From Isoetes taiwanensis (taxonomy: Eukaryota; Streptophyta; Lycopodiopsida; Isoetales; Isoetaceae), in assembly GCA_021234155.1 (NCBI GenBank), contig JAJEKV010000072.1:2996299-3060298 (forward strand): a stretch of DNA of 64,000 nt, read 5' to 3'. Position 1 is the first letter of the stretch. Each line of letters opens with the position of its first letter. Both the position numbers and the translations under genes were made by a program. This document shows, in pieces, positions 1-64,000 of this stretch. Under the pieces are notes generated by a model. The model was not told the origin of the DNA. It saw only the letters and a list, made by a program, of their open reading frames with translations, and did not search any database.

Positions 1-949
1 GGATCAGTCTCACCGAGTCCTGAAGTGTTCAAGAACCTATGGCCGGCAAAGAATGCAGATGGACCACAACTTTGTTCGGGTGGGTTATCTTTAAGGTGAT
101 GTGGTTTTACATAGGATTTGTAAATATTTTGTGCCTTCTGCATCTGTAATGTATTTGCTCTAAAGGGAGAATCAAACCGATGTTCTTAGCATCTAATGTT
201 TATGTCCAAGATTGGTTACGCATATTTGGTAATTATTGGCGGTTGGAAGCAGACTTGGGAATACCCAAAAAGAAGGACAAGGTTGGATTCCCCTGTCTAA
301 ATGAAAGCGACAATCCTAATGGTAACCTCGGACTTTGCCAATGCGTTCCTCTATCCCCGAAATGAACGGCATTTTGTCGAAAAGGACATCGGGCTTAGCT
401 ATATCTATAAACATTAGGCTTAAGAAATTTATTAGCCAATTAGGTTATTCGAAAATGGTAAATCTTTTGTAGTTTTATGGGAGTTTTTTTGAATCCAAAA
501 TGCACTTGGCATTCTCCACAATACCTTGGATCTTCCCATCATGTTGCAAGATTTCAAAGATCGCTTGCTAATAAATGAATCTTTTCCTCGTCAAACTTTG
601 CCACCTTGGTTCGATCAAATCAAACAAAAGCCTCCCCGCGGAATAAAGGTAACTATGCACCATTAATGTCTTGAAAAGGTCGGGTTTCTTTTTATCCAAA
701 GTGCTAATGGAGGGCTCAATCAAAGAAAGATTATCCGTAAGTGTGTCGCTTAACCTCGTACTCCATTTCATGAGACACACCCTTTGTTTTGAAGTGAAAA
801 TTTTTGAATTTTCTGTCTGCAGCTATATTGCAAAGAGACAACCCATATTTCTGTTTCTGTGGTTTTTTTGTTTTTTCAGCAATGTCTTTTTATATTCTCC
901 GAAGACCCATATAAAATTGGCTTATGCAATCATCATTATTCATTTGTAG
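1..949. other. No confident gene; probable intron/5' part of the O-fucosyltransferase locus
   Basis: AT-rich sequence with no open frame of convincing codon pattern. The first 95 bases read on the + strand as a short Ser/Pro-rich peptide that could be an upstream exon of the gene whose exons begin at 950, but no splice pair supports it. Nothing else is recognised. Confidence 0.3.
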
Positions 950-1392
950 ATTTGCAATCTTTGTGGTGGTGTGCACTCTTGAATGCTACTCTTGTTGTAC
1001 CAGTGGTCCATCTTAATAGTGTTTGGCAAGATAGAAGGTGAGAATTGCGTTTAATTCAATCTTAACCTTATCATGTCTTAGAACGATGGAACTTGGACTT
1101 AAGCCAGTTGTGGGTCTATCTTTGTTATCGGATTTATATGATTATTTGACATTATACATACTATTCTTTATAACATTTCTATTTTATTTATTTGCAGTAA
1201 ATTTGGAGAGATTTATGACGAAGATCATTTCATTAACTCATTGGCTACAAATGTTAGGGTAGTGAAAAAACTCCCTAATGAAATAATGGAAAGTGTCGGA
1301 AATTTAAGTAATGTCTTCAACTTTAGGGTGAAAGCTTTGGCACCAGCAAGCTTCTATCTTGAAAAAGTTCTTCCCAAATTGCTTGAGAATAG
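950..1392 (+). CDS. Two exons of a plant O-fucosyltransferase family protein
   Basis: Exon one is 950-1037 and exon two 1198-1392, joined by a 160-bp intron. The intron has a TTTGCAG acceptor and a GTGAGA donor. Exon two ends at a perfect AG/GTAAGT donor, and exon one is preceded by TTTGTAG. The splice joins AG to T in one codon, so the frame runs through. The peptide has the hallmarks of the plant GDP-fucose O-fucosyltransferase-like family (PF10250): LLNATLVVP, then a Trp followed by a short loop, then FGEIYDEDHFINSL, VRVVKKLP and ASFYLEKVLPKLL. These match the N-terminal third of the glycosyltransferase fold. The proteins are Golgi type II membrane enzymes acting on cell-wall or protein glycans; the substrate is not predictable here. 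The start exon and the catalytic C-terminal exons were not found, so this is a gene with long introns or a remnant. Both exons are free of stops, which favours a functional or recently lost gene. Confidence 0.8.
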
Positions 1393-1822
1393 GTAAGTTT
1401 TTTAGCACAAAACACAGGTAATATTGCAGGTTCAACTCCTGCATGTTTTCCAGCTATTTGCTAAAATTACATCAAGTAGTCATAGATAGCAATTCTAAAC
1501 TAAAGCGGAAGAATTAGGACGTTAAATGATGAGTCTAACTGCACGAGTGTAAACAAAAAGAAATGGTTCAGAATTTAGTTTCCTAATTGAGAATTTTCCA
1601 TCATTAGAAATTATAGTGCATTTAATTCGACATGTTAGCAATGTTATAATAAATCCAGACAAGCAGGCTAGGAACCAAAGACATTACAAAATAGTAACAT
1701 TAATTTGAAATGTAAATCCTTCACGTCAATTTAGTATCACATTATCAAGGGAATAGATTTCGGGAATTTAAATGATCTTACCTTTTAGCTATTGGACTAG
1801 TTAACATGACTAATTGTTTAGT

Positions 1823-1825
<3 letters not shown>
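1393..1825. other. Intron-like AT-rich sequence, nothing recognised
   Basis: This follows directly on the donor site at 1393. No exon, repeat or element end is visible until the poly-T tract at 1826. Confidence 0.4.
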
Positions 1826-1861
<36 letters not shown>

Positions 1862-1950
1862 GCCCTTCGTATTACTTGGGCTTCGACTGACACGAGGTTG
1901 GTAAAGAGAAATGTTCGCGGCGGCCAACCTTTTCATTTTGCAACACCATG
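1826..1950 (-). mobile_element. Short retroinsert with poly-A tail (- strand), SINE-like or 5'-truncated LINE tail
   Basis: A run of 33 T at 1826-1858 is the poly-A tail of a - strand insertion. About 90 bp of moderately GC-rich sequence follows, with a GGCCGCCGCG core unlike the AT-rich flanks. A short imperfect repeat, TTGTTTAG on one side and TTGTTAG on the other, may be the target-site duplication. The class is uncertain: it lacks the CTTACCCTC motif that precedes the poly-A of the L1 copies elsewhere in the window. Confidence 0.4.
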
Positions 1951-2278
1951 GTTGTTAGCATTATAGCCTTGATTAATATGTAAGCTTATGGACCCACCGA
2001 TTACATGTTGCATTTCGTTTGACAAGATATCTATTATGACTAATTCACATGACTCTTATAATGGTACCAATATGTTTGGCTCTGAAATAGAAGGTAGATT
2101 AATGTGCTGGCTGTTAGAAATTATTAGAGGATAGAACAAAATATCATAGAGCAACTTAATGACTTTGCTTGATTGACAACAACAACAAATGCAGAATCAA
2201 ATTGTTCTAATGGCATAAGTCATATCTATTCAAAAAACACACCTTATGTTAATGGTCTAAGCATTAAGCAAACTTCTC

Positions 2279-2502
2279 CTCCTCATAATCTAGTGGTAAC
2301 ACACTAGATCTAGCAACTATAGGTCTCGAGTTCGAGACCGCCCAGAATCGCACTCTGAACTGTTGGGTGTCAAAACCCACAGACGCAATGTAAAGTGGTT
2401 GGGGGCAGGGCCCAACCAAGCAATGTAGTGTGGTGTGTGGTCACATGTCCAGTTGGATGCTGCCTAGTGGCGTGACGTTAAAATACTATCTATCTATCTA
2501 TT
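2279..2502 (+). mobile_element. tRNA-derived SINE with an RTE-like 3' end
   Basis: An A-box-like TAATCTAGTGG at about 2286-2296 and a B-box-like AGTTCGAGACC at 2329-2339 lie at tRNA spacing, so this is a pol III promoter head. A 150-bp body follows, and the element ends in GTGACGTTAAAA and then (ATCT)n at 2487-2501. The GACGTTAAAA motif plus short-repeat tail is the same terminal design as the RTE LINE copies at 24.3, 45.1 and 51.3 kb. SINEs that borrow the 3' end of their partner LINE are well known. The inference is that this family was mobilised by RTE, not by the poly-A L1. No clear target-site duplication is visible. Confidence 0.65.
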
Positions 2503-3125
2503 AACATTATTACATGTATTCAAAACCATTGGAAATAATCATAGTGGCACTGTTCATATGGGATCGATGAAAACACTGTAGCATCGAAAATGTCATTCAT
2601 CTTAGAACCAGATAATGCTTACATGTTCTCCGGATCGCACCTTGTATTTTCCAATACCAAACCATCTGCACTGCTCATTCATTTATTTTTGCAGTCCGGC
2701 GGTCAAGCCAGACCGCTTGCAGGTTGCCGAATCCATCTGAGCTTCATGCCTTCATAATATTGGACCGAGCTGTTTGAACCGAAATTGGCTCCAAGGATCT
2801 CGACGAACTCATTCGAATATTCCCCTATCTTGATTCAATCGTTTTAACCATTAGTTTAATATTCCATACCTAGGTCAAGTTAATGACCTAATGTATGAAA
2901 CATTGATCCCTTCCTTAACTGCTTAACTTGAACAAAATGAATTTCTTTGCTTGCTCAGTTCTTCAATTTTGTTCTTCTGCATAAATACTCTAAGTACTCA
3001 ATCTCCATTATCAGTACTTAATTGCCAATAACATAATATAAGGATTTTCATCTGTCTCAGCATTTTATAACTGTCTTGAACATCTTCAACACAAATTATG
3101 ACATGAACTCCAACACTGACAACAC
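2503..3125. other. Non-coding, nothing recognised
   Basis: Mixed AT-rich sequence. A pyrimidine-rich TTTATTTTTGCAG at about 2683-2695 looks like an acceptor, but the following GC-rich 60 bp gives no recognisable peptide. Confidence 0.3.
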
Positions 3126-3185
3126 CTCATTAAACGTGCCATCTCCTCCAATAGCGATTACAACAGCAGCACCATTGCAGATGGC
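3126..3185 (-). CDS. Single 60-bp exon of a diacylglycerol/sphingoid-base kinase-like gene
   Basis: Read on the - strand, a TTTTTTCAG acceptor at 3186-3194 precedes exactly 20 codons ending at AATGAG/GTGTTG. They encode AICNGAAVVIAIGGDGTFNE. GGDGT-x-NE is the nucleotide-binding glycine-rich signature of the DAGK catalytic domain (diacylglycerol, ceramide and long-chain-base kinases, YegS-like proteins). The preceding A-I-x-x-GA-x-x-VIA matches the plant LCBK2-like branch in pattern. No other exon of the gene was found nearby. A small phase-0 exon with intact splice sites among repeats fits a gene with long introns, though a captured or decayed fragment is possible. Confidence 0.6.
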
Positions 3186-3555
3186 CTGAAAAAATTCAAT
3201 ACTACAATTCAAACCTAATATATACACAACGAACTCAGAAGACAGAAAAACATTCCATAGATACAGGAGGAAAGATATAAAAAGATATCGTACTAAATAT
3301 ATCTTGCAAACAGTGAGATCATTCGTTCAATTTTAACCTCAAATGGCAAACTTATACACAGTTCTAATACATGGGCATATATGTGTCCTCACAAATATGG
3401 CAGATGTGAAACGCATAAAGAGATATGAATGTGTGGAACACGCATGTACATATCTTCCATGTTAAGAGTATTATCCTACAATATTCTACCTTATTGTACC
3501 ATTGTGGTATTTAAGTACTCGTCTACATGCTCTCAATAAAAAGATACAATTATGC

Positions 3556-4012
3556 CACCTAGGCTCCAACATGTCACCTAAAACATGCCAAGGTGTCTCA
3601 AACATGCCACCTAGGCTCAAACATGCTAACGTGGCTCAAATGTGCCACCTAGGCTGCAACATGCCACCTAGACTCAAGCATGCCATGCAGACTCCAACAT
3701 GCCACCTGGGTGCAAACATTCCAAGGTGGTTCAAACGTGCCAAGGTGGCTCAAACATGCCACGCGGGCTCCAACATGCCATCTGGGCTCCAGCATGCCAC
3801 CTAGACTCAAACATGCCAAGGTGGCTCAAACATGCCATGCGGGCTCCGACATGCCATCTAGGCCCAAACATGCCACCTAGGCTCCAACATGCCAAGGTGG
3901 CTCAAACATGCCACATGGGCTCAAACATGGCACCTAGGCTCAAGCATGCCACCTAGGCTCCAACATGCCAAGGTGGCTCAAACGTGCCAGCTATGCTCTA
4001 ACATGCCATGGC
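3556..4012. repeat. 19-bp minisatellite (about 24 copies)
   Basis: Repeats of an ACATGCCACCTAGGCTCAA-type unit run from about 3556 to 4012 with variants at several sites (CTAGG, AAGGTGG, GCGGG). Because 19 is not a multiple of three, every + strand frame is open and reads as MPPRLKHA/TCHLGSN-like repeats. The open frames here are by-products of the repeat, not genes. Confidence 0.9.
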
Positions 4013-5700
4013 TTTTAAAATTTCTTTTACACCATGACATTTCCACATGAATACTTGATTATCTCATTCTCATGCTCCACATTACAATTCATATCCTCAT
4101 GCCCACAATTCATATCCTCAAAACAAGAATCGATCAATGTTTGATCCAGGTCCAGAACAAGAGCAGGCTTACCCTTGTGCTCTGGAGCTTGCTCTGGAAG
4201 CAAATAATGGTGTCGGCGATGGCCAAGATGCTTGTGCTAAGATAACCACAACTCTGATCAAAGGGGTGAAAAATATGATTGATAATAGATACCATTTTAA
4301 GGATCACAAAGGACCAACTAGGAGCTATTCTACAATTTCGAGCAGAGCAAATACGACAAAGCTATGATAAAGCTTTGAAACAAAATGGGGCCAATTTCAG
4401 GTTTTATTACTAAGATTAAAGGAATAAACTCTTTGTGGCGGCTATCAGATGAGGAAATGGAGACCAGCACTATGATCAATGAAGGAAGAAGAGCAGTTTA
4501 AATCCTCCTAATAAAGAGCTTATACTATTCATCTGCAGTTGTCAAATAAATAAAGAAGTGACCGGGACCGAGCACGAACAAAACAATGACAGTTTTGAGA
4601 TCGCAAAAAGGAAGTCTCCAAACCGCAAAAACCATACTTAGCCTGTTGGATCCAGTCCCCGTCTTTCTTTTAGGGCGATGATATGTGCTGAAGGTGCTCA
4701 CAGATGGTCGAAGAGGGACCCTGCCATTTTCTAAAGCTTTTTTAATTTCTTAGGCCCCAGGATCAGAAAATCTAAAATCTAACGGTTGATATCAATTTTA
4801 GATGAGGTGGCATGAGGTGGCTTACCACATAAACACCTTAGAATTGCATCAAAGCATGCATCTCGAGTTAGGCAACCTTGCTAATCAAACTCAAGGAAAT
4901 ACAGTCAATAAGTCAGGACAAGTCAAATAAGCATGCTCTTGGTAACAAAAATTGCTCTAAGTTCTTGAAGTTCCCTTTGCCAAATACTTGCTTTGTCCAT
5001 TTGTTGCAAAAATGCCTAGTCATCATCAAACATTTGCCACATCACCCATGGAAAACCAAAGTTGCACATTTTTTTTTTACTTTTGGCCTAGTCAAAAGTT
5101 GGCCTTGCTTATGTGGCATGACATGTCACCATTGATGTGCCCTGGCTTTGGGACTGTTGAATCGGCCTCTTGAGGTGGCACTCTCTGATGAGGCCTCCCT
5201 TCCACGCTTCAAGCCGTTGGCTATAATTTTTTGTTGAGAGTAATGTAATATGTATTTGGATCCATTGGTTTTTCTTGGTTTGGTTTGCACCATTGAAAGT
5301 TTCGTGGGGTTAGAGGCAAAAAAAGAAAAAACCGAGGCCCTTGATGTGGCACAAGGGAGGGAATATTCTCTCCATCAATGGCCCACAAAACAAGATTAAA
5401 ACATCGCATTAAGCATTAAGGATTACAAAGTTGAGTCAGAATGAGAGATTGAAAATAATTATTTTCATTTGTGATTAAGTAAACATTGTGATTGAATAAA
5501 TAGTAAAGCATCCAACGGTTTGGATGAATGAGATAAAGGGTCGAGATTGTGATCCTAGTCCTTTGATCTCATTGGCCAGAATTAAGGGCCGAGATTGAGG
5601 GGGCTAGATCGTAACCCGGCCGTTTTCCTTTTGCTCCACAATTTGGCGCCTTGTTCTGCGCCTTCTCTTTCTTTATTCTCTTCTTCCGATCCTTATCTTT
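4013..5700. other. No supportable gene
   Basis: Mixed sequence with short open frames only (for example 4137-4367 on the + strand, no recognised domain). Direct GAGGTGGCATGAGGTGGC repeats lie at about 4803-4821. Pyrimidine-rich CTCTTTCTTTATTCTCTTCTTCC at about 5663-5685 resembles a plant 5' leader, but no gene can be tied to it. Confidence 0.3.
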
Positions 5701-6102
5701 GGCTATGGAGATAGCACAGTGGCTATGGCGGCATTTTGGGTAAGCTTTTGTCTGAAATAGAGCAAGGGCGTGGAGTAGTAGATGTTTGGCCGGATTTTTG
5801 GATATGCAGAAGCAAATTTACAGCTATATGGCTGGCGTAGCTGCATGCATAGAAGGCCGGATTCACAGCTGCAGTGCTAATGAGACCTTCTTCGCCCCTT
5901 TTTCGCATAGTTGGTCGCCTGAAATAAACCCATCTCATTCTAGTTTTTATATTGGTTCTGATCATGCCAATCTCTACTTCTGATCTGCTTTTATCTGTTT
6001 GTTTGTTTCTTAGTTCCGGATTTTGCATTTAAGATATGGTCTTTTCGTTCAGAATGTGCAGGACTGAACAAGATAATGTGCCTTGCAGACCAATCTAAGA
6101 TG

Positions 6103-6278
6103 TTCAATCCATTACAATCTGCTTCTGCTTCATCCGCTTGCAAGATATGCCCTAGTTTTTGAAGATCCGGCCTCAATCTTTATGCATATTCTGTTTCAAT
6201 CCGTTGCAATCTGCTTCCACTTCATCCGCTTGCAAGATATGCCCTGGTTTTTGTAGATCCGGCCTCAATCTTTATGCA
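6103..6278. repeat. Direct duplication, about 83-bp units
   Basis: Two copies, about 6103-6185 and 6195-6278, share TTCAATCC, AATCTGCTTC, TTCATCCGCTTGCAAGATAT and GATCCGGCCTCAATCTTTAT with a few differences. They lie in a C/T-rich leader-like region between 5.7 and 6.5 kb that shows no coding sequence. Confidence 0.75.
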
Positions 6279-6529
6279 ACAATGGCCCTGGCAGATCCGT
6301 TGCTAAGCTAAGGCGCTGGGCTTTGTCTGGTAATTTTTTCTTAGATTTTTTTGCAAAAAAACGTTCTTACTTATAGATCTGTTCACTAATTTCGCAATGG
6401 CAGATCTGAAGGTAAGCTCAGGCGCCAGCAAGCTTCTTCACGCTTCAGGTACGATTTAAGAACCTTTCATTTTCCATTTGAATACTTGATGTGAGTTGGT
6501 CGCAATAGGCTAATCTGGGCTTGCTATTT

Positions 6530-7201
6530 CTAGGTTTCCAGGTCAGGCTGAGAATCAGTTCTGCCTTTATCAGCAGCAGGCAATTTCTTTATAACTTTTT
6601 CTGCTGCTCTGTTAGGGTTTGTTGGGCATTCTTCTTTACCAACAGAAGTTTCCTTTTGCGTTGGTACTTCTTTGTTCTGCAGTGCATTTTGCCCCTTTGG
6701 AGTACAGGAATCAGGTTTTATTCTCTTTGCTATCTGCTTTTCCACTTTTTCCTTTTCCTTTTCTTCATCAGATCCTCTGCTTTGCCCTTGCAATGCATTT
6801 GGCGCTTTAGGACTACTGGGTCCAGAAGATTTTTTCCTGTATAGAATACTGCTGCTTTTTACATTTTGAAACTTGATATCCTGTTGCTGCTGAGATGAAA
6901 CTCTGCTCAGATTATCTTCCTTTTCCTCCCCTAATACTGTAAACTTCTCCAACTTGGAATTTTTCGTTATAATAGAGTTGCTGGTCTTAGCTGCAGCGTA
7001 CTTCTGCTGTTTTCTTTTTTGACCATTGGCGATGGCAGATAAGCTTTCTGCAGAACATGGCAGGATTTGAGGCAGAATCGGGGCTTTCAAGTATGGCCAC
7101 TCCAAGCAAAACCTTTGAAAGGAATAAAAAGATGTTGCTGCAGAACTAGAAAGGAATAGATAACATGCAGTTGAATTTGCGTTAATAAAATACGTGAGCA
7201 T
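6530..7201 (-). CDS. Hypothetical Lys/Glu/Gln-rich protein ORF
   Basis: A 223-codon open frame. The first 60 residues are hydrophobic and Ser-rich and may not be translated from the first Met. The remainder is strongly charged and low in complexity (DEEKEKEKVEKQIAKRI, QQQQ, KKSSGPSSPK), as in disordered nuclear or RNA-binding proteins. No domain is recognised and there is no homologue elsewhere in the window. The unbroken length in AT-rich DNA and the biased charged composition argue for real or recently real coding sequence; no splice sites or neighbours support a gene model. Confidence 0.3.
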   Translation of the reverse strand: MLTYFINANSTACYLFLSSSAATSFYSFQRFCLEWPYLKAPILPQILPCSAESLSAIANGQKRKQQKYAAAKTSNSIITKNSKLEKFTVLGEEKEDNLSRVSSQQQQDIKFQNVKSSSILYRKKSSGPSSPKAPNALQGQSRGSDEEKEKEKVEKQIAKRIKPDSCTPKGQNALQNKEVPTQKETSVGKEECPTNPNRAAEKVIKKLPAADKGRTDSQPDLET

Positions 7202-7277
7202 GAACTAATTTTATGAACTGGTTTGTTGTAACAAAATATGTGAATAAACTGGTTTTAAAACATGCTCTAAACAGTAG

Positions 7278-8983
7278 CACTACAAGAAATGCTGAATAAG
7301 AGTATTCAAAGTTTATATATTTTGAATGAGTGTATTCAATGCAACAATTCCTTGTTTACTATTACAATCATCTAACTGTCTCTCGTGACAATAGAAAAAT
7401 CGCTAATCTTAAGTTTGATATCTTTGTTGTTTTTGTTTACTTTGAACACATTGTTTCTACACTACCCAAAAAAAAAATGTTATTGTAACAAAAACAACAC
7501 TAGAAAAAACATGTGTTATTGAAAAACAACACGTGGTTGCAATACAAATACTAAAAATAACATGTGGAAAATTGAAGAAAAACCGTGCTAAAAAAAATTA
7601 TATATAAGGACCATGCATTGTTTTTAGCTAAAGGCCACATTTAAGAACCGTGCATTGTTTCTTTTTTTGAGCGAAACCACTACGAGACCACTACATTTTA
7701 ACCACTACATTTTAACTTGTAGTCTAATCTTAAGTGCTTGAACGTGAAAAACATTTATGATAAATAGTCTTAACCACTAGTCATATGGACATGAATAACA
7801 TTTATGGTTAATGATCTTAACCAATAGGCATATGGATGTGAAAAATGTTTATAGTTAATAGTCTTAACCAGTAGTAGACTACTATATTTTAACTACTTGT
7901 TTTAATCTAATCTTAAATGCTTGGACGTGAAAAACCTTTGTGGTTAATAGTCTTGACCACTAGGCCTATGGAATTGAAAACATTTATGGTTAAGAGTCTT
8001 GACCACTAGGCATAAATGTCAAGAAACTATGCAGTCATAGAACACAAATGCATACATATATAATCAATAAGACTGCCCTTGTTTTCATTCATTAACCAAA
8101 AGTTCTTCAGATCATAGAAAGGTAGTGATTTGTCATCATCACCATTGTTTGTATGATTGAAGAAACTATTAGGTCTTCAGTGAAAAGATCGCCATTCTTT
8201 CTATGCAGTAACTTAAGAAGCTTAACACTAGAAATCGTTTAGTGGTTTATCATTATTAACAAGTACACTTTGAGTGGGAAGGGCGTCATGCCTTTTATGC
8301 ATTAATTGAAATGCTTTAGACTAGAAGCCATTAGTGGATTACCAACTTTAATAAGTACTACAATACGTAAGAAACCATCCATAAGTTCTTAATGGTTTTA
8401 GTCTATTAACTTGAAATGCTTCAGACTACATAACATTACTAGTTTATCAATGATAACTATGAACCTAATGCATTACAAAACCATGCACATTGTGAGCAAA
8501 ACAATTATATCTAATTTTGATAAGCACAATAGTGCTTTAATAGAAAACCCTAAACACTTTGACTAATCAACTAATAGTGATTTATTGCTATTAACACAAT
8601 TCAAACCGTGCAGGTTTACCATGAAAATTAGCCGGGCCAGTTTTCCACAATAACAAACCACAACAACTACCACATTATGAAATCACATGAATAGAGCACT
8701 ACATTGAAACCACATCCACAACCATCACGTTATACCACATGGACAAACCGTACCCTAAAAACAATATAATGTACCACATCCACGTACCAACATATAACAC
8801 CACTTTCACAAACACTAGAAATAAGCCATTTATAATCACCATGACGTAATATCACCTTAACAAACCTTACAAGAAGACCAACTAGTTTAGCCACATATGG
8901 TTTTTAATGAAATTAACCCCCAAACACCCATTAGTTTTGTAGAATGGTTTTCTAGTCACAACCATAGAAAAAACCATGTAGTG
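7278..8983. mobile_element. Non-autonomous CACTA-like DNA transposon made of subterminal repeats
   Basis: The left end CACTACAAGAAATGCTG at 7278 is the classic plant CACTA (En/Spm) terminus. A matching outward CACTA (reading CACTACATGGTT on the - strand) ends at 8983. The interior is AT-rich and gene-free. It contains degenerate arrays: about five 50-60-bp units with TTATGGTTAATAGTCTTAACCACTAG at 7738-8020, and three roughly 115-bp units with TTAGTGG-TTATCA at 8200-8460. Such arrays are typical of CACTA subterminal regions, where the accessory protein binds. The 3-bp flanks (TAG and TTT) do not match, so the right end may be wrong or worn. Confidence 0.45.
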
Positions 8984-9025
8984 TTTTAATTTTGGGTGCC
9001 TTGTGAAGGCTAGTACGAGCGTTCG

Positions 9026-9079
9026 GCTCACATGAAGCGAATTGGGCTGGGGCATACAAATTGTTCGCGCCGTGCGATC
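9026..9079. repeat. Degenerate split-palindrome cassette (weak)
   Basis: GCTCACATGAAGCGAA is followed after 22 bp by TTCGCGCCGTGCGATC, directly at the start of the transposase-like frame. It resembles the cassettes at 11.7-25.2 kb, but the spacer is shorter and only about 10 of 16 arm positions pair. Confidence 0.4.
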
Positions 9080-11734
9080 CACGCAGTATGGAAGCTCCAA
9101 ATGATGTGTGGATAAGGATCCAACTGACTCACGAATATGCTCCAGTCTTCAATCGCAAAAAACGAGGTCTAGAAAATAAGAACTTAGACCTCGACGTGTT
9201 GCGTCTTGCAGGCTCAAAAAGTGTCGACATCTTGGCGGATGGCAGTTTATATCCATTGGATCCGTTGAGTGGCAAGAAACCGTCATTTCGGGACGTTTCA
9301 AGTTTAGTCCGATTTTGTGATGACGGTAACTCTGGCCTCCTGGGATATTGTGAGAGATTGAGAGAGGATGAAGGCATTCGGAATCGAATACCGTTCCTTG
9401 AGATGAGCTGCTTCCGATTGTCACAAGAGAATTATAACTTAAACCAGCAGCTCTTTTTTCTCTCGCTTCATTACTCCACTGTAATGAAGGAAAGGAATGA
9501 CGGCTTCGGGAGGGAAACCTCTTTGAGATACGAAGTGGACAAGTCTAAATTAGTGATAGGGCAGCTGCAAGAAAAGATCCAAAAGCTCGAAAGAGCAAAC
9601 TTTGGGCTTCAATGTAGGTTAAAGAATTTGAAGAAAACACCCCTTGGCTTGCGAGAAAGGAAGAAGCACTTTCGACTGATAGAGGAACTGAAGTTTGGAT
9701 TAGGTGCATTCAGACGCAGGGTCACGGCCACAAGGTCCGTTTACAACACTAGCAAAGGCCAATCAAGATCTGGGAAAACTAAAAGCAATCTTGGTTACAT
9801 AGTGAAGAACCTAGCGACAAACAGGGAGATAGTGGACATGATTTGTTAGCCCTACAACTCTTCTCTCAAGAAGATGGTATTGGAAATGGTACTAGGAGAG
9901 ATCTACAAGACGCTAGAAGCGACAGATGTACAGACTGTTTGTGACGATGCAGGCATCAGTAGGCTTGGTTACCGTTCTCTATTCAAGTCATTCCACGAAG
10001 CGTTGAAAAGAATGGGCACAAAAAAAGTATTCGCTCCACGTCCACAAATTGTTGAGAATACAAGGGTTACAAGGACAAATATGGTGTATGCCATATTAGG
10101 AGAGATGCACCACGTTGAATGTGCTGGTCCTGCCATAGCCATAAAGGATAAGAATGGCACGGATTGTTGTGATATAGTTGGATTGAATGAACGCAATAAT
10201 CTTTGGATTGGCCTGGTTAGTCTCTTACAATTCCTTGTCAAATATTATGACTCAACAGTTGCAGAAACTAATGGTGAGATTGAAGTTTGCATAAAATTGG
10301 ATGAAATGGAACTGACCATCTTTGAGAAGTATGAGAGTGTATCCGTTGTCATCATGAATAGAGCAATTGAGAATGCAATTGCACATGCTAAATCAAAGAG
10401 CAACAAGAATAATAAAAAAGATGTAGAGGTGACGGACGAGGAGAAGAAGCGTGCCGAAAAATGATTCCCTTGTCAATCTGAAGATGACACCTGGTGGTTA
10501 GGTCTCTTTAAAGTTCAGAAAGAAACCCACGAGGTATTGAAATGGGTGTTCAATCAAACTGACATCCCGAGTCTAATATCTAGATTCGAGGGAGGGGAAA
10601 AATTGCAAGTAGATCACTATGGATCTTACAAAGTAATTTTTCACTTGGCGTCTGATTTAAAACTGAGAAAGCAATTACAACATAAGTGGAGGAGGACAAG
10701 GAACATGCAAAAGTTGTTTGTACTGCAATCATGCAAGGAAGTCAAGTACTGGGAAGACTGTTTCAACCTTGTCCCTTAACCAAGCAAATGCTCCTAATAG
10801 AGGAGAAAAAGATCCCAAGTTCCATGGCATTTTCTCCATTCCATTAGCGAGGGTTCATATCTGCACTTTGCACGGCTTTGTAAGAATCATTGACAAGATG
10901 ATATTTTTGAGCTGCAGATTCGTGTGGAACATTTCAGACAAGAAGAGAATAGACGAAGGAATTCGTAGAGTTGAACATGTTCTATCAGAAGCAGGTTTGC
11001 ATGGTGGCAATGTAACATTAGAGCTCGATGAGAAATGGGCAGGAAGAACAAGTGTGCCTCGTAAGGTGTCAATTGGAGGGGTGAAAGCTCGACGCTTCAT
11101 AAAGAATCATAGAGAGGCTCTGAACAGAAACCAGATGGGAGAAAAGGTCTATGAATTTGGAAAATTGCTGGTTGATGCGGAGCAGGACCGCCGATGGCGT
11201 TCGTTCAGCATTGAGGAAAAAAAAAGCATGGGATGCATTGTCTGAATTGTTCCCATACATTCAGAGAATGGACCTCACAAGAGAAGATGCAGAAATGTTC
11301 GTGCAAGCGAATAACAAATTTATTAGGGCTTACATAGACGCATGGGGAGAGAGTGAAGTCACGCACTACTTGCACATCTTTTGGGCTCATGCACCTTGGT
11401 TTTTTAGGAAGTATGGAAGCCTAGCAGTGTGGAGTGCACAAGGCATGGAGAAGTCACATAAACAAGCTAAAATAGCCTTTCATCGTTAACACTCAAAGAG
11501 GGGGGTGGAAATGTGGGAACCAACCCTCTAAGATAGATGACAGAGTGGTTTTATAGAAGGGCGATGGCTAAATACGACAAGAAGGTCGCTTTAAGGAGCT
11601 ACCCAGAAGTCGTAAACACCATTGGCATAATGCTGAAGAGAAAACGGAAACTTGCTTGGCAATATTCTAGGGACCCACTAGCATCGCAACAGTGGAGATC
11701 TAAGAGACAAAGAATTGGTAAAGTATACTTGTGA
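9061..11734 (+). pseudogene. Broken DDE-like transposase with coiled-coil N-terminal region
   Basis: A series of long + strand frames in different phases covers this stretch, so the gene is broken at about five places. The first segment (9061-9849, 262 codons) is helical and charged, with a coiled coil around residues 175-220. The later part carries features in the order seen in a family of putative DDE transposases best known to me from sponges, hydra and oomycetes: IKLDEMELT, DTWWLGLFKV-like, then QVDHYGSYKVIFHLASDLK, then FHGIFSIPL-x-LHGFVRIIDKM, and near the end YLHIFWAHAPWFFRKYGSL followed by QGMEKSHKQ. The D, D and E in the first, second and last blocks could be the catalytic triad; that is inference. 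Split-palindrome cassettes lie at both ends. It could instead be an unrelated element-encoded protein. Confidence 0.45.
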
Positions 11735-11744
11735 TGTATATTAT

Positions 11745-11811
11745 GTTCACACGACGCGGAGTACTTGCCTCCAACCTCGTTTGCACAACGGTAGCTTCGC
11801 GTCGTATGATC
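11745..11811. repeat. Split-palindrome cassette 1
   Basis: Left arm GTTCACACGACGCGGA and right arm TTCGCGTCGTATGATC are inverted copies separated by 35 unrelated bases. It sits just after the last transposase-like frame. Confidence 0.8.
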
Positions 11812-11818
11812 TTATTTG

Positions 11819-11884
11819 GATCATACGGTGCGAACAGTGAAGTTCGCTATTGCTTGCATTTATGTGGCTTCGCGTCGTGTGATG
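11819..11884. repeat. Split-palindrome cassette 2, adjacent to cassette 1
   Basis: Left arm GATCATACGGTGCGAA and right arm TTCGCGTCGTGTGATG with a 34-bp spacer. It begins 8 bp after cassette 1 ends; the spacer shares no evident similarity with that of cassette 1. Confidence 0.8.
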
Positions 11885-11988
11885 CTTTACAAGATAATAA
11901 TAAAAAAAGGTTACTTTTGATTAAAGTTGTGAAAATTGTTAGATTGAAAAACAAAATACAACGACTCATTGTTGCTCCAGTGCGACCT

Positions 11989-12711
11989 TGATACGGCACT
12001 AGCTTGGGGGCGTGGCTCAGAGGAATGATTTGCAGAGACAAACACAGAGGCAAGGGCTTTAGATAGATATCTTGTAATCTTGTTTAATCCCGTGATAGAA
12101 GTCTTAAAGGTTTTAAGGAAAGGGCTATTGAAATCTTAACCATTGAAATAATTAATAAGCCAAGTGTTAATACAAACAAAACGGTCGCTACAGTTGTAAC
12201 GATCAGCGGCAGATAGAATTGCCGAACTAGTTAACTTTTTGCTAAAAAGGGTCGGAAGTGCCCTGAATTATCTCATAAGCCATTGTAGCAGGCCAGATTG
12301 CAGGAAAAAGGGCTCCGGCTCCAGCGAAAAGGTAAGGGGAAGGCCGATTTAGCTTGCAAATACCTTTTAGAAGAGCATAAAAGCTCGACCTGTTGAATTG
12401 AGGGAGCGGGAGGTGATTGGTATAAGATAGAAGACTGACTGCTGTAGATCCTCTGTTAATTTGTGGTTGAATAGAGTGGTTCCCTTAGCTCTAGAGAATT
12501 CTTGTGAATCCCAGAGAGGCTATCCAGTTGGTTAGCAGACTCTCAGAGTTGGGAAGAGATTGAGCCAGACTTGTCGTGTTTGCAAATCAGAGCCCGGTTG
12601 GGTGGATAAGTAGTGCCAGAAGAACTTGACCTGGAGTTCCAGGTTGATTGAATTAACTGTGTTTGTTAATTTTGCAGATAGATTTGCAGATAGAGAAGAC
12701 GGTTCGTATCA
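11989..12711 (+). repeat. 5' LTR
   Basis: A 723-bp direct repeat opening with TGATACGGC and closing with CGTATCA, followed within 3 bp by the primer-binding site. Confidence 0.9.
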
Positions 12712-13924
12712 ATTGGTATCAGAGCGTAAGTTGATCTTGCTAAAATAATTTTGTGTTAGGGCCTTACAACGTTTCCAGGTTTTGTTCTATCCAGATTGAG
12801 TGCATTACTGGATAATATCTTTATGATGTGCATTCATAGAAAAAGGAAAACTTGGAGGACAGAAGAAAGCTGTAGAATGTAGATGCTGCAAGCCGTTCCT
12901 TTAAAAAAAGAATGTCGTAGCAATCTAATGGTTTAACTGGGATACCTACGGCAGTAAATTATTCCACTAAATTATGGAAATGAGTCGTGAAAGCATATGT
13001 GAATTGCAGTTGTTTAATAATAGAGAGCAAATTATTGCAAAAAGAAAATAATGAATGTTGCTGGCATAAAGGAGAAAGAGAAGTAGTTCTATGTAAAATA
13101 AGAGATAAATTAAAGCTGTGGAATATGCTTGCACTGCATGATGCCGCAGTGAAATGGTAGTTATGCTTGAAGCTCCATAGGGTTGGAGTTAACAGAAAAT
13201 ACTTGCATCTTAATTTTACCTGAGTTTTCTTTAAGATGTGATAGCAAGGTCAGTATGCTGCTTTGTTTGTGGCTTACAGAAAACTTGCAATTCCTTTGTT
13301 TGGAGACATTCTAACTTCATATTTGTTGTTGATTGCGTATTCATGAGGTTCAAATGAACAAAAGGGAAATGAAACTGCTAAGAAACAAGTAGCACGACCT
13401 GTTGCAGAGATTGCCCATGTTCGTGTTGCAGAAGAAGTTCCCGAAAGTTCCCACGCTAACTTTGACAAGGAAAAGGCAGAAGCCTGAGGGAGAGAGTACG
13501 AAATTCAGACTGATTATTTGAAAGATAAGTAAAGTTAAACGTCTGTATAGACATGTGATTGTTGAATGGTTTGAGCATAGTTTTGATTTGAGTTAAGAAA
13601 GGAGTTTCTTTTTCAAATGAATGTTGCTCTAGAGTTTAGAAGGGGGCAACTGTGACTGCAGCACAGAAGCCAGACCTTTAGAATTGTAAGGCAGATGGTA
13701 AGTTTACCAGCCTAGAAGAAATCATTTCAAAGCAGATAGTTAGGTGACTAGCTTAGAAAGGTGGTTTTGAAGAAATCCTTTCAAAGCAGATAGTCAGGTG
13801 ACTAGCTTAGAAAGAAAGGTGGTTATTCCAGCAAAGCAGATACTCAGTTGACTAGCTTTGGGAAAGATGGTTACTTCCTTAAGGCAGATGATCGAGGACG
13901 ATCAGCCTTGGGAAGGGAAGGAAT

Positions 13925-14653
13925 TGATACGGCACTTGCTTGGGGGCGTGGCTCAGAGGAATGATTTGCAGAGACAAACACAAAGGCAAGGGCTTTAAAT
14001 AGATATCTTGTAATCTTGTTTGATCCCGTGATAGAAGTCTTAAAGGTTATATTTAACTTAAGGAAAGGGCTATTGAAATCCTAACCATTGAAATAATTAA
14101 TAAGCCAAGTGTTAATACAAACAAAACGGTCGCTACAGTTGTAACGATCAGCAGTAGATAGAATTGCCGAACTAGTTAACTTTTTGCTAAAAAGGGTCGG
14201 AAGTGCTCCAAATTAGCTCATAGGCCATTGTAGCAGGCCGGATTGCAGGAAAAAGAGCTCCGGCTCCAGCGAGAGGTAAGGGGAAGCCTGATTTAGCTTG
14301 CAAATACCTTTTAGAAGAGCATAAAAGCCTTCGATCTGTTGAATTGAGGGAGCGGGAGGTGATTGGTGTAAGATAGAAGACTGACTGCTGTAGATCCTCT
14401 ATTAATTTGTGGTTGAATAGAGTGGTTCCCTTAGCTCTAGAGAATTCCTGTAAATCCCAGAGAGGCTATCCAGTTGGTTAGCAGACTCTCAGAGTTGGGA
14501 AGAGATTGAGCCAGACTTGCCGTGTTTGCAAATCAGAGCCCGGTTGGGTGGATAAGTAGTGCCAGAAGAACTTGACCTGGAGTTCCAGGTTGATTGAATT
14601 AACTGTGTTAGTTTTGCAGATAGATTTGCAGATAGAGAAGACGGTTCGTATAA
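13925..14653 (+). repeat. 3' LTR
   Basis: The second copy of the same repeat, preceded by the polypurine tract and followed by the GACCT duplication. It is slightly longer than the 5' copy. Confidence 0.9.
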
Positions 14654-14658
14654 GACCT

Positions 14659-15120
14659 CTTCTTCATTATCTTCATCATCATCATCAGCTTCATCCTCGT
14701 CTTCGTCTTCGTCTCTTCTCCTCAAGCCAGCAATCACCCTATCCAAACGTTCCTCCAATCTGTCCACCATCTCTTTGTACATGTCCGGCTGTCGTCCCCT
14801 TTGCCACAACGTTTTCTTCTGAATTAGCAACCTCGTTCTTTGTCCTGCTCCACCTCAGTGCAGTTGTTGGGACATAACCTTTCCCTCCTGTCCAGCCTTC
14901 TGTTCAACCGCCTGATATGCCTCTCCTGGCTACGAAGCATGAGAAGGTTGAATTCATTTTCTTCTTCTTTCTGCTGAATTGTAATGGCATTCCTCTTTAG
15001 AAGATCGTCTTGCTCCTTCAACCTCTTCATTAGAACACCCAACACTATGTCAGAAGGGAGTTCTATCCTCGGGTATTTTCCCTTATCAGCGGTAGAGGAT
15101 GTGGAGGCCATAGATGACAA
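14659..15120 (-). pseudogene. Coiled-coil protein A (paralogue of the genes at 15.8 and 16.7 kb)
   Basis: It begins MSSMASTSSTADKGKYPRIE and continues with LPSDIVLGVLMKRLKEQ. A heptad-rich Glu/Lys/Arg coiled coil follows over about 70 residues, then a second helical part (MVDRLEERLDRVIAGLRRR) and an Asp/Glu tail. The Ser-rich start, the ELP-x-DI-x-L-x-x-x-MKR-x-KE block and the coiled coil are shared with gene C at 16.7 kb, so the two are paralogues. The frame is not continuous, and the LTR element lies in the acidic 3' end. Function unknown; a structural or adaptor protein of the surrounding block is a guess. Confidence 0.5.
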
Positions 15121-15339
15121 ATGGGAGGGACGTTAAGATTATAGAAGTGACGGGAGCGAAGACTCTAACCAGCGGAAGGAGCACAGTGCAAGGACCTCAA
15201 TTTATACATATTAGCGCTTGAACATATTAAATCTGATCAATTGCCGTCATGCGTGTCGGCGGATTACAATAATTTGTCATGAGAACATTAATTAATGGCT
15301 TGTCTGGCTGGAACACATTAACTATTCTAAGTACATTGT

Positions 15340-15404
15340 ATCACAACACGCGAGATCTGCACACGCACTTTAAAAGCTTATGAAGGGTTTCGCTTCGTGT
15401 GATC
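15340..15404. repeat. Split-palindrome cassette 3
   Basis: Left arm ATCACAACACGCGAG, right arm TTCGCTTCGTGTGATC, 34-bp spacer. It lies 220 bp upstream of coiled-coil gene A and between genes A and B. Confidence 0.75.
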
Positions 15405-15775
15405 TGTCTTGTCATTCTCTCTACCACGGATATTGAAAATTAAAAATTGGAAACGTAATATTTGGCACATTTTTAAAAACTTTTCCATTCGCGAAATAAA
15501 ATAATTAAAAACATTAAAAAGACGGCCCCTCTAGGAGGAGCCGATGCCTATGATCGGCCGGGCAAGCTTCGGCTGGAGGACATTGGTAATTTTTTACGCT
15601 CCTCCAACATGATTACTGCGCGCTTAACCCCCGTTCTCATACTCTGCAACCTTATCTTCCCCTCATCGAGTTGATCTCCGGGCAGCCTGCCCAAGCCGAT
15701 TCTTGACCCCTAAGCCTCTCTTGGAGGTTAGATCTCGTGGCGCCAATTCACCGGTCTATGGCAGCCCGTTGATTG

Positions 15776-16054
15776 TCAGCGCACTAAAATCACCTCCCTA
15801 TAGAAGGCGGCCTTGTCCTCCGCAACCGGCTTGGCGATGTCTTCATCATTCTTTTTCTTTTCGTATAGGCGGATCTGTTCCTCAGCTTCATCACGAATGT
15901 TCTTAATTTCCTTCACCAGAACTTGAGACAAGATCTCGACAGGGATGGAACTGGAGCTGGAGGCCATTGAAAGAGATGAGAACGAAGGGGAGATGGCTGA
16001 GGGCGGATGTGGTAGAACAGGAGATGGCGGATAGGAGAAAACAATGGCGTCCAA
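15776..16054 (-). CDS. Coiled-coil protein B (short)
   Basis: Open for 92 codons; the Met at about 15967 (MASSSSSIPVEILSQVLVKE) is the better start because it aligns with the MAS-Ser-rich starts of genes A and C. The P-V-E-I-L-x-x-V-L-V-K-E-I-K block corresponds to ELP-x-DI-x-L-x-x-x-MKR-x-KE, and a short charged helix follows. The product is much shorter than the other two, so the C-terminus may be lost. No homologue or function is recognised. Confidence 0.4.
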   Translation of the reverse strand: MDAIVFSYPPSPVLPHPPSAISPSFSSLSMASSSSSIPVEILSQVLVKEIKNIRDEAEEQIRLYEKKKNDEDIAKPVAEDKAAFYREVILVR

Positions 16055-16479
16055 CGTTTTATATAGAAACTACAGATACGTTGGAATCTACGGTTGCGAG
16101 TACCGATAAAGTCTGAATAATAATCCTACGAGGCGAAATTATAGCATGCAATTAGGCAACGGTAGCCTATACGTTCGCATCATGGGATCTGTCAGATCCC
16201 AGCTGTATGATATGCAGGCCCATCTAATCAATCCTTTGGTCGTACAAAAGACGGTGTTATTGTGGCAGCGCATGCCACGTCCTTGGCATGACATTGTCAT
16301 CCGCATGCCACGTATGTGAGTAGACGTCGTCATCCACATGCTACGTGCTTTCACCCTAGATATGACTAATTCGCATTTACCTGCAAGATATCACATAATC
16401 TAGCTAGATGTTTGTGTTACAGATAGTTTTCTATTAATAAATCAGGAATTTGTACATACAACGAGGTGTACATTATGGA

Positions 16480-16546
16480 GATCATACGACGGGAAATCCA
16501 TTGATTGCTACCTAATTGCAAGCATGGCATTTCGCATCGTGTGATC
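16480..16546. repeat. Split-palindrome cassette 4
   Basis: Left arm GATCATACGACGGGAA, right arm TTCGCATCGTGTGATC, 35-bp spacer. It lies between genes B and C. The 200 bp before it holds short direct repeats of CATCC(G/A)CATGCCACGT at about 16260-16345. Confidence 0.8.
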
Positions 16547-16663
16547 TTTAATAAAACAAAACATACATTTGAACAAGAGAATAAATATATCATCGAAAAT
16601 AATAATATATATATAAATCATCAAAAACTTCTCATTGAAGCAAAAAATACATAGATAGAACGG

Positions 16664-17143
16664 CTAGGGATCTTCATGATCCTCTAGCTGATCTTCATGA
16701 TCCTCTAGCTGAAGTCTTAAAGCTGCGTTCTCATCCTCCGCAGCTCGGAGCTTCTTCTCCATTTCTTCTAAGGCCTGCGAAATATTGTGGGTAGTTTCAA
16801 CTGCCTCGGCCCTGCGGCTAGTCGCCTCTTGGTACATGGCGAATGTTTCGGCGAGCTCAATGTCTCGCTCATGCAGGAGCGCCCTCGTGAAGGCTAATCT
16901 GTTGACCGCCTCAATATTCTCGGCGACAAGATGGCTGTTTTGATCCTGGATCTCTTTGAATCTCTTCATCATCACTACAAGGGTGATGTCCACGGGGAGC
17001 TCTTGGCGCGGGGGAGTGCTATCTTGGCGTGGTCGCTTGCTAGAGGAAGATGGAGATGCCATCGGAGCGATGAGAATGCAGAAAATGGAAGTGGAAAATG
17101 AGCAGAAGTCGGAAGGCGGAAGAGGATCGGAGGTCGAAGGCAA
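16664..17143 (-). CDS. Coiled-coil protein C (intact paralogue)
   Basis: An open frame of 159 codons. The likely start is the Met at about 17062 (MASPSSSSKRPRQDSTPPRQ), since the preceding 27 residues are unlike the paralogues. Then come ELPVDITLVVMMKRFKEIQD and an unbroken coiled coil rich in Glu, Ala and Arg to the end. The last residues are a small tandem repeat (LEDHEDQ/LEDHEDP) from a duplicated 21-bp unit at 16671-16712. It is the best preserved member of the A/B/C set. Cassettes lie just upstream (17189). No nuclease, zinc or enzymatic motif is seen; the KRPRQ run could serve as a nuclear localisation signal. Confidence 0.55.
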   Translation of the reverse strand: MPSTSDPLPPSDFCSFSTSIFCILIAPMASPSSSSKRPRQDSTPPRQELPVDITLVVMMKRFKEIQDQNSHLVAENIEAVNRLAFTRALLHERDIELAETFAMYQEATSRRAEAVETTHNISQALEEMEKKLRAAEDENAALRLQLEDHEDQLEDHEDP

Positions 17144-17188
17144 GATAGAAGGTCTTCTATTTATAAGATAGATTTCGTAGTAGCTTGA

Positions 17189-17252
17189 GTCACACGACGC
17201 GAAGGATGCCGTTGGTCAGGAAAATGGACCGTTGTTTCTCGCATCGTGTGAG
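17189..17252. repeat. Split-palindrome cassette 5
   Basis: Left arm GTCACACGACGCGAA, right arm CTCGCATCGTGTGAG, 34-bp spacer. It begins about 45 bp upstream of the gene C frame. Confidence 0.75.
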
Positions 17253-17307
17253 GAATAAATAAATAAATTATTTTTTTCCAATAATATTTCATTTCTTCCA
17301 CAGAAAT

Positions 17308-17370
17308 ATCACACGATGCGAAAGCTCGTGTTCGTCAGAAAATCAGACTGATGTATTTCGCGTGGTGTGA
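17308..17370. repeat. Split-palindrome cassette 6
   Basis: Left arm ATCACACGATGCGAA, right arm TTCGCGTGGTGTGA, 34-bp spacer. It starts 55 bp after cassette 5 and ends about 100 bp from the stop of the next - strand frame. Confidence 0.8.
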
Positions 17371-17472
17371 ATAAATATAAATAAAATAATTTTTATTAAT
17401 AATTTCGGTGATACAATCTATACATAAGTAATTTTACTGATACAAGTTCGAAAATATATAACTTCCAATTTT

Positions 17473-18857
17473 TCAAGCTTCGTCGTCAATTTCATGCTTT
17501 TTCAATCCCCTGCCGCACTGATCCAACAAGGCAATGACTCCCATGTTATCGACCCCAGCTTCCAACCTTGGGTGATTCAAGCCAGCAGCTAAAAAATTTA
17601 ACATATTGCTCGCCCGCAGACCAGCTTGGTCGTCAAAATATTGTAACACAACATCGCGCCGAATTGTTATCACCCTTTCAGTGTTTGATGCCAATTGGGA
17701 ATGGTTCCCGAACATGCATAATGCACGGATGTAATAGACAAACTCTGCACCTTTTGGACTGAAAGTTCTGCTGTAGACGATTATCTCCCCATTAACGATG
17801 TAACAATGTCGAGTCCTTCAATCTTTCCTGTCCCCGCGTGCATGTCGGCAAGAAAAATCATCTACTTCCCACAAATAAGACCCCTCAAGATTATCTTCTT
17901 CACATTTCTCCTCATCCATGAGGCTTATGCTGCCGCGATTGACTGAAGGCCTGCCAAACCTGTAGATCCTGTTGGCAGTTTTGCGCGGAGACGCTGAAAT
18001 TCTTCTTCCATTGGCATATTCGCCTCCTCTTGAGCATATCGAGATTCCAGCCTCTCATAGACTTCTTTAAGCTTTATAGCATTGCCGGTATAAGAAGACA
18101 CTTCAAACATCTCTTTGTCCAAGTCCTCTACAAAATCTAGGCCTAGGTTTACCCATTCGGCCAAGGTACTGATAAGCTCGTCTTCCCTAGCACACATTCG
18201 TAACAAAGACGGGTTCCTCAGTATATCACTTAGCAATACGTATTATTTGCCTTCCACTAAAATTGGCGTTATGTCAGACAACTTTTTTTCATCCTCATCC
18301 TCATCCTCATCACCTTTAGAATCATCTTCCTCCTCTGGTTCACCCAAGGCCAGTGCGTCGATGCCAAAAATCCTACATTCTTGCTCTTCTTCCTGTAGAT
18401 CTATCTCCATTTCTACGTCATAGTCAGCATCATCACACATAACTGACCCCCCTTGGCTTAAAGATTTCATTGTTTCCAGTGTATCTTCGGTTTGGCCGAG
18501 CAGAATGCAATAACTAGCGAATGCAAACGACAAAGAGATATAAGTTACCTTCTTAAGTACAAGGACGCAGCCAGGAGAAGCCCGCTGCACAGCATTCTTG
18601 AAAAAAGTCTTCGCTGCTTGCAAATGGGAAGCCGCTTCCTCTAGAGCTGGTTTTGGAATCCACGACCCAGGAACATCTGCAAAGGACGTCCGATGAGCCC
18701 AAGCGGTCCGGCTGAAAGCTAAAGCAACCTCACGATAGCATCCAAGCTCGCTACTGTCTCCCATAATCTCCAACTCCTTACAATAGAACGGATAAATCAC
18801 AGCCGGCGCAACTTCCTCGTTGTCATGTGGGGCAGATGCATACCATTCCAGGAACAA
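17473..18857 (-). pseudogene. Unknown helical/acidic protein genes, closely packed
   Basis: Three long - strand open segments (18857-18243, 18236-17925 and 17921-17473) follow each other with almost no gap. The first has an Ala-rich helical domain resembling tandem helical repeats (PALEEAASHLQAAKTFFKNA), then a very acidic tract (EEEDDSKGDEDEDEDE). The second is helical and Leu/Glu-rich. The third has ERVITIRRDVVLQYF and a Leu-rich helical end. There are probably about two breaks, or else two genes packed back to back. The upstream end at 18857 runs into unrelated DNA, so the first gene is truncated. No family is recognised. Confidence 0.45.
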
Positions 18858-20006
18858 CCAAGCCCAATGTCGTTGGGCTGTTGAAAACTTGCCAATAATG
18901 ATTCTAAGTTTCTAAAAACACCATTATTCGTCGATAACTGTCGTAATTGTCTATAGCAACCAAGCATAACATTGCTGGGTTTAAGTTGAAAACTTGCCAA
19001 TAATCTTTACTCAATTCAATTCATACTATGTATTATTGCCTTGATGCATTCTTTGTAAATGTGGTCTAGATCTCGTCCTATGAAGTAGTATTAGAATATA
19101 TTGAAGATTTTTCACTTGTATTAGACATAGTTCTTGAACATAGTCCTGGTCCACCTCTCTGCTAAATGATGACATCTATGTCACCTTTGTCCAAAATACA
19201 TGGATGAACGACCATAATTTATGTATATACATATGTTGTTAGTTGCACTTTTGATGAATGCAACATTTGCAAATGCTTCATAACTAACTCTTGCAAGAAG
19301 GAACTTCTTAGTAAAGAAAAGCATCCCATCTTGCAACATCGTAGAATGCCTAGGCGTGCAAAAAAAGGCCGCTTGAAGAGAAATTAATTAAAGGCCGACG
19401 AGACTCCATAAAAAAACTGTCATTACTCTGGAACACCCACAACTTCGGAAGACAGTCACTACAGTTTCAGCAAGACCATCAAGAAGTATATTTCATGAAT
19501 AGAATAAATGACTTTGATATAAGTAGATAGCAGCATAGTTAAACAGGCCCTTCTCACGCAAAAGTCCCATCCTCTCCTATGAAGTACTTAAAAAGCCATT
19601 AAGCGAGCAAAGTACAACTTCAGAAAGCTACAACCAAGTGTGCTGCTCTCCTGTAAAGTAAATATGGATTCATATTTCAATTGGTAGAATTGTTGGAAGT
19701 GCCACAGGAGCTCAAAACATTGACAAAAGTGATTCATGGAAGGTATGTTATATACAACAAAACTAACATGCTAATTCATTCACCAGCCGTAGTGAGTTTA
19801 AAGTACAATTAGTGAGTTTGCACAATATTATAAAGTACAATTTAAATGTTATTCAACAAATTTTAGGGCAGGTTTGTGATTAAGTATTCAGAGCCTAAAT
19901 CTATGCTTCAAATTGAAAGTGGATGGACTATTAATAAATACAGTTGAGCCACGAAATTGTAGAATCCACCAAGGCATCAGCAAAGATCTGAGTATGTAAA
20001 ATGTAC
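18858..20006. other. Mostly non-coding; 3' part of the neighbouring - strand gene
   Basis: An imperfect direct repeat (CAACCAAGC then GTTGAAAACTTGCCAATAAT) occurs at 18853-18900 and 18957-19003. A - strand acceptor TTTACTTTACAG followed by a short open stretch at about 19620-19655 may be the last exon of the 20-21 kb gene. Nothing else is recognised. Confidence 0.3.
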
Positions 20007-21115
20007 CTTCAATGACAAAAGTTGACGAACTTGCATTTTGTAGCCACAACATGCAGCCCATGTACACAGATCCACTTTGTGTTGACTTTGTCTCTGTTTT
20101 ATGATAGAACTCAATGCCAGGTTGCTTCTGAATTCTGAACTCAGCAGATTCATTACCAGAATGCCTGTACATTCTACTGCAGACATGCCCCTGCTGTCAG
20201 TCTATGAAAAGGTTAGATCTGTAAACACAGGTAATTGTTTGAAGATCCATAATGCTAGCTAAGATAATTGGACACTTGCCATGAAAAGATTAGATCTGAC
20301 AACACAAATAACTGGAAACTTGCATGCTATTCATAAAAAAAATCAATATGCAATAATACCTCAGAATATCTGTTTTTGTTTCAAACTGCTTATGATTTTC
20401 GAGTTTTAAGAATAGAGTTTGGCTGTTCGAGGATGTAATTGGCATTTGGGCCTCATACACATAATGGGATGTCATACTAAAATTCCAAATCGGACTTGCA
20501 GCATGGCAGTAAATGTGCAGTTAAACAACATCTTAAAAATGCATCCTTGTGTACTCAAGCTTTGAGCTTTTTCTGATTTAATCATTCTAGATCAGTTGAT
20601 TTCCTTGTCCCCTTTCTCTAGAAGTGCTTGTTTCCCTGAATATTAATTTATTGAAGATAAGTTTAAGATGTTGTGTTGAGTCGTTTTGAATGGGGCTAAA
20701 TTTTGTCTTTACCTTGATACCGTGGTGGTAATCATATTCTTTCACTCGCTTCACATAGGAAGGAAGCAAAGGCATGCTTATATTCCCCATTGCTATATTA
20801 GGTACTTTGAATAAACTGGAAACACCAAGACCTTGAAAAGGTACAGCACTTGTTCTGGTCCATAAGAAAAATCGAAAGCAAAGGCTGGTCTAACATCCTC
20901 CATCACCTAGGGTAAGAAGTAGTCGCACATTACCTTACTACTTGAAGCCGTTCTAAATCCGTAGGTGTTTTGCTGCTGCTGTTGCCGCCTTCACCATAGC
21001 AGACCGCCATAGGCATAGCCACCTTGAAGACATTTCGTCCTGCAAAACTGCCATCACTAGAGCTGAAGAGGAGATCGCCAATCGCCAGAGCAAGGCCTCT
21101 TTTCCTCTTGGCCAT
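20007..21115 (-). CDS. Spliced host gene of unknown function (at least four exons)
   Basis: Likely exons on the - strand are 21115-20934 (starts MAKRKRGLALAIGDLLFSSS), 20854-20713, about 20490-20360 and 20176-20007. Introns begin GTAATG, GTAAAG, GTATTA and GTACAT and end in AG; the first is only 79 bp. Exon 1 joins exon 2 in frame (LQVVR-TSAVPFQGLG), and exon 3 joins exon 4 in frame (DILSRMYRHSGNESAEF). The exon 2 to exon 3 junction does not keep frame with the acceptor I can see, so a site is mis-set, an exon is missing, or the gene is decaying. The peptide is not a repeat or transposon type; I do not recognise the family. The RTE LINE begins about 125 bp upstream of the start, in the promoter region. 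Confidence 0.5.
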
Positions 21116-21239
21116 CGAGCTTCTCTGGATGTTTTTTGTTTTTTTTAGGGTGAAAAAAGAAGATGGATTTGCGTGCGAACCATCGGATTTGCCAAAAGAA
21201 TGACAGCCGTCCGATCTAGGGCGTGGTCCATTACGTAAC

Positions 21240-24200
21240 ATTACAGCAGCACAAGCGGATGGGCAGAGTCATGCTCCTTGGGGTGGAACAGCCCATGCGG
21301 CTGGACCCCCAAGGATGGCGTCTTTGCCGATTGCGCCGGTTAAGTAGGCAGCTTGCACACGCTTTCGATGACGGTCGGGTCACCCGGCCAGACAATTGCT
21401 CCGATGAAAGCGGTATCTTTGACTGCTCATATGCAATGGCCTACCACAATGGCCCCTCTTCCCCCTTGGTACACTTGCGAGGCAGGGGACAATCGGCTAG
21501 CCGAACTAGTGTCGTGGATTATGTCATAGTGGGCCATCGGGATATACACCTTGTCGCCCATTTTCACGTGAAAAGCGGACCCGCCGGGCGAGGAGGTCAA
21601 TCGCATCACCTCCCACTCTATGTGAAGCTGGCACTGCCACCGCCACGCCCTCGGCGTAGCGTAAAGACCTTGCCGCACCTGGGTTGGCGGCTTTGGATTA
21701 TGAGCGCTGAGGGTTACGCCGACATGCTTCGGAAGCCCTCGGCAGTTCTTTGGGGCACTGAGCGAGCAAACCGAGCCGAGTTGGTTGAGCTCCTAATAAT
21801 AGCGCAGGCGGATGCTTTGGGAGACCTCCCCCACGCCAGATCGAGGGCGCAGAACCTTCGTGATAACGATGGTTTTGATGCGGTGTAAGGAACTAAACCC
21901 TTTTCGTCTCATCGTGGATCGGGACATCGCGAAGCTCGGGGCCACCAGCCATTACCGCCTTCCTCAAGGAAACAAAGGCAAGGTACCCGGCAAGGCACCA
22001 AGGAGAAATGTTCGGGCCTATTAGACGCCCACACGAGAACTTTCGGGCGCAGGGGTACTCTGCAGCCGCCACGACCAATGGGAACATCGGCGCGGGTGCA
22101 ATGGGAGCGATACACGCAGCGATTTATGATCTCGAGAACACCGACAGATGTGCCCCCGCGAATACGGCCAATCCCCGGTGATCACGTAAGAAGATGTCGA
22201 AGAGGGGCCGCAAAGGTTCGGCTAATGGGAAGGCAGCAACTTAGGACGACTTACAAGCGGAGTTGCTCAAGTGGGCGGGGCGATAATGGTGCGGTGCCCG
22301 CCCCTTCGCCTTTGTTCAGCGTGGCCGCAAGAGGGTTTTCCCCGGTCATGGACCTGGCGGGGGTTGTTCGATCTACAAAGCGCGGGGACCCATAATCGGC
22401 CCGGCCAATTACCGAACCATCATGGTCATTTCGGTGTTTGCCAAAGCCGCGGCGCGGGCATTCTCGAACAAAGGTAACGGATGGGGCGAGGAAGTGAGTC
22501 GGGCAATTACCCGGGCGGGTTTCCGACCCGGCATTCGACCATTGATCACATCTTCACACTTTCGGGGGCCACGGGTCGAGGACAGCGAGCAGCGTCGGGA
22601 GGATCTGCAGCCCTTGTTTTGTGAACTTTGCAAAAGCTTTGACCACGCGATGCCGAGGAAAAAGTTGTGGGCGAAGATTGCACCATCCGAGGCTCTATGG
22701 ATCTGCCGAACGCAAAGGTACTGGTATCACGAGAGCCGCATTGCACCGAGATGCAACCGGAAGGATGATCATTTGCCGCCAAAGATTGGAGTTAAGCAAG
22801 GTTGTCCTCTTTCACCCACTCTTTGGACTTTACATTGACCGGTTGGAAGCCCGGCTTGTCGCCAATGGGGGATGGTATCTGACTCTTGCACTGTGTCATC
22901 CGGCAGCTCATCTATGCATGATGTGGACCTCTTGGCCCATACACCGAGGGCATGCGAGGCACATCTAGATGCCCCGGACACATTCTCGCCAGCGATGGAC
23001 ATGAGTGTCAACTTTGGCCAAGACTAAGGTGGTCCTCATATCCTCCTCACGCCATCCAAAAAAAAAAGACACCTCGCCACCTCCGGGCTCACTTATTAGG
23101 GGTAGATGGTAGAGGTCACACCCGCCTACAAAGCACGGGGGTGGATTTTCCGCCCTCAATGTATTGGGATGCATCCATTCGCCAGCCGGGTCACCGCCAA
23201 GGTTGGAAGGCGTTTAATGCATAATGCAAAACAATAGTCACAGGCGTAGTCAGATGACCGGGGCCACCGGCCACATTTGTTCCCCGACGGTAGAGCCAGT
23301 TCTTCTGTATGGGGGTCGAGAGATGTGGGTCCCAAAGTGGTATGCGTGGCTTACTTGGAAGCGACTTAGAGTAGGTCCCGAAGGCATTTTTTGACGCTTA
23401 GTGTCCGAGCACTTGGGGTCAAGCCCTCGCCCATATCGATCTTGTTGCGGGAGGCAGGATTCATGCCCCGCGGCATGTGGCCCCTCGATAGATACATTGT
23501 TTATTTCGGAAGGTGGCTAGCATGGTTTACACTCGGCCCCGCGACTTGGCTTAACTTCTGGTGGCGATGAGCCCGCGAATGACTTCGGGCTTGTTGGAAG
23601 GACAAGAGAGCCCGGTGGGCGGGCGTGGCCGAACGTAGACGCTATTACATAGGTGCGCCCAGGTGCACATAGGCGCCCACTGGGATAGGGCCGAGGGGGT
23701 ACTTGGACTCTTGTTTCCTGGGGAAGCTCTCGGATCACCATGCTCTGGAACAGGTAAAGATGGCACACTACAAACAGCACATAAACCCCACCCTGGTTCG
23801 AGGCCTACAACTCTACTTGTGTTCTCAGTTGCCCATGAAGAAGCGCAGGATCATTGCGTCCATTCGAACAGGGGCCCACCATCTTCGGCTTGAGGAGATC
23901 GGGTGGGTTAGAGAGCAGCGCCGGGGACAGGCTTTGTCGGTGTTGCTGGGGTTGTTGAGGATGAAAGCCATGCCTTTCGAGCTGTCCGGCCTATAGTCGG
24001 TCGGTCTCGCCATCGTTCTCTTGGTGCGGCACAGTGCCCCCCTGACGAAGCTACTCGAGACGCCCGTCGGGTTCGATCCCTTGGCTCCTACCTCTAGGAG
24101 GTTTTGGATCTGCGGGCTCACCTCTGCCCTCGGGCGCCTACCTGAGGTGCCGGGAATTCATGTGTATATGTATATGTATATTTGTACAGCTGCCAGCGGG

Positions 24201-24350
24201 CTTGTTGCTGCGACGAGTTTTCCCTCGTGGGGGGGGGGGAGGGGGAGGGGATTTAATCCGGGTAGCAACGGGCTTGCTGCACCCGTGTAATTTGGGTCCC
24301 ATAGGCCGATTGGCCTCCGCGGACGATAAAAGAACCTTCCTTCCTTCCTC
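21240..24350 (+). mobile_element. RTE-clade LINE, nearly full length, GC-rich and decayed
   Basis: In order: the C-terminal part of an apurinic-type endonuclease at about 21.3-21.64 kb (SVVDYVIVGH and then SHHLPLYVKL, where SDH is usual, so the catalytic Asp is lost); reverse transcriptase at 22.4-23.2 kb (GPANYRTIMVISVFAK, MPRKKLWAKI, GVKQGCPLSP); the Cys/His-poor C-terminal region at 23.8-24.0 kb; and a 3' UTR with GGGTCCCATAGGCCGATTGG ending GACGATAAAA and (TTCC)n at 24335-24349. Many frameshifts divide the coding sequence and the N-terminal endonuclease is missing or unreadable. GC content is far above the flanks. The short-repeat tail instead of poly-A is typical of RTE. It has landed beside or within the - strand gene at 24.4-25.1 kb. 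Confidence 0.8.
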
Positions 24351-24471
24351 TGTCTCCATTAGCACTCTTAGCTCTGATAATGGCCATTCGATTTCCATGG
24401 TGGCTGTATAAATGACTTCCTCCCCTCGCCATACTCGAATATCTACCGCATTGGAGTGTCTGCTATGGTCC

Positions 24472-25094
24472 TCAAACGGCTCCCAAAAAAGTTGTGCAGC
24501 CTCTCGTTTTCTGTTTCCTTCGTTCTAGTTGACAATTAACGTATAAATATTGTTTTGGAAGAAAGTATCTGAACTTAAAGGAGGACTTAACTATGCGGCA
24601 CTCAGTTAGTTGACCGGATGATTCGTGGAATCGAACATCCCAGGTCGGAACCAAAAATAAGTCATGCACAAAATCGACAGGGGGCAGAAAGCACGTATAT
24701 GTCTTTGGAGCTTTTCGAACTTCCTGTGCCATCTGGAATATGTTAGCAAATACCTCAAACGGTGTGAAGATTTTGAAACTCATCCTCACGCCTCTGTTTT
24801 TAGACATTCCCACTTGCACCTTATCAGCCAGACATTTCTTCATTGCAATTACATTGTTCTCATTAGTCTGTGGCTTACAAAGTTCACTTAAAGGGGGCAA
24901 TTCAACCGGCCTCAAGCTCGGTTTCCTGACCTTTACGTTGTAATCATGTCCGTAAAACTAGATGCCTATACCCCGCAAGGTCACGGCATCCATACCTTGG
25001 AAAAGGACAATTCCGATGTCTATGTGATACTCGACAAGGACACTACTAATGCTTTCGGCCGGAACGACATCCACGACGTCTGATAAACATAAAC
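24472..25094 (-). pseudogene. Unknown protein next to a cassette, cut by the RTE LINE
   Basis: The - strand exon begins after a TTATTGTGCAG acceptor at about 25095. It reads DVVDVVPAESISSVLVEYHI, DIGIVLFQGMDAVTLRGIGI, one in-frame TAG at about 24958, then FYGHDYNVKVRKPSLRPVEL and on to 24472. A shifted frame continues coding-like (RVWRGEEVIYTATMEIEWPL) down to the RTE tail at about 24350, so the RTE probably interrupted it. The DVV-D-x-V-P start followed by a beta-rich stretch hints at a small globular domain, but I do not recognise it. Cassette 7 lies in the putative intron or promoter immediately upstream, which ties it to the 9-18.9 kb block. Confidence 0.4.
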
Positions 25095-25151
25095 CTGCAC
25101 AATAAATTTGTTTATATACACGTGTCAACGAAAGAAATGAAAAGATAAGGA

Positions 25152-25218
25152 GATCACACGATGCAAAACTGTTTCTACACACATAAATAGCTGACAGACA
25201 GCTTCGCGTCGTGTGATC
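25152..25218. repeat. Split-palindrome cassette 7
   Basis: Left arm GATCACACGATGCAA, right arm TTCGCGTCGTGTGATC, 36-bp spacer. It is 7 kb or more from the other copies, yet the right arm is identical to the consensus. It lies 60 bp upstream of the exon at 25094 and ends 3 bp before the CACTAGAGTTGTC terminus at 25222. Confidence 0.85.
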
Positions 25219-25226
25219 CGACACTA

Positions 25227-26145
25227 GAGTTGTCTCACGGACCCGTTTGGGTTCATCAACCCATATGGGTCCCTCAATCCCTTCTCCATATTAAGGAGTA
25301 CTTCTTCATGATACTTATGAGATTTTAAATATGAACACCTGAATTATATGATTAACTCGAAGTTGTACCACCATATTCAATGGCAAAATAAAATTCTTCA
25401 CACGTTTGGCACAATCGCACCTTGAAATACACTCAATTCAATGGTTTCGATATTATGATATAATCCCATGACACTCAACACGGAATACAAATTTCAAAAT
25501 AACATTAATTTTCTATGAACGTAGCCTACAAATGCTACTCACTTTTCAAATTTCATGTGATTTCATAAAAATTTGATGTATCAATGAGCAAATCATAATT
25601 TCAATCCTTGAAAGACCCAGTCAGGTCCCTAAGGAATTTCTGAAAAACAGACATCCATGAACCATTTCATATCTATGATATTTGAAATAGAATAAGAATA
25701 TGAAGATACTATTATTTTTCAATGGAAATAGATAATAAATACTATACGTCTTGCTAAATGGATTTCATTTTTTCAAAAAGTGGAGTAATACTATGAATTT
25801 TCAAATTTTTGACCCTCGGGGGACCTAACTGGGTCCATAAAGAACTTCTGAACTTCAAACTTTAAGGAATTATTTCTCGAAAATTCTACCATAGATTTTT
25901 CTAATTCTTCTTGTGATAGATTTCCTATATCGTGATTTATAAGATGGAAGAATTAAAATTCCTAGGAAAAATCATATTTGCAAAATAATGTGAGAAATGT
26001 TAAAGACTTTGAGAATAAACTTGACCCCCCACATTATATTTGGTAATAGAAGCTTTCTATATTTTTCATAAATTTTTCCTTATAAGTCGTATTTAATTAA
26101 AGTGGGACTCATTCCATTCCCACTTTTTTTCGGAACCCTGTTAAT
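25227..26145. other. AT-rich non-coding
   Basis: No gene. Two related stretches are visible: GACCCAGTCAGGTCCCTAAGG at about 25614-25634 and GGACCTAACTGGGTCCATAAAG at about 25820-25841, both followed by a similar AACTTCTGAA-like sequence. A small palindrome GTGGGA-N-TCCCAC lies at about 26101-26125. Confidence 0.4.
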
Positions 26146-26586
26146 TTACACAAAAAGGAGCACCCCGACCCGAAAACTATCCTTAATTCGAATTTTTGAA
26201 TAAAACTCTGCATTCAAGCTTTGCTGCAGTTTTCTCTGGTTAGCGAGTCGAGAACAAGAACAATGCAACTGAAACAAAGGAAATTCATTAAAGTTTGAAA
26301 CCAAAGATCTAGTTGAAAAAGAATTTTTATTAATAAATTGAACAGGTACAATGTATTTTACATCGGACGCAGAGACCATGGTGGTCTTCTTTGTCACTCT
26401 GATTACATCATCTTGGTAGGTGGTCCACCTTAGGGGATTAACTAGCGGGCGCTTCTTCCACGCCGAATGTAAGCCTTGGGGCAACCTTTGAAGGGGTGTG
26501 GAATGCCTCACGTGGAGGTGCCTCACGGAGCTACCGGGCGACACTGTCCACCCGACTTCTCCACTCGCCTCCCGCAGACCTTCCAT
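26146..26586 (-). CDS. Hypothetical coding remnant
   Basis: An open frame of 146 codons whose upstream extension (to about 26680, - strand) is Lys/Arg-rich (RRRTKRKSEKLKASCKHC) and whose C-terminal third is AT-rich and probably not coding. GC content is higher at 26400-27000 than around it. No domain recognised. It may be the 3' end of another captured gene. Confidence 0.2.
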   Translation of the reverse strand: MEGLREASGEVGWTVSPGSSVRHLHVRHSTPLQRLPQGLHSAWKKRPLVNPLRWTTYQDDVIRVTKKTTMVSASDVKYIVPVQFINKNSFSTRSLVSNFNEFPLFQLHCSCSRLANQRKLQQSLNAEFYSKIRIKDSFRVGVLLFV

Positions 26587-27012
26587 CGAATATGCTCCTT
26601 CCCCAACCTCCGTGGATGTTATGCAATGCTTGCAAGATGCTTTGAGCTTCTCGGACTTTCTCTTTGTTCTTCGCCGTTTCTTTATCCCGTGGTGTAGCGA
26701 GCAACCTCGACAGCCATCGAAAGCAACCTTATCCCAAAGGCGGGCAAGAGTGTAGCGTGGACCGGGATTCGTGCTGTAAACAGATTTCTTCCGCTTTGAG
26801 CGGGATCGTGCCGCCTGGGCGGTCTCGTGATGCTGGCGGGATGGATCTCGTGGGCGGTGTCGGATCTCGCTGCCCGAACCACCGGAGCAAGGAGAGTATG
26901 ATTAACAATTACGGTGCCATTAGTCAAAAACGAAGAAAAGAATGTTGAAATCAAATTACAATGGAGAACATTCATTCCATACAACCGCATCCAATGACGT
27001 GGGAAGTAGTGT

Positions 27013-27217
27013 CTTTTCGACTTCGAGTCGAGAAAGGCCCATAAAAGTGAAAGTATAAGCATTGCCTTTCGACATTTCGCGAGTCGAGAAAGGCCCGTGA
27101 AACGCAACGTAGAAGCATTATCATAATAGATTGTGGCCGCATCGGTCACAATCAAACATACAAATGGTCTCATCAACGGGACAAGCATGCCTTTTCGACT
27201 CGTGAGTCGAGAAAGGC
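27013..27217. repeat. Three palindromes of the TCGACTCGCGAGTCGA family
   Basis: Copies at about 27013-27037, 27064-27093 and 27190-27217 have the design GCCTTT(C)TCGACT-x-GAGTCGAGAAAGGC. The last is an almost perfect 28-bp palindrome. The first two are followed by a common AGGCCC(A/G)T(A/G)AAA and AAGCATT, so they form a degenerate tandem repeat of about 55 bp. They lie 3' of the phosphatase-like gene. Confidence 0.8.
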
Positions 27218-27516
27218 ATCAAAACTCAATATACAAGTATATTCATTACAAAATGTTCAATACATGTGTTCACGTTTGTTTACAATATTCACACAATTTG
27301 ACTATCCGAAAGCGAGAGGTCACTCTTCTTGTTCACCAAAATATTTGTCGCCCATAGCTTTCATGATCGCCTTGCTCTGCGGATCGGGTTCCGTGAGGCT
27401 CGGATAGTTCCTAATCACACGGGCGCACAAGAATGGCAAAGAGGGATTCGCCAAGGCAGGGACACGGTCAGAAGGACAACCACCTATCCGTCTCTCATAT
27501 TCTTGGTCGATATGGC

Positions 27517-30016
27517 TTAGCAATGATTGTATTTTGGCGGCGTTATGATAGCACTTGTAGGTGAGTCGTCTATGATCAGCGTGTTGTGTTTGCCATAGTC
27601 CTGGAATTGCTCATAAACCCTGTCCAGCCTTTTCACCATTATAGGCTTCCCCTTTGTGATGGCTGGATCGAGGTCCGACACATGCTCGACCCTTTCGCTT
27701 CCCCAAACGAACTTGAACTTCAAAACTGAAATGCCGAGAACACCAAGAACATTGACAATATTTTTCTTTGCCATACAAGACCATATGCCCACTTCGAATC
27801 CCCGTTCAATGCACCATTCAATAATTTCCTTAGCTCTAGGCCTCGGATACACTATTTTATGCTCCGTTCTGGTCGGGATCTGCGAGGTGTTAATCTCGGG
27901 GACGTCTTTATCGTGGTATACTGCAGCTAATACTCCATTGACGTCAAATATTACAAGCTTGGCGGGACCAGCTGGATCCCAGTTGGAGTTTGGCTCTGAC
28001 CATATTTCCGGTTCATCGGGATCCAAATGCGGGATCATTATCTTTCGGTCCTTTTCGGTTTGGAGCGGTGTCTTGCTCTGGATTGTCTTTGGGGAGTGCA
28101 TTCTCCTCCTCGCGACGTGAACCGCCGGTATCCAATGACAATGATCCGGAGTCGTTGACATGGAACTCCCTGAAATGATATCTGTCAGAAAGGAAACGAG
28201 TTTTCTCGACTCGCGAGTCGAGAATGAAAAGAAAAAGGTATTGAAAGGAAACGAGTTTTCTCGACTCGCGAGTCGAGAAACACCGATAGAGCAAAGTAAA
28301 CTCACCTCAATCTCAGATTCTCAAGAATGTGTTCGGCAGCATCCTTGTCTAAACCGACATTCACGTCTCACGTCGGCTTGGTCTCCCTCGTCCCTCCTCG
28401 TCTTTTTGCTTCCATTTGTCTTCCTCCCCTTGAAATGCTCATGAAGCGGATCCGGTATGACCGAATGGTTTCAACCATGTCCTTATTTCCAACCACGGAT
28501 ATAGGTTTCATTCCAAAGCGGCATAGCCCCCGAGAGAACAGGCCATTCATGTACCACTCGCATACAATTTGATCTTCCTCGACCAAGCTGGTTATGAAGT
28601 ACTTGATAACTCTTGGCCGGATAGGAATTCTATGTATAGGACCTGTCGCACCATCTTTGCTGACCTTGTCCATCGATGGAACATCCTCCATAAATCTGCC
28701 CCCCTTCCAGGGTTCCATCTGCTCTTGAGAGATCATGACTTTTGTCGAGATAATGATGCTCGCTAGACCACCACTTATCCAGGTCTACAGCCGATCTTGA
28801 AATCAAAACCAAAACTATGTTGGCAAAGCTTGGTGCCTTCGGCAAGCCAAGTCTACACTCATGATCAAGTTCGTATATGGAGTACATGATCTTGTTGGTG
28901 AAGTTAATATCAGCTGCCCATTGGGAGACAGCAGTTGTCTGATTGCCCGGCATGCAAAAGACAAGGAAACTGAAAGTATCCAGGTCGGTCATGTCCGCAA
29001 CACATCTTGTACCACTGCTCTATGTCAGCTTTGTCATAAAAAAGGGTGGGGTCTTCGATCATATTGATGACAAATAGTGCCACGGGTCCAGGTGCCAGTT
29101 CCAGACCACCAAATCCCTTGTGTCCCAAAGTTACCAGAAATGGGGGGGAGCTATCGTCGGCCTTAAATGGGACCACCCCGAATCCAAGCTTCCTCTTCAG
29201 AATTGCCATAGCACGTTCAGGGAAAGGAAGGGTTTTGACGTTACGCTTCAGCTTGGTGTTGATGTAGGGTTGACATAGACGGTTCAATTCCTTCATGTCT
29301 TCCTCATCAAGGGCAGCCTTTTCCTTGTAATAATCAAAGTCATGGTATTCATTAGATGCAACGTTGCAGAACTCCGTGATGCCTTCTTCTAACGCACGCT
29401 GTCGCTTTAGGACTGTGGCATAATCCTTTGCGTCCTGCATTTTAGAACTCCTAGTCTTCCTTAGCAGGATTGTTCCATCCAAGATTCTGCCTTGCAGGTC
29501 AAGCGTTTCTTTGTCCGTGAGGCCCTGTATCCTCTTCATGAACTGCTTGTCAAACAACTTGGGGTCCGGCCTGGATGGAAATTCTCCATTGCTGTCCTTC
29601 AGCTTGCCTCTTGTCCATTGAGCCCATATCTCAGTCCATTTCTCCCAGACCGCCTCAGTGCTAAGAATGAGGTCATATTGGTCTGAGAGAGACTCCCTGC
29701 CTTTCCTTGGTGTTCTCTTCTTCTTCTCCTCTTCATCCTCTCCCTCATCATCTTCCTGGCCCTCCAGCAGAACATATCTGCATAGTTTCTCAAAGGTCTT
29801 CCACTTATCCGAGGGAGCCCTGTTTCCTTTAGGACGCTGAGGACAACCCAATGCTTTCCACTGTTGCCTAGCGTGTATGATCTGGTCAGGATAAGGGCTG
29901 CATGGAGGACACTCATGGAGGACAACATATTGTGAGTATGTAGACAAATTCTTTATCTTGGAGCTATAATCGAATTTCAAAAAAAGTGTACGAATGAACC
30001 CATTTGGGTTCATCAA
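27517..30016 (-). pseudogene. Decayed gene with C-terminal FCP1/NIF (HAD-type) phosphatase domain
   Basis: From high to low coordinate the - strand reads: a charged N-terminal region with an acidic/Lys tract (GQEDDEGEDEEEKKKRTPRK); a conserved-looking middle (TLPFPERAMAILKRKLGFGV, VALFVINMIEDPTLFYDKAD); a further block with LVLISRSAVDLDKWW and PRVIKYFITSLVEEDQIV; an AG/GTGAGT donor at about 28303; a roughly 130-bp intron with an ATTTCAG acceptor; then KLVIFDVNGVLAAVYHDKDV, VGIWSCMAKKN and TLIIDDSP, the three HAD/FCP1 motifs. The nucleophile block is D-x-N-G-V instead of D-x-D-x-T, a variant seen in plant FCP1-like proteins. Frameshifts near 28990, 28740 and 28030 and an in-frame TGA near 28365 break it. 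The N-terminal Met at 30016 lies in the possible TIR, so the true start is elsewhere. Confidence 0.6.
28199..28282. repeat. Two perfect palindromes inside the phosphatase-gene intron
   Basis: TCTCGACTCGCGAGTCGAGA occurs twice (about 28203-28222 and 28259-28278), extended to 22 bp by flanking T and A, in tandem units of about 56 bp that also share GGAAACGAGTTT. Both lie within the short intron between the AG/GTGAGT donor and the ATTTCAG acceptor, so the intron RNA could form two strong hairpins. Confidence 0.85.
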
Positions 30017-30031
30017 GGGACAACTCTAGGG

Positions 30032-31011
30032 TGGTTACCATTTGAGGGCAATTTTGGGAAGCTGTTTTTGATGGAGATTAGCTCTTTGGCCATATCAGAA
30101 GGGGTATATGCATGTCGTATTGTTATACTTTCCAATTTCCGGCCGCTAGAATTCAACTTGAACTCTTTTATCCTACCTATCCAATGTGTCCGCACGTCTG
30201 ATCGCCTTTGTTGCTTAACTCTATGCTCGCCCCTCGTTGATGGCAGCATACTCACCCACGAACCTATTGAGACAAAACCTCCCACTTCTTCACTTTGGGA
30301 GTTCTGTAAATGAGGCAAGAACACAGAAATTATAGGAGACATGGATTGCAGATGAGGAGTGAAGGCGAAAAGGATGCACGTAGAGGCGTCGGAGTGACAG
30401 TACAGAAGTTTGGCGCCAAAATTTGACAAGGGAGTTGGTGATTCTGACAGTAGGCGGTCAAAGTCACCATTATTTTGGGCGGCGAAGTGATTCCCGAAAA
30501 ATACGGGTCATTAATATGGTTGCAACAAAAGCACAGACATCCCCTATGAAAATACGCCATGTGAATGCCAAGTAAGCCTGCTCATTCTTCTACCTGCCAA
30601 CTAATACTGACTTTCATAAAAGAGGCGCAAACCTGATTGGTCGTGGCAAATCTGACGTGGAAATCTTTAACCCAAGATATGAGCCATTTTCCCCAAATCC
30701 GCCCTAATGGATAAGTTTCATCTAAATTGCCACTTTATGCAGTCTCTTTTTTAATTTGAATGCAAGTTGAAGCTTATTGTAACTAATTACTGTAACTGTA
30801 ATGCAGTTTATTTTAATCTAGCAGGTGGTCACATATTTTAAAAACAAACGAACAAAACCATATTAATTATTTTACATTATGTTAAAGCAGGATATCTATA
30901 ATATTCTATGGATGGTTGAGTCTGCTAGCGTTAAACATGAAAACTAGTTCAGTCTCTGTTAGACTTAGTTTGGAATTCACTACGTAATGTTAGACTGCAC
31001 ACTATTGTTCA
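30032..31011. other. No confident gene; promoter-like region
   Basis: Both strands show open frames of 70-140 codons at 30.0-30.56 kb (the best is 30013-30429 on the - strand, basic, no domain), but their overlap and composition do not single one out. The 30.4-30.5 kb part is GC-rich with E2F-like boxes. Confidence 0.25.
30409..30420. promoter_or_regulatory. Palindromic E2F-like site
   Basis: TTTGGCGCCAAA matches the TTTSGCGC half-site on both strands. TTTTGGGCGGCGAA lies 50 bp further on. E2F/DP sites mark S-phase genes in plants. Whether it serves the RING fragment downstream is unknown. Confidence 0.35.
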
Positions 31012-31230
31012 ATGTTGCTCAGCCACTACTTGGAAGCTGATATTGACTTTTGCTATAATTCAGAATTTGCTTGCAACCTTTGCAAAGGGACACTAAGCCT
31101 GCCAATGACCACTCCGTGTGGGTACAATTTCTGCATCTCATGCCTGGATGTGGCCGCACTGGATTTGTCCTGGATACGCATGCATGGATCTGGTGTCAGC
31201 AAATTTTGTGTTAATGGTCTTAGGCCTTAG
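31012..31230 (+). pseudogene. RING-finger fragment (VIM/ORTHRUS/UHRF1-like pattern)
   Basis: The 72-codon frame contains FACNLCKGTLSLPMTTPCGY followed by NFCISCLD. This is the first half of a C3HC4 RING, and TPCG(H)NFC is typical of plant VIM/ORTHRUS ubiquitin ligases and close relatives. The zinc-ligand His is Tyr here (CGYNFC), and the second half of the RING with its last Cys pairs is absent, so the copy is not a functional ligase. Weak coding-like stretches with Lys/Arg-rich peptides follow to about 31780 on the + strand but no SRA domain is recognisable. Confidence 0.5.
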
Positions 31231-32729
31231 GCATAGCTGATTTTCTTATCAATCCTCAGGTTTGTTAAACTTTATTGGTTGTATGTACTAATATCTATAG
31301 TTCTATGGATTGTTTATATGGAAGAAGTTATATGATCACTGATGCAGCAAATAGAAGCCCAGAAAGGAATCCAGATGGTGCGATGGCAAATGATAGCTAG
31401 GAAATGAACGCAGTTCAGACAAGGAGAACAAATATTATGATAGGAACAAAGTTATGAAGGACACTGTCAAGCAAGCTTCAACTCAGACCTTTGCAATTCA
31501 ATAGACTGACACGTTACTCTATGGGGAAGAAATTAATGCTGTTCCAATCTCAGTAGCCAGAGCTGGGAAAGAAAGTCAGGCAGTGCAATCTAACTTGGTA
31601 TATTGCAGGATCTATATGCTACATAACTAACAATTTTTAACCAAGTATTCATTCTAAAATGCAGGATGGTGCCCCTGAATGTAAGAGAACCCAGGATAAT
31701 AAATGGGTCACTAGATCTGGCAGCCAGATTACAAATCATGGAAATTCAGTTGCAAGTGCTCAGGATAGAATAAAAAGATCCAAGATCTAGCGTTCATCCA
31801 GAAAAAATTGACAAATCAAGTTTACCTTTTTTCAGCTAGAAAGAGATGCTAGCCAGATATTCTTGATATTATTGTACTCTTCTGATAGCAAACTTACAAT
31901 GGAAAAAAATTTGGACCATCTTTCTCTTCTATAGTCTTTACATTTGTAATCCCTCTCATAATAAAAATGCCAATAGTAAGCAAGCCCCAATTTTAAAAAG
32001 AAATGTTCAATGCACAACATGCGAAAATAGACCAATCGATTAGTAGATATCACGATATGGAATCAAGTGGAAAAGATCATCCGCCAACCCTTAAATTTTC
32101 CTGCGTTAATATACTAAGGTAGAATATTATGGTCTATTATTGTATCACTAACCTTGCCACATGAAGCACAGTTAAATACCAATATTAAAATTACGTATGC
32201 TTACAACCTTCTATAATCGTATTGATATCATGAAAACAAAAGCACAGTAGTTTTTCACATTCAAAATTAGATATATTTACAACATTCTTTAATTGTATTG
32301 GTACCATGGAAGAAAAGACATACTAGTATATCTAAACCGAACATACTTTTATTGATAATTAAGCACAATAAAATATCATAATAACTAGGCACTTAAAATT
32401 ACGAAGATGATTAATCACTGTACAATATCATACCAATTACGCATGTAAAATTACAATGTCAATAAACAAAGGATAATAGATGTGATCAAATACTATTCCG
32501 ATAAACTTGATACATTAAGTAGTAGCGCACATCATACATTTAAGTTGTCATAAAAAACTATAATTATCATCTTTAAATACCATGTGAAGAAACAATATTT
32601 GTTTGTCACGTTGTGAAATTGCATCATTGAACTGTATTGTATAACTAGATATGGTTTGTAAACTTTTTGGCCCACATACCGGTATTGATTTTAAGAGTTG
32701 GTTTTCATTAAGTAATCATTAGAAAAAAA
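31231..32729. other. AT-rich non-coding
   Basis: No gene recognised. From 32.1 to 32.6 kb there is degenerate repetition of CACAATA, ATTACG and AATATCAT(A) words, as in worn transposon interiors. Confidence 0.35.
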
Positions 32730-33351
32730 TCATACTGATCCAATTTTGGGGGCCTTGTGATGGAAGATCTGCAGGGCAGTGTTTAGAGGTTGGATCTTGT
32801 GGCAGTGTTCGAAGGCGGGTCGGACGTTCCGCATTATGGTGGCAGACCCCTCAGCTTCTGGATTGAGGGGGGAGATGGTTGCCACTATATCCTGCTCAGC
32901 ACACTGCCTGTCCTGTGCCATGGTCTCTATGGTGGTGAGGAGGGAGTCCACGCGAGCTTGCAGGTCAGCAAGACCCTGCTTCTCCTGTTGCCTCTCAAAG
33001 TGTGCCAAGCGAAGCCCGTCTTCTAACTGCTGCATGCGGGTCTCCATCTCTGCAATCCGTTGCCTCTCCGCTGGCAACTATCTTTTGAGCACGTGGGATG
33101 CTGAAGAATGGATCTCTTCTGCCAGTCCTGCAATCCGGGTTCTGTTGCTCTCAATTCATTCCTCCATTTGTCTTAAGGCCTTCGTCTGCGCCTGCGCTTG
33201 GTGCATTGTCGGGCCTAAGCAGCCTTCATCCATCTCCCGGGTCGATCTCATAAATTGGGCCTTCGCCACGGCCTTCTTCCTCATGGAAGAGGCTTCTCCC
33301 TTGTCCTTGTTATCCGGTCGGGGCCGTTTTCGCGGCGGTCCCTCCTCCTAG
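32730..33351 (-). CDS. Coiled-coil ORF of unknown origin (broken)
   Basis: GC-rich - strand sequence reads PPRKRPRPDNKDKGEASSMR, then KAVAKAQFMRSTREMDEGC, two interruptions near 33155 and 33075, then RQRIAEMETRMQQLEDGLRL, a long coiled coil (QQEKQGLADLQARVDSLLTT) and a hydrophobic end. The basic start plus coiled coil could be an ORF1-like or capsid-free retroelement protein or a host scaffold; I cannot decide. The 3' 50 bp (32757-32810, ATGGAAGATCTGCAGGGCAG) recurs at 51838-51912, so this sequence is part of a dispersed repeat. Confidence 0.35.
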
Positions 33352-35563
33352 TTCTCCCAAGCGAGCTGGGGATGGGGGATGTCTCCCTCCAAGTGGGGGT
33401 CTGGGCAAGGGGCTACATGGCCATGGGGTTGTACAGTATGAAAAGGGATTAAAGAGCTAAAGGGCTATTAAAAATTAAGAAATGGCTAGAAAACATAAAT
33501 GATGCTCGCCCTCAGCGGTGGGCATGGGGGTTGGGGGGGGGAGGGTTGGCCGTGTGGGAGGGAGGTTCGATTCTGGCTACTATCAAAATTCTTTTGGGGT
33601 GGGCTTGGCTCGAAGAAGCTTTTGGAATAGGCTGGAATGGGTTCAAACATAAGAAAGAAACAAAAAATTTATCAATGTGTGGTCCATAGTAATTTTGAAA
33701 TATGATTGAGCATTTTATATTACAATCACAATCACAAGCAATTACACTTCATGTCAATATCATAGTTGGAAATATAACGTGCATATATGATTGAGACTAC
33801 AATCATAAACCATTACACATCATGCCAATACTACACTTGGAGTATAATGTGTACATCATACACATCAAGGCCAATGTAATATATATTATACCAACATCCC
33901 CCCATCCCCCCACTTAATACCGTAATGTATACATCATACACATCAAGGCCAATGCAACATATATTAGATTTCAAGCCAACGTTCCATTTAATACTAATAT
34001 CTAGCATTATAACAGGGGGTTGTTTTTGTATTTTTGTACTTTTTTTCCTAAGGTTTTTATATGATTTGATGATAGTATTCTATGAGACATACTAATCGGT
34101 ATATCTAGAGTGCACATACGCTCACTTTAATTTTCGTATAATTTAAGATTCTATGCTAAGAAAAAGTATTTTTTCCTTGCTTTACATGCAAGGCTCGAGA
34201 CCCTTCAACTTAGGGTTTCGTTCTTCCCATGCCATGTCCTCTGCCATATTCTGGTCCTCTGCCATATTCGACAGGGAGGGCATGTATCATGTCGGATCAG
34301 CTAAGCCTATTTTCTTACCTTGTTGCACAGCCTGGATGTTATGGTTCTTTGAGGTTGAACCCCATATCTGATTCAATTTCTATAACTATAGAAGGGGCTG
34401 CAGATGGTTCCGAGAGCCCCATGAAAAGCAAAAAATCTGGCAGAGGAAATGGGTCGGCGAGCTACTTGAGAAGACGATTTAAATGATCTCCGGTTTAAAT
34501 GATCTCGACTGAAAAGGTTGAAACCGAGGATCCGGGGTTTGCGAGACAACGGGTTTTTGGAAGTCCTCCCGTATCTGTTTGGATAGCTTGGTTGAACACG
34601 GATGGCCAGCGCAAAGCTTTTCTTATTTGGGTCATGTGCAAATGCATTTGGAGTACTGAAATAGTGATATTGATGTATGCTTATTTGTTGATGAGGAAGA
34701 TCCAAATAAAGTCCGAGCTTGTTGTTCGGATGGCGATATCTTGGAAGCTAATGACATGGCAAGTGTTCAGTCGGTTTTTTATTAACAAACAAGATCCTCT
34801 AGTTTCATTAATAAGAAATGCATAGTCTCTTGACAAAGGGTTCTTCGAGGCATTGACTCATGCTCATTTGTAGTTAATTCGAAATTGTTGCATGACTATG
34901 CAAAAATTGATGTCCCGGTTGAGGCAACTGGCCTTCATAGTTAAGTTAACTGGGCAAAAATCTCGCCAAGTGAATGAAATAATCCGGTTGTTCCTTCCTT
35001 GCATAATTTGATTTTCCAAATACCTTTTGTCGGCCGGGTTACGTGGTCACGACGTGGTCACGAGAAAAATACCTTTGTGCGGCCCGGATTAGTGGTCCGC
35101 TGATTCTCAAAGCATGGCGATGTGATTGCAATAGGAGGTAATCGATATTGCGGGGAGGTAATAGGATGTGGAGCCACCAAAATTCATGTGCTAATGTGCA
35201 TTCATTTCCTTCAAAGAACGCGCCCCAAATTACGCCTTGTCTCTGGTAACTCCCATGTGACTTGGAAATTGGCAAACATTTTAAAAGTTGGAAAAGGGTT
35301 TTCACATTGTCGACCATTGAAAGAAGTGGCGATAGAATCCTTAGGAGTAATAAATTTTGCCAGATTGGGGCAGCAAGTAATGTCCAATCATTATTTTGGA
35401 CCGTAGCTACTAGTCATCGGATTTTTGGAGCAATATTAAGGTTACATTAAGGCATTATGCGTTATTAAAGAAAAATGTGAGGAAATTGCAAAATTGGAAT
35501 TCGGGGAAAGAGTCCAATCTTTGGTCATTACACCGAGCGGATGAAGATAGCCCGCGAGCTCAA
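33352..35563. other. No confident gene
   Basis: A G-rich tract lies at 33525-33545, followed by GGTTCGATTCTGG (B-box-like) at about 33566, but no A-box at tRNA spacing. ATCATACACATCAAGGCCAATG is directly repeated at about 33852 and 33931. The frame at 34499-34825 on the + strand has no recognised domain. CGTGGTCACGACGTGGTCACG lies at about 35041-35061. Confidence 0.3.
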
Positions 35564-35566
35564 CTT

Positions 35567-35694
35567 GCATCCGATCATCTTTGGAATGCCGCAATTCGGC
35601 AATTTCGTGCGGATGCCTTTGTCCATAATGCATCCGATCATCTTTGGAATCCACGAATTCGGCAATTTTCGATGCAGATGCCTCGGCCCATAAT
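35567..35694. repeat. Direct duplication, 63-65-bp units
   Basis: GCATCCGATCATCTTTGGAA begins both units (35567 and 35630); each continues with AATTCGGCAATTT and ends at CATAAT. The region from 35.7 to 36.3 kb beyond holds no recognised gene. Confidence 0.8.
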
Positions 35695-36333
35695 GTGTAT
35701 CCTCGATGGCATCTTAGCTTTGTCACATGAATAATTATGCTTTATTGATCAAAAATTGACATTTGAGGTTTATGATGAGAATCATTCAGGCAATGGAAGC
35801 AACCTACCAGTTGTAGGTGAACGATATCTCTTGTGCATATTATGATCAAGTGGAAACATTAAAAGATTATGGCAAACAAGATAATGAAACACTTGGGGAG
35901 CTAGTCACAGTTTTTTTTTAGTATTGGGCTTATGGGCACGACTATAACCGGGCAGTGATTTCAGTTCGAACTGGAGGCTTTATGAGTTTATTTCTCATTT
36001 TCGTTCAAATGTTTAACTAATATTTACCTCATTATCATGGAAAGTATCATGGTCATCCATCGCGTTCATGAAATATTCAGAGACTTATTATGTCATGCTG
36101 CAAACTTTGTGACAATGCTCAGTTGTGCATTGTATTTCTAGAATAGTTGTGCATTGTTTAGAGTGGAATAAATGGTGTTGCATTTGATCCTTCATGAACT
36201 TGATTCTTGTATTACAATATTCAAATTACTGATAACGAATGAATAATGAATAAGCTACGTTGTTTTTAATAAACATATGAGTATAATACTTATGCTTGCT
36301 TTGTTAGGGCCCGAAGGGCCCAAAATTTTTTTT

Positions 36334-36800
36334 TTATTATAACAACCAACACATAACTACCATTAACATTAATTAACACAACCATTACATCCAACACTTT
36401 TAAATTAAAACCCCCTTGAAACCCCCTCTAGTTTGGGTGCATATTCACCGCGGGGGTGGCGTGAGGCGGCGAGAGCCCCTATAATTATGTTTTGCACGTA
36501 CAAAATCAACACCATATAGTATATTACCTCAAATCTTATAGTATTTTACAAATCTTGTTATATAGTATAACAAATTCCATACATCCATACCCCACAAACG
36601 AGGAACTTTGCGTACGGTGTAGATTAAGGAATAAGGAGTGAATATGCCTATCCAACAGCTCTCGTTGCCCGGAGTCACCCCCCGTGTGAATATGCACCCA
36701 AACTAGAGGGGGTTTCAAGGAGGTTTTAATTTAAAAGTGTTGGATGTAATGGTTGTGTTAATTAATGTTAATGGTAGTTATGTGTTGGTTGTTATAATAA
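36334..36800. mobile_element. Foldback MITE with about 145-bp inverted arms
   Basis: The left arm 36334-36476 and right arm 36655-36800 are inverted copies, with the outer ends TTATTATAACAACC and GGTTGTTATAATAA exact and the arms nearly identical over 115 bp before diverging around a GC-rich core (CGCGGGGGTGG). The terminal TTA/TAA could include a TWA target duplication of the Tourist/Harbinger type, but the outermost bases are ambiguous. There is no coding capacity. A transcript would form one long hairpin. Confidence 0.8.
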
Positions 36801-37121
36801 AACACAACCAACAAATGCACAAACACATCTACTATAAATCCCAAAGCAAATAAGTATGGGCCACCGGTAGTGCACAAGCACCTTGTTTTGATAAACCCTT
36901 GAATTTTAACATTTGTGTATGTTTAAACTACACATCCGCAATTTTATGCAACATGGAATCAACTTATGATGCACCAACACCTTGTACAAAAAATGATGAT
37001 CCTAGTGCAAAAATTTGCACAGCCTAGTCCCAGGTTTTATAAAATAAAGACAAAACCTCTTTGTCAAAGGCCTTGCTGAGCTTTTCTTTGCCCCTGATGG
37101 AAATGTATGTGCATCAAATTA
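36801..37121. other. Flank of the tandem duplication
   Basis: No gene. 36985-37030 (AATGATGATC, TTTGCACAGCC, GTCCCAGG) resembles 52184-52230, so pieces upstream of unit A recur after unit B. Confidence 0.4.
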
Positions 37122-37970
37122 CATTGCTGCATTTGCAAGTATGCCATGAGCACATAGCAGAATGAAGTTTTTCTTAGCCCAATGCCTCTTTCTTCTTTCC
37201 CAATGCAGGACGAAGTTTCCTTAGCCCAATGCGTCTTCCTCATTGCCATCCAAGTAAACCAGCCATACCATTAATCCATGATTAATTTGGAAGCCAATAT
37301 ACGATAGTATCTTAGTATTTCACTTGTTCACCAACCATATAGTATTTTCCATCAAAATATATGCAAGTTGTAGTCTAGCATACATGATTATCTATAGAAA
37401 TAATCATTTGCAGATGCATTTGAACAAAAACATTAAGCACTTGCTTATGCAGTCAGAATCTCAGAAACATATCTAGGCTAGAATTGGAGAATCATGTTGT
37501 AATTAAAGCGCAAAAAACATGTCATAGAACATATAAAATCGTCACATTTGACAACTACTTGAAGCCCCCTTTTGCAGACCTGCTCATGGATTTTCCTACC
37601 ATAATCTATAGCTCCCATGCTGCCACATGATCAAAAAATGCTTAAAAATATGACCTTGTCTGGATGCACTTTGTCATGTTGCATTATCTCAAAAATATCT
37701 AGAGCATAGATGATGCACCTGTGCTGGTAATATCCCATAGCCATGATACTCCATGACACCACCTTTTGAGTTGGTAACCTTTGGAAGACATTGCATGCCT
37801 CTTAAATGTTTCAACAATGGAAATATGGCATTTTGATGGCGCTCGTTGCTTCCGCCTTTAGCGCGACCAGGCAATCTTTTTGCTTTGTGGCCCAAGCTAA
37901 ATTGCAGTAGTCCAGAGATCGGCATACGTGCTTGGTTTCCTCTGGCTAGCCTTGGTAGGGGCAGGCTTAT

Positions 37971-38309
37971 TTGCTCCATCGTTGGTTTATGGGTCTTCCT
38001 CTTCCGCCCTTGCTGCAGCCGAGAAAGCCTAAGGAAGCCAGATTGTTCACCATAGTTGTTCACGGTGATTACTACCTTTGTGGCTGGCTGCAAGGCCCGA
38101 TTCTAGAGCTTTGGGAGGCTCTCCTTGAGGATCAGTTTTTTCCAGACCACTTATTTATTGGTGAAGCTGGTTGTACCCCGGAAAGCCCAGTGGAGCTGGT
38201 CGAATGTTGGCTGGGCGATTTTGTTGGTGACAGAAACGCTGCTCCTGCTGGAATTTTTGATATCTTTAGTGAATGGGCAGAGGGAAAGATTCGTGTTAAG
38301 GTTTTCTGA
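37971..38309 (+). CDS. L1 5'-region ORF, copy 1
   Basis: A 112-codon frame upstream of ORF1. Its part from YYLCGWLQGPILELWEALLE to WLGDFVGDRNA aligns with the next ORF (EVFCGWIEGSIIELWTSLVV to KIAFLGADQP). It is Trp- and Leu-rich with no known motif. It may be the remains of a duplicated N-terminal domain of ORF1 or a separate leader ORF. Confidence 0.4.
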   Translation: MLHRWFMGLPLPPLLQPRKPKEARLFTIVVHGDYYLCGWLQGPILELWEALLEDQFFPDHLFIGEAGCTPESPVELVECWLGDFVGDRNAAPAGIFDIFSEWAEGKIRVKVF

Positions 38310-38475
38310 GTCTGTATATCCTATATATCCTAAATGATGTGGTCTCTGCTCTAGTTTCGATTCTCTGGGATGCTCTCTGGCAAAAGTCGAGATGGTCTCC
38401 GGTCTCCACATGTGGGCTGCTCTTCCCGTGCATGCCATAGCAGTAGAGACCCTATAAAGCACTCAAAGCCTCCTT

Positions 38476-38931
38476 TTGGCAACGGCCTTTTTGGGCCCTA
38501 AATCCATTACTGCTATTGTGGTACTGTCCTTCTGCTATGAGAGCTTCCCCATCTCCAATATTCCTTGCATACTTCATATGGGCCGTCCTCTGCCTCTATC
38601 CATAATCTGCTCCATCTTTCAAGCCGCTCAAAGCTCTTCTCTGCCAGCCGCTCTTGGAAGATACTTTGTGATTGGTATCAGAGATCAGGAAGTATTTTGT
38701 GGCTGGATCGAGGGCTCTATTATTGAGCTGTGGACATCTTTGGTTGTCAAAAATCTTTTTCCTGATTCTCTCTATACAGGAATAGCTGGTGCATTGTCTC
38801 TGGATCCTCTGGCCACAACTCTTGAGTGGAAAATTGCATTTCTGGGAGCAGATCAACCCTGCTTGTCTAAATTTAAAGTCTTCTGTTATGCAATGGCCGA
38901 TTACATATTTCTGGAAGTTTATAGGGTCTAA
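38476..38931 (+). CDS. L1 5'-region ORF, copy 2
   Basis: A 151-codon frame. Residues from about 60 on repeat the pattern of the preceding ORF: F/Y-CGW-x-x-G-x-I-x-ELW-x-x-L-x-x-x-FPD-x-L-x-x-G. After it comes a Pro/Ser-rich stretch (38990-39180) containing a 33-bp direct repeat that encodes PPVNSVS twice. Function unknown; conservation of the pattern between two diverged copies argues that both once encoded protein. Confidence 0.45.
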   Translation: MATAFLGPKSITAIVVLSFCYESFPISNIPCILHMGRPLPLSIICSIFQAAQSSSLPAALGRYFVIGIRDQEVFCGWIEGSIIELWTSLVVKNLFPDSLYTGIAGALSLDPLATTLEWKIAFLGADQPCLSKFKVFCYAMADYIFLEVYRV

Positions 38932-39451
38932 AAGGGCTCAAAATCTGGAAAAAAACCCATCTAATGGTTTTGTTCACATGGAATCTCCATTCTCTCTTCC
39001 TGATTTTCTCATTCCTCCTGTGAACTCAGTGTCTGCCCCTCTTCCCCCTGTGAACTCAGTGTCTCCCCCTCTTCCCCTGGACTCGCCACCCCTCGGAAAC
39101 TCCGTGCCTCCTTCTCTAAGATCCTTAAGCCCCCAGGCCTCCGATATCTCCACTGCTAGCTCTCCAAATTCCTCATGTGAAATCTACAGGACGATTGTTC
39201 TTGTAAACCTCACCCATCTCTTCGGGGGCATTCTTCGTGGGCTGTTGGAGAACTCTGGTCTACAATCCTTGACAACGGGGTGCTACATCAGGATCAGTTC
39301 AGGTGCCTAGGTGGCCTGGTTATTCTCGGAGAGCAATTAGAAGTCCGAAGATCCATTAGAAACCTCTATTTGGAAATTATTTTGTTCTTCCAAAACAGTC
39401 TCTTATTGTCCAGTGTGATTTTCTTGGTGCCGAATTCTTACTGGAACTCTA

Positions 39452-41716
39452 TTGATGGAGTATCCCCATCCTCAGAAGGCACCCTTGGGAATGTTGGATG
39501 GCAGGTCATTCGCTCAAGTATCTGCTCCTAGTCCTTCTTCCCCTCCCGCTAAAAGTAAGAGCTCAGATAGTCCCCAGGGCAAGTTATCTCTTCATACTTC
39601 CATAGTTGCAGATCAGATCCGTTACTTTGAAAAGTTTGGGCTCATTGGCAAGATCTGCAGAGGCAATCCAAGTAGGATCGAAATCAAGAAGACTTTTGAA
39701 AGAGTGTGTAGATTCAAAATAGGGATCAAAGTTCAAATATTGGGAAACACATACTTCCTGCTGACTGCTGCTACCACCAAGGAGGTTGATTTACTCTTTC
39801 GTAAGGGTTTAATTTCTTCCCCAAATGGGCAAATTTTTCTACAAAGGTATCGGGCGGAGTTCCGGGCATTCAAGCCTGACGCTCTTTATTATCTAATTTG
39901 GATCTCCCTCTCTGATCTAAGTCTTGAATATTGGAATGAACCATCCTTTAGGCTGATTGCTTCCAGCCTGGGAGAATATGTTTGTTTGGACAGTAGACTG
40001 GATGAGGCTCCCAAGATTTGTATTTCAGTTGACCTTATGAAGCCCACCCCCAAGTTTATTCAATTCTCTGGCTACTTTAACGAAGATATCAGTTTCCAAG
40101 TAGCTGCTACTGGGCTGCCCATTCCATGTTCGAGTTGTGGAGCTAGATTGCATTCTGGTCCTAACTGTTTTACAGGTACTTTTGTTGGAATGGAGACAAA
40201 AGGGTTAAATCACATCCATGAACCCCATGCACCCCATGCATCTGGATTCCAAGCTCCTATGCAAAGGCAAATGATTGGAGCTGTCACTAAAGTTCCACCA
40301 ATTGCCTTGTCAGTTCCTGTTTGTTCCCTTAAAGACAAAGGGGAATGTTCCAGAGGGGAATGTTCTGTGCCATCTCCCCATGTCCAAATCAACGGTGCTG
40401 CCCTTCATGTCGATTTGGTTACCCCCATAATCCAGCATGTGGAAAATGTGTATGGCGATTGGCATGTGGAAAATGTGTATGGCGATTGGCATCCTGATAT
40501 CTCTCTTCAGGATCCCATGATTGAAGATCTTGACCAGTCAAGGATCTATGATCAGTCAAAGATCTCACCTTTGGCCACTCAAACAGATCCGAAATCTGTC
40601 CTTGCTCCATTGACTAGTCAAAGGGAAGATGTGGCCTCCAACACACATGATCCCAAGCTACCCTCTTGCTCAATGTTGACCAGTCAAAGTGTTGAGCGGG
40701 ATACCAAAATAGACACAGCTGATTGTTCTATCCCAGTACACGTAGACTTTCTTCCGGCTCATGTAACCTCTGCCTCTCCAGCCCATGGCATGCTGGCAAC
40801 TACTCCAACTCATACCATGCTAGAAAATGACATGGAGACCTTCAGTAATTGTGCTTCTCTTACGCCATCTCATATCAGCCCTCTTCCAGCTCTTATGACA
40901 TCTGCCCCTAGCACTCTTGCTCATGTCACCTCATCCATCTACACTCCAGCCCATATGGCCTCTGGAAGTCCAGCCTTTATGCCCTCTGCTGGGGCTGCTC
41001 TAGGGGAAGGGAGCAAAGCTAAAGAAGTGGGTGCTTTGCCAACTATATTGGCTGCCACGAGGGCTGATTTGTCCACAAAAGGAGAGACCTAGGCAAATAG
41101 GCCACTTGAGCAGGCAGGCCTCATATCTCCATCACCATATCCAGGGAATGATCTGATGTCCCTCACCCCGGATGCTCTTCAGGAATTGGAAAATCAGGAA
41201 GTGCATGTCGGTCTATCCTTTAATGGAGCCATTCAAATTCTACCTGCTGAAAAACCAATTATGGCAGCTCCTAGGCCTCATTCGCCACCTCCATTGGAGG
41301 CTGAAGTAACTCAACAAGATTTATGTATGATTGGTGTGAATGCTCAAAGGGAATGCTTTGATAGCATGGTGCAAGTTCAGCCATTTACTCCGGATCTACT
41401 TGCTGAAACTCCAACTGTGGCAGCTCTTAGGCCTCATTTGCCACCTCCAACTGTGGCGGCTCTTAGGCCTCATTTGCCACCTCCATTGGAGGCTGAAGTA
41501 ATTCAACAAGATATATGTATGATCGGTGTGAATGCTCAAGGGGAATGCCCTGATAGCATGGAGCAAGCTCAGCCCTTTATTCCGGCTGGCAGAAAGAAGA
41601 AAAAAGGAAAGCTATTGGTGGCTGAGACTCATACGGATGATGGTGGCAGCTCCGAAGCTCGCATGTCTGGACAAAAGCTTTTGCGGAATCAACGGTTAGT
41701 TGTCTTTAATCTCTAA
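39452..41716 (+). pseudogene. L1 ORF1 (DUF4283-like RNA-binding protein with CCHC knuckle)
   Basis: The frame starts at 39452 (MMEYPHPQKAPLGMLDGRSF), is open to a TAG at 41090-41092, and continues open in the same phase to 41716, 755 codons in all. Residues 45-200 have the pattern of plant LINE ORF1 RNA-binding domains (ICRGNPSRIEIKKTFE, VDLLFRKGLI, SLGEYVCLDSR). A zinc knuckle CSSCGARLHSGPNC (C-x2-C-x4-H-x4-C) lies at about 226-239. The remainder is Pro/Ser/His-rich with internal repeats, including a duplicated AALRPHLPPP and a longer duplicated block around 41270-41580. The protein binds LINE RNA. The true start may be upstream. Confidence 0.8.
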
Positions 41717-42065
41717 ATGGATTTTGCAGTACATCCTCGGAAGATGGAAGTATTTCACACGATAAGGAAATCTCTTCGCATTTCATAAGAAGATGGAGGT
41801 TACTTTTCTGTTATCTCCCTACTGTGGAATGGGTCAGCTCCACGTTTAGCATGGCAAAGGGAACGGGATTGGCAAGCAGATTATAAGTTTTGTTCTACAA
41901 TGGTGCGGTTGGTCTGTTCACATGAATTTTGGCAATTAGTTCCATATGATATGCATGGTATGCAGGATTGCCCAGCTGTTTTAATAGACTTGGCAGGATT
42001 GCCCCAAGTCCTAATACTCCTAGTATTGCTGTCCATAGGATAGCATTCTAAATTATATATGCGAA

Positions 42066-42554
42066 ATGTATAAGGAAATTACATACCTTTTTCCCAATGC
42101 ATGTGGCTTGGTTTCAACATTGTTGGCAATATCTTTATGTGGGTGCTTTGGGATTTCAACAATACCTTTATGTGGGTGTTATGGGATTGGGCATTCTAAA
42201 ATAACCACACTCAATGGTTGCAACCTCTTGCAAAAAATCCTCCAACTTCAAAATCTTAGGATAGGGCAACACGCTATACATGTGGCCAATTGTGGGATTA
42301 CAGGAAAGCAAATAATTAAGAAAATGATAGAATTTGGAAGGTATAGTCAAATATCTAGTCATTTGGATATGGTAGTAGTTATAATTTATTGCTCTCCCAT
42401 CTTTTGGGCCGGACAGTACAAAATCCAATGGTGTACCACTTTCTATAAGTTATGGTTATATGCTATAGGGGTATGGTCTAATTCAAATGCGACATACCCT
42501 AGTATTCAAGTACCGTGGGAGCCATTAGAATTGGTTACTTGGTTTTCATCATGA
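42066..42554 (+). CDS. L1 inter-ORF frame overlapping the ORF2 start by ATGA
   Basis: A 162-codon frame fills most of the gap between ORF1 and ORF2. Its TGA overlaps the ORF2 ATG in the sequence ATGA (42551-42554), as in coupled stop/start translation known in some LINEs. It is Cys-, Ile- and Leu-rich with a small repeat (SLCGCFGISTIPLCGCYGIG) and no known domain. It may be coincidental. Confidence 0.3.
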   Translation: MYKEITYLFPNACGLVSTLLAISLCGCFGISTIPLCGCYGIGHSKITTLNGCNLLQKILQLQNLRIGQHAIHVANCGITGKQIIKKMIEFGRYSQISSHLDMVVVIIYCSPIFWAGQYKIQWCTTFYKLWLYAIGVWSNSNATYPSIQVPWEPLELVTWFSS

Positions 42555-45500
42555 AAGTAATATCCTGGAACCTACGGGGAATCAAAGGTGCACTGAAGCG
42601 TGCTAGAGTACTTGCAGTAGTACGATCAATGTCGACAGATATTATCCTCATTCAAGAGCATAGGCTCCCGGACTTTGAGGCGAGATCTCTAGGTACTTGG
42701 GTTGGGGGACAATATGACTCAGTTACCTGCCCGGCCTTGGGTACGAAGGGTGGTACTGCATTACTATGGAAAGGGCAAAATGTCAAACTTCAGTTTAAAA
42801 GCCCAAACGGGAGGTGGTTGGCTGTGATCTTTGAAACACAGGGTTGTAAGTGGGGCCTTCTCAACATCTATGCTTCCAATATACCAGCAGAAAGGGCCAT
42901 TATGTGGAGAGAGATTGAGACGTGGATCACTCACCAAGAAGTAGAGAACTGGCTAATATGAGGGGACTTGAACATGACTGATATACGGGATCAAAAGATT
43001 GGACTACATAGGAATTTATCTATGGATGAGAATGCTTCTTGGACCTCATTACTTGACAATATGGGATTTTCTCTGATTCCACCTTCAAACACATCATTCT
43101 CCTGGTCCAATAAGCAACAGGGGCATGCTCGAGTCTATTGTTTGCTGGATCGCTTCTATCTTGCCAATAAGTCAGCACCGTTCCTTGATAGATGCTTTGT
43201 GGAAGGGGATTTGACCTTTACCCAGTCTGATCATGTTCCTCAAAAACTAACCTTTGAGGATGCCCCATCGACCCGCAGAACTGGGAACACTCCCTTCAAG
43301 TTCAATACTTCACTACTTGGGAAAGCAGCTTTCTTCCGAGCCTTTCTTGGCACCTATCATCAGGAGAATGGGTTGCCAAGTATGAAGGCTTGGATTCAGT
43401 TGATGGGGGCGATTAAGGTCTGGATTAAAAAATGGGGTCGGGACAGGGCCATGGAATTCAGAAGGGCAAAAAATACTCTATATGATCAGCTTCGCATCAC
43501 CAAGCAAGATCTCATAAGAGACCCCTACGACGTGGCCCTTCAGTCTCTAGAAAATGAACTTGAAGGCAGAGCTAAGGCTATTGAAGAAGAGGAGGCGAGG
43601 GGGGCAGCGGTCAGGTCTAAAACCAAGTGGTATACCGAAGTGGATCATGAGAACTCCAAACACTTCTTCAGACTGGCTGGGGCCAGGTTGGCCGAGAATA
43701 GCATCACATCCATTATAGATGAGCAGGAGAACAAGATTGTCACACCAGAGGGCATTTCTGCATATGTGAAGGGTGCCTTTCACAATATGTTCAAGGAGGA
43801 TCCTCTTCCCGATATTTATAACGTCACGATTCAAAGTTGGCTAGCAAAGGTACAATGGGGGACCAAAATCTTCCAAAGTGACAACAGGTGCCTAATGCAT
43901 GATTTGGGGGACGATGAAATCTTCAAGACACTCTCCTCTCTTGCTTCAGGTGAGTCCTCGGGCCCTGATGGCTTCCCTCCGGAGTTTTTTGCGGAATTTT
44001 GGGACGTACTCGGCCCTTCCTTTATTAAAGCAGTGAAGGGGGCTTGGGAGGCCCGATATTTACATCCAGCTCTTTCCACTGGTTTCATCTCCTTGATCCC
44101 AAAGATTGCCAGACCTCAAAGGTTAAATGAATGGAGGCCCATTGCACTGACGAATACGCTCTACAAAGTTATAATGAAGATAATTGTCAACCGTCTAAAG
44201 CCTATCCTCAACAAAGTTATTGGCGGTGAACAAACAGCTTTCCTACCAGGTAGACATATTTTGGATAACTTTGTTGCAGCTAGAGAAGGTCTACATTGGT
44301 GTAAGCTCTCTAAGCAGAACTGTGTTTTTGTTAAAATGGATTTTCGTAAAGCTTACGATACTCTTCGGTGGAAGGGACTTGAGGATATTATGATGCACAT
44401 GGGATTCGATGCCTCATTTGTTGAGCTAACCTTAGGTCTGAATAAACTTGCCTCTGCATCAACGCTTATCAATGGGCAACCTTCAGGGCTCTTTCAACTT
44501 CGAAAGGGAATTAGACAAGGCTGGCCTCTGGCTCCTTATCTGTTTCTAATCATAGCCAATTTACTCACCAAAATGATAGGGTTCAAAGCATCTGAGGGCA
44601 CTCTCACAGGTCTGCAGCTACCACTCCTGCGACAAGCTTACAATCATGCAATACGCAGATGATACTTTCACCTTCCTCAGGTATGACGACTCTAGTTTTG
44701 CTGCTTTTCGTGAGGTTTTACGGGCATTTGGAATAGTATCAGGGATACACCTGAATGAGGCAAAGTGTGTGGTTCTATGGCCATTTGATGAGGATGATCC
44801 AAGAGTCAGTGGCCTTGGCTTCCAAGTTCTTAAAAACGAAGCCACTAAATTATTAGGACTACCCTTGGTCCTATCTGATAACTTGAAAGGGATTTGGACT
44901 CATATCCTAGATAGCCTGAGAAAAAAGATACAACTATGGTCATCCAAAGGTCTCTCTATCCCCAGTCAACCATTTAATTGATGTCAGCAGTCTTATTGCT
45001 GCCACGGTTTTTCCCTCGAAAACCCTTCGGGGCGGGGGTTTTTTAATCCGGGCAGTAATGTGACTGCTGCGCTTTTTGTATTGGGTCCCATAGGCCGATT
45101 GGTCTCCGTGGACGATAAAAACAATTCTATTCTATTCTATTCTATTCTATTCTATTCTATTCTATTGCTGGCAAGATTGCTATTGCTAAGGCTGTCTTGG
45201 CTGCGTCCCATGTCTACTACTCCTCCGCTATTGTGGCTCAAAAAAGTGTTTATAATCAAATCCAAGCCATTATCAGGAAATTCATATGGGGGGGTGGAAT
45301 GCACAAAGTGGCTTGGTCTGAAATATGTATTGACAGGAGAGACGGTGGATTGGGATGTAAGGATCTGACAATTCAAGCTCAAGTACTTGCTGGAAAATTT
45401 GTATGGAGGGCATTGCATGGTATTACCTTCCCGGCATTGCACTTTGTCAAATATTGGCTTGAAATGCTGCGCTTAAAGGTAAGCCATCTTTACCTGGTCA

Positions 45501-46552
45501 AGAAATTGGTTCCTTCTTTTATAGCTACAAAATTGCCCAGGCACATCCCCAATAATGAGAAAGCTTACGGAGGTCAGGTTAGGCGTTCAAAGTCTATTAT
45601 TTCCTCCATGCAGATGCACCTCGGGAGGGCTGGGCGGTTGAGCATCTTACGGAACATCTGGATATGGTCCAAAAATAACTTGCCTCCCGGCTCACTCACC
45701 CTCGCATTTTTTCATTAAATGGAGACAATCAGAAGTTATTAAAGTTGGGCATTTATGGGATGGTGTGCGAATGCGGTGGCTTTCCTGGACTCGCTTTAAA
45801 GGAAAGGTCCATGGTGCTGGGGAGGGGGACAAGAAGATATTCTATGAGTTACGTGTTACCTTGGATGCCCTCTCAGGAAAGGATGGTCCTAATGATCGAT
45901 GGGCCTGTCAAGGGCAGGAGAAGTACCTCTCTGCCCAGGCTCCCCCCAAAAAGCTGCTGGCAGATTGGCTGTGGATGTTTCTCAAGCTTCGCAACTACTG
46001 AACAACTCATGGGCAACCCTTTGTTCAAAAAGACTGCAATTCTTTAGATGGTTAGCACTTCAGGGGGGTCTTAGCACTATGGAGAGACTCCATCATAATG
46101 GGATACTTCGTAATGACAATTGCCCATTGGGATGCAGTACTACAGAAACTCTCTCTCATTTATTATTCTGCCCCAAGGTCAGGGAGTTTTGGCTGTGGGT
46201 GTGCACACTCATAGGTATCAGTGTTCAACAGTGTTTATGGCCCGGGATTATACAGGATACAGATGGTGATATAGTCTCAACCTCACTGGTTAACATAGTT
46301 CTGTGGGCAATTTGGAAACATAGATGTGGAGTCGCGCTTGGTGGGCAACGCTTTTCTTTGGATAAGATGAAGAATATTTTCAACATGGAAGTGGCACTTA
46401 TGGCTTTAGCTCATCGTAGAAAGTTTGGAGGAAACTACAACAAAGATCTGGATAGGCTTGGTAGAATTCAAGGATTCTACACGTTCTTTAAGTGTCATTG
46501 GTTAGCTGATGACGTTACGGATGACGGCTTGCTTAGGCTAGCCCTTGCTTAA
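42551..46552 (+). pseudogene. L1 ORF2: endonuclease, reverse transcriptase, zinc-binding C-terminal domain
   Basis: The start MKVISWNLRGIKGALKRARV is the canonical plant L1 apurinic endonuclease opening; TDIILIQEHRL and GDLNMTD follow. A TGA at 42959 replaces the usual Trp before GDLN. Reverse transcriptase begins near 43950 (SSGPDGFPPEFF), with LIPKIARPQRLNEWRPIALT, QTAFLPGRHILDN, KMDFRKAYDTL and GIRQGWPLAPYLF. QYADDT is in a +1 frame after a shift near 44635. An RTE tail is nested at about 44961-45166. After it come AGKIAIAKAVLAASH and FIWGGG, frameshifts near 45720 and 45990, then the zf-RVT domain (LQFFRWLALQGGLSTMERLH, CPLGCSTTETLSHLLFCP). The copy could not retrotranspose by itself but is otherwise nearly complete. 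Confidence 0.9.
44961..45166 (+). mobile_element. RTE 3'-end fragment nested in L1 ORF2
   Basis: This is the RTE 3' UTR alone: GGTTTTTCCCTCGAAAACCC, TTTTTTAATCCGGGCAG, GGGTCCCATAGGCCGATTGG, GACGATAAAA and then eight TTCTA units. The host coding frame resumes at once as AGKIAIAK. CTCTAT before and TTCTAT at the end may be the target duplication. With no coding part, it behaves as a 200-bp SINE-like unit. Confidence 0.85.
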
Positions 46553-46605
46553 ATTTTACTAGTCTGTACACTATTTCCTATCTTATCTAATATATCATAC
46601 TCTTA

Positions 46606-46644
<39 letters not shown>

Positions 46645-46652
<8 letters not shown>

Positions 46653-48828
46653 CACATAAGGTAGCGGAGGAGACTTAAATATCTCACATTCTAGAATGGT
46701 GGAAAACTCGGACTGTTATGGATAAGATGGCTGGTAGTCATTCTCCATGATGCATTGTTGCAGCAGATGCTTAGTTCGATGCACCAAAGAAGGTAACTGT
46801 TATTGTAATGATAGCACCGCCAGTAATGGCAGCACTAGTATCAGCTCAAAAAGATATCAAAAGAAATGAAAATGGCTAAAAACCCATTGATAAGCATTGG
46901 GGTATTTAAGTGATGCTCTGCAAAAATACGACATGTAAGGCTGCCATTTGGTTAAAATGTCATTCAATTTTATAGCATTATAGATAGGCACTACATTCTT
47001 CCTTCATAGGATTTGAATGATTCTTTTTTTTTTTGCGAGGAACATAGTGATCAAATGCTACGTTTCAGTTTTGAAGCTTTGCTTCCCCGATTGTTGTCCC
47101 TTTTTAGTTAGCTTAACACTGGCATTATCAAACAAAAACTCTACAAGGAAGGATGTCTAGGAAGCAATTGGGGATTTGGAATCATGGAACAAATAGGTAT
47201 TCAGAAATAAAATGGACTGGATTTTGCTAAATGGGCCTTCAAACCATGTGTTTTCCAATCTATTATGGTCAAGAATAGGCTGGATCAATTTAGGGACTCC
47301 ATTTTGATAGTCTTTATTGTTCCTTCTGTATATATCTGGTGGAACAAGGTGAAGCATTCAACAAAGTTATATAACCAAGTGCAATTTTTCAAGCTTAAGT
47401 TGGATGGGCCTAATCTGGTGTTTAAATTATGCCACAGCCTGGAACTCAAAATTGACAAAGATCGCATATAAAGAACTGCATTTTCTTACATAAGGGACAA
47501 TTAATAGCCAAGACAGTTAATTCCAGGCTTGCAAATAGAGAAAGCCTTTTTCCAATTGATTTTAGTATTGAACTAAAAACATCATCAACTAGAAATGGCT
47601 TTGAATGGTGCAACTACAGGCGTTTGTTTGCTTAGGTGCTTGAAGCCAAACACGTAAAGGAAGATCTATGCAGAAAGCTGTAAAGTCAAAAGATGGCTTG
47701 GGATGCTGAGAGAGAGGCCCAGATCCCACGAAATTTGCTATCAGGTCCAGGTCCTAGTTCACTAACAATATACTAAACACAAAAGACAAAAAGACAAGAA
47801 CACAAAATTCTAAAGGGAGGAGGCCATCAATGGTGCGGAGCTCCTTATGGAGCACCCCCACATGGCGCAATCCAATGGCCAGGATTGCGGGTTTAAATCC
47901 CCCCCCCCCTCCCCCCTCCCCCTTTTGCATATTCTATTAACAAAAAATCTTTTTTAGGCGGCGAAAATTGAACGCACCAGATGCGTTTGGGAGATCTAAT
48001 CATGACCTTTAAAATGAGTATAATGTTGCCCATTTTTTAAGGGTTTTTAATGATTTTCAACGGAGCAGGGCCCCCTGTGCATCATTAGGGGCCAAAACAG
48101 GGGCTTCTTTGAAGCCCTGTATCTCGCCAATAAAGCCTCCGCATGTGGCGATTTTTATGGCATACGATAGCTTCATATCTGGGGCATCCACTGCACCATT
48201 TAGGTGTTTGATCTGAGCACCAGAGGGTCTTCTGCGATCCATTTTCCCGTTATGTGCACCATAGATGGCCTCCCCCCCGTTACCTTTGTTCCCATGCCCT
48301 CGCCCTCGCCCTCACCATCCATGACCCGTCCATGCATCGCCATCGCTAACTGCGGCTATTGTGACCTCGCAGAGGTCACTTTAAGTTTTAGTCCATTTTT
48401 CACTTCCGGTTAATTTTTTTTTAACAATACGTTAACCATCATTTTGGGTGTGAAGAGAACATTTAGTTAGTGATTTCAGTTAACATAAAGTTAACAGCCC
48501 TTAACTACATAATACTAACTTAACTATTGGTGTGAAGTTGATGGAAGCTAAAAACTCTAACTAAACCTAACTTAACGGTTGCTGCAAATGGACCCTCACT
48601 CTAGTATTGCTGCTACTGCCTATTTGATACTCATGATGCTGTCAACAAAGCAAGACCCATGTTGTCTGCAACTTGAGTTGAGCAAGCTTTTAGCTCCAAT
48701 AATAGCATCATTAAAGCTTCTAAGAAATTGATTATAGAGAAACACACATTCAACTTTAGCTAATGTCCACAATATCTTGAGTAATTACTTCTACAAATGT
48801 ACATAGAAGCGACAAGTTAGCAGTTGAG
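46645..48828. other. Unit A sequence downstream of the L1
   Basis: No gene. A tRNA-like head with TGGCGCAATCCAATGG and B-box-like GGGTTTAAATCCCC lies at about 47870-47915, followed by a C-rich tract (47899-47924). It is within the 515 bp missing from unit B and so may be a SINE insertion. (CCCTCG)-like repeats lie at 48295-48310. Confidence 0.35.
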
Positions 48829-49317
48829 AGCATATCTCAACCACCCTCAATAGTACTAGAGATAGGAGAAGACAGGGGAATTTTGAGAGTGCATTTCTTG
48901 CACAGGGTATCCAGGCTGAAAAATCTGTGCTTCTAGACATATCTTTCGAGAGTGTGCTTCATGGTTTAGAGGTATCATTTATAGTAGGGCTCTACTAATG
49001 CAACAAACTTTCCATAGTACCTGCAATGGATGGAAGAGGGCCATGCCCCCTAGTACTGAATGAGAAGAGTGGAGAGATACATATTTTCCTGTTATTATAT
49101 GGAAGGATTGAGGACGCGTTGACAGAGTACAGAGACATCATCATATATTGGCGTTTAGGCTGATATCTGTCTTGTTTTTTTGAATTAATTCTTTCTATCT
49201 GATGACCATGTGCTTATTACACTTTTTATAGGGCATATTGTGGAGCCCACAAGAAGGTCGTGTACCATTTCTATATTAATCAAAAATATCTTACCCTCAA
49301 AAAAAAAAAAAAAAAAA
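48829..49317 (+). mobile_element. 5'-truncated L1-family insert (489 bp)
   Basis: It ends CTTACCCTC plus poly-A, as in the 9.1-kb L1. A 15-bp target duplication AAGTT(A/G)GCAGTTGAG flanks it (48814-48828 and 49318-49332). Unit B has the empty site at about 51611. The body is 3' UTR-like; no long frame. Confidence 0.85.
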
Positions 49318-49513
49318 AAGTTGGCAGTTGAGTCATTGCAAGGCATTATTGGCACGCATAAATAACACTCCTAAAGCTTCTAATAAATTGATTGTGGAGA
49401 AGCATGCTATGCTATGCTATGCATTCAACTTTAGCTAATGTCCAAATCTTGAACTTTAGCTAATTTTCGGAATGGCCCGAGAATTTAGTTCAGTGAATTT
49501 AGTTCGGAATGGC

Positions 49514-51775
49514 CTTGCTGCATTTGCAAGTATGCCATGAGCACATAGCAGAATGAAGTTTTTCTTAGCCCAATGCCTCTTTCTTCTTGCCCAATGCAGG
49601 ATGAAGTTTCCTTAGCCCAATGCATCTTCCTCATTGCCATCCAAGTAAACCAGCCATACCATTAATCCATGATTAATTTGGAAGCCAGTATATGATAGTA
49701 TCTTAGTATTTCACTTGTTCACCAACCATGCAGTATTTCCCATCAAAATATATGCAAGTTGTAGTCTAGCATACATGATTATCTATAGAAATAATCATTT
49801 GCAGATGCATTTGAACAAAAACATCAAGCACTTGCTTATGCAGTCAGAATCTCAGAAACATATCTAGAATTGGAGAATCGTGTTGTAATCAAAGCGCAAA
49901 AACATGTCATAGAACATATAAAATCATCACATAAGGTAGTGGAGGAGACTCAAATATCTCACATTCTAGAATGGTGGAAAACTCGGACTGTTATGGATAA
50001 GATGGCTCCATAAATATATATATAAGATGACTGTTATGGACTGTTATATATATTTCAATTCAGGGACTCCATTTTGATAGTCTTTATTGTTCCTTCTGTA
50101 TATATTTAAGGTGAAGCATTCAAGAAAGTTATATAACCAAGTGCAATTTTTCAAGCTTAAGTTGGATGGGCCTAATCTGGCTGTTTAAATTATGCCACAG
50201 TCCGGAACTCAAAATTGACAAACATCGCATATAAAGAACTCCATTTTCTTACATAAGGGACAATTAATGGCCAAGACAGTTACTTCGAGGCTTGCAAATA
50301 GAGAAAGCCTTTTTCCAATTGATTTTAGTATTGAACTAAAAACATCATCAACTAGAAATGGCTTTGAAAGGTGCAACTACAGGCATTTTTTTGCTTAGGT
50401 GCTTGAAGCCAAACACGTAAAGGAAGATCTATGCAGAAAGCTGTAAAGTCAAAAGATGGCTTGGGATGCTGAGAGAGAGGCCCAAGTCTCACGAAATTTG
50501 CCATCAGGTCCAGGTCCTAGTTCATTAACAACATGCTAAACACAAAAGACAAAAAGGCAAGAACACAAAATTCTACCCGGTAATGTTCTCTCCATGCATC
50601 GCCATCGCTAACTGCGCTATTGTGACCTCGCAGAGGTCACTTTAAGTTTTAGTCCATTTTTCACGTTAATTTTTTTTTAACAATACGTTAACCATCATTT
50701 TGGGTGTGAAGAGAACATTTAGTTAGTGATTTCAGTTAAAGTACATAAAGTTAACAACCCTTAACTACATAATACTTATTTGCTTATTTTGGGCCCCAAG
50801 CTTATTTGCTTGCTTCATTGTCTAGGAACAAGCTTGTAGCTATTGCATCAATTCGACATCGGGGTCCCCAAAAGCTCGGATTGAGGCAGGGTAGATGGGA
50901 GCGGCCGCGAATTGCCTTGAGAAGCGAGACTATGTGTTGCCGATTCGCCAGGTTATTGAAGATGAAAGCCATACTCTTTCGAAGTTGCCCTGCTTTTGAG
51001 ATAGTCCGGAATCATTTTTTGACCTTAGCATTCCATTCCACGCTTCCACAACTTCTCAGAGCACCATCTGTGCATGACTTGGCATTATACATACTTGAGG
51101 TTCTAGATAAACATCGGCAATTACTGAGCCCTCAGTAGTCATTATCTCCGCTTGTCTAGTATCATCATTACTGCAAAGGTTTTTCCCTTGAAAACCTTTC
51201 GAGGCAGGGGTTTTTTAATCCTAGTAGTAATGATTGTACTAGCCCATTGTATGGGTCCCATGACCTATTGGTCTCCGTGGACGTTAAAAAAACTAATCTA
51301 TTCTATTCTATTGGTGTGAAGTTGATGGAAGTTAAAAACTCTAACTAAACCTAACTTAACGGTTGCTGCGAATGGACCCTCACTCTAGGATTGCTACTAG
51401 TGCCTATTTGATACTCATGATGCTGACTTATCTGTCAACAAAGCAAGACCCATGTTGTCTGCAACTTGAGCAAGCTTTTAGCTCCAATAATAGCATCAGT
51501 AAAGCTTCTAAGAAATTGATTATAGAGAAACACAGTGGGCATTCAACTTTAGCTAATGTCCACAATATCTTGAGTAATTACTTTTCTACAAATGTACATA
51601 GAAGCGACAAGTTGGCAGTTGAGTCATTGCAAGGCATTATTGGCACGCATAAATAACCCCCCTAAAGCTTCTAATAAATTGATTGTGGAGAAGCATGCTA
51701 TGCTATGCATTCAACTTTAGCTAATGTCCAAATCTTGAACTTTTAGCTAATTTTCGGAATGGCCAAAATGGCTCG
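49514..51775. repeat. Tandem duplication unit B
   Basis: It starts TTGCTGCATTTGCAAG about 20 bp after the end of unit A and parallels it to TTAGCTAATTTTCGGAATGG. By eye it differs from A by a few percent and by indels. It lacks the L1 and L1-tail insertions and instead holds an RTE 3' fragment. Confidence 0.85.
50777..51310 (+). mobile_element. 5'-truncated RTE LINE (534 bp)
   Basis: The coding end reads IASIRHRGPQKLGLRQGRWE and then, with frame changes, a Cys-poor version of the usual RTE C-terminal motif. The UTR at 51180-51290 has GGTTTTTCCCTTGAAAACC, TTTTTTAATCC, GGGTCCCATGACCTATTGG and GACGTTAAAA, and the tail is (TTCTA)n. Unit A has the empty site AATACTAACTTAACTATTGG at about 48511-48530. 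It is more AT-rich than the 21-24 kb copy. Confidence 0.85.
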
Positions 51776-52604
51776 GGCCATGGCGTTATCGGTTATCGCC
51801 CTTAACACTCGGGTTCAAGGGTTCACACTGGCCATGGCTATGGAAGATCTGGAGGCAGTGGCTATGGAAGATCTGCAGGGCAGTGTTTGGGGGCTGGATC
51901 TTGCGGCTGTCTGCTAAAACGAAGTTTTTTCTTGAAAAGTTTTGGTTCTAGCCATCTCAGAATAGGGTTCTTTTGTTACATCATCTTAACTCCATTCGAA
52001 TCTGCTGTACATGGCAAGGGAGGGGCCGATTTGCTTTGATCCAGCGTTTGCAGGCTGGAACAAGCCTTTCTTGCAGCGAATCAACTGCTTCAACATGGTC
52101 CGCAGTTACCTTTTTTCCTTCTGTCTCTTAGTAAGAATTTTTCAGACCTCTTAGTAAGAATTTTTCAGGAAATCTTGTGCCAAAAATGATGATCTTAGTG
52201 CAGAAATTTGCAGAGCCCGGTCCCAGGATTTACCACAGAGAAGAAAAAAGCATCTCTGAGTAAGCGGGCATGCCGGAGTAGATGATCCTGGGTTTTCAAG
52301 CTTTCCCCGATCAGGAGGTGATGGAGGTATATTGCAGCCATAAAAATTTGTGCATGTGATGCTAACGTTAAACCAACAAAGAGAGAAACATTGCATATTA
52401 TTCAAGACATTGCATATTGCATATTATTCAACAAAGAGAGAAACATTGCATATTATTGGAGACATTGCTGGTTATTTATATGCGGTACAAAGTATGTGCA
52501 GACGACCATTGCCAATCACTCGGCATTTGGCGAGCAAATGTTTGATGTTTTAGGGCACATCTTTGATCGGAACTCCGTATATATCATCCGGGAAAGGACA
52601 AAAC
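51776..52604. other. Mixed repeats, no gene
   Basis: A tRNA-like stretch with GGCGTTATCGGTTATCGCCC and GGGTTCAAGGGTTC lies at 51790-51845. Next, two TGGCTATGGAAGATCTG units (51836-51885) match the 32.76-kb repeat. 52184-52230 resembles 36985-37030. AGAGAAACATTGCATATTATT is directly repeated at 52381 and 52436. Confidence 0.4.
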
Positions 52605-52729
52605 AGTGGTTAATCCAGGACATCCATCGGCCTGTAGTGGTTAATCCGGACATTCAAGGTGGTTAATCCGGACATCCGATATGCCAAATGGTTATTCCGG
52701 ACAAAAAGTGGTTAATCGGGACAAAAAGA
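52605..52729. repeat. Irregular tandem repeat of GTGGTTAATCCGGACA
   Basis: Five to six copies of a GTGGTTAATCCGGACA-type word with spacings of about 22-30 bp. No coding frame. It ends before a short GC-rich stretch that precedes the cysteine-rich gene's 3' side. Confidence 0.75.
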
Positions 52730-52884
52730 AAGCGAAGAATTGCGGAGGAGGAAGAAATTTTGATTGGATCACATTGCGGCGTGGGTGGTTTGATATTTAA
52801 AAGCATGCCAATCGCTTTGTATACCCCTTTATGCTAGATTGATGAAGAAAGGAAGAGATTTAAGGCGAAATAGAGCAGAATCGA

Positions 52885-53497
52885 TCAAAAAAAGGGCAAA
52901 AACAGTTGGTTTTTGGGCTTCAAAGCGCCGATTCTTAATGGGCGATAACGGGTGTATTGATAGCGGTGTCCAGAAAAACCACATCCCGGATGATATATAC
53001 GGTCTTCCCACATCTTTGTGCAACCATATCCATTTTTCTCGCAGCAATAGTGTTCAATACCTGTTTGGCACATGTAAATGCATCCATAGCCATTCTTGAT
53101 ACAACATTCATACTCAGGTCCTGATGGGCATAGCTGCTGGCAGCCATAACCGTTTTTGACGCAACAAAAGTAATCAACTCCAGAGTCACATTCCTAGAGG
53201 CAAGTGCCCCAGCCGTTCTTGCGGCAGCAGTAAGTATCTCCCACTATATTACATACATTCCAGGGCGCACAGTTAATATCAGCAAACAGAATAGAATAAA
53301 CAATAAACAGAATAGAATAGAGATAGAAGAAATTCCAAGGCAGCAAGAGAAAACAAAAACCCACATTTGTTGGAAGGAGAATGGTACTCCAGCACAGTGG
53401 TGAACTCGTCCTTGTCTGCATTTACATTTCGAGAGTGCGCAAATTGGACAACAGGGAGGAGGCAGAACAACACAAGGAGCATTCCAGATGAAGCCAT
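52885..53497 (-). pseudogene. Secreted cysteine-rich tandem-repeat peptide gene, copy 1
   Basis: Exon 1 (53497 downward) starts MASSGMLLVLFCLLPVVQFA, a clear signal peptide, followed by HSRNVNADKDEFTTVLEYHS and NKC. A roughly 100-bp AT-rich intron-like stretch with (TTCTA)-type words follows. The second part (about 53290-52980) encodes at least four repeats of about 19 residues with the pattern C-x3-G-x-(E/D)-Y-x-CC-x-KNG-(Y/W)-GC: DTYCCRKNGWG, DYFCCVKNGYGC, EYECCIKNGYGC and EHYCCEKNGYGC. The frame is not fully continuous. Paired-Cys repeats plus a signal peptide suggest a disulfide-rich apoplastic peptide; no function is claimed. Confidence 0.55.
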
Positions 53498-53936
53498 TGC
53501 TTATGATGCTTGCTACAAAGCTCAAGCTCGTCTTTTATATCTTATCATGACAGACGTGTCCTCTGCAGAACATCTTATCTCATGACAGTGATGCCATAGA
53601 CAAAACAGACAACCATAGGTTAGAAGAGATGCCATAGACAAAACAGACAGCCATAACTTGAATTACAGCCTTCCCTTCATACTAGCCTAATGGGTTTGAC
53701 GTCTCAGATTTAGGCATTCTACTGTAGATTTGGAGGCAGCTATACCTTGAATTACAGCAGACGTCTCAGATTGAATTACTGTAGATTAGGGGGCAGACGT
53801 ACCTTGAATTACAGCCATACCTTGAATTGCACTATGCCAAGTGGTCTGAACAGCAAAGCTTGAGCTAAATATCTTACTACGTCTTTTATATTTTATGATA
53901 AAACTAGAAAATTGCCCACCTTTGGTGGTGATAAAA

Positions 53937-53963
53937 CTAGAAAATTGCCCACCTTTGGTGGGC
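53937..53963 (-). mobile_element. Helitron 3' terminus (duplicated)
   Basis: On the - strand: hairpin GCCCACC-AAA-GGTGGGC, six bases, CTAG, then host T, which is the Helitron 3' signature. The last 33 bp are directly repeated (a second CTAG lies at 53904). The element body would extend to higher coordinates, where a PPR gene piece lies. No 5' TC end was identified. Confidence 0.6.
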
Positions 53964-54412
53964 TTTCAATGTGGTTGTATATGAAGACTGGGACACTAAT
54001 GCGATGTGTACCAATGGGTTACATTTGGTATGATTCTGACTTTTTGCTGCTTTGATTCATGTAGCTGTCGTGTTGTACAAATAGTTGAAAAACATGTGGG
54101 GCCATTTTGATTTTATCAAAATGTGTTGGTATAATTTGCCCTCATCATTATCAACACATTTGTTTGTTTGTTCGATTGTCCATCCTGGGAATATGCAACA
54201 ATTATGGTAGTCTCTGATGTAGGCTGAGGCATTTCTTCAAACAACAGTAAAGATAATTGAGTCGGCCAGCTTGGGCATACCATTGAATCATGGTATTATA
54301 CATTATCTCGCTTTGGCATTTGTTGAAAGAGCCTAAGTTCCTCATTTACATATTCTTGTTGAGCGCAAGCAGAAATCATGATGTTCCATGACATTAAATT
54401 ATGTAGAGGCAT

Positions 54413-54650
54413 TTGAAGGAATAATATGAGAGCTCGCTTAAGCTCTCCTACCTGAGCATATATTGTAATCATAATAGTCCATGAGATAATGTTAAGGGAT
54501 TCAATAGTCCATGAGATAATGTAGAGGCATTTGAAGGAATAATATGAGAGCTCGCTTAAGCTCTCCTACCTGAGCATATATTGTAATCATAATAGTCCAT
54601 GAGATAATGTTAAGGGATTCAATAGTCCATGAGATAATGTTAAGGGATTC
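54413..54650. repeat. Tandem duplication inside the PPR pseudogene (about 112 bp)
   Basis: TTTGAAGGAATAATATGAGA begins units at about 54411 and 54528. A shorter AATAGTCCATGAGATAATGT unit is repeated at their ends. Confidence 0.85.
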
Positions 54651-54884
54651 GGTAAAAAATGTCCAATGACTTTGTTGCTTTGCCTCCGTAGAATATGCCA
54701 TTATAACAGAATTCTAAGACACATCCTTGTATGGCATTTTTTTTTCAAATAAAAAAATGTCCCATGCCTTTTCTACTTGTCCCTCCTTAAAATATGCCGT
54801 AATAACAGACACTACATCCCAATATCGCATTTTTTTCTATTAAGTTAAGTGCCTCCTTCAGCTGCCCATGTTGGGCATAAGCAG

Positions 54885-55165
54885 ATATCATAGAATTATA
54901 AGACACAGGCGATGCAAGGTGTCATACACTTCCATACCATAACCTTGTCACTGCGCTTGTCCTTTTAATCTCTAACAAATAAATGACCTTCAATTCCTGC
55001 CAGCCAAGATCAAGCAGATCCCATAAGCAGATATCATAGAATTATAAGACACAGGCGATGCAAGGTGTCATACACTTCCATAACCTTGTCACTGCGCTTG
55101 TCCTTTTAATCTCTAACAAATAAATGACCTTCAATTCCTGCCAGCCAAGATCAAGCAGATCCCCT
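54885..55165. repeat. Tandem duplication (about 140 bp)
   Basis: AGCAGATATCATAGAATTAT starts units at 54885 and 55026; each runs to CAAGATCAAGCAGATCCC. Confidence 0.9.
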
Positions 55166-56110
55166 TGGATCTGTCATCCATCACATTGGCAAGTTTTTAA
55201 GCTACCCTTGTTTTCTCCAAGTCCCCATGAACATCCCCAATGGACATCTGTCCACTGCTGGAAGTTTTGTTACTAGATTTTTTTATCTGGGTAATTGTCA
55301 TTTAATTTTTCTGCAATAGCATCTTTGCAACATTATCTATAAAGGATGAGACTAAAGAAGGCACCTTAATGTAGAAGTCCGTGTTGTCGTTAGCATTCCA
55401 ACCATTTCCTACATTTCCGATGATCGAAGGCATCATTCAGCCTTAATCTAAGATACAAGTCCGACCGCATCTAACACATGGAGAAAAATAAATCTACGCT
55501 TCATAGATTTCAGTTGCGAAACTACTGGGCCACAACGATGTCTCCAAAATCAAATTGGAGAAGTGCCGCCTTGTCAACTAAATCTTCAAGAATTGGACGC
55601 CTGCAAGACGGATCTGCAGGTAGCTGAACACTAACGAAAATTTCACAAGATTTCAGCTTTAGATTATTTTTGGGCGATTTCAACAACTGGGTGAAGCACC
55701 TTCATGCCTACCAGAATGGGTTTCAAAGAAGGACAAACCTTCGTCTATGGATGCAAAGACAAAATTTAAACCCAATGCACAAAGTAAAGTAGAAAATAGG
55801 CTTCTTGCAAATCGATGTGTCATATGGAGAATTCCTGACATCATGGAAAAGGTGACACCAAGAGGGCCATCCAAACTAGAAAATTTACCTAGAAAATAGA
55901 GTAATTGCCAAAACAAAGGATATTGCTCGTAAATTTGCAATCTAATTCCACTGCAAACAAAGATCTGGCTATTTCATCATATTCAAAATCTCAGCAACAC
56001 AATGCATTCTTGGATCAACCTAACGCTACTGAAGATGTTCAACTGGACATTCAAGATGCAGATTGTTCTATTACCAAGGTTAAGTGCACTAACAATTATA
56101 ATCTAAGTGA
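55085..56110. repeat. Segmental duplication, copy 1 (partner 62931-63976)
   Basis: Collinear with 62931-63976 over about 1 kb at roughly 95% by eye, from CCTTGTCACTGCGCTTGTCC to ACTAACAATTATA-like sequence. It includes a + strand open stretch (KVENRLLANRCVIWRIPDIM and EKVTPRGPSKLENL) that stays open longer in copy 2. Confidence 0.9.
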
Positions 56111-56700
56111 AGAGTCTTGTGTAGATACTGGAGAGGCTAATCTCTTTCTTTCTCAAGCCTCTACTCACTCAACATCTCACATTCATATTCCTAGTCCTGC
56201 GAGACCAAATATTATACATCATCTCTTGAATGACCTTATTGATTTTACTGAACATATTATCCCATCTCAAAGACACTCATCATAATTCCATTGCCCAAAA
56301 AATAGCTCAGCAGTTGTCTGGATTATTAGAAGGCCATAACAATAGCTTAGCAGATAAAAATGGATGCACTGAGATAAAAAAAAGGCATGACTTATCGATT
56401 TATTTATCTATTTATTGTTGTAAATGTTATGGTTCAAATTTGGAAAAGGTGACAGTTCCTCTATCACTTATAAAGAAATCTATCGTCTTGACAAAAATAT
56501 GGAACAGTTGGACAGTGAAATAATTCTATCATCAATTGACAAGGATTCCAATTGTCATATCTTGGGCAATAGAACACAAAGCATATGTAACCTCACTCTA
56601 CATTCTAGACAAGATCTAAACCTTACTTCTCCTCTTGAAAATATTGATATTATTAAAGGTAATATTGAAAATATTGATATTATTAAAGGTAATGATTGTT
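55905..56700 (+). pseudogene. Unknown coding-like sequence, two frames
   Basis: 55905-56285 is open for 126 codons (SKSQQHNAFLDQPNATEDVQ, CSITKVKCTNNYNLSEESC, PNIIHHLLNDLIDFTEHIIP). In another phase 56424-56700 is open (GKGDSSSITYKEIYRLDKNM) and ends in a 27-bp tandem duplication encoding ENIDIIKGN twice. Composition is Ser/Asn/Ile-rich. The preceding block (55735-55905) is KFKPNAQSKVENRLL-like. It may be one host gene in decay; not recognised. Confidence 0.3.
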
Positions 56701-57097
56701 GTTGTTCTTGCGGCAGCAGTACGTATCTCCCACTATATTACATACATTCCAGGGTGCACAGTTAATATCAGCAAACAGAATAGAATAAAAAGCTTCAACG
56801 TCCAGAATAAATAATAGAAGGAAGGAAGGAAGTATATTTTAACGTCCACGGAGGCCAACTGGCCTATGAGACGGTTATAGACATACAATATATCGGATAG
56901 TATCCGATAGAACAGAATAGAGATAGAAGAAATTCCAAGGCAGCAAGAGAAAACAAAAACTCACATTTGTTGGAAGGAGGATGGTACTCCAGCATAGTGG
57001 TGGACTCGTCCATGTCTGCATTTACATTTCGAGAGTGTGCAAATTGGACAACAGAGAGGAGGCAGAGCAACACAAGGAGCATTCCAGATGAAGCCAT
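56700..57097 (-). pseudogene. Cysteine-rich peptide gene, copy 2 (truncated)
   Basis: Exon 1 is nearly the same as copy 1 (MASSGMLLVLLCLLSVVQFA signal peptide, then RNVNADMDESTTMLEYHPPS). Only the beginning of the repeat region remains (INCAPWNVCNIVGDTYCC), ending at about 56700 in an unrelated AT-rich sequence. An RTE 3' fragment is inserted in the intron relative to copy 1. Downstream, 57100-57430 matches 53500-53830, so the duplication includes upstream non-coding DNA. Confidence 0.6.
56790..56908 (-). mobile_element. RTE 3'-end fragment (- strand)
   Basis: On the - strand it reads CTCATAGGCCAGTTGGCCTC, CGTGGACGTTAAAATATA and then (CTTC)n with further TTATT. The matching position in copy 1 of the cysteine-rich gene (about 53285-53320) lacks it, an empty site. 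Confidence 0.7.
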
Positions 57098-57430
57098 TGC
57101 TTATGATGCTTGCTACAAAGCTCAACCTCGTCTTTTATATCTTATCATGACAGAAGTGTCCTCTGCAGAACATCTTATCTCATATCTTATCTCATGACAG
57201 AGATGCCATAAACAAAACAGACAGCCATAGGTTAGAGATGCCATAGACAAAACAGACAGCCATAACTTGAATTACAACCTTCCCTTCATACTAGCCTAAT
57301 GGGTTTGACGTCTCAGATTTAGGCACTCTACTGTAGATTAGGAGGCAGCCATACCTTGAATTATAGCAGACGTCTCAGATTGAATTACTGTAGATTAGGG
57401 GGCAGACGTACCTTGAATTACAGCCATATT

Positions 57431-57950
57431 GGATGTCTGTTTCGATCAGACAATAATTTTAGCCGATAGACATAGATGTGTTCTCTGGTAAGACACAAAA
57501 CGTGTTCTCTAGTAAGCCATCAATTCCTTGTATATTTAAGAATCACCATGCACTATGCGCCTTGCCATCGTATAGATCTTACCAAATTTATATTCTCCCA
57601 AATGGTCTGAACAGCAAAGCTTGGCTAAATATCTTACATATTTTATGGTGAAATTAGCTTCCCTAATTATCTTTCCATATATTTTTATCACTCCTTACTT
57701 AATGGTGAATAGCTGCCTATTTATCTATCCTTATCTTGTTCCACGGTATTCAACCGGCAATAATAATGCAATAAGAAAATTATCTCATGCAATTTGCATA
57801 ACACTGAATGTTAATTATTTGCCATATATAGATGTTTTCATCCTTCATACTTTGGAACAGTAAGTATTTTGCTCAAAAAAGAGATGCACAGTTTTGAAAC
57901 CATAATACAAGTAACATGTTCGTAACAACTCTTTATCTTTTTCATTTAAA
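57431..57950. other. AT-rich non-coding
   Basis: No gene recognised; an 80-codon + strand frame at 57621-57863 is hydrophobic and AT-driven. Confidence 0.35.
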
Positions 57951-57978
57951 CTAGTTATGGTACCCGGCGTTGCCGGGC
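57951..57978 (-). mobile_element. Helitron 3' terminus
   Basis: On the - strand: hairpin GCCCGGC-AAC-GCCGGGT, ACCATAA, CTAG, host T. The body would lie at higher coordinates (58-59 kb, gene-free). The 5' end was not found. Confidence 0.6.
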
Positions 57979-59184
57979 TTTACTAATAACTTGAAGAGGC
58001 GGTTGTTTTATTGTCGGCCGGAATAGACAATGTGCCCTGATGGGGGCGAGGGTAATGTAGAGCAATTGCCAATATGGAATTTGGGTGGTCTAATATGGGG
58101 TTATAGTGGTTTGTGGAAGTATATATTATAGGTCTACAATGGTAATTGTTATTGATTTAGGAGTAGGACTAAGTAAGAACAAAGAAGACCACACTTTACG
58201 TTAATGGGCTTCTTGAGATAAAAAATATGAGAGATGTATCTTATTAAACAACATGATTTGATGCTTTGTTCAACATCTCCCTAATGTTATCTAAGGTAGA
58301 CGATGCTAGATTGTATTAGAAAGAAATTAGTATGTGTGTTGTATTCATATTCTCAATTTGGTATGCATTGATATTGTAAAATTGTTTCCAAATTTGAATT
58401 ATCCTAAGAGACTTAGTGGAACATGATGTCTATAATACTTTTTGATCACATTGTCTTATGATTAAGACTTTGGAAGCATAGAAAATAGAAAAAGATAAAT
58501 GCAATTGAAGGATGTCGTACACCTTTGGTTGGGGGGAGGGGGGATCTTGGAGCACATTAACATGTAATGTCAATTTTAAAGATTGCTAGAAATATGGTTT
58601 TGATTATTATGTGGTTTGTAGCCTTCACAATAACATACATCCGTTGCATCATTGTAACATGTCAAAATTTCCTTTAAACCGCAAGCCTTTATTTCTAGAC
58701 CTAATTGTCTGATGTGACCATCGTATTGTTTAGTGTGGATCAAGCTTGAACTTCAACAATGAGAACTTTTGAAGCGACTCATGAAGCAAAATTGTCCTCG
58801 ACAATTATACACCCAACTTTGAAATTCTCACTCGCTTCATGGATAGTGGCATAGTATATCTGCAATGTGGTCCCAATGATTAACCTAATATATCTTCATT
58901 TTTTACTCCATGGAATAACTGTACTTTGTAGAGCTTGCATAAGATACAGCCCCATGGAAGAAGTTTACCTTGTACAGCTTGCATTCCCTTCTCGCTTGCG
59001 TTACTTCAGCTGTATCTGAATGACCATATCTGTGATCATTCAACAAAGCTTTTTTCAGTTTTTGTTAAGGTCAGTGTTTATTTAATTCATGCATTCAAAA
59101 GAGCAACATGGGAGTTATAAGGTTCTTCTTCCATACAATTCACAGAAATATTCTTTTGCTCACCTTTGCAAGCCCTAGTCACAC
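57979..59184. other. Gene-free, possible Helitron interior
   Basis: AT-rich with no long frame. A G-rich tract lies at 58535-58550. GTACAGCTTGCAT/GTAGAGCTTGCAT words are repeated at about 58927 and 58972. Confidence 0.35.
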
Positions 59185-59369
59185 CCACCAGCATCTCTAA
59201 CTGTAGTAAAACCACGCATTAACATATTCTTCAGAACTTTGGCTGCCCTTGCAGTGATAAGAGATGGTGGAAGAAGAGAGAGGTCATGAAGATTAGATGT
59301 CACAGGAGTGACATGTATATGGGCATCACAAAGCCCCAGCATCACATAGCGCCCGTCTAAATCAACCAT
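59185..59369 (-). CDS. Exon of an amidohydrolase (imidazolonepropionase-like)
   Basis: Acceptor ATTTTGCAG and donor GGTGG/GTGTGA bound an open exon encoding MVDLDGRYVMLGLCDAHIHV and then SLITARAAKVLKNMLMRGFT and TVRDAGG. D-x-H-x-H is the metal-binding motif on strand 1 of the amidohydrolase TIM barrel, and GFTTVRDAGG is the conserved strand 2 block of the dipeptidase/imidazolonepropionase-like branch. The usual VMPGL has Leu in place of Pro. No other exon is recognised in the window, so either introns are long or the gene is a remnant. The substrate is not predictable. Confidence 0.7.
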
Positions 59370-60404
59370 CTGCAAAATTGTGGCAATTTGATTGGATGAT
59401 ATCCGTAAATAAACACACACTGTTAGGTTATTCATCATACATGATCATAGAGCAAGTAATCCATCGTTCCAGAAAAGTTTGATTCCAAGTTAAGTTTTGA
59501 TGTTTTCTATAGTTTAGAGTCTAGTAGCTCTTGGTAACGATATCCTTTTCTTTCTCAAAAAATATCTCTGCTAAATATGGACTTCTAGAAACATCTTGTA
59601 GTAAATAAAGAATCTGTGACACACCTGGGATGCATAGAAAGAATACGTTCCCCTTTGTTTACTATAGGTTGCGGAGCCTAGCATATCACGGTACAATTGC
59701 ACAATAGCAAACTCCCATCATCACCTCTAAATGGGGTTATTTCCCTTGGGCAAACTGACCTGTATAAGGAACATCCTTGCCAATACCAGATACATCAGTC
59801 GTATTCTAGAAGATTGATCGAGAAAATCCAAACTTAATGGGATTGTAGAATGAAACATAATTATTCAAAACACGAATAGTTCTGCGCACCTATTAGTTGG
59901 ATCCATAGATAAAGAAGCTTTGTTGCTACTTTCCAGGTTCTTGTAGTTTGATGCATGCTATAGCAACAGGCATACCAATATCGTGTTCTAATGGATTAGT
60001 TGATGAAGCCATACCCGGAGATGGTAGGGAGAGGACAGGACTGTTTGAATTGCTTGCTTTTGATATTCCCATTCATTCTGCCATAGATGCAACTCCGCCA
60101 TAGAGATGTGACATGCAAACAATAATTATTGAGCTCATCAAAAGAGGGAAGAGTTTTACCTCCTCTTATAATTCTTAAAGTTTTGCCTGAAGAACCAAGC
60201 AGCCCCTGCTAGTACTGCGAAATCATGATGCAACTGCTATTACGGTTTCCTATCCAGTGCAAAATAATTAGTTCCATATCTCTGTACACACTATTATAAA
60301 TGGAGTGCTTGCACTCTCAATTGCATAGTATCTATAGCCATCTTGTAAACAAAAGAGATTATTAATAATCAACCCTATTTAAAAATAGCACATTAGCTAA
60401 TATG
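59370..60404. other. Intron-like sequence
   Basis: No exon could be supported between the amidohydrolase exon and the hydrophobic ORF; AT-rich with short frames only. Confidence 0.35.
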
Positions 60405-60865
60405 TTATCCTCGATAGCACATTAGCATGATCATGAAGCACAATGCAAGACATACATATACATGCTTTTTGCTGGCAGCACAAAGCCTGTTAAAAGCTTT
60501 TGCTAAATGTTTTAATTTATACGCCCAAGGTATAATACAGTGTTCTTCTCTGCCATATAAACCCATGGATGTGCTTCCTGTAGTACCAAAGCCTTGATCT
60601 GGCAGCCTACGGTAATCGAAGAACAAAATGGGTGTCAACGAACTCTTTATGCCAGTGATGATAGGCACTTCTACAAAACACGTTAATGTGAAAAACCCGG
60701 CAAATTTAACATGCAACTTGACACCAGATGTCCTTAGAAATACTGCAAAAAGAATGGGTGCTACAATCGCCCAAAGAGGAATCAGATCAACAAAAAGTTG
60801 TGTTGCATTTGATGGCCATGTGTAGTGCTCCATTGAGTACTCAGAAGTTCCAGATATTTGCAATT
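60405..60865 (-). CDS. Exon with membrane segments, unknown protein
   Basis: A CTTACAG acceptor at 60866-60872 is followed by ELQISGTSEYSMEHYTWPSN, then hydrophobic LFVDLIPLWAIVAPILFAVF, KFAGFFTLTCFVEVPIITGI and, after FFDYRRLPDQGFGTTGSTSM, a third possible segment. It looks like part of an integral membrane protein with at least two spans. The exon probably ends before the last 40 codons, which are AT-rich. The family is not recognised. Confidence 0.4.
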
Positions 60866-61934
60866 CTGTAAGAAAGCACCATATAGCCGGCCAAGGAGTT
60901 TTTAAGCTCAGACCATTTCAAGGGCTTGTTTCTCAAGACTTAGAGCTTGTTTCTCAGGACTTGTTTTTCAGGAGCAATCAATTTGCTCTTATATGGAGAA
61001 GGGAAATACATCTAACAGACTTGTAATGAATGCTAACATATTCCATGACCATAGCATGAACAAAACAATATACATTTCAGAATCACAAAACACATACATA
61101 TACCTTATTATTCTGTTGCATTGGACAAATTATATTCAGCTTCAAGAGTTGCATACCTTGCATTCGTTGTGGACACTAAAAACCTATGTTATTCTATTCT
61201 ATTCATTGTGGGCAAATGGCTGGACCTGAGGAAAGCACCAAAGCAACATGGAACCAAACATTTAGGAAATGGAAACAAAAGACCCATGCAATCAAATCCA
61301 CTCACCTGATGTCAAAGCTGGCCTGTGTGCGTGATTGCTACCAAGGAGATTATTCTGTTATAGAACACTCCAATTTGAATTGATCCAATAAAATGGAGGC
61401 ATGCATCTAACAAAAAATGACATGGCAAGCCTATATAACACAAAATCTTAAGGTGGAAAAAAAAGAAGAAGAAGTACTTGTAAGGTTTACCAAAAGGGCC
61501 TGTGTATAGAAATATGATATCAATTTAATAGCAGCAAAATAGTCGAAAGCACAAAAACAAAAGCCTAGTCCCATCTAATGCCCGTGATTCATGCTTATCC
61601 ATTTAATAGAGCTTAATATAAGGTGTTCAATAAGGATTCAAACAAACCTCTTCCAAATAAACATAGTTATCAAAGGCTGACTACAGACATAATTGAAGAT
61701 GAAACGAAGCTCCAAAATTTAACTCTAGGGTAAAGCTGGTCCACGACCATCGTCAGCAACATTTGGCCTGTAACATGGGCATGCTAAAATTAATGTATAA
61801 AGTAAAGCATGAACGACAATACTCCATTTATGCTAATTGATAGATGACCATATCCAGAATCCCAGTAGAGCCATGCTCTAAAAACACATGCAAGAAATTA
61901 CCTGGAAATTGTGGATCATCGTGGCATAAATCTA
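60866..61934. other. Non-coding, with a short RTE-like tail
   Basis: A - strand GCTTGTTTCTCA-type direct repeat lies at about 60925-60975. At 61163-61206, GTTGTGGACACTAAAAAC followed by TTCTATTCTATTC resembles the last 40 bp of the RTE LINE. No gene is seen. Confidence 0.35.
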
Positions 61935-62177
61935 TCAGAAACTTAGAAGAGGAGCATCAAACCCATTTGCTCTTGCCATATGGAAACCTCTAAATGAGCC
62001 TATCACAGAGCCATTAAAGAGCTCCAAAGAAAACGATCTGGGCACTGACGGAAGATAATTCCAAAGCCGACGTTCTGGCATAAAATCAAGGTGGCGGCGC
62101 ACAAAAATAGTCAGCAAAAAATTACTATTATCTGTCCTGCACACGTCCCTGGTTACATTCCGAGTCCATGCCTCCAC
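61935..62177 (-). CDS. Short hypothetical frame
   Basis: An 80-codon frame (MEAWTRNVTRDVCRTDNSNF, RRHLDFMPERRLWNYLPSVP) with balanced composition unlike the AT-rich flanks. Possibly an exon; no clear splice sites and no domain. Confidence 0.2.
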   Translation of the reverse strand: MEAWTRNVTRDVCRTDNSNFLLTIFVRRHLDFMPERRLWNYLPSVPRSFSLELFNGSVIGSFRGFHMARANGFDAPLLSF

Positions 62178-62930
62178 ATCCGCCCCAAACCAAAAAAATC
62201 ATACTAAACCTTTCCCGATTTTTAGAACATCGGAAATATTTCCCGGTTACCAAATGAATTATAACCTTAGGAAAACCAATTTAAAAATAATCTTAAAAGG
62301 TTTTCGGAACCCCGGAAAAACCAAATTTAAACAATAGGATTGGTACTTAAATCAAATGAAACCTAATGGAGCCAGAGGGTTTTGCCATCGAAGTTCTTGG
62401 GGCAATTTGCATATCCTCAATAGTTCTGTGCATACAAGAATCAAAATACAGCATCTAGTTCTAGCACTTTCGGTGCTGCATTCCCACAACCTTGGGACAT
62501 ACCAACATCTACATGAATGACTTTGTTATCTCAGGCAGCATTAATTTCCCATGGCACTTGAATAGCATGTCCTAACGTATGGAGGTGCCCAGCACCCATT
62601 ATGTCCTAACATCTAACTTCTAACTTTAGCATTTATCTGATCAAGTCCATAGTCAACATGAGCAGGAAGAAGGCTCCATGTGCAAATACTGTACTTCCAA
62701 CAACTAGAACAACTTCTGCAAAAAAAGCGAGTTGATACAGGGCCTGCAGGCCTTAAAGAAGCCATTCTTGGTCGAACACCACCAACAAATTTCGCAGGAA
62801 TTTAGGCCAAGATGGTACTACCTTCCCCAATTCTTAAACTCTTCAATGCCTTCCTTCATAACAAACCGTCCATGTTCATAACCTCATGATAGCCATTCGT
62901 AATATGAATAACTTATCACCTCCTTGTCAC
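62178..62930. other. Non-coding, nothing recognised
   Basis: The AT-rich 62.2-62.35 kb part repeats ACC(A/C)AATTTAAA-like words. The rest is without frames or element ends. Confidence 0.35.
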
Positions 62931-63976
62931 TGCGCTTGTCCTTTTAATCTCTAACAAATAAATGACCTTCAATTCCTGCCAGCCAAGATCAAGCAGATCC
63001 CCTACATCGCATCACATTGGATCTGTCATCCATCACATTGGCAAGTTTTAAAGCTACCCTTATTTTCTCCAAGTCCCCATGAACATCCCCAATGAACATC
63101 TATCTGTTGTCCACTACTGGAAGTTTCGTTACTAGCTTTTTTTATCTGGGTAATTGTCATTTAATTTTTCTGGAACAACATCTTTGCAACAGTATCTATA
63201 AAAGATGAGACTAAAGAAGGCACCTTAATGCAGACGTCCGTGTTGTCGTTAGCATTCTAACCATTCCCTACATTTCCCATGATCGAAGGCATCATTCAGC
63301 CTTAATCGAAGATACAAGTCCGACCGCATCTAACACATGAAAAAAAATAAATCTACGCTTCATAGATTTCAGTTGCGAAACTACTGGGCCACAACGATGT
63401 CTCCAAAATCAAATTGGAGAAGTGTTGCCTTGTCGACTAAATCTTCAGGAATTGGACGCCTGCAAGAGGATCTGCAGGTAGCTGAAGACTAACGAAAATT
63501 TCACAAGATTTTAGCTTTAGATTATTTTTGGGTGATTTCAACAACTGGATGGAGCACCTTCATGCCTACCAGAATGGGTTTCAAACAAGGACAAATCTTC
63601 GTCTATGGATGCAAGACAAAATTTAAACCCAATGCACAAAGTAAAGTAGAAAATAGGCTTCTTGCAAATCGATGTGTCATATGGAGAATTCCGGACATCA
63701 TGGAAAAGATGACACCAAGAGGGTCATCCAAACTAGAGAATTTACCTAGTAAATAGAGTAATTGCCAAAACAAAGGATATTGCAAAACTCGTAAATTTGC
63801 AATCTAATTCCACTGCAAACAAAGATCTGGCTATTCCATCATGTTCAAAATCTCAGCAACACAATGCATTCTTGGATCAACCTAACGTTACTGAAGATGT
63901 TCAACTGGAGATTCAAGATGCAGATTGTTCTATTACCAAGGTTAAGTGCACGAACAATTATAGTATTCTTGCTAAT
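62931..63976. repeat. Segmental duplication, copy 2 (partner 55085-56110)
   Basis: Collinear with 55085-56110. Here the + strand frame 63532-63756 is open for 74 codons (KTKFKPNAQSKVENRLLANR, CVIWRIPDIMEKMTPRGSSK). The copy breaks at the A/G-rich tail that ends the window. Confidence 0.9.
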
Positions 63977-63982
63977 CCAAGT

Positions 63983-64000
63983 GAATAGAATAGAATAGAA
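63983..64000 (-). mobile_element. Start of an RTE-type tail (TAGAA)n running off the window
   Basis: Three and a half units of GAATA complement the TTCTA tails of RTE copies. A - strand copy probably continues beyond the edge. Confidence 0.4.

Follow-up and report, generated by a model that had tools for sequence, protein, structure and literature searches.

Inverted motif pairs of near-constant spacing lie at gene borders of a block with a RAG1-like transposase relic in Isoetes taiwanensis

The window analysed here is a 64-kb stretch of Isoetes taiwanensis DNA (64,000 nucleotides), to which all coordinates refer. It holds a decayed block in which a transposase relic faces a minus-strand row of genes (gene 1, A, C and B), as follows:

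9088–11734, plus strand: transposase relic interrupted by stops within the frame and by frame shifts; limits assigned by eye
11966–15111, minus strand: gene B (protein beginning MASTSS, with an acidic C-terminus), with its frame shifted and an LTR retrotransposon inserted in it
11989–14653: the LTR retrotransposon in gene B, with GACCT direct repeats (5-bp duplication) and LTRs 96.5% identical over 714 aligned positions
15776–15967, minus strand: gene C (protein beginning MASSSSS), 63 aa, perhaps truncated
16664–17062, minus strand: gene A, intact, 132 aa
17473–18911, minus strand: 3' part of gene 1, degraded
24475–25096, minus strand: probable 5' part of gene 1, start approximate

Judged from its sequence, the broken frame at 9088–11734 is that of a transposase with a RAG1-like C-terminal end. 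Comparison of this end with the PDB returned RAG1 as the 15 best of the 20 matches listed (best E 0.0035; best domain i-Evalue 0.08), and Pfam matches of relic pieces to RAG1 had E-values of 0.005 and 0.01 at 14.4–15.5 bits, below the 25-bit cut-off. The alignment passes through THYLHIFWAHAPWFFRKYGSLAVWSAQGMEKSHK, up to the RAG1 stretch ending SEGNESGNK, and covers the H-x4-H region as far as the E of GMEKSHK. The RAG1-aligned H(4)H motif of the relic is HIFWAH at about 11373–11390 (hand-counted from the E codon), and its last E codon, likewise RAG1-aligned, is at 11448; we take this E to be the counterpart of the catalytic E962 of RAG1, and the two H to be zinc ligands. A C(2)C motif (CLYC at 10715) was found by eye, and candidate catalytic D codons at 10300 and 10654 were chosen in the same way. 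A second H(4)H string, HICTLH at 10856, is not the one aligned with RAG1. The RAG1-like order of the CMCT clade, C(2)C, H(3–4)H and last catalytic E, is present in the broken frame; according to the published description, C(2)C and H(3–4)H lie between the second D and the last E in this clade (Transib/RAG1, Plavaka, ESTA and Lanisha), as they precede the last E here (PMC12730594). Pieces of the relic other than this end had no Pfam or PDB match save weak coiled-coil/bZIP-like ones of the first piece (E 0.03 or worse), two of the pieces having been compared with solved structures up to E 10. The CACTA transposase Pfam domain was absent from the searched pieces of the broken frame. Lanisha, reportedly described by Maumus, McDaniel and Carey in Repbase Reports in 2020, is said to have a moss as its host.

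The pieces at 24475–25096 and 17473–18911 are probably parts of one gene 1, with a LINE relic and other DNA between them; no shared 8-mer marked a target duplication across the gap (18911–24475). The window LINE has an ORF with DUF4283, which is plant-typical, and reverse transcriptase, and on this basis the window is taken to be nuclear DNA of a plant. Longer frames of the 3' part of gene 1 had no Pfam family and a gene 1 piece had no solved-structure match within E 10, and neither the N-terminal 83 aa of gene B nor gene C had a match in Pfam. Sequence comparison revealed that genes A and B are related in their N-termini (E 8e-5; 0 of 2000 shuffles as good), and that gene C is probably related to both (A/C, P 0.0025 over the first 60 residues and 0.017 over the whole; B/C, P 0.0065 and 0.011, respectively). 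Single-sequence prediction modelled the gene A product as one long helix (residues 26–129; mean pLDDT 89, pTM 0.46), and its Pfam matches were coiled-coil families below the cut-off, the best being HAUS1 (E 8e-5). Gene A, the gene 1 pieces, the gene B N-terminus and gene C had no recognisable DNA-binding domain. DNA neighbouring the block is bounded by a CACTAGAGTTGTC repeat pair at 25221 and 30019. Since neither terminal repeats nor a target duplication of a whole element were found, the label "transposon" depends on the transposase relic.

Among these genes lie nine cassettes, each made of a 16-base arm, a spacer and an inverted arm. Eight are standard, with spacers of 34–36 bp, and fall within 11745–25218; the ninth is a variant with a shorter spacer:

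9026–9079: variant cassette with a 22-bp spacer; the ATG of the transposase relic follows 8 bases later
11745–11811: cassette, spacer 35; starts 10 bases past the assigned transposase stop
11819–11884: cassette, spacer 34; 81 bases past the gene B stop
15339–15404: cassette, spacer 34; between genes C and B
16122–16189: cassette, spacer 36; arms with 4 and 2 mismatches
16480–16546: cassette, spacer 35; 117 bases past the gene A stop
17188–17253: cassette, spacer 34; tandem homologue of 17307–17372
17307–17372: cassette, spacer 34; 100 bases past the gene 1 stop
25152–25218: last cassette, spacer 35; two bases from the CACTAGAGTTGTC-type inverted repeat starting at 25221

The cassettes span 16 kb, or about 8 kb by a rough subtraction of later insertions. 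A motif scan of both strands of the window for the arm with up to three mismatches gave 16 matches, all 16 within the nine cassettes, compared with a mean of 0.49 and at most 3 in 100 shuffled sequences. When arms with up to five mismatches were scanned as pairs, 10 rows were obtained, namely the nine cassettes and one cross-pair between neighbours, whereas none was obtained in any of 12 simulated windows; single arms at this threshold showed no excess (48 in the window vs 30–53 in the 12 simulated ones). Neither scan found a cassette in the window outside 9026–25218. The sequence-only reading had listed seven arm pairs, all of which are present within one base of the positions it gave, but it had missed 16122–16189 and the variant at 9026–9079; its spacer lengths were likewise accurate for six pairs (35, 34, 34, 35, 34 and 34), but the last spacer, at 25152, is 35 and not 36.

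The arms differ from the consensus GATCACACGAYGCGAA at 0–4 positions. Across all 18 arms the conserved core is TCACACGAYGCGAA, the outer GA being weak, and T3, C4, A7 and G12 are invariant (18/18); mean pairwise identity among the 16 arms of the eight standard cassettes is 78%. Partner arms differ from each other at position 11 in eight of nine cassettes and at position 6 in four of nine. The pair scan gave spacers of 34 bp in four cassettes, 35 in three and 36 in one, in addition to the 22 bp of the variant, which places arm centres 50–52 bp apart in eight cassettes and 38 bp apart in 9026–9079. The proposal of paired sites about five helical turns apart was loose in this respect, as the two centre distances are not whole turns apart, and helical phasing is not convincing given spacers of 22 bp as well as 34–36 bp.

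Analysis of the middles of the eight standard cassettes revealed a mean best ungapped identity of 0.356, compared with 0.344 after shuffling (P 0.048), and of 0.353 vs 0.344 (P 0.13) without the 17188/17307 pair. The middles of 15339 and 25152 were a weak outlier (identity 0.50, P 0.0025, among 56 comparisons). When the nine spacers were compared with gaps allowed, 4 of 72 pairings passed P 0.02, where about 1.4 were expected, and the tandem pair 17188/17307 was among the four. Positions 17190–17285 and 17309–17403 are 73% identical over 96 bp (E 1e-7), including the middles and one flank, so that local duplication accounts for at least one cassette, and the arms have since been kept better than the middles. 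The middles, earlier described as unrelated, are thus near chance level overall, but the description fails for this neighbouring pair. No consistent target duplication was detected at the edges of the nine cassettes (offsets –3 to +3, lengths 3–10), a check that had earlier been proposed. Candidates were 4 bases at 11745, 3 at 11819, and 3, or 7 with one mismatch, at 17307; the other six cassettes, including the outermost at 9026 and 25152, had none.

A minus-strand TATA box lies within 150 bp downstream, on the gene side, of five of the nine cassettes, compared with 0.66 expected (P 0.003 by circular shift and 0.00025 by independent placement, in a test confined to the minus strand and devised after the association had been noticed in the sequence). 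These correspond to four distinct boxes, as 17188 and 17307 share one, the latter at 142 bases:

15200–15206, minus strand: gene B TATA box; cassette 15339–15404 is 133 bases away, ATG 95 bases on
16059–16065, minus strand: gene C TATA box; cassette 16122–16189 is 57 bases away, ATG 98 bases on
17159–17165, minus strand: gene A TATA box; cassette 17188–17253 is 23 bases away, ATG 103 bases on
25112–25118, minus strand: TATA box (gene 1), 34 bases from cassette 25152–25218

The nearest cassette is thus 23 (A), 34 (gene 1), 57 (C) or 133 (B) bases from the box, and the box-to-ATG distances of genes A, B and C are 103, 95 and 98 bases. Four of the nine cassettes have no minus-strand TATA box within 150 bp. 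Plus-strand TATA-like strings also occur, for example at 17376, 4 bases past a cassette, and have no matching gene. Five cassettes follow stop codons, at 10 (transposase), 81 (B), 100 (gene 1), 117 (A) and 371 (C) bases; those at 11745 and 11819 sit between the convergent ends of gene B and the transposase, a position where a promoter is not expected. Taken together, the TATA and stop-codon positions indicate that cassettes mark both borders of genes, and promoter borders most clearly. The cassettes had been said never to lie inside a frame; none lies after an ATG, as far as starts can be assigned, but three overlap the upstream part of stop-to-stop frames (9007–9846, 16667–17215 and 24961–25290).

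Several explanations other than protein sites have to be weighed against these data. The plainest, which the sequence-only reading had named as its dull alternative, is repeated insertion by members of a very small MITE or fold-back family; the inverted arms, the short and near-constant size, the homologous neighbours 17188/17307 and the short duplication candidates at 11745, 11819 and 17307 are in its favour, but the other middles are near chance, six of the nine cassettes have no candidate, the candidates share no common length, and no further copies occur elsewhere in the 64-kb window. As the middles are mostly non-homologous and target duplications inconsistent, the cassettes are not an ordinary MITE, and we consider this explanation extremely improbable. 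RNA hairpins marking transcript 3' ends, as in Mimivirus and Marseilleviridae, would agree with the positions past stop codons (10, 81, 100 and 117 bases for four cassettes, 371 for a fifth) and with stable predicted folds, which beat shuffled sequences in eight of nine cassettes (z –1.9 to –5.3; –0.1 for the variant at 9026). Such folding is, however, a product of the mirror design by itself. Partner arms had 3.63 mismatches, compared with 3.48 under random re-pairing (P 0.75 in eight cassettes; P 0.82 with all nine), and pairable positions including G-U numbered 13.5 of 16, compared with 13.6 (P 0.80, eight cassettes); partner arms are thus no closer than arms of different cassettes, which gives no sign of a maintained RNA stem. 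Compensating changes between arms are absent, and a maintained stem is unsupported; the hairpin interpretation proposed earlier is weakened accordingly. Rfam had no match at the cassettes (8800–31000); a single sub-threshold mir-971 match in the same search, at 13218–13290, lies away from them. Giant-virus 3'-end hairpins vary in sequence and have short loops, whereas arm sequence is conserved here, and 17188, 16122 and 25152 are placed promoter-proximally. According to PMC5413956, the Mimivirus and Marseilleviridae hairpins are, like the cassettes, intergenic palindromes tied to stop codons, and a Noumeavirus transcript is polyadenylated within its hairpin; the cassettes differ in having arms that are conserved in sequence and uncompensated. 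On balance, 3'-end hairpins appear very unlikely.

Recombination, likewise among the earlier proposals, offers another account, in which the cassettes would be sites for end recognition or recombination by the transposase, bordering each gene, and the gene units could be mobile cassettes or nested elements moved by the RAG1-like transposase. The nine cassettes are so placed that all five presumed genes have one near either end, 15339 being common to C and B; for gene 1 this assumes that its two parts form one gene. The transposase frame, with the limits assigned to it, has cassettes 8 and 10 bases away on its two sides. The arms read CAC..GTG outward (CACAC...GTGTG), and PMC12730594 gives the termini of CMCT elements as mostly 5'-CA..TG-3', with 2–5 bp duplications. 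Edge duplications at the cassettes are nevertheless inconsistent, the three short candidates differing in length and offset, and palindromic ends around a 34–36 bp middle are unlike ordinary terminal repeats, so that we regard this account as unlikely. Its bolder form, a plant element of single-gene modules, all with the same outward CAC...GTG paired site at their bounds, that a RAG1-like transposase or a partner would move, join or exchange, seems highly improbable; if true, such an element would be the eukaryotic equivalent of gene cassettes and their recombination signals. A further possibility is that the block is a gene cluster of an endogenised large DNA virus, with the cassettes as palindromes of its promoters or enhancers. 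Genes that are short, lie close together, have TATA boxes and are of unknown function would suit a virus, and PMC8557863 describes a medusavirus palindrome upstream of 95% of immediate-early genes, mostly of unknown function. That motif is, in contrast, a compact 24-bp palindrome 40–70 bp upstream of start codons and, in the same source, occurs in 0 of 88 places between convergent genes, where two cassettes lie here (PMC8557863). No viral hallmark was detected by Pfam in 20 window frames or in genes B and C, and a transposase is present. Scans of viral contigs, which reach close relatives only, found no relative of the proteins at 28913–30025 and 27520–28320 (downstream of the block) or of the block pieces at 18246–18911 (gene 1) and 9088–9846 (transposase N-terminal); phage records, at the same reach, held no relative of the 28913–30025 protein, and the exact cassette pattern, a search that would miss diverged cassettes, had no match in viral contigs. 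A viral origin is, in our estimation, decidedly unlikely.

Paired protein-binding sites, one of the possibilities raised by the sequence-only reading, are supported by the independent drift of arms round one consensus, the near-constant spacing and the proximity to TATA boxes, and we conclude that the cassettes are probably element-borne paired protein sites. Arms that drift independently of their partners are expected of separate binding sites, and this separate drift, seen in mirror-image arms whose site is conserved and asymmetric and whose spacing hardly varies, fits a protein that would bridge two sites. Spacers of the standard cassettes differ in length by no more than two bases, while their sequences are close to saturation; drift with ordinary indels would hardly produce this pattern, and the near-fixed spacing may be a sign of selection. 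The confinement of the arms, within the window, to the block makes an element-specific protein more probable than a host factor. We infer that a protein may bind the arms, that it may be encoded by the block, that the block may form one element, and that binding may affect transcription or transposition. The more specific proposal, by analogy with known elements, that the cassettes are operator pairs for an element-encoded DNA-binding protein, serving promoter control, end recognition or both, seems to us about evenly balanced. Each arm would be bound on its own by an element protein, possibly a small helix-rich product or the transposase itself, which would link the two arms of a cassette; close to TATA boxes the bridging protein could switch the genes of the element together, and at 3' borders it could block read-through or mark element ends, as reported for TNPA on Spm/En. 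If paired sites of this kind are confirmed, the block would be a plant transposon with a near-fixed operator pair at gene borders, readable as a single-protein regulon, and its arms could be used directly to look for intact relatives. The presence of a RAG1-like transposase in a plant element of several genes would also be of interest for the history of the group behind V(D)J recombination.

Among the literature titles and abstracts listed, none described this cassette design; the earlier statement that no plant element of this design was known is nonetheless too strong, as the subterminal inverted pairs of soybean CACTA elements are comparable. According to PMC2613891, CACTA/EnSpm elements (En/Spm, soybean Tgmt* and Tgm1) carry a short motif in direct and inverted copies that form stem-loop pairs, which is the likeness to the cassettes; the soybean repeats are about 17 bp (17–20 bp), lie in inverted pairs and are capable of forming stem-loops, and the En-1 motif is 12 bp. 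The same paper states that the motif varies between families and is tied to TNPA-like element proteins, a tie that is proven for Spm/En, that TNPA, which is needed for transposition, recognises the subterminal repeats of Spm/En and can stop RNA polymerase, and that protein binding to the soybean repeats is presumed, linked to TNPA-like proteins and still to be determined (PMC2613891). The repeats of Tgmt*, in contrast, are clustered within 159 bp and 732 bp of the ends (PMC2613891), whereas the block has single pairs at gene borders, near-constant spacing and no CACTA transposase match in Pfam. By this analogy, the simplest account is that a known type of control signal is placed here at gene borders instead of at element ends.

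Besides the cassettes (paired inverted 16-bp arms around a spacer) carried by the block, probably a decayed multi-gene element, the window contained another palindrome family at 27010–28280, comprising five copies of TTCTCGACTCGCGAGTCGAGAA and its variants, with a half copy of the same type at 26245. The two sets of palindromes are alike in design but different in sequence, and the families are unrelated. Three copies of the TTCTCGACTCGCGAGTCGAGAA type lie beyond the end of a minus-strand frame (27520–28320) with a NIF/FCP-type phosphatase domain (Pfam, E 1.3e-6), and the other two are located in the upstream part of this frame, ahead of the domain.

The phosphatase frame, together with one of 371 codons that had no firm family match, lies in DNA enclosed by inverted terminal-like repeats at 25221–30032, ACACTAGAGTTGTC and GACAACTCTAGGGT, matching at 13 of 14 positions and accompanied by the inner repeats ACCCGTTTGGGTTCAT and ATGAACCCATTTGGGT. 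Inspection by eye revealed no target duplication at these repeats. This region is perhaps a CACTA-like element adjoining the last cassette.

Directly left of the block, the stretch 8890–9009 exhibited weak similarity, in identical orientation, to 32640–32763, and the two stretches have the common end TTTTGGG(T/G)GCCTTGTGA.

The window also contained the following repeats:

3540–4047, tandem array with a 19-bp unit and constant start-to-start spacing
11989–14653, LTR retrotransposon with a 5-bp target duplication and LTRs 96.5% identical
36327–36807, long inverted repeat with 150-bp arms, 91% complementary, separated by 181 bp

In the retrotransposon, the string TGGTATCAGAGC follows the first LTR and resembles a tRNA primer site.
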